Shown: positions 1 to 64,000 of the stretch, in pieces
How the letters are laid out: each line of letters starts with the position of its first letter
How positions within the stretch are numbered: position 1 is the stretch's first letter
DNA from: Thalassovita sp.
GTDB taxonomy: Bacteria; Bacteroidota; Bacteroidia; Cytophagales; Flammeovirgaceae
DNA: 64,000 nt
Assembly (NCBI GenBank): GCA_002729595.1
Contig: PBYL01000267.1
Span: forward strand, 1 to 64,000
Direction: 5' to 3'
Program-made: the position numbers and the translations under genes
Notes under the pieces: model-generated
Databases searched by the model: none
The model's input: only the letters and a program-made list of their open reading frames with translations
What the model was told of the DNA's origin: nothing

Positions 1-2484
1 ATTGCTGATTTCATCAGAAGTATGATTCAGTTTTGGCAAAGTAAAACTCCGAATCATTTCTAATAGTTGAGTGAGGTTTTTGTATTCAGAAAGATTAATA
101 GAATGCTGATTCTCTACTGGAAAAAACACTTGTTGAATAGCTAACTTCGCCAATAACTCCAATTGCTCAACTACTTTTCCTTTGCTTCGGTAAGCCACTC
201 CATTGACTTCTACTTGGCAAGCCTCTTCCATCTGGCAATTAAGCGGATCGAAATCGAGTTGCAAATCCATTGCCAATGCCTGTGTAATTCCCGGCATGTT
301 ACCATAAGGTAATCGATGCAATGCAACCATTAAATCAATCAACTTTTCTTCTTCTGGCAGCAAACCAAAAATATGCAAACCTCCTCTAATCTGTGCCTCT
401 TTCAACTCACACAAATAGCCATCAATCACCTCAAGCATGGCATCAATATCATCGGTATAAGTTCCCAAATCTTCTTTGAGATGCGAGCCATCTACCAATT
501 CTTGAATTTTAGCTTTCAGCATTTTTGATCTTTTAGGATCGAGCAATGCCGACTCGTAATACTCATCAATCAGCAATTCTAACTTGAGCAAATCCCCATA
601 GTTTTCTGCTCTGGTGAGAGGTGGCACCAAATGATCGAGAATTACCGCATGGGTTCGCCTTTTTGCTTGCGTTCCCTCTCCCGGATCGTTAATAATGAAA
701 GGATAGAAGTGTGGAACAGCTCCAAAAATTGCCGCAGGGAAACACGATTCTGTACTTAGCGCAACACTTTTTCCCGGAAGCCATTCTAAATTTCCATGTT
801 TGCCAATATGTACAATCGCATCAGCTTGATACTCAAACTGCACCCAAAAATAATAAGCCAGATAATCGTAAGTAGGTGGTAAATCGGGTGAGTGATAAGT
901 TGTTTGGATGTCGATATGATAGCCTCTACTCGGTTGAATACTCACAAAGGTTTTGCCCAACAAGACTCCGGGAAGCAGAAACTTACCCTCTTTATAATTC
1001 GGTGAATTGTAAGGATGCCCCCATTGGTTTTCTATCTTTTCTCGAAGCTCAACAGACAGACCATTGTAATGTAAAAAAAACGACCCTTCATCAAAACCTA
1101 CCTGTGCCTCTTTAAGAAGCGTAGAATCGGGGTCGTTAGTGATATACTCAGTCAATTGACCGATTAATTCCTTACTATTTTGAGGAATAGCATCTCCTAG
1201 ATCAAAACCTGCTACATCCATTGCCTTTATAATCTCCACTGTACTGGCAGGTGTATCTAAGCCAACTCCATTTGCCAAACGGCTATCTTTATTAGGATAA
1301 TTGGGCAAAATTAATGCTACATACTTCTCTTGATTCTGCTTTTTTTGAAGAATTTTCCAGTTTTTTGCCAATTCTGCAACAAATGTACAACCTTCTTCAT
1401 GAGGGCTGTATTCTACAATATCGGAGTCAGTAATTTCGTCGCGACTGGCTGCCTCTTTAAAGGAAATGGCAGTACTAATAATCTTTCCATCCACTTCGGG
1501 CAAAGCGATATTCATGGCAATATCTGAAGGAGGTAAACCAAACTGTCCATTTTGCCAAGTCTCTTTGTTGCAAGATGCAAACACAGCTTGAATAACCGGA
1601 ATATTGAGCTTGCTGAAGAATGATTCTTCCTTCTGGCTTCCCAGTGATTTCATGGAAAAACCTGTTGTATTGATCGAAACCGTAGGCTTAAGTTGATACT
1701 TAACCAACAAATCAGACATTTCTTTTTCAATAGCAGGATCTCTAAAACTCAGAGCCATTAAAACCAACGGGAAAAAACCTTGCTCTTCCAATGCTTCACT
1801 TAGCCGATAAATAGGCTTGAGGTTGTTAGCCAAATAATGCGCTCGATAGGTAATGAGCAAAGAAACATTGGTGCTTTCTTCTTTTAATTCTGGTAATTCA
1901 TCATGGTTTTGGGTAATGCCTTTTTGTGGATGCCAGAGAAATAGATGTGGTACTTTTTCTATTGCCTTTATTTTAAACTGATAATCAAATTGCTCGTTGA
2001 GAATTAGTTTAATTGCTTCACGAATGTTGTCTAAACCTGCGGCTAATAAATATTGCCAAAGCTTATCAACCAGAGCGAATGGCACATTGGAAAGCTTCAT
2101 TAGTTCCAAATCTGGTTCATCGTGACCGGGTAAAAAAATCACTTTAATATCATTCTCCTCAGCCAGTTCACAAACTGCTTCACACAAATAATTGAAATAT
2201 GCTTGTCCGCCCAATAGCCTCAAAACTATCAATTTTGCATGCGACGCCACCTCATCCAAATAGGTATCTATGGTGAGTTCTTGTTTGAAATAAGTCAGGT
2301 TTGCCAAACGGAAAGTTGGTAAATCTGAATACAGCTCTGCCATGTTTCGATAAGCTGCATTTACCGAACTTATTTCCGTATCACTGGCGGATAAAAATAC
2401 AATATCTCCCGGCTCCTGCTCGATATAGAAAATCCCTTCGTCATTGGGATTCCATCCTCCGGGAATGGTTGAGATTAAGTGCAA
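1..2484 (-). CDS. cobN: Cobaltochelatase large subunit CobN (3' part beyond the window)
   Basis: The minus frame is open from the left edge to position 2484 (828 codons), about two thirds of the usual CobN length of 1200-1400 residues. It begins with HLISTIPGGWNPNDEG, the typical CobN N-terminus. It also contains IVHIGKHGNLEWLPGKS and NDPGEGTQAKRR, core motifs of the CobN/BchH family. CobN inserts cobalt into the corrin ring with an AAA+ partner and a VWA partner, and both are encoded at 9.9-11.6 kb. No ATG lies between the upstream in-frame TAA and the conserved N-terminus, so TTG at 2484-2482 is taken as the start. The CobN-like heme protein HmuS is an alternative, but the B12 neighbourhood argues against it. 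Confidence 0.93.
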   Translation of the reverse strand, partial: MHLISTIPGGWNPNDEGIFYIEQEPGDIVFLSASDTEISSVNAAYRNMAELYSDLPTFRLANLTYFKQELTIDTYLDEVASHAKLIVLRLLGGQAYFNYLCEAVCELAEENDIKVIFLPGHDEPDLELMKLSNVPFALVDKLWQYLLAAGLDNIREAIKLILNEQFDYQFKIKAIEKVPHLFLWHPQKGITQNHDELPELKEESTNVSLLITYRAHYLANNLKPIYRLSEALEEQGFFPLVLMALSFRDPAIEKEMSDLLVKYQLKPTVSINTTGFSMKSLGSQKEESFFSKLNIPVIQAVFASCNKETWQNGQFGLPPSDIAMNIALPEVDGKIISTAISFKEAASRDEITDSDIVEYSPHEEGCTFVAELAKNWKILQKKQNQEKYVALILPNYPNKDSRLANGVGLDTPASTVEIIKAMDVAGFDLGDAIPQNSKELIGQLTEYITNDPDSTLLKEAQVGFDEGSFFLHYNGLSVELREKIENQWGHPYNSPNYKEGKFLLPGVLLGKTFVSIQPSRGYHIDIQTTYHSPDLPPTYDYLAYYFWVQFEYQADAIVHIGKHGNLEWLPGKSVALSTESCFPAAIFGAVPHFYPFIINDPGEGTQAKRRTHAVILDHLVPPLTRAENYGDLLKLELLIDEYYESALLDPKRSKMLKAKIQELVDGSHLKEDLGTYTDDIDAMLEVIDGYLCELKEAQIRGGLHIFGLLPEEEKLIDLMVALHRLPYGNMPGITQALAMDLQLDFDPLNCQMEEACQVEVNGVAYRSKGKVVEQLELLAKLAIQQVFFPVENQHSINLSEYKNLTQLLEMIRSFTLPKLNHTSDEISN

Positions 2485-2554
2485 ATTATATTATTATGAG
2501 TCTAATATTGATAATATGGTTTTGGACAATTTATGCCATCATTGTCAGTATATT

Positions 2555-2660
2555 GTTCATTTTTCCTTGATGAAAAACGAACCAAAAAATCAAGAAAATC
2601 TTAAGCTTCTACGCACAAACCATACGCTAAGCCCCGCCAGATTTTCAAGCCAGCGCTCAT
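2555..2660 (+). repeat. Intergenic two-hairpin repeat, copy 1
   Basis: This element lies between cobN and cobW. It starts with a CTTGAT...ATCAAG arm pair around an A/T-rich core. A second inverted repeat, GAAAATC...GATTTTC, follows and encloses a GC-richer loop. The same two-part layout appears at 11619-11737 and, inverted, at 51641-51745. It looks like a REP/MITE-like non-coding repeat. Short ORFs predicted across it are not credible. Confidence 0.7.
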
Positions 2661-2694
2661 AACTTAGTAAGTTAATTATTTAAATACATCAGTA

Positions 2695-3747
2695 TTATAA
2701 CACCAACTCTAAATTTTTATCAAGGTCTTTGCCGATGACTACTAGTCTTGTTTTTCTTTCTTCTCCTTCTTTCCACTGGCGATCGAAGTAGTAATCGAAG
2801 CGGCTACCAACTCCTTGAAGCACCATTCTCATCGGTTTGTCTGGAATATTTAAGAAGCCCTTTATTCTATAAATCTCATTCTCTTTCACCAACTCAGTTA
2901 AAGATTTCACTAGCGTTTTCACATCTTTTGTATCTGAGTATTCGAGTATGATTGTCCCGATAGAATCATCGTGGTCGTGATCATGATGGTGGTGGTGATG
3001 ACCGTGACTATGATCTCCATTTTGATGATGATGCTTTTCATGCAAGGTCAATCTGTTTTCAATATCATCTTCGGTTGAAGCGCCAATACCTAATAAAAGC
3101 GCATTATCAACTTCGCCATTTACCACTGGCAAAACTTTGGTATGAGGTCTCATTTTTAAAGAGATAATTTCTTCTACTTCTTTGTATTTTTCATCATTCA
3201 CCAAATCTCTTTTACTCACCAAAACCAAATCGGCACAAGTTAATTGATCTAGGAATAATTCTTCAATTGGTGTCTCGTGGTCTAGAGATTCATCAGCGAG
3301 TCTTTGTGCTTGTACTTTTTCTCTGTTGCAAATTTCACCCGTTGCAATTCCTACTGCATCTACTACAGTAATTACTGCATCAATGGTGATATGTGGTTTT
3401 AAGTCTGGCCAGTTTACCGCTCTTACCAATGGCTTCGGCATGGCCAACCCTGAGGTTTCCACAACTATATGATCGATGGCCTCTTTCTTCTCCACCAATT
3501 CCATCATCGTTGGCAAAAACTCTTCCTGCACAGTGCAGCAAATACAACCGTTAGTTAGCTCAACCAAGTTACATTCATCATCTCCACAACCAGATTTAAT
3601 GATATCTCCATCTACTCCCACTTCACCAAATTCATTCACCAAAACGGCTATTTTTTTCCCATTTGCATTTTTGAGCATGTTGTGTAATAAGGTAGTTTTA
3701 CCCACGCCCAAAAAGCCGGTAACTATCGTAATCGGTATTTTTTTCAT
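2695..3747 (-). CDS. cobW: CobW/COG0523 G3E-family GTPase with His-rich metal-binding loop
   Basis: The protein has 350 residues. A P-loop GFLGVGKTTL lies near residue 11. The family metal-binding motif GCICC lies near residue 68. A G-protein SKRD motif lies near residue 178, and the C-terminal CobW_C domain is present. A loop around residues 238-262 is rich in His and Asp (HSHGHHHHHHDHDHDD). These GTPases act as metal chaperones or insertases. The position directly upstream of cobN on the same strand (211 bp apart, with a repeat between) suggests cobalt delivery to the chelatase. Zinc-handling relatives share the same motifs, so the metal is inferred from context only. Confidence 0.9.
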   Translation of the reverse strand: MKKIPITIVTGFLGVGKTTLLHNMLKNANGKKIAVLVNEFGEVGVDGDIIKSGCGDDECNLVELTNGCICCTVQEEFLPTMMELVEKKEAIDHIVVETSGLAMPKPLVRAVNWPDLKPHITIDAVITVVDAVGIATGEICNREKVQAQRLADESLDHETPIEELFLDQLTCADLVLVSKRDLVNDEKYKEVEEIISLKMRPHTKVLPVVNGEVDNALLLGIGASTEDDIENRLTLHEKHHHQNGDHSHGHHHHHHDHDHDDSIGTIILEYSDTKDVKTLVKSLTELVKENEIYRIKGFLNIPDKPMRMVLQGVGSRFDYYFDRQWKEGEERKTRLVVIGKDLDKNLELVL

Positions 3748-3869
3748 AGTAATATTGAGTTTAAAGAATTTTCTCTTTAAATGATTAGTGATATTAAAAT
3801 TCAGAAATTAAACCTTACTTAATAAGATTATTAATCAGCTATTTCTATAAAAATTTAATGACAATTAAC

Positions 3870-4376
3870 TTATCTATCTGTTACCAGACTATATGGATCT
3901 TCATTAATAAATTTCACCAAAAAATCACTGATACTTTTGCTGACTATAGTATAAAAATCCATTTCAATTATTTCTTCTGTTTTACCCTCTGCATTAAGTT
4001 TTATGCCCCATTGATGGGAATCAATCATAATATCTCCAATGATGAAAATATTATCTACTTCGGGTAATTCCTCTTTGGTAAATTCCACGTTAGAAAACCA
4101 AGGATATTCTTTTACTTTTTTTAGTTCTGAAATAGGATTGAGTTTGGAAATAAAATCTGCACCTTCTAAACCATTTATTTTTTGAAAATAGCGTTTTAGT
4201 TCATTTGAAAGTTTGATTGAATTCGCATTTTCAAAGTCAATTATCTCATAATCTTGAGCAGCATTACCAATTAAAATTCCATCAGATTTTAATACCCTTA
4301 TAATTTCATCCAACAACAATTCTATAGAGTTGAAATCAGTCGGTTTAATCAATTTTTTGTTACTGGATGCATCCAT
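3870..4376 (-). CDS. SUKH (SMI1/KNR4-like) domain protein
   Basis: This is a soluble acidic protein of 168 residues with no signal peptide. The middle part has the pattern of SMI1/KNR4 (SUKH) proteins: a helix with SNELKRYFQKINGLEGADF, then FIIGDIMIDSHQWGIKLN, then an acidic strand. SUKH proteins often act as immunity proteins against polymorphic toxins, but no toxin gene is seen nearby. The gene lies alone between cobW (122 bp away, same strand) and a divergent transporter lipoprotein gene. The family call rests on visual pattern only. Confidence 0.55.
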   Translation of the reverse strand: MDASSNKKLIKPTDFNSIELLLDEIIRVLKSDGILIGNAAQDYEIIDFENANSIKLSNELKRYFQKINGLEGADFISKLNPISELKKVKEYPWFSNVEFTKEELPEVDNIFIIGDIMIDSHQWGIKLNAEGKTEEIIEMDFYTIVSKSISDFLVKFINEDPYSLVTDR

Positions 4377-4716
4377 CTGATTTACTTTAAAACATCAAAA
4401 AACCTTAAACCAAGCAGGTTAATTTCATCTACAATTTTGATAAAAGACAATCCCTAGATTTCCTATTTTATTTGAATCGAATATTATTATCTAAATTTTA
4501 TCCTTTATCTCGATGGAAAATTTCAACCTTGCTAAGGTAAATAATATCTGATCGTAAAATCAAGTAGTATTTACTTTTTTGATTAAAGTTTATCTAATCT
4601 CAAATGAATTAATTGTGTAGCCCGAGTTATGCTTTTTATAAAAATTACGGTGCATCCAATTTAGTTTCAATTAGTTTTTTAGCTTTGGCGAATCATTCAA
4701 TTCAGCTATTTTATTT
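4377..4716. other. Divergent intergenic region, 340 bp
   Basis: This AT-rich spacer separates the SUKH gene (minus) from the first binding-protein gene (plus), so it should hold promoters for both. No B12 box or other riboswitch core was seen here, unlike the gap at 5.9-6.25 kb. No credible small ORF was seen. Confidence 0.5.
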
Positions 4717-5880
4717 ATGAGAATTTATCATTCAACAAACACTGGTTTGCCAGTTGTACTATTATTTTTTGTTGTATCTATTTTAAGCAGTTGTAACCAA
4801 AACAAGTCTGCATCAGAAATTACCCAAACGCAAGAATCAACACCGAACAAACCGACACTAAAGACTGTAGAAACCTCTTTCTCTCAAAAGTTTAAGGTGG
4901 ATTACCTTGCTGATGATGAAGTGAAAATCAGTATTGAAAAGCCTTGGGAAGGTAGCAAAGACCTATACGAATACACACTAAAATCGAATGCTGGTAAAGG
5001 TGAGATCAACTATCCAGTTAAATCTGTTGTTTGCCTTTCTTCTACCCATGTGGAGATGCTTAAAGAGCTAAACATGCTCGATAAAATTGTTGCTATCAAC
5101 AGTTACGAAGATATTTTTGATCAAGAAATTAAAGATGATTTTAAAGCCAGAGGAGTAAAAGAAGTAGGCAAATCTAAAAATGTGAATATAGAATTGTTGC
5201 TCGATATTAAGCCTGATTTAATTTTAGAATCTACCACAGGCTCTGGTTACGATGCTTACGAAGCACTTTCGAAATACAATTTGCCCATAGTAACATTTGC
5301 AGCGCACAAAGAAAATTTTCCACTCGGTAGGTTAGAATGGATAAAATTTTTGTCTGTATTTTTTCAAAAAGAGCAAGAAGCCAATGCTTATTTTAAAACC
5401 AAAGAAGCCTTGTACAAGCACCTGCTAGAGAAGAAGCAATCAACTGAAAAGCAGCCTGTAATTTTTGCAGGTTACAACTGGAAAGAAACTTGGTATTTGC
5501 CCGGTGGCAAAAGCTACATGGCTGAGTTTATTAAAGATGCTGGTGGCAAATATATTATGGCAGATAATACAGAAACTGGTAATGTGGCTATAGCGCATGA
5601 GCAAGTGATTGAGCTTTTGCAACAGTGCGATATTTGGTTGCATCCTGGTATTAATATTAAAAGTGAAGAAGATTTAAAAGCACTAAAAATCCCTGAGAGT
5701 TATTTTAAAAACGGCTTGCAGGTTTACAACAACAATAAAAAGCTAAACGATTTAGGTAAAAACGATTTCTGGCAATCGGGCTTTGTGCATCCAGAACTTG
5801 TGCTACAAGACCTAAGTCTTATTTTTCAAAAAGATTCACAAAACGATAAGAAGCTCATTTACTATAAAAAGATTCTTTAA
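4717..5880 (+). CDS. ABC transporter substrate-binding lipoprotein (BtuF/FecB-like), paralogue 1
   Basis: The protein has 387 residues. A lipoprotein signal ends in the lipobox ILSSC near residue 26, so it is probably anchored in a membrane. The periplasmic-binding-protein type 2 fold is recognisable from VVCLSSTHVEMLKELNMLDKI, an IELLLDIKPDLIL strand, and WYLPGGKSYMAEFI in the second lobe. A second copy with the same layout starts at 6257, on the far side of a cobalamin riboswitch. The substrate is inferred to be a corrinoid from that context. Siderophore or heme binding cannot be excluded. Translation starts at ATG. Confidence 0.88.
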   Translation: MRIYHSTNTGLPVVLLFFVVSILSSCNQNKSASEITQTQESTPNKPTLKTVETSFSQKFKVDYLADDEVKISIEKPWEGSKDLYEYTLKSNAGKGEINYPVKSVVCLSSTHVEMLKELNMLDKIVAINSYEDIFDQEIKDDFKARGVKEVGKSKNVNIELLLDIKPDLILESTTGSGYDAYEALSKYNLPIVTFAAHKENFPLGRLEWIKFLSVFFQKEQEANAYFKTKEALYKHLLEKKQSTEKQPVIFAGYNWKETWYLPGGKSYMAEFIKDAGGKYIMADNTETGNVAIAHEQVIELLQQCDIWLHPGINIKSEEDLKALKIPESYFKNGLQVYNNNKKLNDLGKNDFWQSGFVHPELVLQDLSLIFQKDSQNDKKLIYYKKIL

Positions 5881-5935
5881 TAAAGAATTTTGAGGTTTTT
5901 TGAGCATATTTTCAAATAATTTCTAACTTTGAAGC

Positions 5936-6127
5936 ATGTGGTCTTGCTATCAAAAAATAGCGAGTGAATAGGGAATCCTGTTAAAATCAGGAGCTGTCCC
6001 CGCAGCTGTAAATTCCAGCCGACTACAATAGTAGAAAGCAAAATTGCCAACATCCCACACCACTGTTGCCAAAGCGCAATGGGAAGGTATAGTTGACAAT
6101 CGGAATGAGCCAGAAGACCTGCCACGT
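5936..6127 (+). promoter_or_regulatory. Cobalamin (B12) riboswitch
   Basis: All core elements are readable in order: AATAGGGAATCC at the start of the core, GAGCTGTCCCCGCAGCTGTAA, CCACTGTTGCC, ATGGGAAGGTAT, and the B12 box GAGCCAGAAGACCTGCC at 6107-6123. An outer P1-like helix can form between ATGTGGT (5936-5942) and GCCACGT (6121-6127). The aptamer lies upstream of the transporter operon at 6257-9644 and downstream of the first binding-protein gene. By family knowledge, adenosylcobalamin binding would repress the downstream operon. No clear expression platform was resolved in 6128-6256. Confidence 0.96.
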
Positions 6128-6256
6128 AGTAGCACAATCGTAGCTTTCGGGTGAAAAGCGAAAGATTTGGAACAACTGTTATAAGAAACAGAATCCTTCT
6201 CTCGACCGACCCTGCTTGTTTGTGCATGTATATGTTTTATTAAAAATTAAAACAGG

Positions 6257-7456
6257 TTGGTTTTAAATGACTATACATATTGTTTAAAAACTAAAATCGG
6301 CAATTACTTGCTGATGCTCTCATTCCTTTGTGGTTTTATTTCTTGCCAGCATGTACGAGATAATCAAGCAAACGAAGCTTCAACTACCACGACTTACCAA
6401 CCAACCGACATTCCTGTTAAGTATTCCAATATTTTCCATATCAAAAATTACGGAACACATCAGGAGATAACTATCAAAAACCCTTGGAATGCAGAAGAGA
6501 TTTATGCTAGTTATATACTAGTTCCAAAAACAGCTTCTCTTCCTACAGGTTTGCCAAAAGATGCAATTCTAGTAAGAACTCCCGTAGAAAACATTATCAC
6601 ACTTTCTTCTACACACATTGGCTTGCTTGCACTTTTAAATGAGGAAGGTAAAATTACTGGGCACAGCAATCTCAACTATGTGAGCAATTCACAGGTTAGA
6701 AAAAACATTGAGGATGAAAAAGTAATTGAAGTAGGTGACCCGCAAAATCTCAATATAGAATTTCTGGTTGATAATAAGCCAGAATTACTGATGGTTTCGG
6801 GTTTTGAGAAAGTACACGATAATTTTAAACTAGCAGAAAAAGCCGGAATCCCCATAGCTTATAATATAGAGTGGATGGAAACATCTCCACTGGCACGCGC
6901 TGAGTGGCTCAAGTTTATTGCTGCATTTTTCAATAAATCTACCATGGCAGATAGTGTTTTCAGTGATATAGAAGCACAATATCTGGCAGCGAAAAAACTG
7001 GGCAATTCTGCATTAGAACAGCCAAAAGTAATGGTGGGCAGCAAATACAATGGCACTTGGTTTATGCCAGGAGGTAAAAGTTACATGGCTTCTTTTCTGA
7101 ACGATGCGGGTGCGGATTACTATTGGCAAAACGATACTACTAGAGGCAGTCTTCCACTTAGCTTCGAAGAGGTGTTGGATAAAAACTTAGATGCAGATAT
7201 CTGGCTAAACCCGGGAGCTACGGCCGTGATTTCAGACTTATTAAAACAAGATGAAAGGTATGGAAGATTTGCGCCATTAAAGCAGGGAGAAATTTACAAC
7301 AACATAAATAAAATGACTCCACTTGGAGCCAACGATTATTGGGAATCTGGCATGGCCAATCCTCATTTAATTCTGAAGGATATTATAAAAATACTCCATC
7401 CAGAATTATTACCAGAGTATGAGATGGTCTATTACAAAAAACTAACAAAAGGATGA
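6257..7456 (+). CDS. btuF: ABC transporter substrate-binding lipoprotein (BtuF-like), paralogue 2, riboswitch-controlled
   Basis: The protein has 399 residues. A basic N-region is followed by a hydrophobic stretch and the lipobox GFISC near residue 30. The binding-protein core parallels the gene at 4717: IITLSSTHIGLLALLNEEGKI, a PELLMVSG strand, and FMPGGKSYMASFLNDAG. TTG at 6257 is taken as the start because the first internal ATG would leave only about ten residues before the lipid cysteine. Its end overlaps btuC by 4 bp (ATGA), which indicates translational coupling. The cobalamin riboswitch upstream supports corrinoid binding. Confidence 0.9.
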   Translation: MVLNDYTYCLKTKIGNYLLMLSFLCGFISCQHVRDNQANEASTTTTYQPTDIPVKYSNIFHIKNYGTHQEITIKNPWNAEEIYASYILVPKTASLPTGLPKDAILVRTPVENIITLSSTHIGLLALLNEEGKITGHSNLNYVSNSQVRKNIEDEKVIEVGDPQNLNIEFLVDNKPELLMVSGFEKVHDNFKLAEKAGIPIAYNIEWMETSPLARAEWLKFIAAFFNKSTMADSVFSDIEAQYLAAKKLGNSALEQPKVMVGSKYNGTWFMPGGKSYMASFLNDAGADYYWQNDTTRGSLPLSFEEVLDKNLDADIWLNPGATAVISDLLKQDERYGRFAPLKQGEIYNNINKMTPLGANDYWESGMANPHLILKDIIKILHPELLPEYEMVYYKKLTKG

Positions 7457-8616
7457 ACTCAATCGCAACTATAAATAAATTACCTGAAAACGAAGTTCCG
7501 ACCGTTAAAGCTGCGCAATCGGTTGGCTCTTCGTTGAATGGTAAAAAACATCCGAAAGATCAGCATTTTCCGAAAGGTTTACTACCAGATAACCGCACTC
7601 GCTACTTTGGTTTTTATTTGGTGATGAGTGCATTGGTGGTCTTATTTTTCTTGCTAGACATTATGTACGGCACCGTAAGTATCCCGATGAAAGAGGTAAT
7701 TCATTCGCTTACTGGTGATTCTGTACAAAAAGAAAGTTGGGATTTTATTATTCAAGAATTCAGGTTACCCAAAGCATTAACCGCCATTATTGCTGGAGCA
7801 GGTTTGGCACTTTCAGGTTTATTAATGCAGACTCTTTTTAGAAATCCATTAGCAGGGCCATTTGTGTTGGGCATTAGTAACGGAGCGAGTTTAGGCGTAG
7901 CCATTTTGGTAATGGCTGGCAGTGTTTTACTCCAACCTTTATTAGACATGGGTGAATGGGGAGTAGTATTGGCAGCGGTATCTGGTTCTGCTTTGGTTTT
8001 GCTATTGGTATTGCTTGTTTCTATGAAGGTGAAAGACAGCATTTCACTTTTAATTGTGGGGATGATGGTCGGCAGTGCCACCGGAGCCATTGTGAGTGTA
8101 TTGCAATATTTTAGTGATGCAGAGCTTATCCAAGCCTATCTTATCTGGACATTCGGAAGTTTGGCAGGTGTTTCATGGGAACAGTTGCAGATTTTAGGCT
8201 TCACCACATTATTGGGTTTGTTGCTTACTTTCTTTGTACAGAAACAGCTTAATACATTTTTACTTGGAGAACAGTATGCCCGAGGTTTAGGCATTTCTAT
8301 TAAACGATATAGAATAATTGTGATAGTTGCTACCTGTCTGCTAGCCGGAAGCATTACTGCTTTTTGCGGGCCAGTGGCATTTGTTGGTTTGGCAGTTCCG
8401 CACATTGCCAGAGCAACTTTGCAAACATCTAATCATCAAGTGTTGATTCCCTCAGTAATTTTAATTGGGGCTGCACTGATGTTAGGTTGTGATATGATCG
8501 CCCAATTGCCGGGCAGACAGGATACTTTACCCATCAATGCTGTTACAGCCATGTTGGGTTCACCAGTAGTAATTTGGGTTGTAATCAGGTCGAGAACTAT
8601 GAAATCTTCAATTTGA
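7453..8616 (+). CDS. btuC: FecCD-family ABC permease (BtuC-like)
   Basis: The protein has 387 residues and about nine to ten hydrophobic segments after a hydrophilic N-terminus of roughly 50 residues. FecCD/BtuC signatures include FRLPKALTAIIAGAGLALSG, QTLFRNPLAGPFVLGISNGA and a C-terminal AFVGLAVPHIAR followed by PGRQDTLPINAVTAMLGSP. These permeases form the homodimeric channel for vitamin B12 or siderophores across the inner membrane. The gene overlaps the preceding binding-protein gene by 4 bp and ends 5 bp before the ATPase gene. The riboswitch makes B12 the most likely substrate. Confidence 0.93.
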   Translation: MNSIATINKLPENEVPTVKAAQSVGSSLNGKKHPKDQHFPKGLLPDNRTRYFGFYLVMSALVVLFFLLDIMYGTVSIPMKEVIHSLTGDSVQKESWDFIIQEFRLPKALTAIIAGAGLALSGLLMQTLFRNPLAGPFVLGISNGASLGVAILVMAGSVLLQPLLDMGEWGVVLAAVSGSALVLLLVLLVSMKVKDSISLLIVGMMVGSATGAIVSVLQYFSDAELIQAYLIWTFGSLAGVSWEQLQILGFTTLLGLLLTFFVQKQLNTFLLGEQYARGLGISIKRYRIIVIVATCLLAGSITAFCGPVAFVGLAVPHIARATLQTSNHQVLIPSVILIGAALMLGCDMIAQLPGRQDTLPINAVTAMLGSPVVIWVVIRSRTMKSSI

Positions 8617-8621
8617 ATGAG

Positions 8622-9644
8622 ATGAGTAATTCAAACAAAAAGATATTACAAACTAAAAACCTGAGCATTGGCTATCAGGGAAAGAAGCTGCTCTCTAGTC
8701 TCAATCTGGAACTAGAACGCGGTGAACTTACTTGTTTGCTCGGCCCAAATGGAACTGGAAAGTCTACCCTGCTTCACACACTTACGAATATGCTCAAACC
8801 TGTTTCAGGTGAAGTGTATATTCAAGGGAAATTGTTAGACAAACAAAGTCCGGCTGAGTTGGCTTACCTCATCGGAATCGTATTGTCTCAAAAACTCTCT
8901 CCTGTTAATTTGAGTGTTTTTGACATTGTGGCACTAGGCAGAACGCCTTATACCAATTGGTTGGGGCATCTTTCTAACATAGATAAAAGAGCAGTTTATA
9001 AAGCGATGGAATTAGTTGGAGTTACCAAGTTTGCCAGTAGAAGCATTAATAAATTAAGTGATGGGGAAAGGCAAAGAGTGATGATCGCTAAAGCTTTGGC
9101 ACAAGATACGCCACTAGTTGTATTAGATGAACCCACTGCTCATTTGGATGTAAACAATCGTGTTTCGCTCATTTCATTATTAAAAGAACTAGCCAGAGAA
9201 ACAAACAAAGCCATTTTACTTTCTACACATGAACTTGAAATGGCCATTCAACTGGCAGATTCTGTTTGGCTCATTACCAATCATCACGAATTAAAAAGTG
9301 GTTCGCCAGAAGATTTGGTTTTAACCGGAATTATGGCCGAAACATTTAAAGGGAAAAGTATCGCTTTTGATATGCACTCTGGTGCTTTCAAAATTTTACA
9401 TAAAACGAATAAAACAGTAAACCTGCAAAGCCATGGCATACCGGGTTACTGGACAAAACACGCACTTGAAAAAGAAGGTTTTCAAATTACTGATGAAGCC
9501 AATGCCTCGATCAGTATTTCTATGAATAACGACTCACCTTACTATTGGAAAGTGCAGTACAATCAATCTGAAGTGGAAGTGAAATGCATTTCAGATTTAA
9601 AAAAGACATTGCGTTCTGCAACCAGCGAATGCATGGCAAATTAA
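8622..9644 (+). CDS. btuD: ABC transporter ATP-binding protein (BtuD/FecE-like)
   Basis: From the ATG at 8622 the protein has 340 residues. The frame extends back to a TTG at 8574 inside btuC, but ATG is preferred because MSNSNKKILQTKNLSIGYQ begins the ATPase domain directly. Walker A is GPNGTGKST, the ABC signature is LSDGERQR, and Walker B is LVVLDEPTAHLD. An H-loop histidine lies in LLSTHELEMA. About 85 extra C-terminal residues after the nucleotide-binding domain have no recognised function. As the last gene of the riboswitch-led operon, it powers the BtuC-type permease. Confidence 0.93.
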   Translation: MSNSNKKILQTKNLSIGYQGKKLLSSLNLELERGELTCLLGPNGTGKSTLLHTLTNMLKPVSGEVYIQGKLLDKQSPAELAYLIGIVLSQKLSPVNLSVFDIVALGRTPYTNWLGHLSNIDKRAVYKAMELVGVTKFASRSINKLSDGERQRVMIAKALAQDTPLVVLDEPTAHLDVNNRVSLISLLKELARETNKAILLSTHELEMAIQLADSVWLITNHHELKSGSPEDLVLTGIMAETFKGKSIAFDMHSGAFKILHKTNKTVNLQSHGIPGYWTKHALEKEGFQITDEANASISISMNNDSPYYWKVQYNQSEVEVKCISDLKKTLRSATSECMAN

Positions 9645-9686
9645 AAAAGGTTGCTCTTTTTTAACCGGTTTTGAGTTGGCCGGAAT

Positions 9687-9730
9687 AGTCAGGAAATCGT
9701 TATTTAACTTTTTCCTGACTTTAAAATTTT
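9687..9730 (+). terminator. Rho-independent terminator of the B12 transporter operon
   Basis: A 10-bp stem AGTCAGGAAA / TTTTCCTGACT with a loop of about 13 nt lies 43 bp after the btuD stop. It is followed by a T/A-rich tract. It separates the transporter operon from the chelatase gene at 9857. Confidence 0.6.
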
Positions 9731-9856
9731 AAAAATACAAGGCTTCTTTGTGTCATAAACGGCGTCGAGTTTAGTCAAGTAATTGTATTGCTTATTGTTA
9801 AAAATTGATTTTTAGTGTAGGAAAATTCTATTGAGATTTCCACTAATTAAGAATGT

Positions 9857-10795
9857 ATGACAAAACAGGTTTTTCCATTTTCAGCCATTGTAGGTCAGGA
9901 AGATTTCAAACTGGCTCTCATTCTCTGCATTATAGATCCAACTATTGGCGGAGTATTGGCGCTTGGCGATAAAGGAACTGGCAAAACTACTTTGGTGCGT
10001 TCTTTAAGTAATCTACTTTCTGATGAAAAACAGCAGTTCCCTTTTATCAATCTACCATTAGGAGCCTCTGAAGACAGGGTTTTAGGAAATGTTGATTTGG
10101 AAAAACTAATTAACGACAAAAAACAAGTAATTCAAAAAGGTTTATTGGCGCAAGCAAATCAGGGAATTTTATATATTGATGAGATAAATCTGTTAAATGA
10201 TTATTTGATGGATACTTTGCTTGATGCTGCTGCAACGGGCAGTTATTTTCTAGAAAGAGAAGGAATTTCAACCACTTTTGATAGCAGGTTTTGCTTAGTC
10301 GGTACCATGAACCCAGAAGAAGGAGAGCTAAGACCACAACTTAAAGATCGCTTTGGTTTGAGTGTGCAAATTTCTACACCGCAGGATAAAGAAGTGAGAA
10401 AAGCAATCATTAAAAACCGACTGATGTTTGATACCCACCCTACTGCATTTATAGCAAACCATCAGGAGCAGGAAGAAGCTCTCAAAAATGAGATTTTTAG
10501 CGCAAAATCAGCATTATTTGATATTGAACTCAATGATGAGATGATATCAAAAGCCGCAGATTTGGCTTTAGATAATGCTGTGGAAGGTATCCGTGCAGAT
10601 ATTCTTCTTATTAAAGCGGCAAGAGCATTTGCTTCTTTTCAACATAGAAAAATTGTTACAGAAACTGATCTAGAAAAAGTAGCTCCACTGGTACTCAATC
10701 ACAGAAGTAATAAAAAACCAAATGGGCAGCAATCCAATCAAAATGAATCTCCTGAAAAAAAAAAGACAAGAATGAATCAGTTCCTGAACATTTAG
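9857..10795 (+). CDS. chlI: Chelatase AAA+ subunit (ChlI/BchI-like); first part of a ChlI-ChlD reading frame
   Basis: The protein has 312 residues. Walker A is GDKGTGKTTL (near residue 37), Walker B is ILYIDEINLL (near residue 97), and a sensor-like GTMNPEEGELRPQLKDRFGL follows. This is the Mg/Co-chelatase AAA+ motor fold with its lid helices complete by about residue 270. The frame then enters a charged linker with an A10 tract at 10755-10764 and stops at 10793-10795. If the ribosome slips by -1 there, translation runs into the VWA domain at 10858-11559 and gives one protein of about 567 residues. The stopped product would be a complete ChlI-like motor for CobN. Confidence 0.9.
   Translation: MTKQVFPFSAIVGQEDFKLALILCIIDPTIGGVLALGDKGTGKTTLVRSLSNLLSDEKQQFPFINLPLGASEDRVLGNVDLEKLINDKKQVIQKGLLAQANQGILYIDEINLLNDYLMDTLLDAAATGSYFLEREGISTTFDSRFCLVGTMNPEEGELRPQLKDRFGLSVQISTPQDKEVRKAIIKNRLMFDTHPTAFIANHQEQEEALKNEIFSAKSALFDIELNDEMISKAADLALDNAVEGIRADILLIKAARAFASFQHRKIVTETDLEKVAPLVLNHRSNKKPNGQQSNQNESPEKKKTRMNQFLNI
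10755..10765 (+). other. Candidate programmed -1 frameshift site (A10-G, A_AAA_AAG)
   Basis: Ten A residues and a G are read in the zero frame as GAA AAA AAA AAG. This contains the heptamer A_AAA_AAG, the same slippery sequence as in E. coli dnaX. A -1 slip gives GAA AAA AAA AAA GAC, and the new frame stays open to 11559. A short TCAG-TTC-CTGA hairpin starts about 9 nt downstream but is weak. Transcriptional slippage on A10 would have the same result. Confidence 0.65.
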
Positions 10796-10857
10796 ATAAT
10801 AAAGAGAACCAGTCTGAGCAAAGCTTTAAACCAATAACTCCAAAATCTCAACTCCAT

Positions 10858-11559
10858 TTGAAAACTGATTTTGGGAAAGATGCCAAAAGAGGAATCCCGA
10901 TAAAGGTAAAACCCAAAAATAAGTTGCTTTTAAAAGGAAATGATTTTGTAGCGAAAACACCTGACATTAAGGCTTCGGTACTGCATTTTTTGGTGCATAA
11001 CCGATTTGAGCAACAATTTAAACCTACTGGCAATCAAAAAGATTTGTTGATTGTCTTTCTGGTAGACTCCAGTGCTTCTATGGCAAAGCAACAAATTATC
11101 TCTTATGTAAAAGGATTGATACAAAAAACATTGGAGCAACAAGCTCGATCTAAAGCATCTTTTGCACTTATTGCCTTGCTCCAAGGCGATGCAGCAGTGA
11201 TTTCGACTCCTACCAAAAACAAAAAGGAGATAATTGAGCAGTTACAAAAACTCAAAACCGGAGGCAAAACCAATATGACAGCGGGAATAATTAAGAGCTA
11301 TCATCTACTTAAACAGGCTGGTGCTTTACAAAAATTTAAATTGTTTATACTGACTGATGGCAAAATAAACCAAGGAGAAACAAAGCAACCTTTTGAGGAA
11401 GCAATTCTTACCTACAAAAAATTGCTAAAAGTTGCTGGAAGTTCACAAACAGAAGTGATTGACACAGACCAAAGCTTTATCCAGTTTGGTTTAGCTGAGA
11501 AATTTGCGAAAGGGATTGGGGCTAGGTATAGTAAATTACAGAATTCAATTTTTCGTTAA
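10858..11559 (+). CDS. chlD: Chelatase VWA-domain part (ChlD/CobT-like), -1 frame continuation of chlI
   Basis: This region encodes a von Willebrand A domain with a complete MIDAS start, FLVDSSASM (DxSxS), a threonine in GGKTNMTAG, and a late LTDGKINQG aspartate. It matches the C-terminal half of ChlD/BchD. It has no convincing start of its own, and TTG at 10858 is only the first permissive codon. The same frame is open upstream through a Gln/Asn/Glu/Pro-rich linker to the A10 tract at 10755. It is therefore read as the C-terminal half of a ChlI-ChlD fusion made by -1 frameshifting, and its 5' limit would be about 10765. A homopolymer sequencing error is the main alternative. Confidence 0.8.
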   Translation: MKTDFGKDAKRGIPIKVKPKNKLLLKGNDFVAKTPDIKASVLHFLVHNRFEQQFKPTGNQKDLLIVFLVDSSASMAKQQIISYVKGLIQKTLEQQARSKASFALIALLQGDAAVISTPTKNKKEIIEQLQKLKTGGKTNMTAGIIKSYHLLKQAGALQKFKLFILTDGKINQGETKQPFEEAILTYKKLLKVAGSSQTEVIDTDQSFIQFGLAEKFAKGIGARYSKLQNSIFR

Positions 11560-11618
11560 AGTGAGTTTATTGATCTTTATAGTTTTATTGTGGTATAATC
11601 ATTTGATAGTAACCATCT

Positions 11619-11737
11619 GTACTTTTATCTTGATATAAAAGTACCAAAAGATCAAGACTGCGGAATCATTTTCTAAATTTTTTACACTTTTGCGAAAATC
11701 TCCGAAACTCACTTCGTTCAAACAACGGAGATTTTTT
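11619..11737 (+). repeat. Intergenic two-hairpin repeat, copy 2 (variant)
   Basis: This element sits in the 308-bp gap between the chelatase gene and cobC, which holds no credible gene. Its first half, around GTACTTTTATCTTGATAT and ATCAAGAC, matches copies 1 and 3. The second half has the same GAAAATC...GATTTT inverted-repeat layout but a different loop. Confidence 0.6.
11695..11737 (+). terminator. Terminator-like hairpin after chlI-chlD
   Basis: A 10-bp stem AAAATCTCCG / CGGAGATTTT is followed by a T run. It lies about 135 bp after the VWA stop and forms the second half of repeat copy 2, so the repeat may serve as the terminator. Confidence 0.55.
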
Positions 11738-11867
11738 AATGCAAATGCTCCAAAAATTATTAACGAAAATGCTTCCTAGGTCAATTTGTATTCTTATCGC
11801 ATATTATATTTTCCAAAAATTTTGAACGAATTTTTATTTAACAAACCTCAAGATAGTTGAAATTAAT

Positions 11868-12449
11868 CTACTTTTTTCGAATAAGGTAATTATCGGTTTT
11901 GTTGGGTGAGAGGTTGAAAACCATTGTTTCGCCGAAGGCTACTGGAATTTTAAAGATGTTTTTTAAGGGAACTTCCAGTAAATAAGCCCAAGTGCATCTG
12001 ATAAATCCGGCATGGCTTACCAGTAAAACTTTTTGGTAATCTTGTTGGCTAAGCTCATCCAAAAAACTTTTGCATCGCAAAAACAGATCATTCAAATTTT
12101 CACCAGCAGGTGTGTTGATATTTACAAAATCTTCCATCCAAGCATAAAACATCTTTTGATCCATCTCTGTCCATTTTTTCCCTTCCCATTCTCCAAAATA
12201 CAATTCCTTTAACCTATCATCCATTTTTAATGGAATAGTTTGATTCTCAAAATTTGAATGTACAGACTCGGTTAGTTGCACACAACGCTTCATCGGGCTA
12301 CAAAAAACCATATCAAAATCTTGTGGTAAACTCGCTTGGTAGGCTTCAGCTTCTTCCTGAAAACTCTCTGCAAGCGGCACATCTGTTTGCCCGTAATAGG
12401 TGCCTTTTTCTACTGCAACACTTGTATGTCTGACTAAATGAATTTCCAT
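11868..12449 (-). CDS. cobC: Alpha-ribazole phosphatase, histidine phosphatase superfamily
   Basis: From the ATG at 12449 the protein has 193 residues. It opens with MEIHLVRHTSV, the RHG-type active-site signature, and has a second catalytic histidine in VLLVSHAGFIR near residue 142. CobC removes the phosphate from alpha-ribazole phosphate, or from adenosylcobalamin 5'-phosphate, late in B12 assembly. An in-frame upstream TTG would add 20 residues, but the conserved N-terminus fixes the ATG. The gene overlaps the end of cobS by 16 bp. General phosphoglycerate-mutase-like activity is the fallback call, but the cobS/cobT context supports CobC. Confidence 0.88.
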   Translation of the reverse strand: MEIHLVRHTSVAVEKGTYYGQTDVPLAESFQEEAEAYQASLPQDFDMVFCSPMKRCVQLTESVHSNFENQTIPLKMDDRLKELYFGEWEGKKWTEMDQKMFYAWMEDFVNINTPAGENLNDLFLRCKSFLDELSQQDYQKVLLVSHAGFIRCTWAYLLEVPLKNIFKIPVAFGETMVFNLSPNKTDNYLIRKK

Positions 12450-13210
12450 ATCCCCAAAATTGATAAATAAAAAACCACTTCGCTCACTTGTTGGGTAGCT
12501 CCCAAGCAATCGCCTGTATAACCACCAATATACTTGTTAAAAAAGTAACCCAGATAAATTTTGGGCAAATAGGCTATCGGAAAAGCCAATAAATACCACC
12601 AGTTTATGGATAAAAACAGTGGCAATACAGCAATTACAAAACTGTAAAACATTTCTGCAAAAGAGAGCTTGTTATTGGCAATTGGTTTCGACTTGCTCTT
12701 GTCTATGTCTTGTACATATTCATGAGAATGTACAAAAGTGGAAGCCACAAAACGACTGCATGTATGTCCATTGAGAATTGCCCAACAAGTTAGCCAGACA
12801 TCGAGTTGTGCTATTTCTATGAGCGCGAAGATTTTGAGTAAGACAATCAAAAAAATGCCAATAGCACCAAAAGCTCCTACCCTGCTGTCTTTCATAATTC
12901 GTAGAATCTGCTCTTTGGTCCAGCCACCACCAAAGGCATCGCAAATATCTGCAAAGCCATCTTCGTGAAAAGCACCAGTAACCCAAACTCCTGCGATTAC
13001 AGAAAGCATTACTGCAACAGATATAGGCAAAATGTAGGAAAAAGCTAGCAATACCAACGCAGCAATTCCCCCTACAATCCAACCGATTAGGGGGAAATAC
13101 TTGCGCGATTTATTGAGGTACTCCTCTTTATAATCCGGAAAAGTAGGACAAGGAATACGGGTAAAAAACATCAGTGCAGTAAAAAAATAGCGTATCTCTT
13201 TTTTAATCAT
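12434..13210 (-). CDS. cobS: Adenosylcobinamide-GDP ribazoletransferase (cobalamin synthase)
   Basis: This polytopic membrane protein has 258 residues. The start KEIRYFFTALMFFTRIP and the motif GAFHEDGFADICDAFGGG (the DGxxD-type metal-binding region) are hallmarks of CobS. TGDCLGATQQVSE near the C-terminus is also conserved. CobS joins adenosylcobinamide-GDP to alpha-ribazole in the inner membrane. The gene lies 8 bp after cobT and overlaps cobC, so the three form one operon in the order cobT-cobS-cobC. Confidence 0.96.
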   Translation of the reverse strand: MIKKEIRYFFTALMFFTRIPCPTFPDYKEEYLNKSRKYFPLIGWIVGGIAALVLLAFSYILPISVAVMLSVIAGVWVTGAFHEDGFADICDAFGGGWTKEQILRIMKDSRVGAFGAIGIFLIVLLKIFALIEIAQLDVWLTCWAILNGHTCSRFVASTFVHSHEYVQDIDKSKSKPIANNKLSFAEMFYSFVIAVLPLFLSINWWYLLAFPIAYLPKIYLGYFFNKYIGGYTGDCLGATQQVSEVVFYLSILGIWKFI

Positions 13211-13218
13211 CCCGATTT

Positions 13219-14226
13219 TTATTTATTCGATACACCTGCACTTTCGAAGCTTGCCATATTATTTAAAAATGTAACTGCACTTTTAATAACTGGATAAGCT
13301 ACCGCACAACCAGTTCCTTCTCCCAAACGCATTTTGAGATTAAGTATAGGCTCTGCCCCGAAATGATTCAGCATGGCAGCATGGGCGTTTTCGTCTGATA
13401 CATGGCAGAAAACTGCATTGTTTATAATCTCTGGTTTTATCTTCGAAGCAACTAAGAAGGCACTGCTGGCAATAAAACCATCTACCATAATAATCATATT
13501 CTTTTCAAATGCTCTGAGCATAGCGCCACACATTTGAGCAATTTCGAAACCGCCAAAAGTTTCTAATACAGCACGAGGTTCTTTTACATAAGCATATTTT
13601 TTCTTTACCTCACTGAGTGTAGCAATTTTCTGCTGTAATTGTAAATCGTTTAGTCCTGTTCCTCTACCCACGCAATCTTCTATTGGCAAATCGCAAAGCA
13701 CACTCATAATTAATGCAGCAGATGAAGTATTGCCAATTCCCATCTCACCAAAGCCTACTATATTACAATTTTCTGCTAAATCTTTATCTATCACTTCGGC
13801 ACCAAAAGCCAAACATTTTTCTAACTGAGCTGAGCTCATGGCTTTTTCTTCGAGCAAGTTTTTAGTGCCCTTTGCTACCTTGGCATTAATCAGTTGCGGG
13901 TGTTCTGGAAAATCGAAATTTACCCCAGCATCAATAATTTTTAAAGCTATTCCATTCTGTTTTGCAAATACATTTATGCCTGCTCCCCCATTCAAAAAAT
14001 TCATTACCATTTGGAAGGTTACCTCTTGTGGATAAGCACTTACTCCGGCTTTTGCTAAACCGTGATCTGCGGCAAATACCATAATCGAAGGCTCAATTAA
14101 GGCAGGCGACAAAGTGTTTTGTATTTTACCTATTTGAAATGCTAGTTTCTCAAGCATCCCTAATGCACCTAAAGGCTTGGTTTTCAGGTCTATCTTGTGC
14201 TTCAATTCTTCTTCTATCTGTTTCAT
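13219..14226 (-). CDS. cobT: Nicotinate-nucleotide-dimethylbenzimidazole phosphoribosyltransferase
   Basis: From the ATG at 14226 the protein has 335 residues, beginning MKQIEEELKHKIDLKTKPLG, the usual CobT N-terminus. Upstream in-frame starts would add a Cys-rich tail that is unlikely. Conserved segments include FAADHGLAKAGVSAYPQEVT, GEMGIGNTSSAA and GRGTGL, and the catalytic glutamate region near the C-terminus (RLGEGTGCAVAYP). CobT activates the lower ligand base as alpha-ribazole phosphate. It leads the cobT-cobS-cobC operon. No riboswitch was recognised upstream (14227-14448). Confidence 0.96.
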   Translation of the reverse strand: MKQIEEELKHKIDLKTKPLGALGMLEKLAFQIGKIQNTLSPALIEPSIMVFAADHGLAKAGVSAYPQEVTFQMVMNFLNGGAGINVFAKQNGIALKIIDAGVNFDFPEHPQLINAKVAKGTKNLLEEKAMSSAQLEKCLAFGAEVIDKDLAENCNIVGFGEMGIGNTSSAALIMSVLCDLPIEDCVGRGTGLNDLQLQQKIATLSEVKKKYAYVKEPRAVLETFGGFEIAQMCGAMLRAFEKNMIIMVDGFIASSAFLVASKIKPEIINNAVFCHVSDENAHAAMLNHFGAEPILNLKMRLGEGTGCAVAYPVIKSAVTFLNNMASFESAGVSNK

Positions 14227-14410
14227 AGCCTTATTTATTTTTATCTCACAATGTTTAAATCTACACATAAAACAGGCATAAAAAACACTCATTTAAAAGC
14301 ATTGATTTACCCTGTCTTTTACACTGGCAAATGTAAAAATTCCTGCCTAAGTAGACGAAGATTTTGGGGATAAATGAAGCAGAATTTGAGTTAAAATTGA
14401 AGCTTTCATC

Positions 14411-14437
14411 CTACCCAATGCATCGAGCATTGGTTAG
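14411..14437. repeat. Hairpin just downstream of the NACHT-FGE gene
   Basis: CTACCCAATGC and GCATTGGTTAG are separated by five bases and pair over 10 of 11 positions. It sits 11 bp past the stop of the minus-strand gene at 14449 and about 80 bp past the candidate variable region. No T run follows, so it does not look like an ordinary terminator. Diversity-generating retroelement targets often carry a hairpin at this position. Confidence 0.6.
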
Positions 14438-14448
14438 GGTGTTGGTGT

Positions 14449-16581
14449 TTACTCCCCTGCAAGCTCTCTCTCATTAAAAGTGTTAGAGTGTAATGCCCTT
14501 GTGAGTCGAAACCCAAGGTTGAAGTACCTGTAATCAGGATTGTCGAAGTAGCGGAACGCCACACGACAGTTGATATTGTAGTAGTTCCTAGAGCCGCCAC
14601 GAACCACTCGATGATTTCCAGATTCAGCACCTAATGGGTTATCTTTATCCGCTTTGTTATACTCCCCATACCAATCCCAACACCACTCAAAAACATTTCC
14701 GCTCATATCATAAATACCCAATTCATTCGGTTTTAATTCTCCTACAGGATGTATATTTTTATTGGAGTTTTTATTATACCATCCCACCTCATCTAAATTA
14801 TTACTCCCAGCATATGTATATCCTTTGCTTAACTTACCCCCTCTAGCTGCAAACTCCCACTCTGTTTCTGTTGGTAAGCGATATCCGTTGGCATTTTCAT
14901 TTGTTCTTATCATCCATTTCTTTTTATCTTTTTCACTTTTATTATTCGGGTCTACTCTATCTTTATCTATACTATAAAATTTTGATAACCCATGTAGTTC
15001 ACTTAATTTATTACAAAATTCTACTGCATCATACCAGCTCACAGATTCAACGGGACAATTGTCACATCCTTTAAATTTGCTTGGGTTATTACCCATCACA
15101 GTTTTCCATATTTTCTGTGTTACAGGATATTTTCCTATTAAAAAATCATTTGCTATAACATCATTTTGTTTTCTATTTCCATTCATATTATATTCAACTC
15201 CTATCATTTTAATTCTTGGGTAAATACTTTTGCCGCCCATTTCTTCATAAAACTTCCTTGCTTGGTCCATTCCATCGTTATTTGTTATATCCAATGCTAG
15301 CAAATCATTTTGCATCATTTCTTTAGCAAGAAAGTATTCCATAAAAGATTTGTGAGCAAACTTCCATTCTCTGGCGGTATTTCGGGTAAGCAAAGACCTG
15401 CCTGTTATTTGGAAATCAGTAAGGGTTAAGCTATGCTTATCTGCTAAAGGTAACAATGTATCTCTGGACACTTCTAGTTTATCATTTCCATTTTTCCATT
15501 CTTCAAAAAGTAATAGGGCAAAGTTTTGCGAGAAAGTATACAGCTCTTTTTTAAATTGAGGGCGTTTTTCTTTTTCTGGTATTCTTACTGCTTCGCGTTC
15601 TAACCATTTTTCAATTAAAGCTTCGTAAATCTGGTAGGTGAATTCAAACTTTCTTGTTTTATCTTCCAGTAAATCTTCCACATAACTGAGCAACATGGGT
15701 CTTACCATGAGGTTAGGAGATTGCTTAACAATTACCTGTGCTTTTTTCTTTTTAGCCCTGTTCCAAAGTGGAAATCTGCCAAACTTTTTATTTAAGTATT
15801 TTTTTATATCAGCATCTTCAAAAGGAGAAACATACATTTTTCTAAATCTATGAAACCCGCCTTCAGGGCCAAATTTTGGAATTTTTATCTCATCAGGTTC
15901 GTCTTCCTGTGCCTTAAAAAACTGTGTGCGACTAGTAATAACCACTTCTCTAAAATCCCTTACTTGTTGCATTACCTCATCCAATCTCTTTCTATAATCT
16001 AGTACTGCTTCTTCATCTTCATCAAAAGCATCGAGTAATAAAATGCTTTTCTTTACTTCCTCACTATTCCCACATATTTCTTTAATTTTTTCTAAAGTTC
16101 TAGAATCCTTAAAAGGCATTAAATAAATTTTGTATGTTTTATTGAAATTAAAAACAGAATTGTATTGGGCAAATAGATTAATCATAAAAGTAGTTTTACC
16201 CATCCCCGAATCTGCCAAAATGAGGTAAAAGCGTTGATCATCCTGATCATTCTTAAAGCCTTTTTTAATAAAAAAAGGAATTAGTTTTTCGCGAGTTATA
16301 AAGTCATATATCTGTCCAAGTTCACGCTCTTTTGATGGTGGTATATTTTGGACTTTGGTATCCACAAAATATTTTGTAGCATTTTTAACTTCAAGTTTAC
16401 TGAAATAAGGATGCAAATCATTACTCGTTTTATTAGTAACATATCCTTTGTATAAAAAGCTAATACCTTTATAAAGACCAGTAATAACTCCAATAGCACC
16501 ACCAATATATCTTAAGGTTAGTGCTATATTATCTGGTTGTGAAGCTGTTTCAGTTACAACCGTATTTATTGAATCGTTCAT
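14449..16581 (-). CDS. NACHT-type STAND NTPase with C-terminal FGE-sulfatase/C-type-lectin-fold domain
   Basis: The protein has 710 residues. An N-terminal hydrophobic segment (about 25-48) may anchor it in a membrane. The NTPase has Walker A ADSGMGKTTF (near residue 123), Walker B ILLLDAFDEDE (near 183) and VVITSR. A helical region with FAHKSFMEYFLAKEM is typical of NACHT proteins. Residues 470-700 form an FGE-sulfatase domain (GYRLPTETEWEFAARGG, GNVFEWCWDWYG, RVVRGGSRN, NLGFRL). The last part switches to C-ending Tyr and Phe codons, unlike the rest of the gene. The catalytic cysteines of true formylglycine enzymes are not evident, so a ligand-binding sensor role is inferred. Confidence 0.88.
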   Translation of the reverse strand: MNDSINTVVTETASQPDNIALTLRYIGGAIGVITGLYKGISFLYKGYVTNKTSNDLHPYFSKLEVKNATKYFVDTKVQNIPPSKERELGQIYDFITREKLIPFFIKKGFKNDQDDQRFYLILADSGMGKTTFMINLFAQYNSVFNFNKTYKIYLMPFKDSRTLEKIKEICGNSEEVKKSILLLDAFDEDEEAVLDYRKRLDEVMQQVRDFREVVITSRTQFFKAQEDEPDEIKIPKFGPEGGFHRFRKMYVSPFEDADIKKYLNKKFGRFPLWNRAKKKKAQVIVKQSPNLMVRPMLLSYVEDLLEDKTRKFEFTYQIYEALIEKWLEREAVRIPEKEKRPQFKKELYTFSQNFALLLFEEWKNGNDKLEVSRDTLLPLADKHSLTLTDFQITGRSLLTRNTAREWKFAHKSFMEYFLAKEMMQNDLLALDITNNDGMDQARKFYEEMGGKSIYPRIKMIGVEYNMNGNRKQNDVIANDFLIGKYPVTQKIWKTVMGNNPSKFKGCDNCPVESVSWYDAVEFCNKLSELHGLSKFYSIDKDRVDPNNKSEKDKKKWMIRTNENANGYRLPTETEWEFAARGGKLSKGYTYAGSNNLDEVGWYNKNSNKNIHPVGELKPNELGIYDMSGNVFEWCWDWYGEYNKADKDNPLGAESGNHRVVRGGSRNYYNINCRVAFRYFDNPDYRYFNLGFRLTRALHSNTFNERELAGE
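14518..14586 (-). other. Candidate diversity-generating-retroelement variable region (VR)
   Basis: The codons read AAC TAC TAC AAT ATC AAC, then after a fixed CGT GTG GCG come TTC CGC TAC TTC GAC, and later TAC AGG TAC TTC AAC. All five Tyr codons are TAC and all three Phe codons are TTC. In the stretches of the same gene decoded upstream, Tyr is nearly always TAT and Phe is TTT. This is the footprint expected when AAC codons of a template repeat are changed at adenines. No template repeat or reverse transcriptase was found in the window. Confidence 0.55.
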
Positions 16582-16792
16582 ATTTTGCTAATTCTACCAA
16601 AATATAGCAAGGTAATTCGAAAGTAAAAAAACAGACTTTAAAAAATTTAGAATTTGGTTAATAGTCTCATAAGCTCCCTACAAATGACATCTGTCAACCA
16701 TTTAAAATTGTAGGCATTTATTTAAAATCGTTAACTCGAACTGTCTGTTTATTTGTCATTAATCTAAAATACTAACTATTACTACGCAAATT

Positions 16793-16924
16793 ATGAAAAC
16801 AACTGGCGACTCTAGCAAAGAAAACATTAATGAATTAAGCAAAAGACTCGAAAACCTCAAAAAAGATCTAAATACGATTAATGAAAAATTTAAAAATATA
16901 GACAAAGAGCCCAACAAAAAATAA
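16793..16924 (+). CDS. Small 43-residue charged helical protein, function unknown
   Basis: This ATG-started ORF encodes a hydrophilic peptide rich in Lys, Asn and Glu, with heptad-like spacing in NELSKRLENLKKDLNTINE, so a short coiled coil is likely. It has no signal peptide or membrane segment. It is the only plus-strand gene between the NACHT-FGE gene (divergent, 211 bp) and cheB (convergent). It ends directly at a strong terminator, which supports it being a real transcription unit. No family is recognised. Confidence 0.5.
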   Translation: MKTTGDSSKENINELSKRLENLKKDLNTINEKFKNIDKEPNKK

Positions 16925-16965
16925 GAAAAGGAGAAATTGATAAATTCAATTTCTCCTTTTCTTTT
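16925..16965. terminator. Strong bidirectional terminator
   Basis: A perfect 15-bp stem GAAAAGGAGAAATTG / CAATTTCTCCTTTTC with a 7-nt loop is flanked by A and T runs. It starts right after the stop of the small ORF and touches the cheB stop, so it can serve both strands. Confidence 0.85.
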
Positions 16966-18028
16966 ACAGGTTTCTTAATATAAATGGCGTGATAAAATCT
17001 AAAGACAAAACTTTTTCGACAGCATTAAGCTCAATGGCTTTTTTAGGCATACCAAATACCACACTCGACCTCTCGTCTTGAGCAATGGTTAGTGCTCCTG
17101 CTTCTCTCATGTCTAGCATACCTTGTGCACCATCTGCTCCCATACCAGTTAGAATTACACCTATACTGTTTTTACCTGCATAATTGGCCACAGACCTAAA
17201 CAATACATCTACAGATGGGCGGTGTCGGTTAACCAGTGGGCTATCTAGTAACTCTACATAATAGCGAGCACCATTTCTTTTTACCACCATATGTTTGTTA
17301 CCTGGCGCAATGAGTACCCTACCTCTAATAATATTATCACCATGACTGGCTTCTTTTACAGTTACTTCACAAATACCATCGAGGCGTTGAGCAAATGATT
17401 TTGTAAACTGCTCAGGCATATGTTGTACAATTACAATCCCGGGAGAGTCGCCCGGTAGTGCTTGTAATAAATGTCTAATTGCTTCTGTTCCTCCAGTTGA
17501 GGCTCCAATCGCCACTACTTTTTCTGTAGTTTTTATTAAGCTGTTATTTTGCCTTCTGGCAATCACCTCAGATACATTTACCTTAGCAGGCACTTTAGGG
17601 ACTGTAACCGCAGCACGTCTTTTAATTTTAGAAACAGATGCAGCTTTTATTATATCAAATAACCTGAGTTTATAATCTTCAAAAAAAGATTTGAGGTGTA
17701 ATTGTGGCTTGGTTAATATTTCTACTGCACCGTATTCGAGCGCTTTCATGGCCATTTCTGTTCCTTTGGCTGTTAAGCTCGAAATAATTACAACCGGAAT
17801 TGGATGCTGTGTCATTATTTTCTTGAGGAATGTTAAGCCATCCATCTTGGGCATTTCAATATCCAATGTAATTACATCTGGAACCATTTTGGTCAGTTTT
17901 TGGGCTGCCATGTATGGATCGGCCGCTGTACCCACTACCTCTATGCTTTTATCCTCAGAAAAAACAGATACCAGTGTTTGCCTTACCAGTGCAGAGTCAT
18001 CTACAATTAATACCTTAACTTTTTTCAT
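16964..18028 (-). CDS. cheB: Chemotaxis response regulator protein-glutamate methylesterase
   Basis: The protein has 354 residues. The N-terminal receiver has [12 protein letters not shown], phospho-acceptor aspartate in [13 protein letters not shown] (near residue 56), and lysine in LTKPQ. The C-terminal methylesterase has the serine motif GASTGGTEA (near 173), a [15 protein letters not shown] histidine and an [13 protein letters not shown] aspartate, giving the Ser-His-Asp triad. It removes methyl groups from the chemoreceptor. The gene follows cheR by 53 bp and ends at a strong terminator. Confidence 0.96.
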
Positions 18029-18081
18029 TCATTCCTCAATTAAACCTTCCAAACAATAACGGACTCAATTCTTAAATAATA

Positions 18082-18930
18082 CTATGCATCTATCTTTTGA
18101 AAAATAGTTGGCCCCAGCTGTTTCAAAGGTAATTTCATATCAATAATTGTTTCTGAATGACCTAAGAATAAATAACCGCCCGTTTTAATCTTACGCGATA
18201 TTTTTCTTATTACTTTTTCTTGTGTAGGCTTATTAAAATAGATGAGCACATTTCTACAAAAAACCACATCAAACTTATATGAGATATCGTAGTAGTCGTC
18301 CATAAAGTTTAATTGTTGAAAAGTAACTTTCTTTCTAAGCTCTGGAATTATTCTAACCGTATTTTTAGTCTTGTCTTTACTTTTTAGTAAATACCTCTTT
18401 TTAGTTTCTAAAGGTATCTTTGCCACTCTTTCCATGCTGTAAACAGCATTCATGCCTTTTCTCAGCACTTCAGTAGAAATATCCGTTGCCAGAATGTTAT
18501 AATGAAATGAGGGATGGCTTCTCAAGTAATCGTTTAAAACCATGCAAGTGGTATAGGCTTCTTCGCCTGTAGAACAGCCCGCACTCCACAGTTTTATATA
18601 TTTTAAGTTATTTTTATCTGCGTAAGATGGAAGTACCTGTGTGGTAAGAAAATGAAAATGCTCAGGTTCTCTAAAGAAATCTGTTTTATTGGTGGTAACC
18701 GCATCAATCATATTAATGAGTTCTACCTTACCAACTCCCGGAGCAAATACATGATCTAGGTATTCATTAAAAGTCTGCACACCAACAGCATTTCGTCTTT
18801 TATTTAGGCGACTTTCTACCATTGTTTTTTTAATGTATGGCAGCTTTATTCCTACTTCATTTTCAATATACTCTTTAATTCTTCTAAAATCGGAGTCTTT
18901 CATTTTGACCCCAGTACTTAACTCTATCAT
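18082..18930 (-). CDS. cheR: Chemotaxis protein methyltransferase CheR
   Basis: The protein has 282 residues. An all-helical N-terminal CheR_N domain (about 10-65) precedes a SAM methyltransferase domain with KLWSAGCSTGEEAYT, NILATDISTEVL and VVFCRNVLIYFN, all CheR signatures. It methylates receptor glutamates and is the partner of CheB. A terminator-like hairpin lies between mcp and cheR (18970-18995), so cheR-cheB may be transcribed partly on their own. Confidence 0.96.
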   Translation of the reverse strand: MIELSTGVKMKDSDFRRIKEYIENEVGIKLPYIKKTMVESRLNKRRNAVGVQTFNEYLDHVFAPGVGKVELINMIDAVTTNKTDFFREPEHFHFLTTQVLPSYADKNNLKYIKLWSAGCSTGEEAYTTCMVLNDYLRSHPSFHYNILATDISTEVLRKGMNAVYSMERVAKIPLETKKRYLLKSKDKTKNTVRIIPELRKKVTFQQLNFMDDYYDISYKFDVVFCRNVLIYFNKPTQEKVIRKISRKIKTGGYLFLGHSETIIDMKLPLKQLGPTIFQKIDA

Positions 18931-18969
18931 GCAGCTGATTTATAATTTTGTCATTTTGAGGAAAATAAA

Positions 18970-18995
18970 CCCTCAACACAATTGAGTGCTGAGGG
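18970..18995 (-). terminator. Terminator or attenuator between mcp and cheR
   Basis: CCCTCAACAC / GTGCTGAGGG pair over 10 positions with one weak pair and a 6-nt loop. On the minus strand TTTATTTTCC follows, so read-through from mcp into cheR would be reduced. Confidence 0.6.
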
Positions 18996-19042
18996 AAGGT
19001 GTATGTATTATAAATTAATTAGCGTCATATATTTGTTAGTGA

Positions 19043-20701
19043 TTAAAATTGCTCGTATTCTTCATCTGAATCATCATCCACATCCATATCTAGTACAACA
19101 CCAGATGATTTTTTCGATTTAGCCGCAATCATATGTTCTGATACCTCAGGTTTTTTCTTTCTTGGTTTTACTTTCCTTCTACTCTTTTTACCAAGATTGT
19201 TACCTACATTAAAGAAGATGATAGCTTCTCTTAATTCACTTGCCTGATTAGCCAACTCTTCTGCACTTGCAGACATTTCTTCTGAAGTAGCAGCATTTGA
19301 TTGAACTACCAAGTTCAATTGTTGAATAGCAGAATTAACCTGACTTGCTCCAGAGTTTTGCTCTATACTAGCTGCTGCAATTTCTTGCACCAAGCTCGCT
19401 GTTTTCTGGATATTCGGTACAATTTCTACCAGCAACCTACCAGAAGTTACGGCAGTTTCTACACTTGAACTAGAAAGTGTATTAATCTCTGTCGCTGCTA
19501 CTTGCGATCTTTCTGCTAACTTTCTCACCTCTGCTGCTACCACAGCAAAACCTTTTCCGTGTTCACCAGCTCTGGCTGCTTCTACGGCTGCATTCAGTGC
19601 TAGTAAATTAGTCTGGCGAGCTATTTCACTAATAATCGAAATCTTATTAGCAATTAACTTCATCGACTGCACAGTCTCATTTACTGAATGGCTACCTTCT
19701 CTTATATCATCAGATGCCTTAATGGCTATCTTCTCAGTTGCTTGCGCATTTTCTGTATTCTGCTGGATGTTCGATACCATTTCTTCCATAGAAGATGAAA
19801 CCTCCTCAGTTGATGCCGCCTGCTCCGTACTACCTTGCGACATTTGCTGAGATGATGATGACATTTGCTCACTGGCTGCTGCAATCTGATCTGCCGCAGT
19901 GCTCACAAAAGTGATTACCTCTTTCAATTTCACAATCATATCTTTAAGGTACTCTAACAAATCACCTATTTCATCTTTATTAGTAGATTCTATATTTACA
20001 GTCAAATCTCCTTCTGAAACAGCCTTTATTGCCGACATGGCCTTATGTATTGAACTAGTAATTGTTATGATAATCCAAAATGCCAATACTGTTGCTACAA
20101 GTAAACTTACTCCCAAAATAATCCACATTAATCTTTCACCAGACTCGTACAAAGCATTTGTCTCTAAGTTAGCGGCTTCTAATGCTTTTTCGTTTTTTCT
20201 CACAATTTGAGAAACAATGGTCACCGCTTCTAATGCTTTTTGCCTCGCTGTTGTTGAAGAAATTTCGTAAGCCAATTGCTCAGTAGAATCATTTTTTACT
20301 CCCATTGAGAGCGATTTTATCTTTGCAAATGAGCTTGTGTATTCACTCCAACGCAACTGGAAATTATCCAGAATTTCAACTCCTTTCTCATCTGAAATAT
20401 CTTTAAGCTCGGCGTATCTATTTTCCATATCCTCAGTTCTGGCATCCACCTGCTTAACAAGATCCATCAATACTTCTCTATCTTTAGAAAGGATAAGATC
20501 CTTTTCTCTTTTCGTGATAAACTGAACATCTTCAGCAATTTTTGCGGAAAGATTAATCCGCTGCGTATTTACTTTTATAATCTCATCAATCTTTTTATTT
20601 AGCTGGTAAGCATTGTTATTTCCTATATAGAAAACAACCAACGCAGCTGATAACTGTACAATAGTTGCCAGTATCAACTTTGCTTTGATAGTAAATTTCA
20701 T
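19043..20701 (-). CDS. Methyl-accepting chemotaxis protein
   Basis: The protein has 552 residues. The first membrane segment spans about residues 7-27. A periplasmic four-helix-type sensing domain follows (about 28-190), then a second membrane segment (about 193-213), a HAMP domain (about 215-267), and a coiled-coil signalling domain. The hairpin tip is [19 protein letters not shown], and flanking repeats carry methylation-type Glu/Gln/Ser pairs. The tail is basic and then acidic ([15 protein letters not shown]). It is the only receptor in the window. The ligand is unknown. It probably controls gliding or another surface motility, because no flagellar genes are seen. Confidence 0.93.
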
Positions 20702-20750
20702 TGTGTATTTTAGTATTAGGTTTTTTTTCTAAATATTTAGCTAATTGGAT

Positions 20751-21245
20751 CTAGATTGTTGTTTCTTCGCCTGTTTCTTTTACTACTAATAATTCTTCGT
20801 CTGTAAATACTTTGTCTACATCTAACAGCATGATAAATTGATCATCCAACTTGATTAGCCCTTCTATAAAATCTGACCTAAATTTATTCCCAATACTAAC
20901 TGGAGGCAGAATCTCCTCTGAATTTGTTTCAAAAACTTCACTTACAGTATCTACCAATGCTCCAACAGATACTTCGTCTCCATCGATAACAAGTGTAAGT
21001 ACAATAATGCAGGTATCTACAGTATCTTCCGTTTCTGGAAAACCGAATTTAACCCTAGTATCTATTACCGGTAAAACTGTACCTCTCAGGTTAATTACTC
21101 CTTTTAAATAATCTGGAGATTTAGGCACTTTGGTAAGTTTTGTAACTTCCAAAATCTCTTTCACTTTGGCCACATTCGCCGCAAAAATTTCACCGCCTAA
21201 ACTAAATGAAAGGAACGATTGTGTTATTATGGTGTCGTTAATCAT
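20751..21245 (-). CDS. cheW: Chemotaxis coupling protein CheW
   Basis: From the ATG at 21245 the protein has 164 residues. A TTG at 21287 would extend it into cheA and is less likely. The CheW fold shows FLSFSLGGEIFAANVAKVKEI, LKGVINLRGTVLPVIDTRVKF and a C-terminal LLDVDKVF. CheW links the receptor at 19043 with CheA. The gene starts 8 bp after cheA and ends 49 bp before mcp, within one transcription unit. Confidence 0.93.
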   Translation of the reverse strand: MINDTIITQSFLSFSLGGEIFAANVAKVKEILEVTKLTKVPKSPDYLKGVINLRGTVLPVIDTRVKFGFPETEDTVDTCIIVLTLVIDGDEVSVGALVDTVSEVFETNSEEILPPVSIGNKFRSDFIEGLIKLDDQFIMLLDVDKVFTDEELLVVKETGEETTI

Positions 21246-21252
21246 ATTCAAA

Positions 21253-23367
21253 CTAAGCTTGTGTGAGGTTTTTTGTAAAATGTTCAATAGCTTTTCCTGT
21301 ATCTATAACCAATGCCACAGTACCATCTCCTAGAATAGTTCCACCAGAAATAATATCTAAATCTTGATACATTTTGCCCAATGGTTTTAACACAGCCTGA
21401 TATTCGTCTACTACAGAATCTACTACAAATCCTACTTTAGTACCTTCGTAGTTTACTGTAATAATTTGCTGCACTGCTGGTGCTTCATCTAAAATATTAA
21501 ACTGCTCTCTCAGGTTAAAAAATGGAATTTTCTCACCATCAAGCACCACAGAATTATTAAATACAGTTTGTAATTTCTTTGCTTCTATCTCATGACACTT
21601 CTCTATAAACGATAGTGGAATTATGAAGAAAGTATCTCCTACTTTAACCAATAAGCCATCTATAATCGATAGTGTAAGTGGAAGTTTAATGGTAAATGAT
21701 GTACCTTTATCTACTTCTGACTCGATCAAAACATCTCCTCTAATCTCTGCAATCTTTCTTTTTACCACATCCATACCTACGCCTCTACCCGAAACTTCTG
21801 TTACTTCTTTGGCTGTTGAAAACCCTGGAAGAAATATTAAATCGTAAGTTTCTTTATCAGTCAACACCGCATCGCGTGGGATAAGCCCTTTTTCGATTGC
21901 CTTTGCCTTGATCTTGTTTTTGTCTATGCCTTTACCGTCATCGCTAATTTTGATGTGCACATAAGTACCTGAATAAAAAGCATCTAGTGTAATCTTGCCC
22001 TGCTTGTTTTTGCCTTTTGCCTCTCTTTCTTCTGGCAACTCTATACCATGATCCAAACTATTGCGGAGCAAGTGCATAATCGGATCGGTAATTCTTTCGA
22101 TAATGGTTTTATCAAGTGCAGTTTGAGTTCCGAGTGTAATAAACTCAATTTCTTTGTTTAACTCATGCGCCAAATCGCGTACTAGCCTCTTAAACTGTAC
22201 TACAATTTCGTCGATAGGAATTAAACAAAGATCAAATGTAGAATCTCTTAACTGTCTTGATATTTTCTCAATATTTTCTGAAATCTCTAATAGCTCCGGA
22301 GTGTTGTTTTGTTCTGTGTAGAGGTTTAATCTCGCCTGAGTAATTACCAACTCGCTCACCAGATTCATTAAGTTATCTAGTTTATTGGTGGCAATTTTTA
22401 CGCTTTTAATTCCTCCAATTTCTTTTCGTTTTGTAGTTTCTTTTGGAGCTACATTTTTAACTTCAACTTTTGGTTGAGTAATTTCAATTTCTGGTTGTGG
22501 TGCCTCAATTACAGTTTCTACTGCCGAAGGCTCTAAGGTATTTAAGAACTGGTTGATGTATTCTACATGCGCCTCTACGGCTTCAGTAGTTGGTGATTCT
22601 AAAATAAACTCATCACTCTCTACTGCATGTAAAAATTGTGAATCTACAAGGAGGTTCGCTTCTGAGAGTTTATGTATTTTTAAAAAGCATCTAGCCTGTA
22701 CAAATAAAAATACATCTTCTATAGCTTTTACACTCTCTTTGGTAGTTAAATAAATTTCCCAGAAAGTATAGCAAAGTTCAGGGTCAATTTCTGTTAAACC
22801 CGGAACTTCTGAGAAATGGGTAACAACTTTGGTTTCACCAAGAGCTGTTAAATCTTCGAGTTGGAAAAAAGGATTGTTTCCACTCAAAAATATATCGTTA
22901 TCTGGTTTGAAAAGTATGTAGTAAGTAGGTTGGTCGCCCTCTTTTTTCTCTTCACCAAAAATCACAACATCCTGCTTGTTATCTTCTATAACAGTACCGT
23001 TGGTTATTTTTTTGATTTTTTCGTGGGCTGTTTGAACCCTTAGCATCAGCTCAGGATTATCTTCTGACTCTAGCAAATCTTTTAAAAGATCGCTACAGTC
23101 TAAGGTGATATTTACTATTTCTGTACTTAAGGCAAGTTCCCCATTTCTGATCATGTCATAAATGGTTTCCAGCTCATGGGTTAACTCACTAATTACATCG
23201 AAGCCAAACATAGCTGCGGTGCCTTTTAGTGTGTGCATAATCCTGAAAACCTCCTCAATCAACTCAGGGTTATCCGGTGAACTTTCTAATTGAAGTAGCG
23301 CTTGTTCCAGACTATTAATCAGGTCTTTTGCATCTTCTACATAATCTTCTCTAAATTGATCCATCAA
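21253..23367 (-). CDS. cheA: Chemotaxis histidine kinase CheA
   Basis: The protein has 704 residues. The N-terminal HPt domain has the phospho-accepting His45 in MHTLKGTAAMFGF. A divergent middle region (about 140-320) replaces a standard P2 domain. Dimerisation and ATPase domains follow, with the N-box HLLRNSLDHGIE, G1 ISDDGKGID and G2 GRGVGMDVVK. A CheW-like domain ends the protein. CheA phosphorylates the CheY encoded just upstream (4-bp overlap) and CheB. Length and domain order are normal. Confidence 0.96.
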   Translation of the reverse strand: MMDQFREDYVEDAKDLINSLEQALLQLESSPDNPELIEEVFRIMHTLKGTAAMFGFDVISELTHELETIYDMIRNGELALSTEIVNITLDCSDLLKDLLESEDNPELMLRVQTAHEKIKKITNGTVIEDNKQDVVIFGEEKKEGDQPTYYILFKPDNDIFLSGNNPFFQLEDLTALGETKVVTHFSEVPGLTEIDPELCYTFWEIYLTTKESVKAIEDVFLFVQARCFLKIHKLSEANLLVDSQFLHAVESDEFILESPTTEAVEAHVEYINQFLNTLEPSAVETVIEAPQPEIEITQPKVEVKNVAPKETTKRKEIGGIKSVKIATNKLDNLMNLVSELVITQARLNLYTEQNNTPELLEISENIEKISRQLRDSTFDLCLIPIDEIVVQFKRLVRDLAHELNKEIEFITLGTQTALDKTIIERITDPIMHLLRNSLDHGIELPEEREAKGKNKQGKITLDAFYSGTYVHIKISDDGKGIDKNKIKAKAIEKGLIPRDAVLTDKETYDLIFLPGFSTAKEVTEVSGRGVGMDVVKRKIAEIRGDVLIESEVDKGTSFTIKLPLTLSIIDGLLVKVGDTFFIIPLSFIEKCHEIEAKKLQTVFNNSVVLDGEKIPFFNLREQFNILDEAPAVQQIITVNYEGTKVGFVVDSVVDEYQAVLKPLGKMYQDLDIISGGTILGDGTVALVIDTGKAIEHFTKNLTQA

Positions 23368-23741
23368 CGAAGTAATTTATTAACCGTATTTACAAAGCTG
23401 TCTACAGTAAATGGCTTTTTAATCCACGCTGTAGCTCCAGCTTCTTTTGCTGTATCTATAATTCTCTCTCTAGATTCTGTTGTTAGTAGTATTATTGGCA
23501 CAAATCTGTAAGAGGGTAATGCTCTAATCATTTTAATTAATGAAATACCATCAAGCTTAGGCATGTTCAAATCTGTAATTACTAAATCGTACTTTCTACC
23601 ATCAAAATATCTTAGCGCGTCTTCTCCATCTACTGCCAGATTAGATTTACATCCCAGATTTTCTAATTGAAACGATACTATTTTTCTTACACTGTCAAAG
23701 TCGTCAACTACTACTGCTTGTTTGTAAAGGTCCTTTTGCAT
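23364..23741 (-). CDS. cheY: Single-domain response regulator (CheY-like)
   Basis: The protein has 125 residues and is a stand-alone receiver domain. It has the acidic pair in VVVDDFDSVRK, the phospho-acceptor aspartate in LVITDLNMPKLDG (near residue 56), a threonine in LLTTES and the conserved lysine in IKKPF. It overlaps cheA by 4 bp, so the two are translationally coupled. No motor protein is encoded nearby, so its output target is unknown. Confidence 0.93.
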   Translation of the reverse strand: MQKDLYKQAVVVDDFDSVRKIVSFQLENLGCKSNLAVDGEDALRYFDGRKYDLVITDLNMPKLDGISLIKMIRALPSYRFVPIILLTTESRERIIDTAKEAGATAWIKKPFTVDSFVNTVNKLLR

Positions 23742-23810
23742 TGTTTTTTTATTTCGTATTTGAGAATTTGTTAGTTTAATCGTAGTCTAATCATCCAAAA
23801 TTTATAAGAT

Positions 23811-24128
23811 TCAATGCAAGTGTTCAACTCCTGAAAATGGTAACCAAGCTTTCCAGTCTTCTGCAACTTGAATATCAAAGCTGGTTTTTGTGCCTTTTTT
23901 ATCTGAGAAGGTTTTGAGGCTATATAATAACTGTAAACCTGCAAGATCGATCCTCGAAGAATTGGTGATGTTGATCTGTAAATCTTTGTACAGATCAACC
24001 ATTTTCAATATTTCATCTTTAATCGCTGAAATATCATTTATAACCAAATCGCCAGTCAGTTCAACCGTTGTTGATTCCTTATCATTTTTAATAAGCTTCC
24101 AAAAATCTAAACTACCCTGCTGTTCCAT
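23811..24128 (-). CDS. STAS-domain protein heading the chemotaxis operon
   Basis: The protein has 105 residues and a single STAS domain, with VELTGDLVINDISAIKDEIL and SSRIDLAGLQLLYSLKTF. In anti-sigma antagonists the matching motif is D-S-S-G with a phosphorylated serine. Here it is D-L-A-G, so that serine is absent. DxAGLQLL variants are typical of STAS proteins linked to chemotaxis clusters. It is probably the first gene of the operon, 69 bp before cheY. Its partner and role are unknown. Confidence 0.8.
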   Translation of the reverse strand: MEQQGSLDFWKLIKNDKESTTVELTGDLVINDISAIKDEILKMVDLYKDLQINITNSSRIDLAGLQLLYSLKTFSDKKGTKTSFDIQVAEDWKAWLPFSGVEHLH

Positions 24129-24625
24129 AATAAATCTTGTTTGTTGGTTTTTAAACCAGCATCAAATTCAATTATTAGAAGAAATGGACAGGTAAAATTT
24201 ATTAACATGTTTAATAACAATGTATACAACTTCAATTATTTACTTATTGATTTTTAATTATTGGGAAAGGAGAAATAATCTACATCTGAAATTATACAAT
24301 TATAGGTATGTTTATTTTTCTTACATAGATACCTAAAACAGGGCTTAGAAAACAAAACAAAATATTTGAGCATCTAAAAAGCTATTTTTTGATGGAATTA
24401 GCCATAAAATCAAAAAGTCAATCTGTTTTATTTTAACAAATTGACTTTAAGAAAAAGATATTTTTTATTTAAAAAAGTACACTTTCTATATAAGACATGC
24501 TTCGCAAGTTTTATGTGAGATAGTAAAGATAATTACTTGATTTATATAAGGAATGTTAAAACATTTCATCATTATACCAGAAAAGACAATTGATTTAAGG
24601 TTTTTGTATTCATCTTCACAATACT
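24129..24625. other. Intergenic region of 497 bp, promoter of the chemotaxis operon
   Basis: No credible gene is seen. The right part holds the terminator at 24414-24448. The left part, upstream of the STAS gene, should hold the promoter of the chemotaxis operon, but no confident promoter motif was assigned. Confidence 0.5.
24414..24448 (-). terminator. Terminator of the SRPBCC-gene transcript
   Basis: AAAGTCAATCTGTT pairs with AACAAATTGACTTT over 13 of 14 positions with a 7-nt loop. On the minus strand it is followed by a T-rich stretch. It lies 178 bp downstream of the SRPBCC stop. Confidence 0.6.
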
Positions 24626-25126
24626 TTAAGAAGTGATCACATTTATCAAATTGAGTTTTTTGTTCCTTAAATCAAGGCCACCTTCTAACACAGATTTTAG
24701 GTTTGTAAGATAGAAAATCCAGCCTTTGGAGTCTCCTACAAAATGTTGCAATCTGGTGGTTTCGTCAGTTGGTAAATCACTTTCTACTAACTCAATAATC
24801 GTTTCTCCTTCTTCTACATAAACAGTAATTGTTACAGGGCAACCCATCGAAAAAGTGAAGCAAAACATATTAGAACCATTGGCTTTAAGTACTGTTCCTT
24901 TTTCTACTACTGAATCTGGATAACCATACCAATACCACTCATAAGTATCTCCTTCTTGTACAGTTTCGTTGGCTGCTCTTTCTTTACCAGATGCGTCTCT
25001 AAAAATGGCTTTTCTTAAAAACCAACTCTCCAATGCTTCGGCACTTGTCCAACATTTGTAGGCTGTTGAAACCTCATTTTGCACATTTACTCTCAGTTTA
25101 AATTTACTCCATTGATTTTTTTCCAT
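24626..25126 (-). CDS. SRPBCC (AHSA1-like) domain protein
   Basis: The protein has 166 residues. The START/AHSA1 layout is visible: an N-terminal strand (FKLRVNVQNEVSTAYKCWTSA), a helix with ALESWFLRKAIF, a strand with YEWYWYGYPD, and a long C-terminal helix (GWIFYLTNLKSVLEGG). Such proteins bind hydrophobic ligands or co-chaperone clients, and function cannot be set from sequence. It is the last gene of a co-directional run that begins with the subtilase at 30126. It lies 79 bp after the AraC regulator. Confidence 0.8.
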   Translation of the reverse strand: MEKNQWSKFKLRVNVQNEVSTAYKCWTSAEALESWFLRKAIFRDASGKERAANETVQEGDTYEWYWYGYPDSVVEKGTVLKANGSNMFCFTFSMGCPVTITVYVEEGETIIELVESDLPTDETTRLQHFVGDSKGWIFYLTNLKSVLEGGLDLRNKKLNLINVITS

Positions 25127-25205
25127 TGTTTCTAAATTTTAAGTTTAAACCAAGTTAAGCGGAGATTAAAAAAGTAATTTATCGAAAATGGAGAATTTGG
25201 TCAAA

Positions 25206-26120
25206 CTAAACATCAAGCATATGCATCATCTTAAATTTTTTGGGAGAGTGGCCAGTCTGCTTCTTGAATAATATGCTAAAAGAAGAAAGACTTTCGAAAC
25301 CTACCTCATAGCAAACTTCCGAAACACTTTTAGTAGGGTGAGTTAATAGTCTTTTTGCTTGGCGTAAGCGTATTTCAGTTAAGTATTGATGTGGTGTAGT
25401 GTTATAGGCTTTTTTAAAAAGTCTGAGAAAGTGCTGGGAGTTTACCATGGCAATATCTGCCAAATCAGTCAATTTTAGGGGTAAGGAAAAATGCGTTTCC
25501 ATCCAGCTTTTTGCAATAGCTATCCGCTTGTACAAACTCACTTTGGTAGATTGTTTTATCACATTCAAATTATCAGCCATGCGAAAGGCTGCATAGTTCT
25601 CTGTAATAATGTCTTCCAACATCTTTCTTATCAACATATCAGCCTTTAAAGCTTGAAACGAAGCACAACTATCGCCCAAACTTAAAAGTGTATGCAGATT
25701 TTCTTTTAAGCTGGCATTATTAAAATGGATATGTTCAATTAAAGAATAATCATCAATGGAGTTCTCTGTGAGAATTTGTTCATTAAGGTTATGAAAAATA
25801 TCTTTTGCTACTAATTGTGAAAGTATGTGATTGAAAAAGAGATAAACGATTTTAGTTTTTTGCTGAGGCGTCTGATTTACCGAGAAAGATACTTTACTTC
25901 CTCGGTTTACAATTACAAAGCTATTTTGATCGAGCAGGGTTTCTACATTGTTTATTTTAAAATTTCCACTGCCTGCTAATAGCGAGATAATGCCAAACGA
26001 GGTAAAATGATTAGAGAAAGAGATAGATTTATTAAACTCATTGTATAGAACACAATGATCGAAGTAAACAGGTACTGCATCTTTTGAGAGATTGTTATCT
26101 GCCAGTTTACTTAGTATCAT
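25206..26120 (-). CDS. AraC-family transcriptional regulator
   Basis: The protein has 304 residues. An N-terminal cupin-like sensing region (about 20-130) is followed by two helix-turn-helix motifs in the C-terminal 100 residues. The second has the AraC signature SVSEVCYEVGFESLSSFSILFKK split over residues 265-290. The gene lies 13 bp after the response-regulator gene, so it is probably co-transcribed with the two-component pair. Its likely targets are the neighbouring genes, but this is inference. Confidence 0.9.
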   Translation of the reverse strand: MILSKLADNNLSKDAVPVYFDHCVLYNEFNKSISFSNHFTSFGIISLLAGSGNFKINNVETLLDQNSFVIVNRGSKVSFSVNQTPQQKTKIVYLFFNHILSQLVAKDIFHNLNEQILTENSIDDYSLIEHIHFNNASLKENLHTLLSLGDSCASFQALKADMLIRKMLEDIITENYAAFRMADNLNVIKQSTKVSLYKRIAIAKSWMETHFSLPLKLTDLADIAMVNSQHFLRLFKKAYNTTPHQYLTEIRLRQAKRLLTHPTKSVSEVCYEVGFESLSSFSILFKKQTGHSPKKFKMMHMLDV

Positions 26121-26133
26121 ATAAAAGTTCTTA

Positions 26134-26781
26134 TTACTCTAATCCATTATCTAAAGCATATCTCACTAATTGAGTGGAGTTCTTAAGTTGCAGCTTTGCT
26201 AAGATATTTTTTCTGTGGGTTTCAACTGTGTAATATGAGATAAACAACTTCTCGCTAATCTCTTGCGTGGTATGCCCTCTGGCGATAAGTCTTACTACTT
26301 CTTGCTCTCTTTTTGAGAGAATAATCTTCTTGCTATTGCTCTTTTGTTTCTTTTTCTGCTGATCTTGAAAAATGGTATTCATTACTTCTCTACCATAGTA
26401 TTTCTTGCCATCATTAATTGTTCGGATAGCTTCCAGCAACTCATCTATACCTTTCCCTTTTAATATGTAGCCATCAATATCTGCTTCCATCAGCTGATAG
26501 ATGTATTCTTTTTTACTATGCATACTAAGCACAATCACTTTAGTACCTAAACCATGCTTTTGGATGTATTCGCTTACTTCGATGCCGTTAACGGGCATCA
26601 TATCTATATCGAGAATGGCAATGTCTATTTTATCTTCTTCCAGAATTTGAATTGCTTCTTTTCCATTTACAGCCTCTCCCACCACTTTTAATCCGGAAAT
26701 GTCAGATAACAACATTTTTATGCCATCTATTACTATTCGATGATCGTCTGCTATTAGTATTCTTTGTTCTTGCATTATCAT
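26134..26781 (-). CDS. NarL/LuxR-type response regulator
   Basis: The protein has 215 residues. The receiver domain has the acidic pair in IADDHRIVIDG and phospho-acceptor aspartate in IAILDIDMMPVNG. A LuxR-type helix-turn-helix follows (SKREQEVVRLIARGHTTQEI, then YYTVETHRKNILAKL). Two close ATG codons are possible starts (26781 and 26775). It lies 22 bp after a TPR histidine kinase gene and is its obvious partner. Confidence 0.93.
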   Translation of the reverse strand: MIMQEQRILIADDHRIVIDGIKMLLSDISGLKVVGEAVNGKEAIQILEEDKIDIAILDIDMMPVNGIEVSEYIQKHGLGTKVIVLSMHSKKEYIYQLMEADIDGYILKGKGIDELLEAIRTINDGKKYYGREVMNTIFQDQQKKKQKSNSKKIILSKREQEVVRLIARGHTTQEISEKLFISYYTVETHRKNILAKLQLKNSTQLVRYALDNGLE

Positions 26782-26803
26782 ATCATAAACTTGTAATTAC
26801 AAT

Positions 26804-28798
26804 TTACAAGTTTATATCGATAATTACAGTAGAACCGTGCCCTTTTTTAGAGTCAAATACTAAATCGCCTCCCAAATGTGATACCTTTGTTGAAATGTTT
26901 TTTAATCCCATACCTCCACTTTTTCTAGCTTGCTCTACATCAAAGCCAATTCCATCGTCTTCTATAATGATATTGAGGTCGTGTTCTCTGCGTGTAAGAG
27001 AGATATAGAGGTTATTTGCTTTCGCGTGTTTTAACACGTTACTTACTACTTCTTGTATTATTCTGTAGATGAGAATTTCTTTTCTAGACTCAAGTCTTTC
27101 TTCCATATTGTAACTTTCTACAGTTACATACATCTGGTTAGACAATTGAATACTTTCTGCTAATTCTTCGAGTGCGGCTATTATACCAAGGTTATTTACA
27201 ATACCTGCATCAAGGCTGTGAGAAACATCTCTAATCTCACAAGTTACTTTATCAAGCAATTCGTTGGCTTTTAAATATTGTTCTTTGCTTTCGTTTATAG
27301 AACTATTAAATTTTTTCTCCATCGAGTTAAAATACAACTTAATTGTATGCAGTATACTTCCCACTTCTCCATGTAATTGCTGGGCAATTCTCTTTCTTTC
27401 ATATTCCTGACTATCAATTACTGCTTCCATAATCTTAAGTTCCTGTAGTTGCATTATCTCGTTTACCCGCTGGTTATTTATTTCTTCGATCTTAATTGCA
27501 AGATACTGGCTAGCCTTTCTTTTTGCTTGATAGTTTCGCACTATCAAAAAGGCCACTAACAATACTAAACCTGAAATTAACATAAGTGCATTATTAAATT
27601 GATTGGATCTTTCCAAAGCTTGTACATGAAGCTCTTTTTCGAGCTGTAATGTTGTTATTTGCTGTTTGCGCTTTTCTGTATTATACCTGATTCTAAGCTC
27701 CTCAACCTCTTCTTTATTATTTCTTAGGTCCATTTCGCTTTTGGCCTCTTCATAAGCTTTTCTGAATACTATTGCTTCTTCATATTGCTTTAAGCCTTCG
27801 TAACTCAGAGATAATCCTTGGTACGCTGTAACAATATTTTGTTTGGAGTCTGATTTTTCTGATATTTTTAAAAACTTGTTGTAATAGTCTAATGCATCAG
27901 CATAGTTTTCTTTCTTAAGCATTAAATCACCCAGATTACAATAAACTATACCTTCTCCTATCTGATCGTGATGCGCCTTTTTTACTGAAAGACTTTGATA
28001 ATGATATAACTCTGCAAGCGGATAATCTTCCATATAGGTGGCAGTTCTGCCTAAATTATCCCAAACCCTAGCCATATTTACACTATCGTCGAGTGTTTCA
28101 AACTTACTAGCAGCTTCTCTAAAAAATGAGAAAGCATTTTCAAACATTTCACTTTCGTGATAGATTAAACCCAGATCATTAATGATCAATCCTTCGAGTG
28201 CTGCATTTTTCTTTTCAACTGCAATTTCTTTTGCTTGCTCTAGATAAAAAATAGCTGTATCCAGCTTCTCTAGAGAAGTGAAATAAAAGTATCCAAGATT
28301 TTTATAGGTATTTGCAAGCGTAATACTTCCAGGAAAAAGATTTTCTTTAATCTTTAAACTCTTTATGAAACATTCGAGTGCTGGTTTGTTATCGCCCCAT
28401 TTCTTGTAAATGTTGCCCATGTTATTGTAGCAACTTGCTTCGCCTTTTTTATTGTTGCTCGCAATTTCGTAGGCTAATGCTTCTTCGTAACAGTAGAGTG
28501 CTGTAGAATAATCTCCTTTGTTTTTTAAAACAACTCCTTTGCGTTTTAAGCTGGTTGTTTGTCTTTCTGTATCATTAATCTGCTGGGATAAATGGTAGGC
28601 ACTATCTGAGTATTGCAAAGCTACATCCATCTTCTCTTCTCTCCACTCCCATGCTAGCTCGTTTAAAATATCAATTCTATCTGCAATGTTTTCGGTTGTA
28701 TTAAGAGCCTGCACCAGGCTATCTGTGTAAGACTGATGCAGGGCATTTACCCTAAACAAAGGCAGTGTTATTAGCAGGAAAAAGATCGTATGTTTCAT
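26804..28798 (-). CDS. TPR-repeat sensor histidine kinase (NarX/DegS type)
   Basis: The protein has 664 residues. After a signal peptide (about 1-19) there are about seven TPR repeats (about 60-370), for example YYNKFLKISE, placed outside the cytoplasm. A membrane segment lies at about 402-421. A HisKA_3 domain follows, with the phospho-accepting histidine in RIAQQLHGEVGSILHTI. The ATPase domain has an N-box in VVSNVLKHAKANN and a G-box in GGMGLKNI. TPR-type kinases of this layout are common in Bacteroidota. The signal is unknown. The subtilase and small acidic protein upstream are candidate partners. Confidence 0.92.
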   Translation of the reverse strand: MKHTIFFLLITLPLFRVNALHQSYTDSLVQALNTTENIADRIDILNELAWEWREEKMDVALQYSDSAYHLSQQINDTERQTTSLKRKGVVLKNKGDYSTALYCYEEALAYEIASNNKKGEASCYNNMGNIYKKWGDNKPALECFIKSLKIKENLFPGSITLANTYKNLGYFYFTSLEKLDTAIFYLEQAKEIAVEKKNAALEGLIINDLGLIYHESEMFENAFSFFREAASKFETLDDSVNMARVWDNLGRTATYMEDYPLAELYHYQSLSVKKAHHDQIGEGIVYCNLGDLMLKKENYADALDYYNKFLKISEKSDSKQNIVTAYQGLSLSYEGLKQYEEAIVFRKAYEEAKSEMDLRNNKEEVEELRIRYNTEKRKQQITTLQLEKELHVQALERSNQFNNALMLISGLVLLVAFLIVRNYQAKRKASQYLAIKIEEINNQRVNEIMQLQELKIMEAVIDSQEYERKRIAQQLHGEVGSILHTIKLYFNSMEKKFNSSINESKEQYLKANELLDKVTCEIRDVSHSLDAGIVNNLGIIAALEELAESIQLSNQMYVTVESYNMEERLESRKEILIYRIIQEVVSNVLKHAKANNLYISLTRREHDLNIIIEDDGIGFDVEQARKSGGMGLKNISTKVSHLGGDLVFDSKKGHGSTVIIDINL

Positions 28799-28856
28799 AA
28801 TTTAAATATTATCACATTAAGATATAAAATATAAACCTTTCCCCATAGCTTAGCAC

Positions 28857-29192
28857 TTATCCTTTATCGTCAGCATCTCCGGAGTTACCAGTAGATGTTC
28901 CATCGCCATTAGCACCACTTGCTGCACTATCCCAGGCTGCAATTACTATAATCTTTTTGTTTTCGGCTTTAGTAGCTGGTACGTCTGTTATTAAACCAGG
29001 TACTTCGCTTGGGCCGTCCCCAGTTTTTGTTCCATAAAACTTATAAACAAGTGTTCCATCAGGTAATACCGTTGGAGCAGGTGTTGGATCTGTCAACTCA
29101 AATGTAGAATCTTCTGATAAGATAGAATAATACAATTTTAAGTACTGATCGTCTTGAACTTGTAAATAAATTTTGGGCTTAAGTTTCAACAT
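28857..29192 (-). CDS. Small acidic protein of unknown function paired with a subtilase
   Basis: The protein has 111 residues. The first 90 form a mixed strand pattern without a signal peptide. The last 25 are low-complexity Gly/Ser/Asp/Asn (AASGANGDGTSTGNSGDADD), like a flexible tail. No family is recognised. It sits 40 bp after the subtilase gene and 58 bp before the kinase gene on the same strand. It could be a protease substrate, inhibitor or secreted peptide, but the sequence does not decide. Confidence 0.7.
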   Translation of the reverse strand: MLKLKPKIYLQVQDDQYLKLYYSILSEDSTFELTDPTPAPTVLPDGTLVYKFYGTKTGDGPSEVPGLITDVPATKAENKKIIVIAAWDSAASGANGDGTSTGNSGDADDKG

Positions 29193-29232
29193 GGTAATAA
29201 TTATTATATAGTTAAGTGAAAAAAAAATTTGC

Positions 29233-30126
29233 TTATACGATCATTCTTTGCGGATGAATTAAGCCCATTCCATATACATCTTTATCTTCTGGAGTTCCCA
29301 GTTGAAAAGCTGTACTACCAATGCGTTCACGAATAGCATCCGATGATTTGATAGTTGTAATAATTGGATTCTTTTTTTCTCTTGATAGCATTAAAGCAAT
29401 AACCCCTGAAACAAAAGGAGCAGCCATTGAACTTCCGCCTCTAGTTGTATATCCATGTGGTAGATCAGTTGAATAAATATCTACCCCTGGTGCAACAACA
29501 TCTAACTCTGGCCCGGTGGAAGCATCCACCCTAAGCTTAAAAGTTTGATCGACTGCTGCTACGGCAATTGTAGATTTGTACTTTGCTGGATATTGTATAG
29601 AGTTTCGTTGAGGTCCGGCATTACCGGCTGCGCAAACTACTATGCACCCAGCTTCATTAGCTTCGTCTACTGCCTTTTTTAATTCGGGATAATCATTTTT
29701 GGCTTCAATACTCAGATTAATAATATCAGCCTTGTTTTCTATTGCCCAATAAATTGCATTAACTGTAGCAGTTATATTTACAGTCCCTTCATCGTCGATA
29801 ATTTTTCCTATTAGTAATTTGATTTCAGAAGCAAGCCCTATCTTCGGATTTCTGCTGCCAATTATTCCGGCTACATGTGTACCATGTCCGGTTATATCAT
29901 AAACACCAGCTTTACTTTCGGTAAAATTTTTCATCATCGAAATTGCTTTCACAAAATCGGGATGATTAAAAGCAATGCCAGAATCTAATACGGCAACATT
30001 AATTCCTTCTCCTTTGCTCAAACTCCAAAGTGCAGGTATTCCAAATGTTTTTAACCCCCAATTCTCTCTCATGAACAGAGATCGAGAATTTACAGCTGGT
30101 AGTTTTGCTGAAGTTGAGCAAATCAT
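29233..30126 (-). CDS. Subtilisin-like serine protease (S8), no signal peptide
   Basis: The protein has 297 residues and is a minimal S8 catalytic domain. The triad is visible: Asp in NVAVLDSGIAFNHPDF, His in GHGTHVAGIIG and Ser in GGSSMAAPFVSG. The oxyanion Asn is in CAAGNAGPQ. There is no signal peptide and only about 30 residues before the domain, so an inhibitory propeptide is probably absent or very short. This suggests an intracellular protease, or export by a non-Sec route. It appears to head the run subtilase, small protein, kinase, regulator. Confidence 0.92.
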   Translation of the reverse strand: MICSTSAKLPAVNSRSLFMRENWGLKTFGIPALWSLSKGEGINVAVLDSGIAFNHPDFVKAISMMKNFTESKAGVYDITGHGTHVAGIIGSRNPKIGLASEIKLLIGKIIDDEGTVNITATVNAIYWAIENKADIINLSIEAKNDYPELKKAVDEANEAGCIVVCAAGNAGPQRNSIQYPAKYKSTIAVAAVDQTFKLRVDASTGPELDVVAPGVDIYSTDLPHGYTTRGGSSMAAPFVSGVIALMLSREKKNPIITTIKSSDAIRERIGSTAFQLGTPEDKDVYGMGLIHPQRMIV

Positions 30127-30548
30127 TAATTTATTTTTTGCCTAATATAAAGCGAATAGGAATTTAGTCTATACTCGTTTACAAGTAATTAAATATACCT
30201 GTTTTAAGTGATTAATCTAATAATAATTATCACTATTTTTAAGTTTTTTCTTGTTTTAGAAATGCTTGCGATAAGAAAGTTCAATAGCTACAGGGTAGTA
30301 AAAAGAACAAATAAGCAGTATTGGGCTATTTCTAATATTATATAATCTATGCAGTAGCTAATATGGAGTATTTTTTATTAAAAATAAATACTTTATTTTA
30401 AGTAATTTTCAGCAATTACTATTTGAAATTCAAATAATTACCTGTAGGAGGTTGTGTAGGAATGGATATTCGCATGTTATTCAGGAGAAAATAGTAACAA
30501 GCCCTCAAAATCATAAATAAAGCATCAATTCTAAATAGTCTAAACTAC
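30127..30548. other. Intergenic region of 422 bp
   Basis: This is a very AT-rich spacer upstream of the subtilase gene and downstream of the CBU_0592-like gene. No credible ORF, RNA or strong hairpin was seen. It should hold the promoter of the subtilase-led run. Confidence 0.45.
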
Positions 30549-30824
30549 TCAGGTATTCTTTGCCTGTACTTTATCTCTAATTATTTTTAATGTAGCAAAG
30601 AGTCCGATAAACATCCAAACGGCATTGGTAATTAGTGCTGGCGCATCGTTTAGATTGAGCGCATTTAAGGTGAGGCATAAGCCACCAATCACATTTAAAA
30701 TCTGGTAAATTAAACTATTGGCAGTAAGCTTATTAATGCTTAGTAGAAAATAGGCAAGAATAAAAGAAATTGCGCCAACCCAACCAAAAAATACAAATAG
30801 GGAATCTATGTTTACACTAGCCAT
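30549..30824 (-). CDS. CBU_0592-like small membrane protein
   Basis: The protein has 91 residues with three predicted membrane segments (about 10-28, 35-57 and 62-80). The pattern GWVGAISFILAYFLLS, then YQILNVIGGLCLTLNAL and NAVWMFIGLFA, matches the CBU_0592 family of small bacterial membrane proteins, whose function is not known. It stands alone, about 300 bp after the DUF4270 gene. Confidence 0.8.
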   Translation of the reverse strand: MASVNIDSLFVFFGWVGAISFILAYFLLSINKLTANSLIYQILNVIGGLCLTLNALNLNDAPALITNAVWMFIGLFATLKIIRDKVQAKNT

Positions 30825-31125
30825 TTTAATTATTTATTTGAACCTAAGAACACTTCGAATTCTAATTTACTATTAGATAAGCAATTTTCTATAAGAGCAA
30901 ATAAAGAAACCCGACCACTTTTGGTTTAAAACGCATAAAACCAAAGTAGCCGGGTAACAAAATCAACAAAGTAAACTCAAAATAATCTTGAAAATATAAG
31001 GTACTCTAACAGTACAAAAAGCAACTTATATTTCCCTTCATTTTTTAAATACACTTTATTAACTCTACATGACTGGATTCATTAATCTATTTTTAACCCT
31101 ATGTAGTACAATTAGCTGTAATATC
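30825..31125. other. Intergenic region of 301 bp
   Basis: The main content is the hairpin at 30910-30954. The remaining sequence is AT-rich without a credible gene. Confidence 0.45.
30910..30954 (-). terminator. Terminator after the DUF4270 gene
   Basis: CCCGACCACTTTTGGTTT pairs with AAACCAAAGTAGCCGGG as an imperfect stem of about 16 bp. On the minus strand it is followed by TTTCTTTATTT. It lies about 170 bp past the DUF4270 stop. Confidence 0.7.
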
Positions 31126-32499
31126 TTATGGATCAACAAATACATAATAAAGTTCCAGATAAACATTCGCATCTTCGCTTTGTGTATTTGGAGATGGAAA
31201 AATCACACTCTTAAAATTGTTTGCCAGTCCCGATCTAGGCACGGTTAACAAGAAACCTTCGCCTTCATCGTAAATACCTGTTTCGGTAAAATATTCCGTG
31301 AGGTCGTACGCATACTGCGTATCTTCGTAAAACTCCCCATCAAAATAATAACTGCCATACTGCACATCGGAAGTGTAAGGCTCGTAAACCTGCGACTCCA
31401 ATATGTTATCTTCATTAATTACATACATTTCTAGACTGCCGGGCAAATCATCTTCGTAGCGATATGTTCCCTGTACTGGTTGAAGTATTAGTTTAGCTCC
31501 AAGAATATAACCTTGCTCACCAATATCTTCTCTCATTGTCTGTAGGTATGGAAACTCGATACGAGTTGAAAGTCCTATTATACCAGAAATATATGTTTCG
31601 TCATCTGTTAAGGTACTTGATACTTTGTCTTCTTCACTTTCTAACTCACCGATCAAATCCTTCTCAGCTTCAAATTCAACTCTTGTATAGTGATAAGAGC
31701 TAGATGTTAAAGGAAAATCAATTGAATCTCTCGATGGAAACTCTGCACTGTGTATAGAATAATAAATTCTAATATATGGCTCATTTCCTGTTGATGTTCC
31801 TGTATCTTCATCTGTGCTGGTTTCTGTTCCGAAACCTAACAATGTATTTGCTGTGCCTTCAACTGGCATAATTGCAAGCCCTGGAAAATAATCCAAAAAG
31901 TCAGCTTCTACATCAAACAACTCATCATCATCTCTAATCATGTTGAAGAACGTTTCTCCAAATGAATCTTCCAGCTTAATATAAACTGGAACATTTGCAG
32001 TTGGCTTTACTGGGAAATTTCCCTCTCCGAGAGATCGTCCTTCTACTGCAATCTCATCGTAGTCCAACATGTAATCATTATCTTCGTTTGGTGGATCAAG
32101 TTCCTCAGCCAAACGTTTTATTTCCACTCTTTGTAACTCTGTAGTATCTCCTATGTAACTATCGAAAGTGGTTACAAATACTACTGAATCAAAAGAATAA
32201 GCATCATCTAAATCTATATTGTCAATTCCGGATGGAAGCCCAAATTCAAGATAAGCGGAAGCTGTAAATTTGCCAATCTTATCTTTATTATAGATTCCCA
32301 CCAGTACCTCACCTGTACCAGAGGTTACTACAGAATCAAGTTTGGTAGTGTACGTTTTAACGGTGACTGTATCAATAACTATCGTAGTACTTAAATTATC
32401 GGTTACAAAATCATCAAACATCCCATCGTCTGTACTACACTGTACCAACAACCCTATAGCAAACATCAGCAGGATACTTTTTATAAAAAGTACTTTCAT
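31126..32499 (-). CDS. DUF4270 family lipoprotein
   Basis: The protein has 457 residues. A signal peptide ends in the lipobox GLLVQC (Cys near residue 21), so it is membrane-anchored. The sequence is very acidic and beta-rich, with TVKTYTTKLDSVVTSGTGEVLVG and IRIYYSIH segments typical of DUF4270, a Bacteroidota-specific surface-lipoprotein family without a firm function. It follows the Kelch lipoprotein gene on the same strand by 134 bp. The two are probably displayed together at the cell surface. Confidence 0.85.
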   Translation of the reverse strand: MKVLFIKSILLMFAIGLLVQCSTDDGMFDDFVTDNLSTTIVIDTVTVKTYTTKLDSVVTSGTGEVLVGIYNKDKIGKFTASAYLEFGLPSGIDNIDLDDAYSFDSVVFVTTFDSYIGDTTELQRVEIKRLAEELDPPNEDNDYMLDYDEIAVEGRSLGEGNFPVKPTANVPVYIKLEDSFGETFFNMIRDDDELFDVEADFLDYFPGLAIMPVEGTANTLLGFGTETSTDEDTGTSTGNEPYIRIYYSIHSAEFPSRDSIDFPLTSSSYHYTRVEFEAEKDLIGELESEEDKVSSTLTDDETYISGIIGLSTRIEFPYLQTMREDIGEQGYILGAKLILQPVQGTYRYEDDLPGSLEMYVINEDNILESQVYEPYTSDVQYGSYYFDGEFYEDTQYAYDLTEYFTETGIYDEGEGFLLTVPRSGLANNFKSVIFPSPNTQSEDANVYLELYYVFVDP

Positions 32500-32633
32500 G
32501 GAGTTTGCATTTACTTAATTAAATGTGACTATTTAAGCTAGTAATTATGTGTGTTTACTGGTTTAGGAAAACTGATATATTAATAATTGTGATTGTTTTA
32601 ATTTGTCAGTTTAGTTTACCAAAGTAATTGTTA

Positions 32634-33626
32634 TTATAAGTCAGGATCGTCGTCGTACTCTTGATCTGGGAAGAATTCCCACAAGTCATCAAATCTTGAT
32701 GAACCACTACTTCCTGTAGTCACAAATAGTCTATCATTCACAGAAAAGCCAATTGCATTAGTTCTTGAAGAACCTTCAAAGTCTGCAAGCTCTTCCCACT
32801 CGTCTAAAGTTGGGTCGTATTGTAATACAGATTTTGTTGTACTTAATGAAGTACCAGTTAGTATATAAGCGTATCCGCCACTTACTAAGCTTACCGCACC
32901 TGTTCTTTCGATTCCTAAGTCGTCGTTATCTTCGTCTTCGTCGTCTAAGTCGATTAGTTTAGACCAACTTTCGCCATTAAATTTATAGAAGTCAGTTTCA
33001 TAAGAACCGTTGTTCTCTCCACCACCTACATAAGCTTCGCCATTTACAACAAATACAAATGCATTGGTTCTTTTGTTACCGGTTAAACTTTGTACTTGCG
33101 TCCAGTTTCCTGTTGATGGGTTATATTCCCAAAAGTCTTTTAAGTAGTTTTCGTCGTCACCAGTACCAACATAACCTTTGTCGTTAAGCGTAAAAGCAAC
33201 TGCTCCGTAACGTGCTGTACCACCAAAGTTTGCAATAGTATCCCATGTATTAGTCGTTGGGTTGTATTCGTAGAAATCATTAAGTCTGTGGTCACCGTCA
33301 TAACCTGTTCCTACATATCCTTTACCTGCTGCTGAAAACGCAACGGCTGAATTTCTTCCTACTGCTGGTAAATCTGCAATCGCTGTCCATTGCATGCTTT
33401 CTGAATCAAATTTCCAGAAGTCTGTTAAACGGTCACCGTCTTCGTCTATACCTGCTCCAACATAAACAATATTGTCGATGGTAAATGAAACCGCTCCACT
33501 CCTTCTAACTCCTTCAAAGTTTGATCTTTCAACCCAGTTGCCATAATCTGTATCGTCATCGTCGTTACAACTGAATAATAAAGTGGTAATACTTGCAATC
33601 AATAATAAACTCAGAATCTTTTTCAT
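32634..33626 (-). CDS. Kelch-repeat beta-propeller lipoprotein
   Basis: The protein has 330 residues. A signal peptide with lipobox LLFSC (Cys near residue 20) is followed by an Asp-rich tether (NDDDDTD). Six Kelch-type repeats follow, each with a pattern such as R.GAVAF...GYVGTG...DFWEYNP...W, which should close a six-bladed propeller. Such proteins bind carbohydrates or proteins at the surface. It probably forms a unit with the DUF4270 gene downstream. Confidence 0.9.
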   Translation of the reverse strand: MKKILSLLLIASITTLLFSCNDDDDTDYGNWVERSNFEGVRRSGAVSFTIDNIVYVGAGIDEDGDRLTDFWKFDSESMQWTAIADLPAVGRNSAVAFSAAGKGYVGTGYDGDHRLNDFYEYNPTTNTWDTIANFGGTARYGAVAFTLNDKGYVGTGDDENYLKDFWEYNPSTGNWTQVQSLTGNKRTNAFVFVVNGEAYVGGGENNGSYETDFYKFNGESWSKLIDLDDEDEDNDDLGIERTGAVSLVSGGYAYILTGTSLSTTKSVLQYDPTLDEWEELADFEGSSRTNAIGFSVNDRLFVTTGSSGSSRFDDLWEFFPDQEYDDDPDL

Positions 33627-34165
33627 AAATCAATCCCTAGTGTGTCAATAATTTAATTTAGCTATAAAATAAAATTGAATTTGAATCTCAATGTGCTAGT
33701 TCAAATTCTCAATTCAGACAGTGAAAACCAGAGATGATATTTTGTACTCAACTTTTCAGGATTTTTTTTATTTTTTTTTTGAGTATATCAAGTTTTTTAG
33801 GGTTCGAACACAATAAAAAGTGGCTTAAAAGCTAAATAAACCAATTTTTAAGAAAAAATTCCCTTTCAATATTTTAGGCAAAATTCTATCATTTTTCATA
33901 AAACTTATTTTTTTAATAAGATACATGAAGCTTATAAGAGTTGATTCATGCTGATGTTTTGGTGTCTTCTTATTTGGCAATTAATCAGCACTTCATTTCT
34001 TATATAAAACCTTTTGACCTTATTCTTCTCACAAAAAATATCAATATATAATTGATTGATAACAAGATACTTACAAGGATTAAACAGGTTTTTTTGAAAA
34101 TTTTTAAGCACCGAGAGAAGGATTTTTAAAAACCGGCTGTCAAAAGGGAAATCAAATCTTTCATT
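33627..34165. other. Divergent intergenic region of 539 bp
   Basis: This region separates the Kelch gene (minus) from the YHYH gene (plus) and should hold both promoters. It contains a long T-rich tract at about 33762-33780 and a loose TACTCAA...TTGAGTA inverted repeat around it (33747-33785). No credible gene was found. Confidence 0.45.
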
Positions 34166-34939
34166 ATGCTTAAGTTTTCTAGTATCACTTTTTTTACTTT
34201 CAGTCTTTTAACAGCTATTACTTTATTGACTGCTTGCGACAACGATGATGACAACATATCATCTGACGACACCGATGAAACAACCGAAGTTACTTTGCAC
34301 AATGCATTTGCAGAATTTGACACCGACAATCTGGATATTTATCTAGATGGAAACGAAGTGGTAATTGAATCTAACGGAATGCCCAACCACACTTCGCCGT
34401 ATTGGTCACCAACACACGAACTTTATGTAGAACCAACCGTTGCTGAAGATTTAGCTCCTGGCTACATCGACGATTTTAATGGGTCTTATACATTAAGAGT
34501 GCCCGCAGATCCAGACAAAGCATCTAGTTCTTCGTCTACTGGTTTGGGAGCCATTGGAATTGCCATTAGTGGTGGTATGATTTACAATGATGAAGAAGGG
34601 CCCAATGTACCTTTAGACAATGCAGCCACTTCACTAGATTATTCTGGTGCTCATACCGGACCACAAAGCTACCATTACCACTTAGAGCCAAAAGCTTGGT
34701 CTAACGACGATGAAGAGTTAATTGGCATTATCTCAGATGGTTTTTTCTTGTATGGAAGAAAGTGTAATGCTACTGGTACCTACCCTACCGATTTAGATTC
34801 TTCTGGTGGACACACAAGTATCACTCAATTTAATTCTGAAGCGGAGTATCATTACCATATCCAAAATGAACTCTACTTAAACAAGTATTACATTTTATTT
34901 CCGGGTGATTACCAAGGTTCTCCAAATGCGATTCAATAG
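34166..34939 (+). CDS. YHYH-domain lipoprotein
   Basis: The protein has 257 residues. A signal peptide ends in the lipobox LLTAC (Cys near residue 24), with an acidic tether (DNDDDN). The YHYH motif appears as GPQSYHYHLEP and again as AEYHYHIQNE, with SDGFFLYGRKC between them, as in the YHYH family (PF14240). The histidine-rich core suggests metal or ligand binding, but the family is uncharacterised. It starts an overlapping three-gene unit with a MORN-type lipoprotein and an SCO1-like protein. Confidence 0.88.
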   Translation: MLKFSSITFFTFSLLTAITLLTACDNDDDNISSDDTDETTEVTLHNAFAEFDTDNLDIYLDGNEVVIESNGMPNHTSPYWSPTHELYVEPTVAEDLAPGYIDDFNGSYTLRVPADPDKASSSSSTGLGAIGIAISGGMIYNDEEGPNVPLDNAATSLDYSGAHTGPQSYHYHLEPKAWSNDDEELIGIISDGFFLYGRKCNATGTYPTDLDSSGGHTSITQFNSEAEYHYHIQNELYLNKYYILFPGDYQGSPNAIQ

Positions 34940-35522
34940 TATTTTTTTAATTAGCTGCATCATGCTAATTGGCTGTAAAAAATCTGAGAATAATTCTCTT
35001 TCACTAAACCATTGGTTTAGTGTACAGCAAGATACTGTAACAGCTAATTTATTAGAGCTAAATCCTGTAAAAGGGCTTGTTTATTATAAAAACGAGCCTT
35101 TTACGGGAGTTTCCGCCACTTATATGGGTGATGATAAACTGTTTTCTACTATCGATTATGTAGATGGTAAGAAGCATGGCTCATTTAAAAAATGGTATCC
35201 CGACGGCACATTGAGTTATCAAGGTAATTATGTCTTGGGCAAAAAGCAGGGTTATTCAAAGAGTTGGTGGAAAAATGGCGTGCAGCGCTCAGAAGCAAAT
35301 TTTGAAAAAGGAGTTGCACATGGTATTCAATTGCAATGGTATAAAAGTGGGGCAAAGTTTAAACGTCTGCATTTGAATTATGGAAAAGAAGAAGGTCTAC
35401 AACAATCTTGGCGTGAAAACGGCAAACTCTATTGTAATTACGAAGCCAGAAACGGGCGAATATTTGGATTAAAAAGAGCAAACTTGTGCTATGAATTGGA
35501 AGACGAAAATGTTAAATACTAA
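34926..35522 (+). CDS. MORN-repeat (YwqK-like) lipoprotein
   Basis: From the ATG at 34926 the protein has 198 residues. An earlier in-frame start at 34905 would spoil the signal peptide. The signal ends in the lipobox MLIGC. About five MORN_2-type repeats follow, for example GSFKKWYPDGTLSYQGNY and GYSKSWWKNG. YwqK-type proteins are often labelled antitoxins, but the lipoprotein signal argues for an envelope role here. It overlaps the YHYH gene by 14 bp and the SCO1 gene by 32 bp. Confidence 0.85.
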   Translation: MRFNSIFLISCIMLIGCKKSENNSLSLNHWFSVQQDTVTANLLELNPVKGLVYYKNEPFTGVSATYMGDDKLFSTIDYVDGKKHGSFKKWYPDGTLSYQGNYVLGKKQGYSKSWWKNGVQRSEANFEKGVAHGIQLQWYKSGAKFKRLHLNYGKEEGLQQSWRENGKLYCNYEARNGRIFGLKRANLCYELEDENVKY

Positions 35523-36159
35523 TTGGCTAATTATCGGATTGATTTTTTTGTTAGCCTGTGAAAATAGTAGCATGCATGGCAGTAGAGTGGCAACATTGCC
35601 ATTTTATAAAGATGCTGCATTTACTCCTCACTGGTTTACACCTCAAAGCGATACTTTAGCCTCATTTCATAAAATTTCAGACTTTAACCTAATTAATCAA
35701 GAGGGTGATTCAGTGACAGAAAACACCTTTGAAGATAAGATTTATGTGGCTAATTTTTTCTTCACTTTCTGTCCTGGTATTTGCCCTAAAATGACCAACA
35801 ACATGGCAATTGTACAAGAAGCCTTTTTAGAAGATGACGAAGTGCTTTTGCTTTCTCACTCGGTAACTCCCGAACACGATTCAGTAGATATTTTAAAGGA
35901 GTTTGCCAATACTTATAATATCGATTCTAAGAAATGGCATTTGGTAACGGGTGATCGCCAGCATATTTACAAGCTTGGCAGAAAGGATTATTTTATAGAA
36001 GAAAACCTCGGTCGCAATAAAAATGCTGATGATTTTCTCCATACTGAAAACTTTGTGTTGATTGATAAGCAGAAACACATTCGAGGTATTTACAATGGAT
36101 TAAATAAAACCTCAGTCAATCAGCTAATTGCCGATATAAAAACTTTGAAGAATGAATAG
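35491..36159 (+). CDS. SCO1/SenC-family thioredoxin-like lipoprotein
   Basis: The protein has 222 residues. The start may be ATG 35491 or ATG 35509. The first keeps two lysines before the hydrophobic stretch and the lipobox FLLAC. The SCO fold shows NFFFTFCPGICPKM with the CxxxC copper site, and DDFLHTENFVLID with the third copper-binding histidine. SCO proteins deliver copper to cytochrome oxidase or act as thiol redox proteins. Overlap with the MORN gene indicates one operon with the YHYH protein. Confidence 0.9.
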   Translation: MNWKTKMLNTNWLIIGLIFLLACENSSMHGSRVATLPFYKDAAFTPHWFTPQSDTLASFHKISDFNLINQEGDSVTENTFEDKIYVANFFFTFCPGICPKMTNNMAIVQEAFLEDDEVLLLSHSVTPEHDSVDILKEFANTYNIDSKKWHLVTGDRQHIYKLGRKDYFIEENLGRNKNADDFLHTENFVLIDKQKHIRGIYNGLNKTSVNQLIADIKTLKNE

Positions 36160-36175
36160 AAGATTTTGAAAATCT

Positions 36176-36246
36176 AGTGGCTTAGGTATTGACTCTCCAT
36201 GTATACTTGTTGAACAAATAACTTCCAATACCTTAAGCCACTTTTT
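36176..36246. terminator. Bidirectional terminator between SCO1 and TonB-receptor genes
   Basis: AGTGGCTTAGGTATTG pairs with CAATACCTTAAGCCACT (one bulged base) across a 34-nt loop, followed by TTTTT. The two flanking genes are convergent. Confidence 0.7.
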
Positions 36247-36263
36247 CTAATTAGTTGGTTGAA

Positions 36264-38600
36264 TTAAAATGAAATCTTATAACTCACATTAGGAACAATT
36301 AAAGCTTCTCTGTACATCTCTACACTTTGCGTTTTTAGATTATACCTATGCCCAAGAAACTCTTTATAGTTATTGGCATTTATCACTTTTAGCGACAACT
36401 CATGCGCACTTTTCTGCTTATTCCATTTGTAGTTTACCGTAACATGAGATACCACAGATGTTTTTGCCTGCTGAGTAAAAGGATTGGTTTCATTATATAC
36501 CACATCTTGTTGTAAGGCAGATTGTTGCTCATCGATAACTGAATACCTATCTCCACCTTGCACGCTCAATCTCAAATTCACACTAAATAAGTTCTGATTT
36601 TCTCTGCCCACATTGTATTCTTTACCTACTAATGCATTCACTAAATAGTTTCTGTTAAATCTGGTATTATACCATTCATCTGTATCTCCTTTGTATTCAG
36701 ATTGAAAGAGTGATGTTGTAAAGAGAAAATAGAATCCCCTACTCATATATTGCTCTAAGGTAAAATCGATACCGTAGTTTCTACCCTTTCCATTGTTCAC
36801 AAAAGTATCGTTGATGAACCAGTCGTCTTGTAGGTTAAGCAAAGAGAAAGTACTATCTGCTATTACAGGAATGTCGAATAAATACTGGTAATAAGGTTCT
36901 ATTTTTAGATGTAAATTCTCATTGATGTTCCAATCGTAACCCAACACGATATGATGCGCTTTTGTAAAATCCAGATTCTTATTAGGGAAACTGCTACCAT
37001 CACTGCTTTTGGTAAAATAAGTATTGATTCTTTCTAATCGACTGTGTAAACCATATCCCAAACTCAGTTTATGCTTCTCATCAATTTCGTAAGAAACTCC
37101 CAACCTTGGTTCTATGGTTCGATTTTGATTGAGTGTAAAGTACTGAAAGTTTACACCAGCATTTACTGTAAATTGATTATAGAAAAAGGAAGAATTTGTA
37201 TAAGCCGAAAGTAAGGTGCTAAAACCATTGTCAGTTACCAATGTATTCAACTCACCAGCATCGTCTGCTTCTTGCAACAACAAATCGTAACCCATGCCAG
37301 TAACCGTTACCCCTGTTTTATTCGCATGTCTGTCGCTTACTTTTTTATTCAGCACCGATTTAAAAGTGACATTATAATACTTGTTGTCAATCAAGTTATG
37401 GTCTTGCGCTTCTAGTAAATCATTTAGCCTTTTGGTTTTTAAATCAATCCCATTTGTAGAAAATGCTAGTGTAGAATTTAATGAAGTATTAGAACCAAAG
37501 AAAAACTTATGGTTTAATCCAGTTGCTCCCATATACTGGTTTACTTTCTGGTCTTCTTTATCCTGATAATATTCCCATTTCTCCGGATCGGTTTCTGGTT
37601 CTGCTCCAGATTTATCAGACAAACCAATTCCCCAAATAGAAAATACTCCTGCATTCTCAGTCGGGAATTTTAGCTTGAAAGCCAAATCTTGATAGTTAGT
37701 ACCTTGCGCATCTTCTGGCATCATTGGAGCAATCAAACCTAAAGTAGAGTATCGATAATTTACCACATAAGATGATCTTTTATTTTTACTTAATGGACCT
37801 TCTGAAGACAGATCAATTCCGATAGCACCTACTTGAACACTGTGTTCATGATCAGTGTTATTTCCGCTACGCATTTGTATGTCGAAAACACCAGAAAGCG
37901 CATTGTTATATTCAGCAGGAAAGGCACCCGTAAAGAAATCTGAGTTAGCCAGCAAATTACTACTTAAAGCAGTGAGTCCACCACCACCAAAGGCAGCCAA
38001 ATCAGCAAAGTGATTCGGATTCGGAATCTCCACTCCTTCCATTTTCCATTGCAAAAACTTAGGCGCATTTCCTCTAATTACAATCGCATTGTTAGCAACA
38101 TTACTGGCAACACCCGCAAAAGAAGACGCTAATCTGGCAGGATCGTCAAAACCTCCTGCATATCTGCTTGCCTCTTCCACACTTAACATTCTAGCACTCA
38201 CCATCGCATTTGGGTTAATCGCAGACTCTTTCTGAATGCGAGGAGTTACGTCGATTTCTTCGAGCATTTCAGCATTTTCAGCAAGTTTAAATGTGAGAGA
38301 AAGTGCTTTGCCTTTCGTAACCAACACTTCTGGAATAATCACCGGCTCATAGCCCATATATGAGGCTTGTAAATTGTATCTACCAACTGGCACATTGTTT
38401 ATCACAAAAGTTCCATCTTCGTCGGTAGTTGCACCAAGCATTGGTTCTGTTTGTAAAATGATGACTGTAGCAAATGGCAAAGGTGCTTGTGAAGTCTGAT
38501 CGACCACTTGCCCTCGAACCTGCTGTGTAATTGTTTGAGCATAAGAATACCTGTGCAAGCCCAAAAGGGCTGCGATTAGTAACATGGATCGCAAAATCAT
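36264..38600 (-). CDS. TonB-dependent outer-membrane receptor with carboxypeptidase-like domain
   Basis: The protein has 778 residues. A signal peptide ends near residue 21 (SYAQT). A CarboxypepD_reg-like domain follows (about 28-115, GQVVDQTSQAPLPFATVIIL), then a plug (VIRGNAPKFLQWKMEGVEIPNP) and a beta-barrel of about 550 residues ending in aromatic ISF. It imports an unknown ligand across the outer membrane. The convergent SCO1/YHYH operon could hint at metal uptake, but that is speculation. The PAS-LuxR regulator gene at 39458 lies just upstream on the same strand (78 bp). Confidence 0.93.
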   Translation of the reverse strand: MILRSMLLIAALLGLHRYSYAQTITQQVRGQVVDQTSQAPLPFATVIILQTEPMLGATTDEDGTFVINNVPVGRYNLQASYMGYEPVIIPEVLVTKGKALSLTFKLAENAEMLEEIDVTPRIQKESAINPNAMVSARMLSVEEASRYAGGFDDPARLASSFAGVASNVANNAIVIRGNAPKFLQWKMEGVEIPNPNHFADLAAFGGGGLTALSSNLLANSDFFTGAFPAEYNNALSGVFDIQMRSGNNTDHEHSVQVGAIGIDLSSEGPLSKNKRSSYVVNYRYSTLGLIAPMMPEDAQGTNYQDLAFKLKFPTENAGVFSIWGIGLSDKSGAEPETDPEKWEYYQDKEDQKVNQYMGATGLNHKFFFGSNTSLNSTLAFSTNGIDLKTKRLNDLLEAQDHNLIDNKYYNVTFKSVLNKKVSDRHANKTGVTVTGMGYDLLLQEADDAGELNTLVTDNGFSTLLSAYTNSSFFYNQFTVNAGVNFQYFTLNQNRTIEPRLGVSYEIDEKHKLSLGYGLHSRLERINTYFTKSSDGSSFPNKNLDFTKAHHIVLGYDWNINENLHLKIEPYYQYLFDIPVIADSTFSLLNLQDDWFINDTFVNNGKGRNYGIDFTLEQYMSRGFYFLFTTSLFQSEYKGDTDEWYNTRFNRNYLVNALVGKEYNVGRENQNLFSVNLRLSVQGGDRYSVIDEQQSALQQDVVYNETNPFTQQAKTSVVSHVTVNYKWNKQKSAHELSLKVINANNYKEFLGHRYNLKTQSVEMYREALIVPNVSYKISF

Positions 38601-38678
38601 GAGATTTATTTATTGATGATGTTACAAAACTACAAGCATAAGTAATGGTCATCAATACTGATCGATCAGTATATTTTG

Positions 38679-39458
38679 CTAGATAAGGCCTAATTTACCT
38701 GCAAATTCAATGGCTTCGATAGAAGTATTGGCACTGAGTTTTTTCAAGATTTTTTGGCGGTGGGTATTTACTGTATGTACACTGATGGACAAGCTGTCTG
38801 AAATCTCTTTACTCAAATACCCTTCTTTAACCAGATTAAGAATTTCGGCTTCTCTTTCTGTTAGTAGCTTTTTAGATGAATCAGCAGATTGGCTTTGCTC
38901 CGAGACTATTTGCACCTCTCCTGTTTTAATATTGATAATCTGACTTTTTACTTCATCCGAAGTATTTTGATTTGGCGATACATCTACCACACTGAGCGAC
39001 AGCCACAAGTTACCAGATTTATCCATCTCCAAAATCTGGTGTTGCTCTATTATTCTGATGTATTTACCTTGCTGATTTTGTATTCTGTATTCACTTTGAT
39101 ACTTAAACTTTTTCACTTCTTCTTCGGGTAGAGTGAAGAAATACCGCAGCAAATCTGTACCGCGCTTTACAAGTACCAACAAATCGTCTGGATGCACTTT
39201 TGAATTGAAGTAGTCATTACCCACTTCTTCAATCTGGTTCATGTCATAACCAAATATTTCTTCCAGATTGTATGAAGCATAGATGTGCTCTCGCTTGTTC
39301 ATGTCAAACACTGTGAGCCCAGTGTTATTGACCTTAGCCATTTGGTTTAGAAATGGAATTTGCTGCTCAAAAACAGTATAATCTAGGCTCTCAACATCAA
39401 AAACCAGATTTTCTAACAGTTGATTATACTCTCTTAAATGATTATTTAATTTATCCAC
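38679..39458 (-). CDS. PAS-domain LuxR-type transcriptional regulator
   Basis: The protein has 259 residues. A PAS-like sensing region spans about 40-165 (YASYNLEEIFGYDMNQIEEV, YIRIIEQHQIL). A LuxR helix-turn-helix lies at the C-terminus (TEREAEILNLVKEGYLSKEI, HTVNTHRQKILKKLSA). No receiver domain is present, so it senses a small molecule or redox state directly. It lies 78 bp before the TonB-receptor gene and may control it. Confidence 0.9.
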   Translation of the reverse strand: MDKLNNHLREYNQLLENLVFDVESLDYTVFEQQIPFLNQMAKVNNTGLTVFDMNKREHIYASYNLEEIFGYDMNQIEEVGNDYFNSKVHPDDLLVLVKRGTDLLRYFFTLPEEEVKKFKYQSEYRIQNQQGKYIRIIEQHQILEMDKSGNLWLSLSVVDVSPNQNTSDEVKSQIINIKTGEVQIVSEQSQSADSSKKLLTEREAEILNLVKEGYLSKEISDSLSISVHTVNTHRQKILKKLSANTSIEAIEFAGKLGLI

Positions 39459-39541
39459 TGGAACAACTTTAAGCCTAAAAATACTAATTCAGCTTTCAGA
39501 AAGTAGGTGATTTCGAGAATTTTTTAAAAGATTGATTACTG

Positions 39542-40873
39542 TTAAAATAGTGATTCTTGCTTGCCTGTAATATGATACTCACCATTGCGTGCAACTATAC
39601 TAAAGCCTTTGTTTACATGTATCCACTGGATAAAATCAGACTCGTATTCTGGCAACAAAAAGTTCTTAAACCAGAAAGAAAATTCTTTGTGCCCTGTATT
39701 TAGATTGTTTTCTAAAAGCAACTTTTTGCGGAGATAAGGATTATTTTTTACATAACCTCTAAAAGTATCTATATCTCTACCTGTTGCACTAGTCAGTAAC
39801 TTTTCACCTCTACTATCACGCTCCACTTCATACTCTTCTCTCCAACTTTCGATCATGGCAGTTTCTTTTTCTCTTCGCTCAATCTCGGAATTTTTGAAAA
39901 CCTCATTAATCTGCTCTTCTTTCTCCTTCAAAATCTGCATCTCAGTTTTCGTATTTGCATTGCGCTCGATTAAACTCACCAAATAAGCCGATGGATTTTT
40001 CACTCTACCAGCTTTATACCCTTTCCGAGTTTCCTCAATTAACTCCATGAGGTACTCAGGTTCTCTTCCCTCCTCGTTCAAATAGTAATCTGCTTGTTTC
40101 TCGTTCAGTCCAAGTTCTTCGAATGCCAACACCACATCTTTGATTCCCTCCTTGCGCATGGTATTCGACTTGATCTGCTTCGGCAACCTTTTTTTCTTGA
40201 TGATGAAATCTATCTCGGTAATTTTTCTACCTTGCTTTCGCTCAGTAAATTCAAAGCTTACATCGCAGTTTTTGTCCAAGTCTTTTTTAGCCTGCTCAAT
40301 TACCTTTTTCTTAAACATGTTGTAGCTACGGTATTTATCCTGCAACCTCAACATACGTCTAAGGTCTGCTACAGCAATTGTTCTTTTACCTATGCGCTCG
40401 TACTGCTTAATCAACTCATAAATACGCATAGAATACTGGCTACGCAGTGAGAGCACATTGTAATCGTAGAAACTGGTAAACCTCTCTTTAAGGTCTATCA
40501 TGTGGGGTTTAAGCTTGGGCACAAAAATAATCCCGATGGTTCCTTCTTTGTGTTTGTGCATAGACCAAGTGATAAACGGAAACTGTTCTACGTTGCCATT
40601 ATCATGTCTAATTTGCACTACTCTGGTCATCAGTCTTTTTACAATTTCAATCATACGCTCATAAAGTGCATGATTGTCTTTGAGACCCAAATCTTCTTGA
40701 AAATCTTTAATTCGAAGCTGGTAGGTTTTAAAATCTTCGTCACCTTTACGGACTTGCATAGCCATCAAGTAAATGATTTTCATCTCAATGGGTGTGAGAC
40801 GATATTCTGCATTTACCAGATAATTACTTTTTACAATTAACGAACCGCTACCTACTTTTTCCGGATTATCCAT
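39542..40873 (-). CDS. Plasmid replication initiator, Rep_3/RepB family
   Basis: From the ATG at 40873 the protein has 443 residues. An ATG at 40906 would add 11. The N-terminal region shows the Rep_3 winged-helix pattern: LIVKSNYLVNAEYRLTPIEMK, LSLRSQYSMRIYELIKQYE and MFKKKVIEQAKKDLD. Such initiators bind iterons and open the origin, and an iteron array begins 84 bp from this start. The C-terminal half (about 230-440) is charged, less conserved and longer than in minimal Rep_3 proteins. It is transcribed away from the origin, with parAB on the other side. Confidence 0.93.
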   Translation of the reverse strand: MDNPEKVGSGSLIVKSNYLVNAEYRLTPIEMKIIYLMAMQVRKGDEDFKTYQLRIKDFQEDLGLKDNHALYERMIEIVKRLMTRVVQIRHDNGNVEQFPFITWSMHKHKEGTIGIIFVPKLKPHMIDLKERFTSFYDYNVLSLRSQYSMRIYELIKQYERIGKRTIAVADLRRMLRLQDKYRSYNMFKKKVIEQAKKDLDKNCDVSFEFTERKQGRKITEIDFIIKKKRLPKQIKSNTMRKEGIKDVVLAFEELGLNEKQADYYLNEEGREPEYLMELIEETRKGYKAGRVKNPSAYLVSLIERNANTKTEMQILKEKEEQINEVFKNSEIERREKETAMIESWREEYEVERDSRGEKLLTSATGRDIDTFRGYVKNNPYLRKKLLLENNLNTGHKEFSFWFKNFLLPEYESDFIQWIHVNKGFSIVARNGEYHITGKQESLF

Positions 40874-40917
40874 AACTATAGATTTTCTACTAACGCAAAG
40901 TATCATTATGAAAAAAC

Positions 40918-40951
40918 AAAAGCAACCTGATATTGAAACCGAGTTGCGTTT
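40918..40951. promoter_or_regulatory. Candidate Rep operator (inverted iteron half-sites)
   Basis: AAAAGCAAC and GTTGCGTTTT face each other across 16 bp just upstream of the rep start. Both are inverted or direct copies of the iteron core GTTGCTTTT. In Rep_3 plasmids such inverted repeats let Rep repress its own gene, so this is the likely autoregulatory site. Confidence 0.55.
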
Positions 40952-40956
40952 TTATT

Positions 40957-41588
40957 CCTCAAAAAGTTGCATTAAACTAAATTCACTCCTCAAAAAGTTG
41001 CTTTACTTTTGGTGTTTAGCTTTAAATTGATGGAAAAGCAACCTTATTATTCCTGCATTTATGCTTCTGAAAGCTAAATTTTCGCCTTATCCTCAAAAAG
41101 TTGCTTTTAAAAATTACTAAACCGCAAAAGGTTGCTTTTAAGGCAAAATAATATGCTCATAGGCGCTATCAGAAGCCATATTTTTGTAATCTCAACTAAT
41201 TGGTTGCTTTTTTATGTCTTAAGTTTCAATAAAGTTGCTTTAATTAGAAACAAAGGCATTTTTTAGCCCTCAAAAAGTTGCTTTAAAGGCTAAATTCCTA
41301 CGGAAAAGTTGCTTTTAGCTTAAAGAACCCACATTTAGCAAACCGCAAAAGGTTGCTTTTAATGGTATTTAGATCAAAAAGTTGCCTATAAATCTGTATT
41401 TGAGTCTAAAGTTTTGGATAATTGGTCTTGTTTTGTGCTTTTTGAGTAGGAAAATGAAGCAACTCCTCAAAAGGTTGCTTGACTTCCGCAATTGATTGCT
41501 TTAATTCCTCATTGAGTTGCTTCTATTCCTCAAAAGGTGGTTTTGTTTCCTCATTAAGTTGCTTAAACCTCCTCAATTAATTGCTTTA
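40957..41588 (+). repeat. Iteron array, replication origin
   Basis: About sixteen direct copies of CCTCAAAAAGTTGCTTTT or close variants are present. Taking the G of GTTGC as anchor (one copy reads GTGG), they lie at 40966/40997, 41100/41131, 41203/41234, 41277/41308 and 41352/41381 (pairs 29-31 bp apart). Then come 41474, 41495, 41516, 41537, 41558 and 41580 (six copies 21-22 bp apart). Inverted GCAAC copies occur at 41038 and 41459. Two copies (41118-41140, 41339-41361) share an extended block. The array lies between rep and parA, as in iteron plasmids. Confidence 0.92.
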
Positions 41589-41590
41589 AG

Positions 41591-41625
41591 GCTTGTAATT
41601 AATTTATTATCAATAAGTTACAAGC
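41591..41625. repeat. Palindrome upstream of parA (candidate parS, operator or unwinding region)
   Basis: GCTTGTAA and TTACAAGC are perfect 8-bp arms, and an inner TTATT-ATC-AATAA palindrome lies between them. It directly follows the last iteron. The next 195 bp up to parA are extremely AT-rich without a gene and would suit a DNA-unwinding element and the parA promoter. Confidence 0.5.
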
Positions 41626-41819
41626 TCCTAAAACATTAAAAACAATTAAAATAAATAAAAACACTAAAAAGCTTAATGCTTCAAGAGGTGTGTAAATTTG
41701 ATTCTGTATTTTTTGTTTTTTAAAGTAGAAATATCAGCCTAAATCTTTTGTTTTTTTGAATTATTGAAACATCTTTGTTTTAAATCAAAACTTAATAATA
41801 CAACTTTGTTTTATTACAA

Positions 41820-42764
41820 ATGAACTTGTTAAACAAACACGTAATTACATTTTTTAAAAGAAACCCGGCAATATCTGCAACCGCAGTTGCTAAAGAAGCG
41901 AATGTTCCGCCGGCTTCATTGAGAAATGCCATTGCAGGAGGCAGGCCACTTCCCGAAAAGCATTTGGTTTCACTTTTTCATGTGTTAAAAAAATATGGTT
42001 TTAATGAAGAAGATTACAATCAGGCAAATGTAATCTGTGTCGTAAATCACAAAGGAGGGGTTGGAAAAACCACTACCACCATGAATTTGGGCAAAGGCTT
42101 GGCTTTAGAAGGAAAAAAGGTGCTCTTGATAGACATCGACCCGCAGTCTAATTTAACTCAACACTGTGGGATTACCACTGCAGAAACCACCATAGCAGAT
42201 ACTTTACTAGACGATGAACCTCTACCTGTTCAAGAAGTTTCGGAAAACCTTTGGTTGGTACCTTCTGAATTGTCTCTGGCAACTGCCGAATCTAAATTGG
42301 TTACAGATGTAAATGGCTGGTTTAAACTCAGAAATTCTTTGCGTGGAGTAAAGTCTCAATTCGACTATATCTTGATCGACTGTCCACCGTCTTTGGGCAT
42401 ACTTACCAACAATGCTTTGCTTACTTGTAACAACGTAATTATTGTAATTGAAACAGAATATTTGGCCATAAAAGGTCTTGGTGTAATTCTTAAACATGTA
42501 GATGGCATTAAGAATAATGGCCTCAACGATAAGCTGAATATTATGGGCTTATTGTTTACCAAAGTAAACACCACTGTGGTGAGTAAAACTATTATTAACG
42601 AGTTGCGAGATGTGTACAAAAAACGTGTATTTGAGGCATCAATCAGGAGAAATATTGCTTTGGTAGAAGCAGCGGGAGCAGGTACAGATATTTTTTCTTA
42701 CGATAGCAATTGTAACGGCTCACAAGATTATTTGGAACTAGCAAAAGAAATTATTGAAAGATGA
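41820..42764 (+). CDS. parA: ParA partition ATPase with N-terminal HTH
   Basis: The protein has 314 residues. Residues 1-65 look like a small DNA-binding domain (SATAVAKEANVPPASLRNAI), as in type Ia plasmid ParA proteins that repress their own operon. The deviant Walker A motif is NHKGGVGKTTTTMN, followed by DIDPQSNLTQH and the Walker B-like YILIDCPPSLG. It overlaps parB by 4 bp. It provides active partition of the replicon. Confidence 0.95.
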   Translation: MNLLNKHVITFFKRNPAISATAVAKEANVPPASLRNAIAGGRPLPEKHLVSLFHVLKKYGFNEEDYNQANVICVVNHKGGVGKTTTTMNLGKGLALEGKKVLLIDIDPQSNLTQHCGITTAETTIADTLLDDEPLPVQEVSENLWLVPSELSLATAESKLVTDVNGWFKLRNSLRGVKSQFDYILIDCPPSLGILTNNALLTCNNVIIVIETEYLAIKGLGVILKHVDGIKNNGLNDKLNIMGLLFTKVNTTVVSKTIINELRDVYKKRVFEASIRRNIALVEAAGAGTDIFSYDSNCNGSQDYLELAKEIIER

Positions 42765-43615
42765 AAAAGAACAAGAAGGAGAGTGTGCTCGATTTTTTAA
42801 AGAACACTGTTGACTATACTGACGATACAGCAATAAAAGAAAATATAATTATCCATCCTGATTTAGAGCCTTTTATTTTCCCACTCACTCAGGAGGAGTT
42901 TAGTCAATTAGAAACTAATATTTTAGAAGAAGGTTGCCGTGACCCTTTGGTAGTTTGGAACTCACCAGACAATCAAAAAATATTGGTGGATGGCCACAAC
43001 CGTATTAGAATTTGCCGCAAACACGGTTTAGATTTTAAGATCAGCAACAAGCATTTTAACGATATGCAAGCGGTTGAAAACTGGATGATAAACAACCAGC
43101 TTGGCCGTAGAAACTTGAATACTGAGCAAATTGCCATATTGCGAGGGAGACAGTATAACCAGTTAAAAAAAGGGCATGGCGGTCAGGAGTTTTTTAATAC
43201 CGACCCGAGTGGACAATCTGACCACTCGGATGCAAAGACTTCTGAAAAGTTGGCTAAAGTCCATAAAGTGAGCGAAAAAACCATTAGACGCGATGGTAAC
43301 TTTTCTGCCGGAATGGATAAAATTAGAGCACAAAATGAACAGTTATACAGCGATATTATCTCCAAAAAAGTAAAGGTAAAAAGAGATGATATTGAGAAGC
43401 TTGCAAAAGTTAATGATGGCCAAATAGCGAGTGATATTGAAGCCCTAATCAATAGCTCTTCTACAAAATCAGCTCCTGTAAAAACAGTAGCAAATACTAC
43501 TCAAACAGTAAAGCTGGAATCTGAAAAGAAGAAATTTGTTACACAGGCAGAGAAGCTTAAAAAACTTGGCTTGAGTAAAAAAGAACTAAGGTCTTTACTA
43601 GATCAATTGTTTTAA
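42761..43615 (+). CDS. parB: ParB-like partition protein
   Basis: The protein has 284 residues. A ParB/sulfiredoxin-like domain is visible at about 30-110 (FPLTQEEFSQLETNILEEGC, DPLVVWN, ILVDGHNRIRICRKHG). It is followed by NNQLGRRNLNTEQIAILRGR and a helix-turn-helix (KLAKVHKVSEKTIRRDG). The canonical CTPase GERR motif is replaced by GHNR, as in many phage and plasmid relatives. A GC-rich perfect palindrome sits in the coding sequence of the linker (43205-43229). Confidence 0.9.
   Translation: MKKNKKESVLDFLKNTVDYTDDTAIKENIIIHPDLEPFIFPLTQEEFSQLETNILEEGCRDPLVVWNSPDNQKILVDGHNRIRICRKHGLDFKISNKHFNDMQAVENWMINNQLGRRNLNTEQIAILRGRQYNQLKKGHGGQEFFNTDPSGQSDHSDAKTSEKLAKVHKVSEKTIRRDGNFSAGMDKIRAQNEQLYSDIISKKVKVKRDDIEKLAKVNDGQIASDIEALINSSSTKSAPVKTVANTTQTVKLESEKKKFVTQAEKLKKLGLSKKELRSLLDQLF
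43205..43229. repeat. GC-rich palindrome inside parB (candidate parS)
   Basis: CCGAGTGG and CCACTCGG are perfect 8-bp arms around a 9-nt spacer. They stand out in otherwise AT-rich DNA. The encoded stretch (DPSGQSDHSDA) lies in a variable linker of ParB. Confidence 0.4.
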
Positions 43616-43632
43616 CAGAAACCCTCTTTGTT

Positions 43633-44391
43633 ATGAGTGAAATCAAACTGTTTGAATCGAAAGAAATCCGTTCTACTTTGCATGAAGGAGAATGGTTTTT
43701 TGCTGTGGCAGATGTTGTTGGTGTGCTTACCGAAAGTGTAAACTCGGGTGATTATTGGAGAACTTTAAAACACAGAGAACACCAACTCGTGACGAATTGT
43801 CACAAGTTGAAAATGCCTGCTTCAAACGGTAGAATGTATAAAATTGATTGTGCTAACAAAGAGGGTTTACTAAGAATTATTCAGTCGGTGCCATCGCCAA
43901 AAGCTGAGCCATTTAAAAAATGGTTGACAAATGTAGGTAGTAAAGTATTAGATGAAAAAGCTAACAAAAGACTTGCTGCCCACCGAAAACTGAAAGAAAC
44001 CCAAAACAGATTTTTAGATAATGTAAAAAACAGAGGGGTTGATGAAGAGGGTTTTGTAAGAGTGATAAAAGCAGGAGACGATGCTCTTTTTAATGAGTCT
44101 GATATGCATGAGAAATATGAGTTGGATAAAGAAGAAAATATAGACGATTACATGCATGAATATTTACTCCGCGGAAAAGACTTTGCCACAGCCATGACGC
44201 ATTTCAATGTGCATCAGGCAGATTTGCAGGGAGAAGAAGATATTACTGATGAGCACAAAGCTTCCAACAAACAAATTAGAGAAACCATCCAAAAAAGCTC
44301 CAAGATTAATCCCGAAGATATTAAAGCCCAAAAGAACATTAACAAGTTAAAAGGAGGGGGTAATCAAGACAAAAAGAAGCTAGAAGAATAG
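43633..44391 (+). CDS. Bro-N domain protein linked to parAB
   Basis: The protein has 252 residues. The N-terminal 110 residues match the BRO-N DNA-binding domain found in phage antirepressors and DinD-like proteins (EWFFAVADVVGVLTESVNSGDYW, GLLRIIQSVPSPKAEPFKKW). The C-terminal half is charged and helical and ends in a Lys/Glu-rich tail. It starts 17 bp after parB, so it is probably the third gene of the partition operon. A role in copy number, stress response or partition is possible but unproven. Confidence 0.85.
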   Translation: MSEIKLFESKEIRSTLHEGEWFFAVADVVGVLTESVNSGDYWRTLKHREHQLVTNCHKLKMPASNGRMYKIDCANKEGLLRIIQSVPSPKAEPFKKWLTNVGSKVLDEKANKRLAAHRKLKETQNRFLDNVKNRGVDEEGFVRVIKAGDDALFNESDMHEKYELDKEENIDDYMHEYLLRGKDFATAMTHFNVHQADLQGEEDITDEHKASNKQIRETIQKSSKINPEDIKAQKNINKLKGGGNQDKKKLEE

Positions 44392-44420
44392 CTTGTATAA
44401 TTTTAGTAAAAGCTATTCTT
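44386..44420 (+). terminator. Terminator after the par operon
   Basis: GAATAGCTT pairs with AAGCTATTC (9 bp) around a 15-nt loop that overlaps the Bro-N stop. The T tract is short, so the call is moderate. Confidence 0.5.
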
Positions 44421-44621
44421 ATCCACCCATCATAGAATAATTATATTCTGAAATTAGAAAGTCAAAAAAGTAACAAAGTATATCCTTGGTTTTTGTCAAT
44501 CAGTGAATATTAGTGCTGTAATGATGATGTGCTAGCAGATAATTTTCTAACTTTAGTTACCAGCCTTTCTTTCACCGCCTACCACATCAGAATATTATTT
44601 TTCACAAAACACCCCCTCATC

Positions 44622-45113
44622 ATGAAAAATCTAAATTTAATAGGCAGTATAATTCTTTTATTTATTGCAGGAGCTTGTACCCATCAAAATGAAACTGCAG
44701 ATAAACTCAATAACCCCGAAGCTATTAAAGATGCTATTGTAAAAGCCAATGATGAATTACTGAATAAGGGAAATCTTGATTTTGCTGATCAGGTTTTTGC
44801 AAAAGAATATAGAGGTGCTGGGCCAGATGTAATTAAAAATATGGTGACTAATATGAGAGGAGCTTTCCCTGATTTACAAGTTACCATTGAGCCAATAATA
44901 GTAGATGGAAAAAGAACAGCTTGGTTAAGAACGCATACAGGAACCCATCAAGGAGAGTTTGCTGGCTATGCACCCACAGGGATGAAAGTGACTTGGGAAA
45001 CAATGGTAATTACTGAATATAATGAAGATGGAATGGTAGCCAAAGAGTGGGGCGTGAGCAATATTATAGAAGTATTACAAAGACAACGTGTCGAAGAAGT
45101 CGCCATAGAATAG
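44622..45113 (+). CDS. SnoaL-like ester cyclase lipoprotein
   Basis: From the ATG at 44622 the protein has 163 residues. The frame extends to a GTG at 44529, but the ATG gives a proper signal with lipobox FIAGAC. The mature part has the SnoaL/NTF2-like pattern (NDELLNKGNLDFADQVFAKEY, RGAFPDLQVTIEPIIVDGKR, GTHQGEFAGYAPTGMKVTWE). Such domains isomerise or bind small molecules, and the substrate is unknown. It stands alone and ends at a strong terminator. Confidence 0.85.
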   Translation: MKNLNLIGSIILLFIAGACTHQNETADKLNNPEAIKDAIVKANDELLNKGNLDFADQVFAKEYRGAGPDVIKNMVTNMRGAFPDLQVTIEPIIVDGKRTAWLRTHTGTHQGEFAGYAPTGMKVTWETMVITEYNEDGMVAKEWGVSNIIEVLQRQRVEEVAIE

Positions 45114-45128
45114 TTTGAGAAAAAAAGA

Positions 45129-45177
45129 GCTGCAGAATAGCTAGTTAGAATCTCAATAAGCTATTCTGCAGCTTTTC
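45129..45177. terminator. Strong bidirectional terminator
   Basis: A perfect 14-bp stem GCTGCAGAATAGCT / AGCTATTCTGCAGC with a 16-nt loop is flanked by an A run and TTTTC. It lies between convergent genes. Confidence 0.85.
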
Positions 45178-45197
45178 AAATAAGGTTTCTATCTAAC

Positions 45198-45866
45198 CTA
45201 TTTAGCTGAAATTACTGGCGTTTTTGTACTAAGTTCTTGATTTTCCAGCGCATCTATCATGTATCTGGCAACACTCTTTCTACTGATAGTAAGTGCTGGT
45301 TTTGGCTCATTCCCAAATGATTCTATGATGTCTTGAATTTTCTTTGAGTTGGTGAGTCCAACCGGTCGGATAATCGTCCAATTTAGATCAGATTGCATGA
45401 GCAGTTTTTCTTGTTTCTCGTGGTCTTTATAAGCAATTTTAATATTGCTGTTATCAATCATCCACCTAAACCAAATGGGTAAATCATTATTGGTTTCAGC
45501 AACTCCCCAAGCAGAACACAATACCACTTTTTTGAAAGGAGATGTATTAGCAAGGGTGAGAATGTTGTGCATTACATTAGAAAGAAAGTTTTCTGGTGTT
45601 CGCAATTTTGCCCAAGGGAAATCGGAAGTTCTAGAGATATTGAGCGTGCTTATTAGGTAATGGCAACCTTTTGAGGCATCGCGTAATGCCTGATAATCTG
45701 AGGGACTTCCTTCGAATACTTGAAGGTTTTCGTGCTGTACATGCACCTTGCTTTTATCTCGAACAAGGCAGTTCACTTTAAAGCCTCTATGTAATGAAGC
45801 GTCAAGAATATACCGTCCGGTGCGTCCAGTTGCACCGAGAATTAAGATTCGATTGAAAATTCTCAT
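45198..45866 (-). CDS. NAD(P)H-binding SDR-like protein
   Basis: The protein has 222 residues. The Rossmann motif GATGRTGRYI is near the N-terminus (residues 12-21), and a later NWTIIRPVGLTN segment is typical of atypical short-chain dehydrogenases of the NmrA/BVR-B type. The usual YxxxK pair appears as AYKDHEK, which is uncertain as a catalytic site. The function is probably a reductase or redox sensor. It lies 41 bp after a small unknown gene on the same strand. Confidence 0.85.
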   Translation of the reverse strand: MRIFNRILILGATGRTGRYILDASLHRGFKVNCLVRDKSKVHVQHENLQVFEGSPSDYQALRDASKGCHYLISTLNISRTSDFPWAKLRTPENFLSNVMHNILTLANTSPFKKVVLCSAWGVAETNNDLPIWFRWMIDNSNIKIAYKDHEKQEKLLMQSDLNWTIIRPVGLTNSKKIQDIIESFGNEPKPALTISRKSVARYMIDALENQELSTKTPVISAK

Positions 45867-45907
45867 TTAGAAAATAATTTAACTACTAGGAACAGAAAGG
45901 AATATTT

Positions 45908-46321
45908 TTAGTCGAATGGTAGTAAGTCTGGTTCCAGATATTCTTTTTTAGCTTTTTCAGATTTGAAAATATCGAAACCATAATGGCTATCGATCAAATC
46001 TTTAAATGCATTTTTTAACCTGGGAGATTCTCGAATAAAGTCTTTAAAGTTATCTGCAGAAGATTTGAGCATAAAATGGTAAACCGCTTTTATCGCTGCT
46101 ACAGTAACTGTTTTGTTGTACTTGTCTTTTAAACCAAGTTGTGATGCGTAATTTTTAATTTGGCAGCAAATGTTATTGCAAGCTCTTTCCATGCCATAGT
46201 TGTGGAGGTGAATCCATGCAAGACGTAGGTGTGCTTCATGGCTAAACATGGCAGGGTCGAGTCTGCCTTCTTCAAACTGTAATTCAAATACAGCATCACT
46301 CAATTGAAAATGCTTTTCCAT
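45908..46321 (-). CDS. Conserved hypothetical protein
   Basis: The protein has 137 residues, is mostly helical and has no signal peptide. It contains FSHEAHLRLAWIHLHNYGME, a His-rich helix that could bind a metal, and ends in LEPDLLPFD. I do not recognise a named family. It lies 41 bp before the NAD(P)H-binding gene, so the two may be co-transcribed. Confidence 0.7.
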   Translation of the reverse strand: MEKHFQLSDAVFELQFEEGRLDPAMFSHEAHLRLAWIHLHNYGMERACNNICCQIKNYASQLGLKDKYNKTVTVAAIKAVYHFMLKSSADNFKDFIRESPRLKNAFKDLIDSHYGFDIFKSEKAKKEYLEPDLLPFD

Positions 46322-46386
46322 AAAATTATCTTCTAAAATTTGAGGATTAAATTTAATAAGAATTTTCTATTTAAAATAGAAAAAAA

Positions 46387-46411
46387 TACTGGTTAGCAAA
46401 CCTAACCAGTA
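46387..46411 (-). terminator. Terminator after the homocysteine S-methyltransferase gene
   Basis: TACTGGTTAG / CTAACCAGTA form a perfect 10-bp stem with a 5-nt loop. On the minus strand it is followed by TTTTTTCTATTTT. Confidence 0.85.
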
Positions 46412-46439
46412 CTGTTAGTGAGTGATCTGCCGCTTTCAT

Positions 46440-47384
46440 TTAGACTTTCATTAAACATGCCTGACAAATCGCTTCTATATGCGAAATATCAGTGCCACAG
46501 CAGCCACCATAAACCATAAGATTTGGTAATTTTTCGTGTAGTTTTATATACTGATGTGCCAAGTCGTGCTTATCTCCAGCATCTAAAGTTTTACATTCGT
46601 CTAAATCTGAATGACACTTGCAAGAAGCATTTGCTCTTACACCCATAATGCGTCTCGTCCAACTTTCATCAGGATCTAGTACATGTAAAAAATGCGTTGG
46701 ATGCGCACAGTTTATCATATAGTAAAGCGGATAAGCTTCTGTAATTTCGTCAATCAAGCTAATGGCATCTTCAAGCGATTCGCCACTTGGTAGCTTTCCA
46801 TCTGTTTCTAAAGTATAAGAAATTATTACTGGTAAATCTTCCCTCTGTGCTGCTTGGGTGATGCCCAAAGCTTCTGAAATGTTGCTCATCGTCATGGCAG
46901 TGGCAACATCTGCATTGCTGCTCTTAAAAGCATCTATTTGCAAGCTGTGGTAGTTATTGGCTATTTCTGGCGTCATCGACTCTGCCGGATTGTAAGCATC
47001 GTAGCGAGGACCAATGCAACCACTCACAAAAATTTGCTTTTGGTGTCCGGCAAACTGCCTGCTTAGGCGACGCATCTGATTGATAATTTTACTGTTTATC
47101 TCAAACAGTTCTAATTGGTTATATCCCAGTTTTACACCGTAATCAATGTTGGCTCTCCAAGTCGGACTCTCGAAAATAAAACCTGTATCATACTTCTTCG
47201 CCAAGTCGATATACTGCTGATAATAGTTAAGCAAAATGGCTTTGTGATTCCGGTTGTTAATGAGGTCAAAAGCAGCAAAATAGGGTAGTTCTATTCCATG
47301 CTTAAAAATGAGTGATGTTTCCAGCCCACCATCGGTAATAAATCTAGTCTTTAATGGTCTGTAAGAAAATTGGGTGTATGACAT
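46440..47384 (-). CDS. mmuM: Homocysteine S-methyltransferase family protein
   Basis: The protein has 314 residues. The fold is a methyltransferase barrel starting with FITDGGLETSLIFKHG. The zinc-binding cysteines appear in MINCAHPTHF and YGGCCGTD near the C-terminus. MmuM-type enzymes transfer a methyl group from S-methylmethionine or SAM to homocysteine. They do not need B12, unlike MetH, and no cobalamin-binding domain is present. The gene stands alone and ends at a strong terminator. Confidence 0.88.
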   Translation of the reverse strand: MSYTQFSYRPLKTRFITDGGLETSLIFKHGIELPYFAAFDLINNRNHKAILLNYYQQYIDLAKKYDTGFIFESPTWRANIDYGVKLGYNQLELFEINSKIINQMRRLSRQFAGHQKQIFVSGCIGPRYDAYNPAESMTPEIANNYHSLQIDAFKSSNADVATAMTMSNISEALGITQAAQREDLPVIISYTLETDGKLPSGESLEDAISLIDEITEAYPLYYMINCAHPTHFLHVLDPDESWTRRIMGVRANASCKCHSDLDECKTLDAGDKHDLAHQYIKLHEKLPNLMVYGGCCGTDISHIEAICQACLMKV

Positions 47385-47674
47385 AGGATGTTAATGTGAT
47401 AATTAAAAACAACTGAGTGTGATAGTGAGACCTACTAGAGACCTGTTTGAACCTGTTTGGAGATATCCAAATTTGCCTTTTAGAAATGAATTATGCTAAA
47501 AATAGAGGTATACAAAAAGTGAACATCCATGAGAATAGATGTTTAAACAGCAATTAAGACATGTTTTGAGGACAGAATCTAAAAAAAGAAGGAAATCAAA
47601 ATTGAACTACAAGTAAAATTGTTTTCACAAATTGATTTATCTAATTTTCGACTCCAGTTTTTTATCTAGAATTT

Positions 47675-48241
47675 ATGACGTCAAAAAATTCATTTCACAT
47701 CACACTGGCAGAATCCACAAAAGATTTAGAACAGATATTAGCGCTTCAGCAAAAGAACCATTTCCAAAATATTTCTTCAGAAGTAAAAGACAAAGAAGGC
47801 TTCGTAACTGTGGTGCATAATCTGGAATTACTCACCAGTATGAATGCCACAGCCAAGCAAGTAATCGCCAAAGATGGAGACGAAGTAGTTGGCTATGCAT
47901 TGGTAATGACAGAAGTTTTTCAAGATTTAATTCCTGTTTTAAAGCCCATGTTCGAGATGTTTAAAGACATCGATTTTAAGGGCAAAAAAGTAACCGAATA
48001 CGCCTACTATGTAATGGGGCAAATCTGTGTGGCAGAAGGCTATAGAGGTTCAGGTGTTTTTAGTAAGATGTATGCCAAACATAAGGAGGTGTATGCAAGC
48101 CAATTCGATCTATGCCTTACAGAGGTTTCTACCAGTAATAAACGCTCGATGCGCGCACATGAGAAAGTAGGTTTTGTAACCGTGCATACCAATGCAGATG
48201 CGTTCGACGAATGGAATATTTTAGCTTGGGATTGGGAGTAG
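47675..48241 (+). CDS. GNAT-family N-acetyltransferase
   Basis: The protein has 188 residues. Acetyl-CoA-binding motif A is readable as GQICVAEGYRGSGVFSKMY. SNKRSMRAHEKVGF is the usual late helix of the family. The substrate is unknown. The gene lies 56 bp before the epimerase gene on the same strand, so a shared transcript is possible. Confidence 0.9.
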   Translation: MTSKNSFHITLAESTKDLEQILALQQKNHFQNISSEVKDKEGFVTVVHNLELLTSMNATAKQVIAKDGDEVVGYALVMTEVFQDLIPVLKPMFEMFKDIDFKGKKVTEYAYYVMGQICVAEGYRGSGVFSKMYAKHKEVYASQFDLCLTEVSTSNKRSMRAHEKVGFVTVHTNADAFDEWNILAWDWE

Positions 48242-48297
48242 AAATTTCCATTTGATGCCAGAAAAGTAAAATTGTTTCAAGATAAATAACCGAAAAG

Positions 48298-49140
48298 ATG
48301 ATGAAAATACTAGTAACAGGTTCTTCGGGAAGGTTAGGCAAAGAAATAGTAAAACTGTTAAGGCAAAATAACTATGAGGTTTTAGGTGCAGATTTGGTAA
48401 AAAGTGAAACCACTGATGAAATACTCGACATCCGAAATTTGGATAGCATATTGCAAATCACCAAATCGATAGATGCTATTATCCACACGGCGGCAATTCA
48501 TGGGAAACATTACGAACTCAATTATCCGAGAGAAGAATTTATTGCAGCCAACATCAATGGTACCTTTAATCTCTTAAAAGCTTGTGTGCAAAATGGTATT
48601 TCTAAACTGGTTTACACAAGTACCACTTCCATTTATGGAGAGGCGATGGTGGATAATAGCAAAGCTGTTTGGGTAACAGAAAAGTTGACACCGATTCCCC
48701 GCGACATCTACGATATTACCAAACTTACAGCCGAGTTACTGTGTAAAGATTATTTTGAGAAAGAACAGATTGAAACCACCGTTTTACGCGTATCTCGCTT
48801 TTTGCCAGAAACAGATAATTTAAAAGCCATACATAGACTTTATCGCGGTTTAGATGAAGAAGATGGCGCAATGGCACACATGCTGGCTTTGCAAAAACAT
48901 TTCGATTCTTTTGAAATCTTCAATATCTCTAACCACAGTGCATTTAAAGAAACTGATGTGGACATGTTGTACCAAAACCCGAAAGAGGTAATTTTGAAAT
49001 ATTATCCTGAAGCAGAAACTTTCTTTGAGCGAGAAAACTGGCAATTTCCTCAAAAAATAGACAGGGTATACGTGATTGAAAAAGCGATAAAGTTGTTGGG
49101 CTATAAACCCGCACATAACTTCGAAACATTCTTAAAATAG
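48298..49140 (+). CDS. NAD-dependent epimerase/dehydratase (extended SDR)
   Basis: The protein has 280 residues. The N-terminal NAD motif is VTGSSGRLGKEIVKLL. A TSTTSIYGEA strand and the catalytic YxxxK in DIYDITKLTAELL mark an extended short-chain dehydrogenase. The substrate is probably a nucleotide sugar or similar. It begins a plus-strand run with GNAT and HAD genes. Confidence 0.9.
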   Translation: MMKILVTGSSGRLGKEIVKLLRQNNYEVLGADLVKSETTDEILDIRNLDSILQITKSIDAIIHTAAIHGKHYELNYPREEFIAANINGTFNLLKACVQNGISKLVYTSTTSIYGEAMVDNSKAVWVTEKLTPIPRDIYDITKLTAELLCKDYFEKEQIETTVLRVSRFLPETDNLKAIHRLYRGLDEEDGAMAHMLALQKHFDSFEIFNISNHSAFKETDVDMLYQNPKEVILKYYPEAETFFERENWQFPQKIDRVYVIEKAIKLLGYKPAHNFETFLK

Positions 49141-49179
49141 CATTAAAAGTAGTTGATACATCAATAAACCTAGTGATAA

Positions 49180-49839
49180 ATGACAGAGACTATAAAATTA
49201 GCCGATATAAAGGCCGTATTGTTTGATTTTGATGATACACTCGTTCAAACCACAAAAACGAAATATGAGGCTATAAAAGCTATTGGTAGCAGGTATTACA
49301 ATCATCAATTTACAAATGAAATGATAGATGAACATTGGGGCATTGCTTTCAATAAGTTTTACCACAATCTTTTTGCTGGGCTTGACACAGATATGAATCG
49401 GGTAATGGAAAGAAGAACGATCGTAACCAAAGAGTTTCCCAATCAATTATTTTCAGATACCAATTCCACCTTATCTAGTTTAAAGAAGCAATGTAAACTG
49501 GGCATAGTTTCCGCTGCTTCTAAAGACACTATTCATGCAGAAATTGAGCAAACTGGATTGGATATATCTACTTTGCAGTTTATTCAATCAGCAGATGATA
49601 CGGATTTTCATAAACCAGACCCAAGGGTTTTTGAGCCGGCTTTAGCGCAACTAGAAAAAGCGCAAATTGATAAATCGGAGATTTTGTATGTAGGCGATTC
49701 ACTCAAAGATTTTTATGCAGCCAGAGATGCCGGATTACATTTTGTGGGCATTGCAAATGTGACAACCTCAGATGCTGTGTTCACCAAAGAGCGAGCAGCT
49801 TATGTAAATTCCCTCTACGAACTGCTAGCACTCGTGTAG
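49180..49839 (+). CDS. HAD-superfamily hydrolase
   Basis: The protein has 219 residues. HAD motifs are present in order: VLFDFDDTLVQT (nucleophile Asp), GIVSAASKD, DFHKPDPRVF (Lys) and YVGDSLKDF (Asp pair). The insert between motif 1 and motif 2 is helical, as in phosphoglycolate phosphatase-like members. The substrate is unknown. It follows the epimerase gene by 39 bp. Confidence 0.9.
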   Translation: MTETIKLADIKAVLFDFDDTLVQTTKTKYEAIKAIGSRYYNHQFTNEMIDEHWGIAFNKFYHNLFAGLDTDMNRVMERRTIVTKEFPNQLFSDTNSTLSSLKKQCKLGIVSAASKDTIHAEIEQTGLDISTLQFIQSADDTDFHKPDPRVFEPALAQLEKAQIDKSEILYVGDSLKDFYAARDAGLHFVGIANVTTSDAVFTKERAAYVNSLYELLALV

Positions 49840-49864
49840 CCAAAATGCCGATTTTCTGCAAAAT

Positions 49865-49901
49865 TAACCATATTTGGAGGTAAATTATCCAAATATGGTT
49901 A
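49865..49901 (+). terminator. Hairpin after the HAD gene
   Basis: TAACCATATTTGGA pairs perfectly with TCCAAATATGGTTA (14 bp, 9-nt loop). No clear T run follows, so it may be a terminator without a tract or an operator. Confidence 0.5.
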
Positions 49902-49977
49902 TATTGGAACAGTTTAGAAAATTACGACATACGAGCGCGCTTACGAGCACAACGAATATCAATTTTAAAAGGGCTAC

Positions 49978-50496
49978 ATGAAAATATCTCGTAATGTAAA
50001 GTATGGAATTATACTTGGAATCAGTTTGGTTGCTTGGGGTTTAATCAATCATCTGGTAAGGGTAAATTCGATAATGGCATTGCTATCTTCTATATTATTT
50101 TTTGGCATATATGGAGTGGTAATTATCAGTTATTTAAAATCTGAAAAAATTGAAAAACTCACAGATTCATTTGTTAGCCTATTAGTGGTTGGTTTAATCG
50201 GTATCGGTATTCTTTCGGCTGGATACTTTGTAAATGCAACCATCATTTCGCCTACTTATCAGGCAGAAGAATTACAAAGTGCGCAAAAGAAATGGGGTGA
50301 GTTGGGTTACACTAAAGCACAAGTACAAGAGCAAGTAGAATTGACTGATGTTTTTCAAAATCCGGCAAGTTGGATGGTGGAGTTATTCAAGTTTAATTTC
50401 ATGGTCTTTTTAACCATGCTTACATTGCTTTCTGGCTTGTGGTTTATCCTCAACGAGTTTGGCGTAGCTCCTAAAATCAGCAGGCAAAGGGAGTGA
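49978..50496 (+). CDS. DUF4199-like membrane protein
   Basis: The protein has 172 residues with four predicted membrane helices (about 8-26, 32-52, 66-88 and 132-155). A charged extracytoplasmic stretch between the third and fourth (EELQSAQKKWGELGYTKAQV) matches the layout of Bacteroidota DUF4199 proteins. The function is unknown. It overlaps the next ORF frame by a few bases only if the upstream start at 50493 is used. Confidence 0.75.
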   Translation: MKISRNVKYGIILGISLVAWGLINHLVRVNSIMALLSSILFFGIYGVVIISYLKSEKIEKLTDSFVSLLVVGLIGIGILSAGYFVNATIISPTYQAEELQSAQKKWGELGYTKAQVQEQVELTDVFQNPASWMVELFKFNFMVFLTMLTLLSGLWFILNEFGVAPKISRQRE

Positions 50497-50516
50497 ATTT
50501 TTTTGGTCTATCAAAC

Positions 50517-51104
50517 ATGAAAACATCAACCTCTAAAGTATTATTGATCACCGTTCAATTGCTTTTAATAACTGGTTTTACATTTGGGCAAGATCAGTTA
50601 ATGGAAGGTTGCGATTGTTTGTCTATGAACACCAAGTTTGAGCACTTTCGCTTTCCAATTCGTTTGGCAAAAGTTTACAACGATAGTTTAGACTTCTTTC
50701 CTGCAAGAGAAAAACCTTATCTGGTGGTTTCATCCAAACAAAATGTGAGTTATGATTATCTAATAAAAGGCATTAGGTTCTATCTGTATAATCCGACGGA
50801 TTCTATTTTGGTCATTGAAATAAATAAATCACATATAATATGCGAAGCACAGAATCAAGAAGGGAATTGGATAGAAATTGAAAAGAAAATCTCTTATGAA
50901 GTGCCTTTTTGTGGATGGGGATATGATGAGTCTGATTATTTAGTAAAATTGTCTAAAGGACAGTATTTAAAGCTAGTCGCTCCATGTTACAAAGGTTCTT
51001 TTAAAACATTTATTAGGTATAAATTTGTTACAGAAACAGGCGATACTATTTATACAAAAACGATTGAGGGTAGCATCAACGAAGAACTATTAGTAGGGAA
51101 TTAA
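50517..51104 (+). CDS. Secreted protein of unknown function
   Basis: From the ATG at 50517 the protein has 195 residues. The signal peptide ends around TFGQD (near residue 22), suggesting export. The mature part is beta-rich with several cysteines (EGCDCLSMN, VPFCGWGYDESDYLV). I do not recognise a family. It lies 20 bp after the DUF4199-like gene and may be co-transcribed with it. Confidence 0.75.
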   Translation: MKTSTSKVLLITVQLLLITGFTFGQDQLMEGCDCLSMNTKFEHFRFPIRLAKVYNDSLDFFPAREKPYLVVSSKQNVSYDYLIKGIRFYLYNPTDSILVIEINKSHIICEAQNQEGNWIEIEKKISYEVPFCGWGYDESDYLVKLSKGQYLKLVAPCYKGSFKTFIRYKFVTETGDTIYTKTIEGSINEELLVGN

Positions 51105-51140
51105 CTGAAATTATTTTTTAATCCTAAAATCAACCAAGCC

Positions 51141-51506
51141 ATGCAAGGTTTAAGAACAACTATTTACAAAGTTGGCGACATTGAAGAAGCAAAAAAATGG
51201 TACAGCGAAGTATTTGAAACCTCTCCCTATTTTGATGAGCCTTTTTATGTGGGCTTTAACATAAAAGGTTACGAGTTGGGTTTGCAACCCGAAGAACAGC
51301 CCGTAGTTGGCAAAGCCGAAAGTGTAGTAACTTATTGGGGAGTAGAAGAGATTGAGAAAGAATACGAAAGACTCATTGCTTTGGGTGCAAGCAAACACGA
51401 AGACCCTGTAAATGTAGGTGGTGAGATTATGACAGCCACCGTAAAAGACCCTTGGGGAAACCTAATTGGCATTATCTACAATCCCGAATTTAAACTGGAA
51501 GAATAA
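51141..51506 (+). CDS. VOC-family (glyoxalase-like) protein
   Basis: The protein has 121 residues and one vicinal-oxygen-chelate fold. It has the start TTIYKVGDIEEAKKWYSEVF, the strand VGFNIKGYELGLQPE and the end VKDPWGNLIGIIYNPEF. Such proteins act as glyoxalase, dioxygenase or antibiotic-binding proteins. The sequence does not show which. It stands 36 bp after the secreted unknown gene. Confidence 0.9.
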   Translation: MQGLRTTIYKVGDIEEAKKWYSEVFETSPYFDEPFYVGFNIKGYELGLQPEEQPVVGKAESVVTYWGVEEIEKEYERLIALGASKHEDPVNVGGEIMTATVKDPWGNLIGIIYNPEFKLEE

Positions 51507-51640
51507 TCTCTTTACTTTGAAAAACCTAAACGAGAGTTAAACGCTGAATTATTTGCTCAATCTGACTCAGTTTTTAATATTTGTTCAAAGTTATTTTTGT
51601 TGAAATTGGAAGTGGTATTTTAAAGCTATCTGTTTTATAA

Positions 51641-51745
51641 AAGCGATGGCCCGAAAATCCGGCGGGTTAGGTGCGTTGATACGCGGGCTGAAGCTTCGGA
51701 TTTTCTTGATTTTTTTCGTTCTTTTTTCATCAAGGAAAAAAGATC
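51641..51745 (-). repeat. Intergenic two-hairpin repeat, copy 3
   Basis: This is the inverted form of the element at 2555-2660, in the 297-bp gap between the VOC and methyltransferase genes, which holds no gene. On the minus strand it reads CTTTTTTCCTTGATGAAAAAA, then ATCAAG, and then GAAAATCCG...CGGATTTTC with a GC-rich loop. The 9-bp arms of this copy are perfect, so it may be the least decayed. Confidence 0.7.
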
Positions 51746-51803
51746 ATAATGCATGCTGAATGCAGCAAAGAACTTCCTGTAATTTTTTTTTAAACACAAA
51801 GTT

Positions 51804-52574
51804 ATGAGTCAGATTGAAACTAACTGGAATCCCGAACTTTATAATAACAAACACGCCTTTGTTTACGGATATGGAGAAAGCCTGATAGAATTGCTAAATC
51901 CACAAAAAGATGAGCGAATTCTTGATATAGGCTGCGGTTCCGGACAACTGACTCAAAAAATTGCTGAGCTTGCCAAAGAAGCTGTCGGCCTCGATTATTC
52001 AGCCGATATGATTGCCGATGCCAAAGCAAAATTTCCAGAGGTAACTTTTAAAGTAGCCAGTGCTGCTGATTTCGAATTCGACGAAAAGTTTGATGCTTTG
52101 TTTTCTAATGCCGCTTTGCACTGGGTAACTAGCTACAAAGAAGCTGCGCAGTGTATGTACAAAAGCCTTAAGACAGGTGGTAGATTGGTTTTAGAAATGG
52201 GTGGCAAAGGCAATGTAGGCATTATCGTAAGCGAACTAAAAAACCAATTAGTAATCAAAGGTTATCCAACTCAGGCAGCAATGGAGCTTTGGTATTTTCC
52301 ATCAGTAGGGGAGTATGCTTCTGTTTTAGAAGAGGCTGGCTTTAGAGTCACTTTTGCCCAGCACTACGACAGACCCACCGAACTGGCAGATGCTGCAACT
52401 GGTATTAAAGACTGGCTTTCTATGTTTGGTAAAACCTTTTTCGAAGGAGTTGCTACAGAAGATATAGAAAGCATAAAAGAAGCCGTACAGCAAAATGTAA
52501 AATCAAGTTGCTTTGTAGATGGCAAATGGTATGCAGACTACAAAAGACTAAGAATTATTGCCGTGAAGGAGTGA
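51804..52574 (+). CDS. Class I SAM-dependent methyltransferase
   Basis: The protein has 256 residues. SAM-binding motif I is ILDIGCGSGQLTQKIAE (residues 41-57). It is followed by VGLDYSADMI, DALFSNAALHWV and LVLEMGGKG, as in trans-aconitate-methyltransferase-like enzymes. The substrate is not evident. It ends in a hairpin shared with the convergent LysE gene. Confidence 0.92.
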   Translation: MSQIETNWNPELYNNKHAFVYGYGESLIELLNPQKDERILDIGCGSGQLTQKIAELAKEAVGLDYSADMIADAKAKFPEVTFKVASAADFEFDEKFDALFSNAALHWVTSYKEAAQCMYKSLKTGGRLVLEMGGKGNVGIIVSELKNQLVIKGYPTQAAMELWYFPSVGEYASVLEEAGFRVTFAQHYDRPTELADAATGIKDWLSMFGKTFFEGVATEDIESIKEAVQQNVKSSCFVDGKWYADYKRLRIIAVKE

Positions 52575-52589
52575 TGTTAATTCACTCCT
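52567..52589. terminator. Small bidirectional hairpin
   Basis: AGGAGTGA pairs with TCACTCCT (8 bp, 7-nt loop) over the methyltransferase stop, between convergent genes. T runs are short. Confidence 0.5.
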
Positions 52590-52612
52590 AATCATTTCGA
52601 ATACTCTCAACT

Positions 52613-53242
52613 CTACTTCTTAGAAAAAGCTAAGGTTAATCCTAAAGCAGCGAGCACACTTACTTTGCTCCATTTGGTAATGTTCCAAAACTTATCGCTG
52701 TTAAGTACACCAGTTAATTTACTAGATAGTACAGATATAAATGCAAATATGAGTATGGCTTGAATCATAAAGATGAATCCAAGTATGAGCATTTGGTAAG
52801 AGGCAGCAAAACCTGTATTGCTAATAAATTGAGGCAAAAAGGCGATAAAAAACAGGGAAACTTTTGGGTTCAATACATTCATAAAGAAACCCTTTCTCAC
52901 TAGTTGTAAAAAGCTTTTTTCAGGCTCTGATTTAATGGCATCAATCCCGATAACAGGTTTTTTATCCTTTACAGCCATTACTGCCAAGTAGAAAAGATAG
53001 GCAGCACCTAGATATTTAATCACAGAAAAGGCAATCGCAGATTTTTGAATAATGATTGAAAGACCAGTTGCAGCGGCAATGGTATGAATCAATATTCCAG
53101 AACTCAAACCTATTGAAATGGCAATTCCATTTCTTTGGCCTTTGGTAATGCTTTCAGTAAGCACAAAAATATTATCGGGCCCCGGCATAACGGTGAGCAA
53201 TATAGAAGCACCTATAAAGGATAAAATTAACTCTAACTCCAT
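52613..53242 (-). CDS. LysE/RhtB-family amino-acid exporter
   Basis: The protein has 209 residues and about six membrane helices. The family signature LLTVMPGPDNIFVL lies near the N-terminus and GFFMNVLNPKVSLFFIAFLP in the middle. These transporters export amino acids or homoserine lactones across the inner membrane. The substrate is unknown. Confidence 0.92.
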   Translation of the reverse strand: MELELILSFIGASILLTVMPGPDNIFVLTESITKGQRNGIAISIGLSSGILIHTIAAATGLSIIIQKSAIAFSVIKYLGAAYLFYLAVMAVKDKKPVIGIDAIKSEPEKSFLQLVRKGFFMNVLNPKVSLFFIAFLPQFISNTGFAASYQMLILGFIFMIQAILIFAFISVLSSKLTGVLNSDKFWNITKWSKVSVLAALGLTLAFSKK

Positions 53243-53333
53243 AATTTTTTATTTATGGTAAATATATAAATATTTAGATTGGAGCAGATGCGATTTGCTG
53301 TAAATTAGAATGAAGAGTAAGAATAGAGGAGGT

Positions 53334-53750
53334 TTACGCTTCAGCTAGATGCTTTATTTTCAAAAGAACTTCAGCCCAAAATTCGTCAGAGCGGTTTTTC
53401 TGCTTCTCTGTAGGTATGTTATCTTCAGAAATGCTTAATTGACTCATTCCATTCATTTCTTCTAAATCAAATGTCCAAGTTCTATAGTTTTCGGGTTCAT
53501 CAGGTAAACCATCAAAATTACTCCAATGAGAATATTGTAGTTGCGTATTTGGTGCTACTATTAGAAGGGTTCCTTTTTCCTGATATTTATTTCCATTGTA
53601 TTCTCCTGTAAAGGTAATCGGGCTACCAACCTTCCAATCTGTTTCTATTTCAGCTCCAAAGAAATACGATTTTGCTATTTCAGGTGTAACTAGTATCTCC
53701 CAAATCCTAGATGCCGATGCTTTTATTTTAATTGAAGATTTCGAAATCAA
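53334..53750 (-). CDS. SRPBCC (AHSA1-like) domain protein
   Basis: The protein has 138 residues. The AHSA1 pattern is clear: IKIKASASRIWEILVTPEIA, YFFGAEIETDWKVGSPITF, and a C-terminal helix FWAEVLLKIKHLAE. This START-like fold binds hydrophobic ligands or proteins. It is a distant relative of the gene at 24626. It lies 35 bp after a membrane protein gene on the same strand. Confidence 0.88.
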   Translation of the reverse strand: MISKSSIKIKASASRIWEILVTPEIAKSYFFGAEIETDWKVGSPITFTGEYNGNKYQEKGTLLIVAPNTQLQYSHWSNFDGLPDEPENYRTWTFDLEEMNGMSQLSISEDNIPTEKQKNRSDEFWAEVLLKIKHLAEA

Positions 53751-53785
53751 GTTTCTTGTTTTTATTCTAATTTATAAAGGTTTAA

Positions 53786-54283
53786 TTAGATAATCTTTGC
53801 TTCAAATAATTTAGCTAAATACTTCTTACTTTTTATACTTTCATATTTAAATCCTCCTAATACCATTGCATAACCAAAAATAAGTATTCCAAAAGGGATT
53901 AAGGACATTGGTTCAAAATTTTCATTGTTTAAATAATAAGAAATAACAGCTAAACTAGCTATTCCCACTCCCCCAAACCATATGAATATAAAGACTATGA
54001 CAAACGAATGCAATCTCATTTTCACATTGACCTTTGTTCCATTCATTTCTTCTTCTAAGGTTCCAGTTATTATTGGAATAAAGGAGTTTCTATATCCAAT
54101 AATGCGATTTATTTTAAATGACATATTATGGATACTGCCTTCATAAGGTTTGTGCTCACTGTTACCAAAAAATCCATTCATTCTAAAAGTCTTTTTTGGC
54201 TCAACAACTTCGTTGAGTCTATCAACTATCTCTTTGGTATTAAGTTTAGTTTGATAAGTTATATTTTCAAGTGGTAGATACAT
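53786..54283 (-). CDS. Hypothetical membrane protein
   Basis: From the ATG at 54283 the protein has 165 residues. A TTG at 54301 would add six. The N-terminal 90 residues form a soluble mixed domain (KTFRMNGFFGNSEHKPYEG). Two membrane helices follow (about 94-114 and 126-146) and a basic tail. I do not recognise the family. Small Bacteroidota genes of this layout are common. Confidence 0.7.
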   Translation of the reverse strand: MYLPLENITYQTKLNTKEIVDRLNEVVEPKKTFRMNGFFGNSEHKPYEGSIHNMSFKINRIIGYRNSFIPIITGTLEEEMNGTKVNVKMRLHSFVIVFIFIWFGGVGIASLAVISYYLNNENFEPMSLIPFGILIFGYAMVLGGFKYESIKSKKYLAKLFEAKII

Positions 54284-54389
54284 TATTACTAATGTATCCA
54301 ATGTTTAGGGTAAAATACAATTCAAATAACAAAATACATTGATTTTTGCTATTTCAGACTAATAATTCACTCATTTCTAATTGTGTTGA

Positions 54390-54437
54390 GAAAATAAAAA
54401 CCATCCCCACAATCGCAATAAAGCCATTGCAGGGATG
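54390..54437 (-). terminator. Terminator of ilvD
   Basis: On the minus strand CATCCC and GGGATG pair around an inner GCAAT/ATTGC stem, followed by TTTTTATTTTC. It lies 14 bp after the ilvD stop. Confidence 0.7.
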
Positions 54438-54450
54438 AGTTCACTAACTT

Positions 54451-56142
54451 CTAGAATAAATCGGTTTTTAAGATAGCGCCGTTGCTAGCATTAGTTACCA
54501 ATGCTCTATATTGACGTAACCAACTTGAGTTTAATTCTTTTTTTATCGGAACAAACTCCGCTTTTCTTTTGGCAATTTCTTCGTCACTCAAATTCACCGA
54601 TAAAATATATTTATCTACATCGATGTGGATTTCGTCTCCATCTTTCACTAATCCGATCATACCACCTTCGGCAGCTTCTGGACTCACATGGCCAATACTT
54701 GCGCCTCTGGTAGCACCACTAAAGCGACCATCGGTAATTAAAGCTACTTTATCGCCTAAGCCCATTCCCATAATTAATGAGGTTGGAGCCAACATCTCTT
54801 GCATACCCGGACCACCTTTAGGACCTTCGTATCGGATAACAACTACATTACCAGCTTTAACTTTACCATTAATAATGCCCTCAATGGCCTCTGGTTGTCC
54901 ATCGAAACAAACGGCAGTGCCTTTAAAAGCCCTATCGCCAGTGATACCAGCAGTTTTGATAACCGCACCTTCTTCTGCCAAGTTACCATACAAAATAGCA
55001 AGCCCGCCTACTTCTGAGTAAGGGTTATCTACTGTGTGGATAATGTTGGTGTCTTTAATGGTGGCATCTTGGATTTTTTCCAAAACGGTTTCTCCTGTAA
55101 TAGTGAGGTTGTCTATCAGAATATCTTTACCTCTTTTCGTCATCTCCTTCATTACAGCATTTACACCACCTGCTTTGTTGATGTCTTCCATATGAACAGT
55201 AGACAAACTAGGAGAGATTTTAGCGATATGAGATACGCCTTTTGAGATGCTATTGATGTCTTCTAGATTGAAGTTTACACCTGCTTCTTTGGCGATAGCT
55301 AGCATGTGCAAAACAGTATTTGTGCTTCCACCCATTGCCATATCTACCGCAAAAGCATTTCTTACTGCATTTTCATTCAAGATGTTTCTTAGCTTGAATT
55401 TTTCTGTTTGCGCTTTGCTTTTGGCAATTTCACAAATTCTTCTGGCAGCTTGTCTGTAAAGTTCTTCTCTTTCTTTGGTAAGAGCCAAGATTGTCCCGTT
55501 ACCCGGAAGTGCAATACCCATTGCTTCCATCAGGGTGTTCATAGAGTTGGCAGTAAACATACCAGAGCAGCTACCTCCACTAGGGCAAGCATTACATTCT
55601 ATATCCAACAACTCCTCGTCTGACATGTTACCAGCTTCGTATTTACCAACAGCTTCAAAAGCAGTCGCAAGGTCTATAGGCACACCGTCTTTCGTATGTC
55701 CTTTTTTCATGGGGCCACCACTTACAAAAATAGTAGGAACATCTACTCTTAAAGCACCCATAATCATTCCCGGAACAATCTTATCGCAGTTAGGAATGGC
55801 AATCATCGCATCGAGTTTATGCGCATTCATTACAGTTTCGATAGAGTTGGCGATAATTTCTCTTGAAGGAAGGGAAAAAAGCATTCCATCGTGCCCCATA
55901 GCAATACCATCATCCACACCGATTGTATTGAATTCGAAAGGAACACAACCATTTGCTTTAATTTCTTCTTTTATAACTTTTGATACTCTGTTTAAAAAAA
56001 AGTGTCCTGGAATAATCTCAATAAATGAATTGGCAACACCGATGAATGGTTTTTCAAAATCTTCGTCTACCAAGCCTGTTGCCCTAAATAATGATCTATG
56101 TGGGGTTCTCTGATGCCCTTTTTTTACTTCATCACTTCTCAT
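54451..56142 (-). CDS. ilvD: Dihydroxy-acid dehydratase
   Basis: The protein has 563 residues, the normal IlvD length. Iron-sulfur ligands are visible in NCDKIVPGM and [20 protein letters not shown], and the C-terminal [19 protein letters not shown] is conserved. It makes the 2-keto acid precursors of valine, isoleucine and leucine. No other ilv or leu gene is in the window, so the gene is separated from its pathway or the rest lies elsewhere on the genome. Confidence 0.97.
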
Positions 56143-56272
56143 AATATATATGCTCTAATTTTATAAATTCTCTTAATTGTTGTATGTGCAATGGAGATAC
56201 AACAACGGAATATGCCTGATGTGTTCGTGCACACTGCTATATTCGCCTCAAAGCTAGCAAAATTTCAAAATT

Positions 56273-57448
56273 CTATTCATTAAAATATAAGGAGAGATCG
56301 GCTTCGTATACGCGCCCTTCTTCATCAGAAGCAAGAATTATCCAAGGTGCATTTGCTGGAAGTGGGTTTTTAGAGCCAGTTACATTGTTGATGTGATTGT
56401 TTTTTGACCAGTTCGTAGTATCAGGAACAATTACAGGCGTAACTTGCTCGATAATGTTTGCTTGAGCAGTATCTATTTTTCCGAAAGTGATATTGGCTAA
56501 GTGTCTGTTTTGCCCATTGTAGATGGTGTAACCATTGAGAATTAATGAGGGCTTGTTTTCTACAGTTAAAATAATAGGTCTGCTTGGTTGCTCCACTTTA
56601 CCGAGATTGCAATAAGGATAATTACTCCATTTTCCATCTGCTGTTCTCACTCGCAACACAAATTGTGGTCCGCCAACTTCATCTACGCTATTTTTTGTAG
56701 TGAGCCAGAGAGTTCCATCTTTAGATAATGCTGTGTTTAAATGATCGTCTGCGGTATTATTTCCACTTTCTATTATAGTTTCTTTCTCCCAATCATTAAA
56801 AGCATTTCCGTTATTGTGGATGCGTATTTTTACAGCTTCATTTATTTGATCAGACCAGATTACGCCAACGCCTTCTGGCAAGGAGGTAATCGTGCAAATA
56901 TCATCTTTGCCAATTCCTTCTGCTAAAGTGAAAGGGCCAGACCATTTTTTTAGCCCTTTGTTAGATGCCCAAACAGAAACTTTATCTCCTGCAACAGCAG
57001 CAAGCCAGCCATTCCCATTTTTATCTAAAGTGATGGTTGCTGTTTCTACGCTTTCTTTTTCAGTAAGTGAGAAGGTAGCTAATTTCTCCGCAGACCATTT
57101 TTTGTTTTTCTCTAGTCGGAAAACTACCAGTTGCTGAGCTTCTACACCCACAGCGATCAAGTTGTGATCATCCACATAAACGTCTGCTCGACCGGGAACT
57201 CCTTTTAGCTTTTCGTGAATCTCTACGTGCTCGACCCAACCATTTTCGGTACGTTGCCAGAGTGATGGACCTGTGCTTTTGGGTAATATTGCCCACCAGC
57301 AATTATCCATATACCACAACTTAGATTGCGGTTTATCTGCTGTTGGGTTCGGGTAATCCACCTGAAAAACTGCTTGGCTCAATTGATTTTGAGCAAAAAG
57401 TAATTGCTGAGATAAAATGAATCCTAGTAAGAGAAATATAACTTTCAT
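56273..57448 (-). CDS. Secreted beta-propeller-like protein of unknown function
   Basis: From the ATG at 57448 the protein has 391 residues. An upstream frame to 57484 would add 12. The signal peptide ends around LLFAQN. The mature part has repeated strands with W and D/N turns such as GNGWLAAVAGDKVSVW, LPEGVGVIWSDQ and DGTLWLTTKNS, suggesting a sialidase-like or BNR-type propeller. No catalytic Asp boxes are clear. The function is unknown. Confidence 0.75.
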   Translation of the reverse strand: MKVIFLLLGFILSQQLLFAQNQLSQAVFQVDYPNPTADKPQSKLWYMDNCWWAILPKSTGPSLWQRTENGWVEHVEIHEKLKGVPGRADVYVDDHNLIAVGVEAQQLVVFRLEKNKKWSAEKLATFSLTEKESVETATITLDKNGNGWLAAVAGDKVSVWASNKGLKKWSGPFTLAEGIGKDDICTITSLPEGVGVIWSDQINEAVKIRIHNNGNAFNDWEKETIIESGNNTADDHLNTALSKDGTLWLTTKNSVDEVGGPQFVLRVRTADGKWSNYPYCNLGKVEQPSRPIILTVENKPSLILNGYTIYNGQNRHLANITFGKIDTAQANIIEQVTPVIVPDTTNWSKNNHINNVTGSKNPLPANAPWIILASDEEGRVYEADLSLYFNE

Positions 57449-57621
57449 GCTGCCGATTGATAAAGATGGCAACGTTACTAACATTTATCTTAAAAAGGCA
57501 GAAGATTATTTTAGTATTCTATTAATTTATGATGAACAATTTTAGAATAGGCATATAATTCAAATGATCGAACATGTTTTGATGCTCGATAATGAATTAA
57601 ATATGCCCAATTGATTATTAC

Positions 57622-58218
57622 CTATGCATTTACTGTTTGGGTAGCTTTTTTGAGTTTTCTTCTATAGTAGATGGCCAAAAAAGTAGGCACTAAAGCAATG
57701 AGCAGACCTATACCCAAACCTTTAAGTAAAAACATGTTGGTGAAATTCAATGAAATATCATGTCTGTGGTTATGTATCTCCACGATTTTTCCATCTTTAA
57801 ATTTAAATACATTGATAATGGGAATGGTATGTTCACCAACCATAAATTTAGCCATTAAGCTTTCTGGTTTGTAGGTCCAGTACCACCTTGTAGCCACTCT
57901 ATCACCATCTGCAATTTGATAATCGATAAAACCAGTCATGGTACCACCATCCCAAAAACGATCGGCGACCTCTTTCTGAGAAATAGCTTTTTCGACTTCA
58001 GCTTCTTGATCGGGAGTATCTCCTATATCTCTGCGTGTATATTCTTCGGCTACATATTTCGAATAATTTTCTGTGCGGTTATTAAACCAAAGGTCTTCGT
58101 AGAAATTCTTGGCTATTTCTTTATTAATTTCCTCCTGAGACGTTTCATTTGTCAATGAATCTGTTTGTGCAAATAATATTTGAGGGATAGCAAATAATAG
58201 TAAGAATGCTGTTTTCAT
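57622..58218 (-). CDS. SnoaL/NTF2-like protein with signal peptide and C-terminal membrane anchor
   Basis: The protein has 198 residues. A signal peptide (about 1-18) is followed by an NTF2-like domain (NKEIAKNFYEDLWFNNRTENY, GTMTGFIDYQIADGDRVATRW). A hydrophobic helix at about 169-187 and a basic tail form a C-terminal anchor. The domain matches ester-cyclase-like SnoaL proteins, as does the lipoprotein at 44622. The ligand is unknown. Confidence 0.8.
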   Translation of the reverse strand: MKTAFLLLFAIPQILFAQTDSLTNETSQEEINKEIAKNFYEDLWFNNRTENYSKYVAEEYTRRDIGDTPDQEAEVEKAISQKEVADRFWDGGTMTGFIDYQIADGDRVATRWYWTYKPESLMAKFMVGEHTIPIINVFKFKDGKIVEIHNHRHDISLNFTNMFLLKGLGIGLLIALVPTFLAIYYRRKLKKATQTVNA

Positions 58219-58476
58219 TTCAAAAAATTTAAAGGGTATAAAAATCTATCGTGTTTGTTATGAGCTGTTGGTAGATAGCTGGTTTCAGATATAGATTCTT
58301 AGTATAGGTAATGTAGGAGTTTGATATACGTAAATGTATTTCTTAAATTAAATTTATTTGAGATCAATTCAAAGGTGAGGGAAGTTTTTCTTGGTGATAA
58401 TAAGTGGTCTACAGGCTTTGGAGTGAGTTTTTAATGATAAATAAATAACTCAATCAAGATTTAGATTGAAAACAAT

Positions 58477-58845
58477 ATGAAAAGAGTCATTTTACTTTCT
58501 ATTATAGTTTTATGGATGCTTGTGGAAAAACTCTCAGCCCAAAGCCAAGATACGCTTGCTTATCCTTATAAGATTACAGGACATATTTATGATGAGCTAG
58601 GTAATGCAATGCCTGGTGTAAGTATTGTTAGCAAAGGAGATGGGAACCATCAATTATCTGATTTTGAAGGGAAGTACCATGCAACTATCTATAATTCAAA
58701 TACAATTATTTATTTCATGGTTTTTAACTATTCAAATGTTGAATATATTCCAGATGGGAGGACTGAAATTGATATTACGCTTATTTCTGAAAAGAAAAGT
58801 TGGCTCAAAAAAAAGTGGTTGGGTTTAAAGCATATGTTTCACTAA
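58477..58845 (+). CDS. Small secreted carboxypeptidase-regulatory-like domain protein
   Basis: The protein has 122 residues. A signal peptide (about 1-21, KLSAQSQ) is followed by a single CarboxypepD_reg-like domain (ITGHIYDELGNAMPGVSIVS, DFEGKYHATIYNSN, TEIDITLISEKKSWLKKKW). The same domain opens the TonB receptor at 36264, but here the plug and barrel are absent. It is either a stand-alone partner or a remnant of a receptor. It sits alone between convergent and divergent genes. Confidence 0.75.
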   Translation: MKRVILLSIIVLWMLVEKLSAQSQDTLAYPYKITGHIYDELGNAMPGVSIVSKGDGNHQLSDFEGKYHATIYNSNTIIYFMVFNYSNVEYIPDGRTEIDITLISEKKSWLKKKWLGLKHMFH

Positions 58846-58879
58846 AGTAGAAATGCCTTTTCATCCTAAAACTTCTAAA

Positions 58880-59347
58880 TCACTGATATTCTTTCTCTAT
58901 CGCTACATTTTTATCTTTTCGATGATTTTCGAACATCTCAATAGCGGATTTGAGTAAGCCAATCATTCCAATACCTAATATGATTATTCCACTAGAAAGT
59001 TCTTTAAGCCTGCTGTCGGTGGTGCTAAAATATCCGATTAGTCCATTTACTATTATAAAGAGTGTCATCAATGAAATAGCGATAATTGCAATTTTTCCTT
59101 TTTTAGGGTTTTCCCAAATCTTTCTAGATAATTTGTTTTGCGTTTTTGTGGTGTCTTGAAGCGTTGAGAAGCTAATGCCCAAACCCATGAAAACGAGAAC
59201 ATTATTGATGTCTTTAAAAAGTAGATCGCTGGTTTCTGGTTTTAAACCGAGTCCATAAGTGTATGGTCTAAAAGCATAGAAAAGGGCAATCAACATTAAT
59301 GGATATTGCAGATAGCTAATGTATTGAAAAATTTGCTTCGTTTTCAT
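58880..59347 (-). CDS. Hypothetical membrane protein
   Basis: The protein has 155 residues and three to four membrane helices: about 12-28, 48-62, 87-107 and 118-138. I do not recognise a family. A charged tail (FENHRKDKNVAIEKEYQ) lies at the C-terminus. Confidence 0.65.
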   Translation of the reverse strand: MKTKQIFQYISYLQYPLMLIALFYAFRPYTYGLGLKPETSDLLFKDINNVLVFMGLGISFSTLQDTTKTQNKLSRKIWENPKKGKIAIIAISLMTLFIIVNGLIGYFSTTDSRLKELSSGIIILGIGMIGLLKSAIEMFENHRKDKNVAIEKEYQ

Positions 59348-59474
59348 AAAAGATGTGGATATAGTCTTTCAAGCTTATTAGGGTAAGTGCAAATGTTATT
59401 GGTTGATAGGTATGTTGATTAATAAATTTACAACTTGTTGAGGAGATTGCAATTAACTTCATCCAAAACCTGAT

Positions 59475-60221
59475 TCATTTTATTTCAATTAAATCTTTTT
59501 GTGTATTTAAGGTTTCTTTTGTTAGATAGCCATTTTCAGGATTGATAGAAGTCAGTACAATTTCTCTTGTTTTAATATAAGTTGTATCTCTGGTTTCAAT
59601 ATCATTTACATGGCCAACTTCATTTATAAGTTGAAAGGAAAGAGAATCGGCTTGTATTACTTTGGTATTCCAAAAGTCTTCCGCATCGCCTCCTAAAGAA
59701 AACAGCGTAAAGCTTGAAGTTGGAGTGTAATCTTTCTTACTAAAGGTAAAAAGATGAATTGCTTGTTTGTAATCATAAGTATCAGTAAAAGCAATTACAT
59801 CAATCTTTTCATTTGAAAATACTCGGCATAAAGGTTTTAAGTAATACGCCATTTCGAATTGGATGCTGTCAGTAGTAAATGATTCATATAACCAAGCAAA
59901 CTCATTTCTATCAATTGTATCATCGTATGGTAAATTACTCTTTATAATTTCATACAAACTATCAGCTTCTAAACAACCAGTTGTAAGAGTTTGTAAATAG
60001 GTATTATACAAGTTTATCGGAGAAGCTTGCTTGGTTTTGATGGTATCATGTTTATGAGTTACTAATTCAGTTTCAGTTTTAGCGATGGTATCTTTCTTAA
60101 CAGAAACATTAGTTCGATCGACCTCTTTTTCAGCATGCTTATTACAGCTACAGATAATAAAAAATGATAAGTGAATTAATAGGTGTTTTATGTTTTTGAA
60201 TTGGGAGTAATAATCTATCAT
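59475..60221 (-). CDS. Hypothetical lipoprotein
   Basis: The protein has 248 residues. The N-terminus ends in FFIICSC, a weak lipobox, suggesting a membrane-anchored exported protein. The mature domain alternates helices and strands (CLEADSLYEIIKSNLPYDDT, VFSNEKIDVIAFTDTYDYKQ). I do not recognise a family. It stands alone. Confidence 0.65.
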   Translation of the reverse strand: MIDYYSQFKNIKHLLIHLSFFIICSCNKHAEKEVDRTNVSVKKDTIAKTETELVTHKHDTIKTKQASPINLYNTYLQTLTTGCLEADSLYEIIKSNLPYDDTIDRNEFAWLYESFTTDSIQFEMAYYLKPLCRVFSNEKIDVIAFTDTYDYKQAIHLFTFSKKDYTPTSSFTLFSLGGDAEDFWNTKVIQADSLSFQLINEVGHVNDIETRDTTYIKTREIVLTSINPENGYLTKETLNTQKDLIEIK

Positions 60222-60278
60222 ATAGTTTATAATTGCTCTGGCTAATGGTTTTAACCTTAACGATAGTTAGTGTTTACC

Positions 60279-60680
60279 TTATTCAAAACCTTCTGCTAAC
60301 TCTTTTAAAACTTGAATTGCTTTTTCGGCATCTTGCTTATCTACAAAAATATGGTCGTGATAGTAGCCGGCAATTACATTGCAACTGATGTGATGCTTGG
60401 CTAATGCAGTAGAGAAGGCAGCGGTTAAGCCAACAGCTTCTAGCGAAGAGTGAATGCTTAGAGTAATCCAAGAAGCAATATATTCATACTTCAGGTTTAA
60501 CTCATCTGCAATCTTTTTATCAATCACTATGGTAATGCCTTCAGCTTCTTTAAACTCACAAATGGTTTGGGTTCTATCAATATTATTCAGGTTTTGAACT
60601 GTTGCAAATACATATTCACCCTCATTGAGTTTAGGTGTCATTCCTTTTACAAGTGTTGATATATTTGTTTCTCCTGCCAT
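60279..60680 (-). CDS. ACT-domain protein
   Basis: The protein has 133 residues. The fold matches paired ACT-like domains of the ACT_7/DUF2241 type, with KLNEGEYVFATVQNL at the start and SLEAVGLTAAFSTALAKHHI plus CNVIAGYYHDHIFV in the second half. ACT domains bind amino acids, and this class is uncharacterised. It starts 7 bp after the DUF6090-like gene on the same strand, suggesting co-transcription. Confidence 0.88.
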   Translation of the reverse strand: MAGETNISTLVKGMTPKLNEGEYVFATVQNLNNIDRTQTICEFKEAEGITIVIDKKIADELNLKYEYIASWITLSIHSSLEAVGLTAAFSTALAKHHISCNVIAGYYHDHIFVDKQDAEKAIQVLKELAEGFE

Positions 60681-60687
60681 TTTGAAG

Positions 60688-61359
60688 CTAATTATCTGAT
60701 TTTGATTTTAAATCATTTTTTATGATCTCCATAAGATTTTCGACTTGGTCAATCTTTAATGCTTTGAGATTTGACCTATACCACATCATTTGGGTAGTAA
60801 CTGTTTCTATGAAAGCATCATCATTTAATTTCTCTTCTATCAATACAGGATTAAATAAATAGGTAGTGTCGATAGGAATTTCATCTAGCGTGATCATCAG
60901 GTGGTTTTCCACATAATTCTTGTGGTTTTCAGATATCTCTTTAGAATAGGCATATCCTCGTTCATAATATTTTACCAAGTTATAGCGCAGAGAATCATTT
61001 GATATTAGGTTTAGGCTACCGCTAAATTTGAGTGCACTGTATTCTGTGTTAAAATCGTAATGAACGTATTCTTGGGCTAAATAAAAATACAAAGAGTCTA
61101 AATCGCTTCTATTACCATTAAATATGATGTCGTTTAGTTTGGCTCTTTTTGTAGTGAAAACATTCTTGTTCTTTATAAGAAAAGTTTTTTCAGTTTCTAA
61201 ATCAGACAATAACCTTTTTAAAGAGCTAATTTCACTGTTTTTTGTCTTCCTATCTTCATTATAATTATTCAGTTGAAAGGCTATAAATATACCTATTGTT
61301 ACAATTGTTATCTCTCCTAAGAAGTAGACAACAGACTTAATTATCTTTTTTTTATTCAA
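60688..61359 (-). CDS. DUF6090-like membrane-anchored protein
   Basis: The protein has 223 residues. The start is TTG at 61359, with no nearby ATG. A single membrane helix (about 10-30) precedes a long helical domain with coiled-coil character (EDRKTKNSEISSLKRLLSDL). The IGIFIAFQLNNYNEDRK pattern after the helix is typical of the Bacteroidota DUF6090 family. The function is unknown. Confidence 0.75.
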   Translation of the reverse strand: MNKKKIIKSVVYFLGEITIVTIGIFIAFQLNNYNEDRKTKNSEISSLKRLLSDLETEKTFLIKNKNVFTTKRAKLNDIIFNGNRSDLDSLYFYLAQEYVHYDFNTEYSALKFSGSLNLISNDSLRYNLVKYYERGYAYSKEISENHKNYVENHLMITLDEIPIDTTYLFNPVLIEEKLNDDAFIETVTTQMMWYRSNLKALKIDQVENLMEIIKNDLKSKSDN

Positions 61360-61506
61360 TCTTTATGATGTCTCAGAATAAATCCCGACAGCGATGCCGT
61401 TTAGTTGTAATTACTATAGCCCTAAATTAGTAAATTACAGCTAAACAACTGTTACTCGCTAGACATGGAAAATTGCTGAGAGACTAAGAGAGGTTGTTCT
61501 TCACCT

Positions 61507-62046
61507 TTAAGCCTCTCCGTTAACCATAAAGTTAAGACATTGATTAGTGCTTAAATTGATAGTTAAGTTGAAGTAACAATTGCCACCATCTTTAACCATA
61601 ATTATCTCTTTGTTCCAATCGTTTCGAGGAGTAGAGCAAAAGCAATTTACCCAAACCTCCTTTTCGCCTTTGTTGTTTAAAGTTGCTATGTATTGTCTCT
61701 TGTAATTAGGGAGGTTAATTACATAGTCTTCCGTTTTAAAGTTATGAGTTGGGTGTTTTGCTTTAAGTTGCTCTAGTTTTTTCTCCTGTTCAATATTGTA
61801 TTTCGATAAACATGCACTCAATAGACTATCAATCTCGGCTAATTCTTGGGTTGATAATACTGCTGGTTGCTCATTTTTAACAGCCCAATTATTTGAGGAA
61901 TCTAAAGGTATAATGGCTATATCAGACATATCTATGGCAATGGAATCTGGTAAGTCTTTTTGCTTTTTATTATCACTTATTTGAGTTTGTTCCTGTGAAC
62001 ATGCTGCCAGTAAGAATAAAAAATTCATTGTGAATATGTATTTCAT
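61507..62046 (-). CDS. Hypothetical lipoprotein
   Basis: From the ATG at 62046 the protein has 179 residues. An upstream start at 62067 would overlap the next gene. The lipobox FLLAAC lies near residue 15. The mature part is helical and then beta (LSACLSKYNIEQEKKLEQLK, QYIATLNNKGEKEVWVNCFC). I do not recognise a family. It lies 17 bp after the aldo/keto reductase gene, so the two may be co-transcribed. Confidence 0.7.
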   Translation of the reverse strand: MKYIFTMNFLFLLAACSQEQTQISDNKKQKDLPDSIAIDMSDIAIIPLDSSNNWAVKNEQPAVLSTQELAEIDSLLSACLSKYNIEQEKKLEQLKAKHPTHNFKTEDYVINLPNYKRQYIATLNNKGEKEVWVNCFCSTPRNDWNKEIIMVKDGGNCYFNLTINLSTNQCLNFMVNGEA

Positions 62047-62063
62047 ACTTGTTGTTAATTTGC

Positions 62064-63020
62064 TCAATACCTTTCTCCAACCGTTTTTGTAGGCATATGT
62101 TTTTCTATTGTTGCCAAATCGTCTTCGGTTAATTCCACATTATAAGCACCCAAATTTTCTTCTAGGCGGTGAATTTTTCTGGTTCCAGGAATGGTGGTGA
62201 TTTCATCATTTTGGCTTAACACCCATGCAAGTGCAATTTGAGCTTTGGTAACTCCTTTGATTTGTGCGATCTGATCGACCACCTCTACAAACTGTAGGTT
62301 TTTTTGGATTGCCTCATCAGTAAATCGCGGGTTGTTTAACCTAAAATCTCCTTTTTCTAAATCTGCCCGACTCTTAATAGCTCCAGTTAAGAAACCTCTT
62401 CCAAGTGGACTGTAGGCAACGAATGTAATTCCAAGTTCTTTGCAAACCTCAAAAAGTGCTTTTTCTGGCTCGCGGCTCCACAAAGAATATTCTGTTTGAA
62501 GGGCTGTAATCGGATGCACAGCATGCGCACGACGCAATGTTTCTGGGTCTACCTCAGATAAACCAATGTATTTAACCTTGCCTTGTTTTACCAGTTCAGC
62601 CATAGTGCCTACAATTTCTTCAATCTCTACATTCGGGTCTTTTCTATGCATGTAATACAGGTCTATGGCTTCTATTCCCAAGTTCTGTAGGCTTTGGTCG
62701 CATGCTTTTTTAATGTATTCTGGTTTTCCATTTACTCCAAGAAACTCACCATTTGGCCCTCGCATTACCGCAAATTTGGTGGCTAAGTTTATATCGTTCC
62801 AACGACCTTTAAATGCTTTTCCCAGTAACTTTTCATTGGCTCCGCTTCCATACATATCTGCTGTATCGAAGAAGTTCACGCCCAAATCAATGGCTTTGTG
62901 TAGGGTATTGATAGACTCAGTTTCATTAAAAGAGCCATAGAATTCAGACATGCCCATGCAGCCTAATCCAATTCGATTGATGTTGAGATTACTATTTCCG
63001 AGTGTTGTTGATTGTTTCAT
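62064..63020 (-). CDS. Aldo/keto reductase
   Basis: The protein has 318 residues. The AKR barrel signature is complete: GLGCMGMSEFYG, the catalytic Asp and Tyr in FDTADMYGSGANEK, His in LYYMHRKDPN, and the late TTIPGTRKIHRLEEN. It resembles YajO/pyridoxal-reductase-like enzymes using NADPH. The substrate is unknown. Confidence 0.93.
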   Translation of the reverse strand: MKQSTTLGNSNLNINRIGLGCMGMSEFYGSFNETESINTLHKAIDLGVNFFDTADMYGSGANEKLLGKAFKGRWNDINLATKFAVMRGPNGEFLGVNGKPEYIKKACDQSLQNLGIEAIDLYYMHRKDPNVEIEEIVGTMAELVKQGKVKYIGLSEVDPETLRRAHAVHPITALQTEYSLWSREPEKALFEVCKELGITFVAYSPLGRGFLTGAIKSRADLEKGDFRLNNPRFTDEAIQKNLQFVEVVDQIAQIKGVTKAQIALAWVLSQNDEITTIPGTRKIHRLEENLGAYNVELTEDDLATIEKHMPTKTVGERY

Positions 63021-63118
63021 GATCTTATCTTCTTTTGATTGGAAATGCTTTTAGGATGCCAAAACAGCAATTAATTGTATAACAATTCTTTCGATGTTTG
63101 TTCCCTCTTACTAGTTAA

Positions 63119-63475
63119 TTATTTCTGTTTCCAATACCAAAAACCAAAGATCAACAAAAAGGCAATTTCTATCGCCAGCCACAACAATTGTTTGGTAAAT
63201 ATGCCATCCATTACTAATCCGAGTAGTCTAGCTAATACAATGCCCAAGGTTAAAGCCGAAAGCAATGCGGAGACGCTTAATTGCCACGGGCTTAGTTGAT
63301 GATGAAAAATGAATAATATGCCCAAACCAATTACCAATCCCCACATTACTCTCTTTTCAATCATCTGATACGGGTCTGATGGCATGGGTTGAGAGCTCAT
63401 CAAATCAGGTTTATACGCCAAAACAAACCCTGCGATAAGCAAAATAACTCCTAATATTTTGAGCAATATATTCAT
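63119..63475 (-). CDS. Hypothetical small membrane protein
   Basis: From the ATG at 63475 the protein has 118 residues. An upstream TTG/ATG would overlap the HAD gene. Four hydrophobic segments are likely: about 4-22, 46-62, 68-86 and 98-113. No family is recognised. It follows the HAD gene by 16 bp. Confidence 0.65.
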   Translation of the reverse strand: MNILLKILGVILLIAGFVLAYKPDLMSSQPMPSDPYQMIEKRVMWGLVIGLGILFIFHHQLSPWQLSVSALLSALTLGIVLARLLGLVMDGIFTKQLLWLAIEIAFLLIFGFWYWKQK

Positions 63476-63491
63476 AGTTGAGGGCTTGTAT

Positions 63492-64000
63492 CTAAACAAT
63501 ATCTTTAAGTTCATTAAAACTATTGATGATGTAATTTGGCTTTTGCTTCTTTAATTCAGCTTCAGTGTTGTTTCCATACGTTACACCACAGGTATCTACA
63601 AAAGCTCTTTGTCCCATTTCTATATCGAAAACAGTATCACCAATAACCAAACATTCTTTCGGGTTGTAGTTAAACTTATCCATAATCAAGTTAACAATAT
63701 CAGGCGCAGGCTTTTTGTTTTTTGCATCTTCTTCACCTCCGATAAATGTAAATAGCTCATATACATTTTGCTTTTGAAGTATCTTGATTAATGCCTCTCT
63801 TCCTTTACTTGAGGCAACCGCTAAGTTAATCCCTTTTCCATGGAAAAAGGCTAAGGTTTCTTTTACACCCTCAAAAAGTGAAATGGTATCTATTGCAATA
63901 TCATTGTAGTGCTTGCGGTAGATAATGGTTGCTTCCTGAATCGCTTTTTCATCTAGCGAAAAAGCTTTTTCAAAAGTCGATTTTAAAGGTAAACCAATCA
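63492..64000 (-). CDS. HAD-family phosphatase (phosphoglycolate-phosphatase-like), 5' end beyond the window
   Basis: The minus frame is open from the right edge to the stop at 63492. Visible motifs are VASSKGREALIKIL (motif 2), NKKPAPDIVNLIMDKF (Lys) and CLVIGDTVFDIEMGQRA (Asp pair). The nucleophile DxD motif lies outside. A short ORF starting at 63689 is an internal piece of this gene. The substrate is unknown. The previous HAD gene in the window is at 49180. Confidence 0.85.
   Translation of the reverse strand, partial: IGLPLKSTFEKAFSLDEKAIQEATIIYRKHYNDIAIDTISLFEGVKETLAFFHGKGINLAVASSKGREALIKILQKQNVYELFTFIGGEEDAKNKKPAPDIVNLIMDKFNYNPKECLVIGDTVFDIEMGQRAFVDTCGVTYGNNTEAELKKQKPNYIINSFNELKDIV

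What the first reader, a model, noticed from the sequence alone, without database searches (positions are those of the whole stretch)
14449..16581. NACHT-FGE sensor protein with the codon footprint of a DGR variable region
At 14518-14586 (minus) the sequence encoding YYNIN, F, YFD, Y and YFN is built from TAC, TTC, GAC, ATC and AAC codons: five of five Tyr as TAC and three of three Phe as TTC. Decoded stretches upstream in the same gene use TAT about nine times against TAC once, and TTT only. Known DGR targets place such adenine-mutated NNC codons in the RVxRGGS...GFRL end of a C-type-lectin-fold domain, exactly as here. NACHT plus such a domain suggests a diversified innate-immune-like receptor. 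No reverse transcriptase or template is in the window, so this would be a remote target.
Basis: partly seen in the sequence, partly recalled or inferred. Interest (0 to 1): 0.8.

Follow-up and report, generated by a model that had tools for sequence, protein, structure and literature searches.

The report
NLR-like protein with retroelement-diversified sensor
This bacterial gene encodes an immune-receptor-like protein whose tip carries the fingerprint of a retroelement that rewrites binding sites at chosen letters; the rewriting machinery is not in this incomplete genome assembly but is present in a species of the same genus, so the find is a good new example of a recently described kind of system.

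Summary
The codon footprint is real. All 13 NNC codons at 14518-14586 lie in a gene that otherwise strongly prefers NNT (13C:4T against 30C:159T, p=3.5e-7). The C-terminal domain is an FGE-subtype C-type-lectin domain whose best solved match is TvpA, the Treponema DGR variable protein (5.6e-41), far ahead of true FGE enzymes. The N-terminal half is NACHT by predicted fold (NLRP3, NOD2, NLRC4), although no Pfam NACHT cutoff is reached. Six tandem FGE genes of the same genome (contig C287) share the pattern: where two relatives' templates have adenine, the seven genes differ at 59% of comparisons, against 9% at non-adenine positions. Nine ordinary FGE genes of the genome lack it. No DGR reverse transcriptase, Avd or template is found in this genome, but the assembly is only 77.7% complete. 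A species of the same genus has Avd+RT+template; another genus of the family has RT+template+target with 14/30 adenine and 0/60 non-adenine changes. Best reading: a DGR-diversified sensor of an NLR-like receptor, acted on in trans by a DGR that is unassembled or lost. NACHT/STAND-FGE DGR targets are already published (Kaur 2020, Dore 2024), so this is a new member. Its NACHT relatives mostly carry LRRs instead.

The parts
14449..16581 (-). NACHT-FGE gene, 710 aa, stand-alone between a cobT-like gene (13219-14292) and cheB (16964-18028)
   Evidence: ORF listing; Pfam; fold search
16450..16527 (-). N-terminal hydrophobic segment, residues 19-44 (IALTLRYIGGAIGVITGLYKGISFLY); absent from the two LRR-family homologues aligned first; possible membrane segment or effector (inference)
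   Evidence: hydropathy 1.43 over 19 residues; alignment
15202..16446 (-). NACHT/STAND NTPase, residues 46-460; Walker A GMGKTT (16189-16206), Walker B LLLDAFDED (16015-16041)
   Evidence: invariant columns; VIA Z 14.7 to NLRP3, 13.4 to NLRC4, 13.3 to NOD2; Pfam nSTAND_NTPase5/nSTAND3 below cut-off
14500..15177 (-). FGE-subtype C-type-lectin domain, residues 469-694
   Evidence: PF03781 E 2.8e-45; TvpA 2y3c E 5.6e-41
14503..14610 (-). variable-repeat-like stretch; NNC codons within 14518-14586
   Evidence: codon statistics; paralog substitution pattern
14407..14441 (-). imperfect hairpin after the stop codon (15-nt arms 87% complementary, 5-nt loop); role uncertain
   Evidence: about eight hairpins of this strength in the window; not the GRNA-loop type of phage DGRs (PMC3240598)

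Best explanation
The gene encodes an NLR-like receptor: a short hydrophobic N-terminus, a NACHT NTPase, and a C-terminal FGE-type C-type-lectin sensor whose binding face has been rewritten by a diversity-generating retroelement (DGR). An error-prone reverse transcriptase copies an AAC-rich template, putting random bases opposite adenines, and the cDNA replaces the variable repeat, giving NNC codons. The DGR acted in trans, since no RT or template is beside the gene; it is either in the unassembled part of the genome or lost. Six single-domain FGE genes on contig C287 show the same imprint and are likely further targets of this or related DGRs. Shown: codon and substitution footprint, domain identities, presence of such DGRs in the same genus and family. 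Inferred: trans action, current activity, ligand sensing, NACHT oligomerisation and a defensive outcome.
For: NNC excess p=3.5e-7; rank 1 of 67 FGE C-termini. At template-AAY columns the window gene has 0/16 purine-ending codons and the seven DGR-like own-genome genes 7/111, against 57/142 in nine ordinary FGE genes of the same genome (p=1.3e-10). Among the seven, pairwise difference at codon positions 1-2 is 58.6% where both relatives' templates have A, 9.0% where neither has, 22.1% upstream; permutation p=5e-5. Domain closest to TvpA. Same-genus contig G001:C377 has Avd (NCBIfam DivGenRetAVD above cut-off), an RT with an IGNLTSQ motif, and a template 82% identical to the adenine-restored window VR. 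Same-family G010:C394 has RT, template and FGE target with 14/30 adenine and 0/60 non-adenine changes. A Saprospirales contig couples Avd and an RT 60% identical to the G001 RT with a TIR-nSTAND1-FGE target. NACHT fold.
Against: RT, Avd and cognate template are not found in this genome even at relaxed thresholds. G001's template is not the cognate one: 14 of 56 non-adenine positions differ. VR-like codons also occur in G022 (97% complete) and G155 (89%) without a DGR RT of this type, so the footprint can outlive or lack a detectable DGR. No second strain was available. No defence family matched in PADLOC, and the gene is not in an evident defence island.
Confidence: 0.78

Rival explanations
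1. Orphan or fossil target: the gene was once diversified (or was acquired already diversified), the DGR has been lost, and the sensor is now fixed.
For: No RT/Avd/template in the assembly; G155 carries a NACHT-FGE with the same codon pattern and no such RT; remnant target genes without core DGRs are described in T. denticola (PMC4891356).
Against: The window VR has kept an almost perfect NNC pattern with no decay to NNT; the assembly is only 77.7% complete; DGRs are present in the same genus.
Confidence: 0.35
2. Natural ligand-driven divergence of a C-type-lectin site, without reverse transcriptase: surface residues vary under selection and the NNC codons are incidental.
For: The same surface is variable in FGE/CLec families in general; some FGE genes with no DGR RT in their contig or genome also have NNY-rich sites.
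Against: Nine ordinary FGE genes of the same genome have 40% purine-ending codons in these columns against 0/16 here; third bases stay C in a gene of NNT bias; non-adenine positions inside the VR are less divergent than the rest of the domain.
Confidence: 0.06
3. A catalytic formylglycine-generating enzyme fused to an NTPase, with no sensing role.
For: PF03781 match.
Against: Far closer to TvpA than to any FGE; of the two cysteines near the variable site in the FGE enzyme 6muj only the second position keeps a Cys in the alignment.
Confidence: 0.02

Closest known systems
STAND/NACHT-CLec DGR targets of Thiohalocapsa PB-PSB1 (DGR 3 and DGR 6; Dore et al. 2024, PMC10907252)
   Same: NACHT or nSTAND NTPase fused to a C-terminal CLec domain with the VR (FGE subtype named for DGR 6); proposed antigen sensor; some targets remote and diversified in trans
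   Different: The window gene's DGR is not found in its assembly; its NACHT family is otherwise mostly coupled to LRRs; no adjacent protease or adaptor gene recognised
TvpA of Treponema denticola (PDB 2y3c) and its DGR (PMC4891356)
   Same: FGE-subtype variable domain, sequence match E 5.6e-41; VR at the extreme C-terminus; remote targets known there
   Different: TvpA is single-domain and lacks a NACHT module
DGRs of the same-family genome G010:C394 and same-genus genome G001:C377
   Same: AAC-rich template of the same layout (RGGSWNNN...RVANRNRNNP..NR...GFR); FGE target in G010
   Different: Templates differ from the window VR at non-adenine positions, so they are not its own template; G010's target is a single-domain FGE
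Antiviral STAND (Avs) and bacterial NACHT (bNACHT) proteins; eukaryotic NLRs
   Same: NTPase fold and tripartite N-terminus / NACHT / C-sensor layout
   Different: Their sensors are TPR, LRR or others and not known to be DGR targets; no defence assay here
FGS/CLec DGR targets of VMAP ternary conflict systems (Kaur et al. 2020, PMC7159879)
   Same: TvpA-type FGS domain diversified by DGR within conflict systems
   Different: No MoxR/vWA/VMAP ternary set was recognised beside this gene; the nearby AAA+/vWA genes at 9857-11559 look chelatase-like and were not tested as such a system

Membership tests
DGR variable (target) protein | C-type-lectin fold domain at the C-terminus carrying the VR | tested here: met
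   PF03781; TvpA 2y3c best sequence match; VIA Z 10.5 to 2y3c, although this part of the model is of low confidence
DGR variable (target) protein | variable residues encoded by adenine-derived NNY codons | tested here: met
   0/16 purine-ending codons and 12/16 NNC at template-AAY columns; nine ordinary own-genome FGEs 57/142 purine-ending
DGR variable (target) protein | substitutions concentrated at template adenines | tested here: met
   paralogs of the same genome, adenine positions taken from two relatives' templates: 58.6% vs 9.0%; indirect, since the own template is unknown
DGR variable (target) protein | cognate template repeat identical at non-adenine positions | tested here: inconclusive
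   none in the 77.7% complete own assembly by blastn or degenerate pattern with 3 mismatches; none exact in viral contigs
DGR variable (target) protein | DGR reverse transcriptase and Avd in the same genome | tested here: inconclusive
   none in own assembly, which is incomplete; present in the same genus
DGR variable (target) protein | hairpin shortly downstream of VR (7-10 bp GC-rich stem, GRNA tetraloop, 4-34 bp away in phage DGRs) | tested here: inconclusive
   a hairpin lies at 14407-14441 but with a 5-nt loop and about 60 bp after the VR; cellular DGRs need not follow the phage rule
NACHT / STAND NTPase | Walker A and B motifs and NACHT fold | tested here: met
   Walker A GMGKTT and most of Walker B (D184, A185, D187-D189) invariant in 11 homologues; NLRP3, NLRP7, NLRC4, NOD2 best structural matches, Z 13-14.7; Pfam NACHT only weakly and only for homologues
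Antiphage NACHT / Avs defence system | protection against phage | not testable with these tools
   no PADLOC match; experiment needed
Formylglycine-generating enzyme | pair of catalytic cysteines | tested here: not met
   in the alignment with 6muj only the second Cys position is kept

The most novel reading that the evidence does not exclude
One NLR chassis with two sensor strategies: the same NACHT family carries fixed LRRs in most relatives and a DGR-rewritten lectin sensor here, and in this cell a single trans-acting DGR diversifies a NACHT receptor together with an array of six free sensor domains, forming an antigen-receptor-like repertoire.
Probability: 0.25. Interest if true: 0.8.

Novelty: new member of a known kind. 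Interest (0 to 1): 0.52.

Why it matters
DGR-diversified immune-like sensors are proposed as a bacterial counterpart of a variable receptor repertoire, but protection has not been shown (PMC10907252). Here the NACHT half has close homologues with LRR sensors, so the same signalling chassis occurs with a fixed or a hypervariable sensor, a natural comparison for testing what the diversified tip does. It also shows that such targets can be spotted from codon pattern alone when the DGR is missing from a fragmented assembly, a class that searches anchored on the reverse transcriptase miss by design (PMC8144416).

Tried and rejected
Cognate template in own genome: blastn of the VR and of the adenine-restored VR, and degenerate patterns; the first patterns were one codon short and are void, the corrected one found only the VR itself. 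RT by Pfam RVT_1 and by the G001 RT, and Avd: none in own genome. G001 template as the direct template: rejected, 14/56 non-adenine mismatches. Automatic template search in the 80 GTDB loci of FGE relatives: only the G010 control was recovered, so most FGE relatives are not beside a recognisable template. Phage-type hairpin: suggestive hairpin but wrong loop and distance, and about eight equally strong hairpins occur in the window; the C287 genes lack one of this form. Viral contigs: no match. Plasmids: only a distant NACHT match in Paraburkholderia. AlphaFold of the FGE domain alone had pLDDT 49 and was not used. G022 and G155 were checked as counterexamples: VR-like codons with no such RT. 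In one search the 4443 gene has a one-codon gap in the VR; the raw ungapped comparison of that gene is therefore out of frame and was not used.

Full report
OBSERVATION. The gene 14449-16581 (-) encodes 710 aa. Its last part, 14503-14610, reads RVVRGGSRNYYNINCRVAFRYFDNPDYRYFNLGFRL. A scan of long open frames of the window shows that a few other C-rich 33-codon windows exist, so position and context matter. Among 67 FGE-domain C-termini gathered from relatives and other phyla the window gene has the strongest excess.

DOMAINS. Pfam finds FGE-sulfatase at residues 469-694 (2.8e-45) and STAND NTPase models below cut-off. Among solved structures the FGE part matches TvpA, the DGR variable protein of Treponema denticola, at 5.6e-41; the next is CotH/CarF (5aoh) at 8e-21, and true FGEs are at 5e-16 or weaker. 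Only one of the two FGE cysteines is kept. The N-terminal half (46-460) folds with fair confidence (mostly pLDDT 70-95) and its best structural matches are NLRP3, NLRP7, NLRC4 and NOD2 (Z 13-14.7); Avs4 also appears. Homologues of this half occur in scattered genomes of the same order: 16 of 390 including its own, the close ones 38-48% identical. They mostly end in leucine-rich repeats; one (G155) ends in an FGE domain whose variable site also has only NNY codons at the template-AAY columns. So one NACHT family carries either sensor. A hydrophobic segment at residues 19-44 is absent from the two LRR-family homologues aligned first; that it is an effector or membrane anchor is inference.

IS IT A DGR VARIABLE REGION? 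Own genome: no RVT_1 match, no match to a same-genus DGR RT even at E 10, no credible Avd, no template. The assembly has 487 contigs and is 77.7% complete, so absence proves little. Same genus (G001:C377): Avd (NCBIfam DivGenRetAVD above cut-off), an RT with the IGNLTSQ motif, and an AAC-rich template encoding RGGSWNNNNNNSRVANRNRNNPNNRNNNNGFR, 82% identical to the window VR with its presumed adenines restored. Its non-adenine positions differ from the window VR at 14/56 sites, so it is a relative of the needed template, not the template itself. Same family (G010:C394): RT, a template overlapping the 3' end of the RT frame, and an FGE target; template and VR differ at 14 of 30 adenines and 0 of 60 other positions, a textbook DGR. 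A Saprospirales contig (L153) has a TIR-nSTAND1-FGE target, Avd and an RT 60% identical to G001's; its VR is a run of N in the assembly.

INTERNAL TEST. Contig C287 of the window's genome holds six tandem single-domain FGE genes. Taking adenine positions from the G001 and G010 templates, which are independent of these genes, the seven genes differ pairwise at 58.6% of adenine positions (codon positions 1-2) but at 9.0% of non-adenine positions in the same stretch, below the 22.1% of the upstream domain; permutation p=5e-5 (the permutation used six of the genes). At the template-AAY columns the seven have 7/111 purine-ending codons (window gene 0/16), while nine ordinary FGE genes of the same genome have 57/142 (p=1.3e-10). 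Selection on a ligand site could explain variable residues, but not the conserved third bases, the absence of purine-ending codons and the unusually conserved non-adenine positions.

CAUTIONS. G022 (97% complete) and G155 have similar codons without such an RT, so the pattern may persist after loss of a DGR. The hairpin after the stop (14407-14441) is stable (z -3.3) but does not fit the phage DGR rule (PMC3240598). No strain comparison was possible. The seven-gene test uses related sequences and an alignment; the size of the effect makes alignment error an unlikely cause.

MECHANISM AND STATUS. Most likely the sensor tip was, and may still be, rewritten in trans by a DGR encoded elsewhere, and the NACHT part relays binding to an N-terminal or partner effector, as in NLRs. 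The first step is well supported as history; present activity, trans action and defence are inference. NACHT/STAND-CLec DGR targets and trans-acting remote targets are already described (Dore 2024, PMC10907252; Kaur 2020, PMC7159879), so this is a new member of a known kind. The less expected features are the LRR/FGE sensor swap on one NACHT family and the six-gene free sensor array.

Noticed in passing
L041 (own genome contig C287) 1626-7416: Six tandem single-domain FGE genes, all with DGR-like variable sites, followed by an LRR-Roc-COR-DUF4062 protein (7685-10273) and NTPase/TIR-like proteins at 16055-19812.
   Followed up: partly
L075 (G010:C394) 529-5388: Complete small DGR (RT with the template overlapping its 3' end, FGE target) next to an LRR-Roc-COR-TIR gene.
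   Followed up: partly
L153 5207-9833: Saprospirales TIR-nSTAND1-FGE target with Avd and RT; the VR is a scaffold gap of N, as expected if hypervariability breaks assembly.
   Followed up: partly
L213 1417-3618 (G155): Second NACHT-FGE protein of the same NACHT family; variable-site codons all NNY at template-AAY columns, but no DGR RT of this type found in that genome.
   Followed up: partly
L048 near 1776 (G022): FGE domain at the end of a repeat-rich protein with a significant NNC excess in a 97% complete genome lacking a DGR RT of this type.
   Followed up: no
window 14407-14441: Stable imperfect hairpin 7 nt after the stop codon of the NACHT-FGE gene, without a T run.
   Followed up: partly

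Follow-up and report, generated by a model that had tools for sequence, protein, structure and literature searches.

A stretch of bacterial DNA that carries a plasmid-type replication module next to chromosome-like genes may belong to a plasmid, to a chromid (i.e. a large secondary chromosome to which core functions have passed) or to a chromosome into which a plasmid was once integrated. That question is raised by the window analysed here, which comprises bases 1-64000 of the 66,713-bp contig C267, part of a draft genome (G000) of a member of the Bacteroidota with 487 contigs and 7.99 Mb, 77.7 % complete with 1.3 % contamination, a state of assembly in which replicon counts may be off. The initial annotation had read the rep-iteron-parAB layout as the mark of an iteron plasmid. 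From the analysis that follows, the region very probably serves the replication and partition of a plasmid-like replicon that is of the theta type and under iteron control, and about ten such replicons appear to share the cell. A search for terminal overlap between the ends of C267 found none; the contig is not closed as a circle, and it may be an autonomous molecule.

The probable replication and partition core

The core spans the following features, in order along the window.

39542-40906, minus strand: rep, Rep_3/RepE-type initiator (Pfam Rep3_N 3.1e-34, Rep3_C 3.1e-16)
40956-41387, minus strand: dispersed iterons, eight copies, several forming pairs at ~31 bp, with the pair nearest to rep lying just before it
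41464-41586, minus strand: main iteron array, six direct repeats with a 21-22 bp period, AAGCAACYTTTTGAGGA in the sense of rep
41587-41819: AT-rich segment, 79 % A+T, adjoining the main iteron array
41591-41625: inverted repeat, GCTTGTAA...TTACAAGC, inside the AT-rich segment
41761-41820, plus strand: imperfect 29-bp direct repeat with a period of 31 bp that runs up to the parA start codon
41820-42764, plus strand: parA, Walker ATPase (AAA_31 6.9e-52)
42761-43615, plus strand: parB, divergent ParB with an Srx/ParB N-domain, an HTH domain and C-terminal helices
43633-44391, plus strand: dinD-like gene, third of the par operon, with a Bro-N N-terminal domain and a DinD C-terminal domain

The Rep protein comprises two winged helices (WH1 and WH2) followed by a ~200-aa C-terminal extension that is common to the family, as judged from an alignment of 14 relatives. 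Within the PDB it matched RepE (1e-14), and a profile made from the 14 relatives strengthened that match to 5.6e-29 (1rep) while also matching pi and RepA. When the 1.1 kb upstream of rep was searched for motifs, 14 copies of the 17-bp iteron were found between 40956 and 41586, the motif scoring 249 vs 31-96 in 12 first-order Markov controls; the core word of the iteron has three exact copies genome-wide, all of them at the window origin. Across 19 rep loci from two genomes, the distance from one iteron to the next has one peak at 21-22 bp and a second at ~31 bp, i.e. two and three helical turns, and the 31-bp pairs often lie just before rep, a location that suggests autoregulation. The dispersed copies are, in turn, probable sites of copy control and autoregulation. 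The segment 41587-41819, with the highest A+T among 233-bp segments sampled across the window, is a probable DNA unwinding element. DnaA boxes were considered as a further element of the origin and set aside; the window holds 32 one-mismatch sites vs 19 expected with no convincing concentration at the origin, and one of the three DnaA-box-like sites near the origin is part of an iteron.

At its N-terminus, ParA has an HTH-like region of ~65 aa (the HTH being judged by eye), for which the 29-bp repeat at 41761-41820 may serve as the operator of the par operon. ParB is more divergent. A Pfam search of the protein gave no family above cut-off, the best being ParB_N at 0.0016, and it was recognized instead by its fold; its N-domain has the GHNR and NQLGRRN motifs. 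An AlphaFold2 model (41 sequences, pLDDT 85) gave structural matches to ParB, Noc and KorB at Z of about 9-11, spanning up to residues 20-236. The same ParB family occurs on plasmids of Persicobacter, Aureibacter, Runella, Spirosoma, Emticicia and Flammeovirga, and 61 of 64 records that carry it are non-mobilizable. A search for parS gave no convincing repeated palindrome; the inverted repeats that it yielded, at 41591-41625 and close to parA, were dropped as parS candidates for want of established conservation. Also rejected was the idea that the parA-parB pair of G001:C170 (65 % and 47 % identity) is the true orthologue of the window pair, real ParA orthologue pairs being near 80 %. The Rep_3 gene, the iterons, parA, parB and the Bro-N gene are all where the initial annotation had placed them.

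Comparison with known replicons

In the F plasmid, an iteron array lies beside an AT-rich segment and parAB is separate. The window Rep belongs to the same initiator family as RepE of that plasmid (PDB 1rep); however, it is longer, its iteron is different, and the window adds dispersed, 31-bp paired iterons and a DinD-like third gene. The closest known case is CP139022.1, a 53.6-kb circular plasmid of Flammeovirgaceae bacterium SG7u.111, a relative from the same family, in which rep is divergent from parA-parB-dinD as in the window, ParB (46 %) and ParA (43 %) are of the same families, iterons lie upstream of rep, and there is a skew step at the origin. It differs in having an iteron of another sequence (AAAACGACAGTTTCGGG), a single Rep_3 gene that is nearer to another paralogue of the draft (62 % to the C283 Rep), and cargo made up mainly of polysaccharide genes. 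Members of the Persicobacteraceae have 9-16 replicons per genome with Rep_3 initiators (PMC10645730), and many of their plasmids bear parAB with the same ParB family, although their only rRNA operons are on a plasmid and the DinD-like gene is absent from one par region inspected. Judging from its title, as cited in PMC11225308, a report on Chondrinema litorale 'carrying multiple megaplasmids' (Front Mar Sci 2023) adds another member of the Bacteroidota with many such elements. Given the Persicobacteraceae and the closed Flammeovirgaceae plasmid, the window replicon is of a kind already known; what stands out is the set of private iterons and a DinD-like partner of putative function that recurs.

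Cargo and the chromid question

The genes that flank the core had been taken to suggest a large plasmid or chromid with core-like functions, and it is the second half of that suggestion that weakens upon inspection. The B12 block includes a regulatory element.

5922-6140: cobalamin riboswitch (Rfam RF00174, 2.4e-23), preceding the B12 uptake operon

The operon encodes binding proteins, a FecCD permease and an ATPase, and is accompanied by CobW and by genes for the lower ligand, i.e. CobS, a DBI_PRT phosphoribosyltransferase and a phosphatase; the block is present but serves uptake and late assembly, not the full pathway. The chemotaxis and ilvD genes are likewise present in the flanks. As to a second ilvD, two further copies were found in the draft (three in total), and CheA has two further paralogues at 35-38 %, the window CheA itself being without close counterpart in two relatives. 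No tRNA, rRNA or evident essential gene was found in the 64 kb, and no 16S was found in the draft or the sister draft.

That the replicon is a chromid is unlikely, even though it has a plasmid-type origin, a composition close to that of other contigs of the genome and a rep that has probably long been inherited vertically. Set against the dnaA contig, the GC content is 35.8 % vs 34.4 % and tetranucleotide agreement is similar, in a comparison for which there is little certain chromosome (the dnaA contig being 8 kb). CobS also speaks for a chromid, in that its sole copy in the draft is here, with none in the sister draft, while that of a near-complete relative (G004) is on a large, rRNA-bearing contig (C9); yet CobS is a conditionally useful gene and not an essential one. 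With ilvD and cheA having further copies elsewhere and rRNA, tRNA and evident essential genes lacking from the 64 kb, the cargo does not make the replicon a chromid, and of the features by which chromids are recognized, as summarized in PMC6090056, the plasmid-type origin is the only one clearly seen in this 64 kb.

A probable set of Rep_3 replicons in one genome

The plasmid-like replicon of the window is not alone. In the draft, 11 Rep_3 genes are spread over 10 contigs; the sister genome (G001) has nine, and G004 has eight on seven contigs of 18-381 kb. Since C129 carries two such genes, 11 genes need not equal 11 replicons. Within the order, Rep_3 genes occur in 96 of 291 genomes, and a few of these genomes have 11-13, so that counts as high as this are unusual without being unique. 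Roughly ten replicons sharing one initiator family pose a problem of incompatibility, and the likely answer lies in iterons that are kept within orthologue pairs and have diverged between paralogues. Seven of the Reps pair with sister-species orthologues at 72-81 % identity, somewhat under the 87 % of DnaA, a level in line with shared vertical descent. Each pair has matching iterons, and one or both half-sites differ between paralogues, as in GCAAC..TGAGGA for the window, GCAAC..TGAAAGT for C86, GCTAC..TTGGGA for C140 and ATGAC..TAAGG for C146. Cross-scans gave 8-15 sites within orthologue pairs and mostly none between paralogues, although a few that are related gave partial matches (up to nine); some matches above 10 bits are shared, for example, by the window type and the C140 type. 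Because each Rep would have its own iteron, the co-resident paralogous replicons would avoid incompatibility with one another. Some 12 bipartite iteron types, together with the aligned Reps, also offer natural material for working out DNA recognition by Rep_3 winged helices; a lining up of recognition-helix residues with iteron half-sites was suggestive, with too few independent cases for a claim.

Might the Rep_3 contigs instead be plasmids of other organisms that were drawn into the bin? In that event the ten co-resident replicons would be wrong and the window would still be a plasmid origin. The draft is indeed split into 487 contigs, and C129 and C146 are lower in compositional agreement. 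Such contamination is nonetheless improbable, as the seven orthologue pairs are seen again in the sister bin, which is independent, 8-kb pieces of most of the contigs are as close to C86 as are pieces of C267 itself and closer than pieces from relatives, and G004, which is near-complete, has its own eight Rep_3 genes on seven contigs. Overall, composition across the contigs fits one organism better than it fits relatives, with C129 as the outlier.

Several loci bear on how the members of such a set are put together. Sister contig C280 (L035, G001:C280, 124-3962) joins an orthologue of the window rep (81 %), with the same iterons, to par genes that are orthologues of those of C139 (80.5 %), a combination that reflects either module exchange or an assembly chimera; plasmid replicons are known to exchange modules, as they do in Pseudomonas (PMC5304414). 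On C129 (L014), two Rep_3 genes lie 6.3 kb apart in DNA of lower GC (30.8 %), which may be a cointegrate or a two-replicon plasmid. The 57.7-kb contig G004:C7 has two Rep_3/par regions with equal match scores, 29.7 kb apart (L030 and L031, at 18037 and 47782), indicating a plasmid dimer or an assembly duplication.

Probable origin activity and a working model

Cumulative GC skew, computed over all of C267 (66.7 kb), is lowest at 41882, a position just within parA and beside the iterons. Skew minima next to rep are also seen on C86, C43, C431, C140 and C139; on C129 and the examined piece of C146, the minimum is not beside rep. Third codon positions were analysed separately because gene direction also shapes skew, and for minus-strand genes the skew at these positions goes from -0.094 to +0.086 (on the plus strand) across the origin, a flip that is absent from the plus-strand genes, which offer few sites. 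A minimum that adjoins the iterons makes a live origin most likely, rather than a remnant, and, together with the closed circular relative of the same layout, it bears out the reading of rep-iteron-parAB as an iteron plasmid replicon. An integrated remnant within a chromosome that has its own dnaA origin is very unlikely despite the presence of some Rep_3 genes of the family on multi-megabase contigs (G003:C1) and the chromosome-like look of the cargo, for rep, iterons and par are all intact, the skew minimum of the contig falls at the iterons, dnaA is on a different contig (C328), and the cassette is conserved on a closed circular plasmid.

For the plasmid-like replicon, the following sequence of events is proposed. 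Going by RepE-type biology, Rep would bind the six phased iterons and open the adjoining AT-rich segment, from which bidirectional replication would start, a step that the skew minimum supports. The scattered iterons would most likely limit copy number by titration or handcuffing, along with autorepression of rep, and ParA and the divergent ParB, going by family and fold, would segregate the copies.

The DinD-like partner

The third gene of the par operon had been labelled Bro-N, a label that is correct for its N-terminal domain (2.9e-14) and incomplete for the protein, whose C-terminal half matches NCBIfam PRK11525 (1.7e-24). The latter match covers positions 132-280 of that model and, at 86.7 vs 242 bits, is below the whole-protein equivalog cut-off. 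By sequence, the gene is a homologue of the one for DinD, the RecA modulator of Escherichia coli, which is described, in work cited in PMC4457935, as a modulator of RecA filaments. On other replicons of the genome, the DinD-like C-terminal half is retained, while two kinds of N-terminal half occur. Of the 13 Bro-N genes in the genome, six have one of the 11 Rep_3 genes within about 5 kb, a proximity with a chance of about 1e-8 under uniform placement. Bro-N genes are absent from the near-complete G004, which has eight Rep_3 genes. A literature search for DinD together with parAB returned no relevant paper.

Homology and position lead us to speculate that the protein has a role in replicon maintenance. 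Sharing an operon with parA and parB, to judge from its position, it would probably act on RecA filaments of the host and might thereby limit recombination among replicons or multimers. A partner of this type would tie plasmid maintenance to the control of homologous recombination, a connection that is directly testable. The broadest version of the proposal is doubtful, namely that a DinD-type RecA modulator is the standing third component of the lineage's Rep_3/par cassettes, blocking recombination among the ~ten replicons, and that the Rep/iteron paralogues are a vertically inherited, non-interfering set. Adjoining two further reps are AntA/AntB antirepressor-like genes (L015, 3467-4255; L017, 8234-8935), which occupy the place held by DinD-like genes in other replicons.
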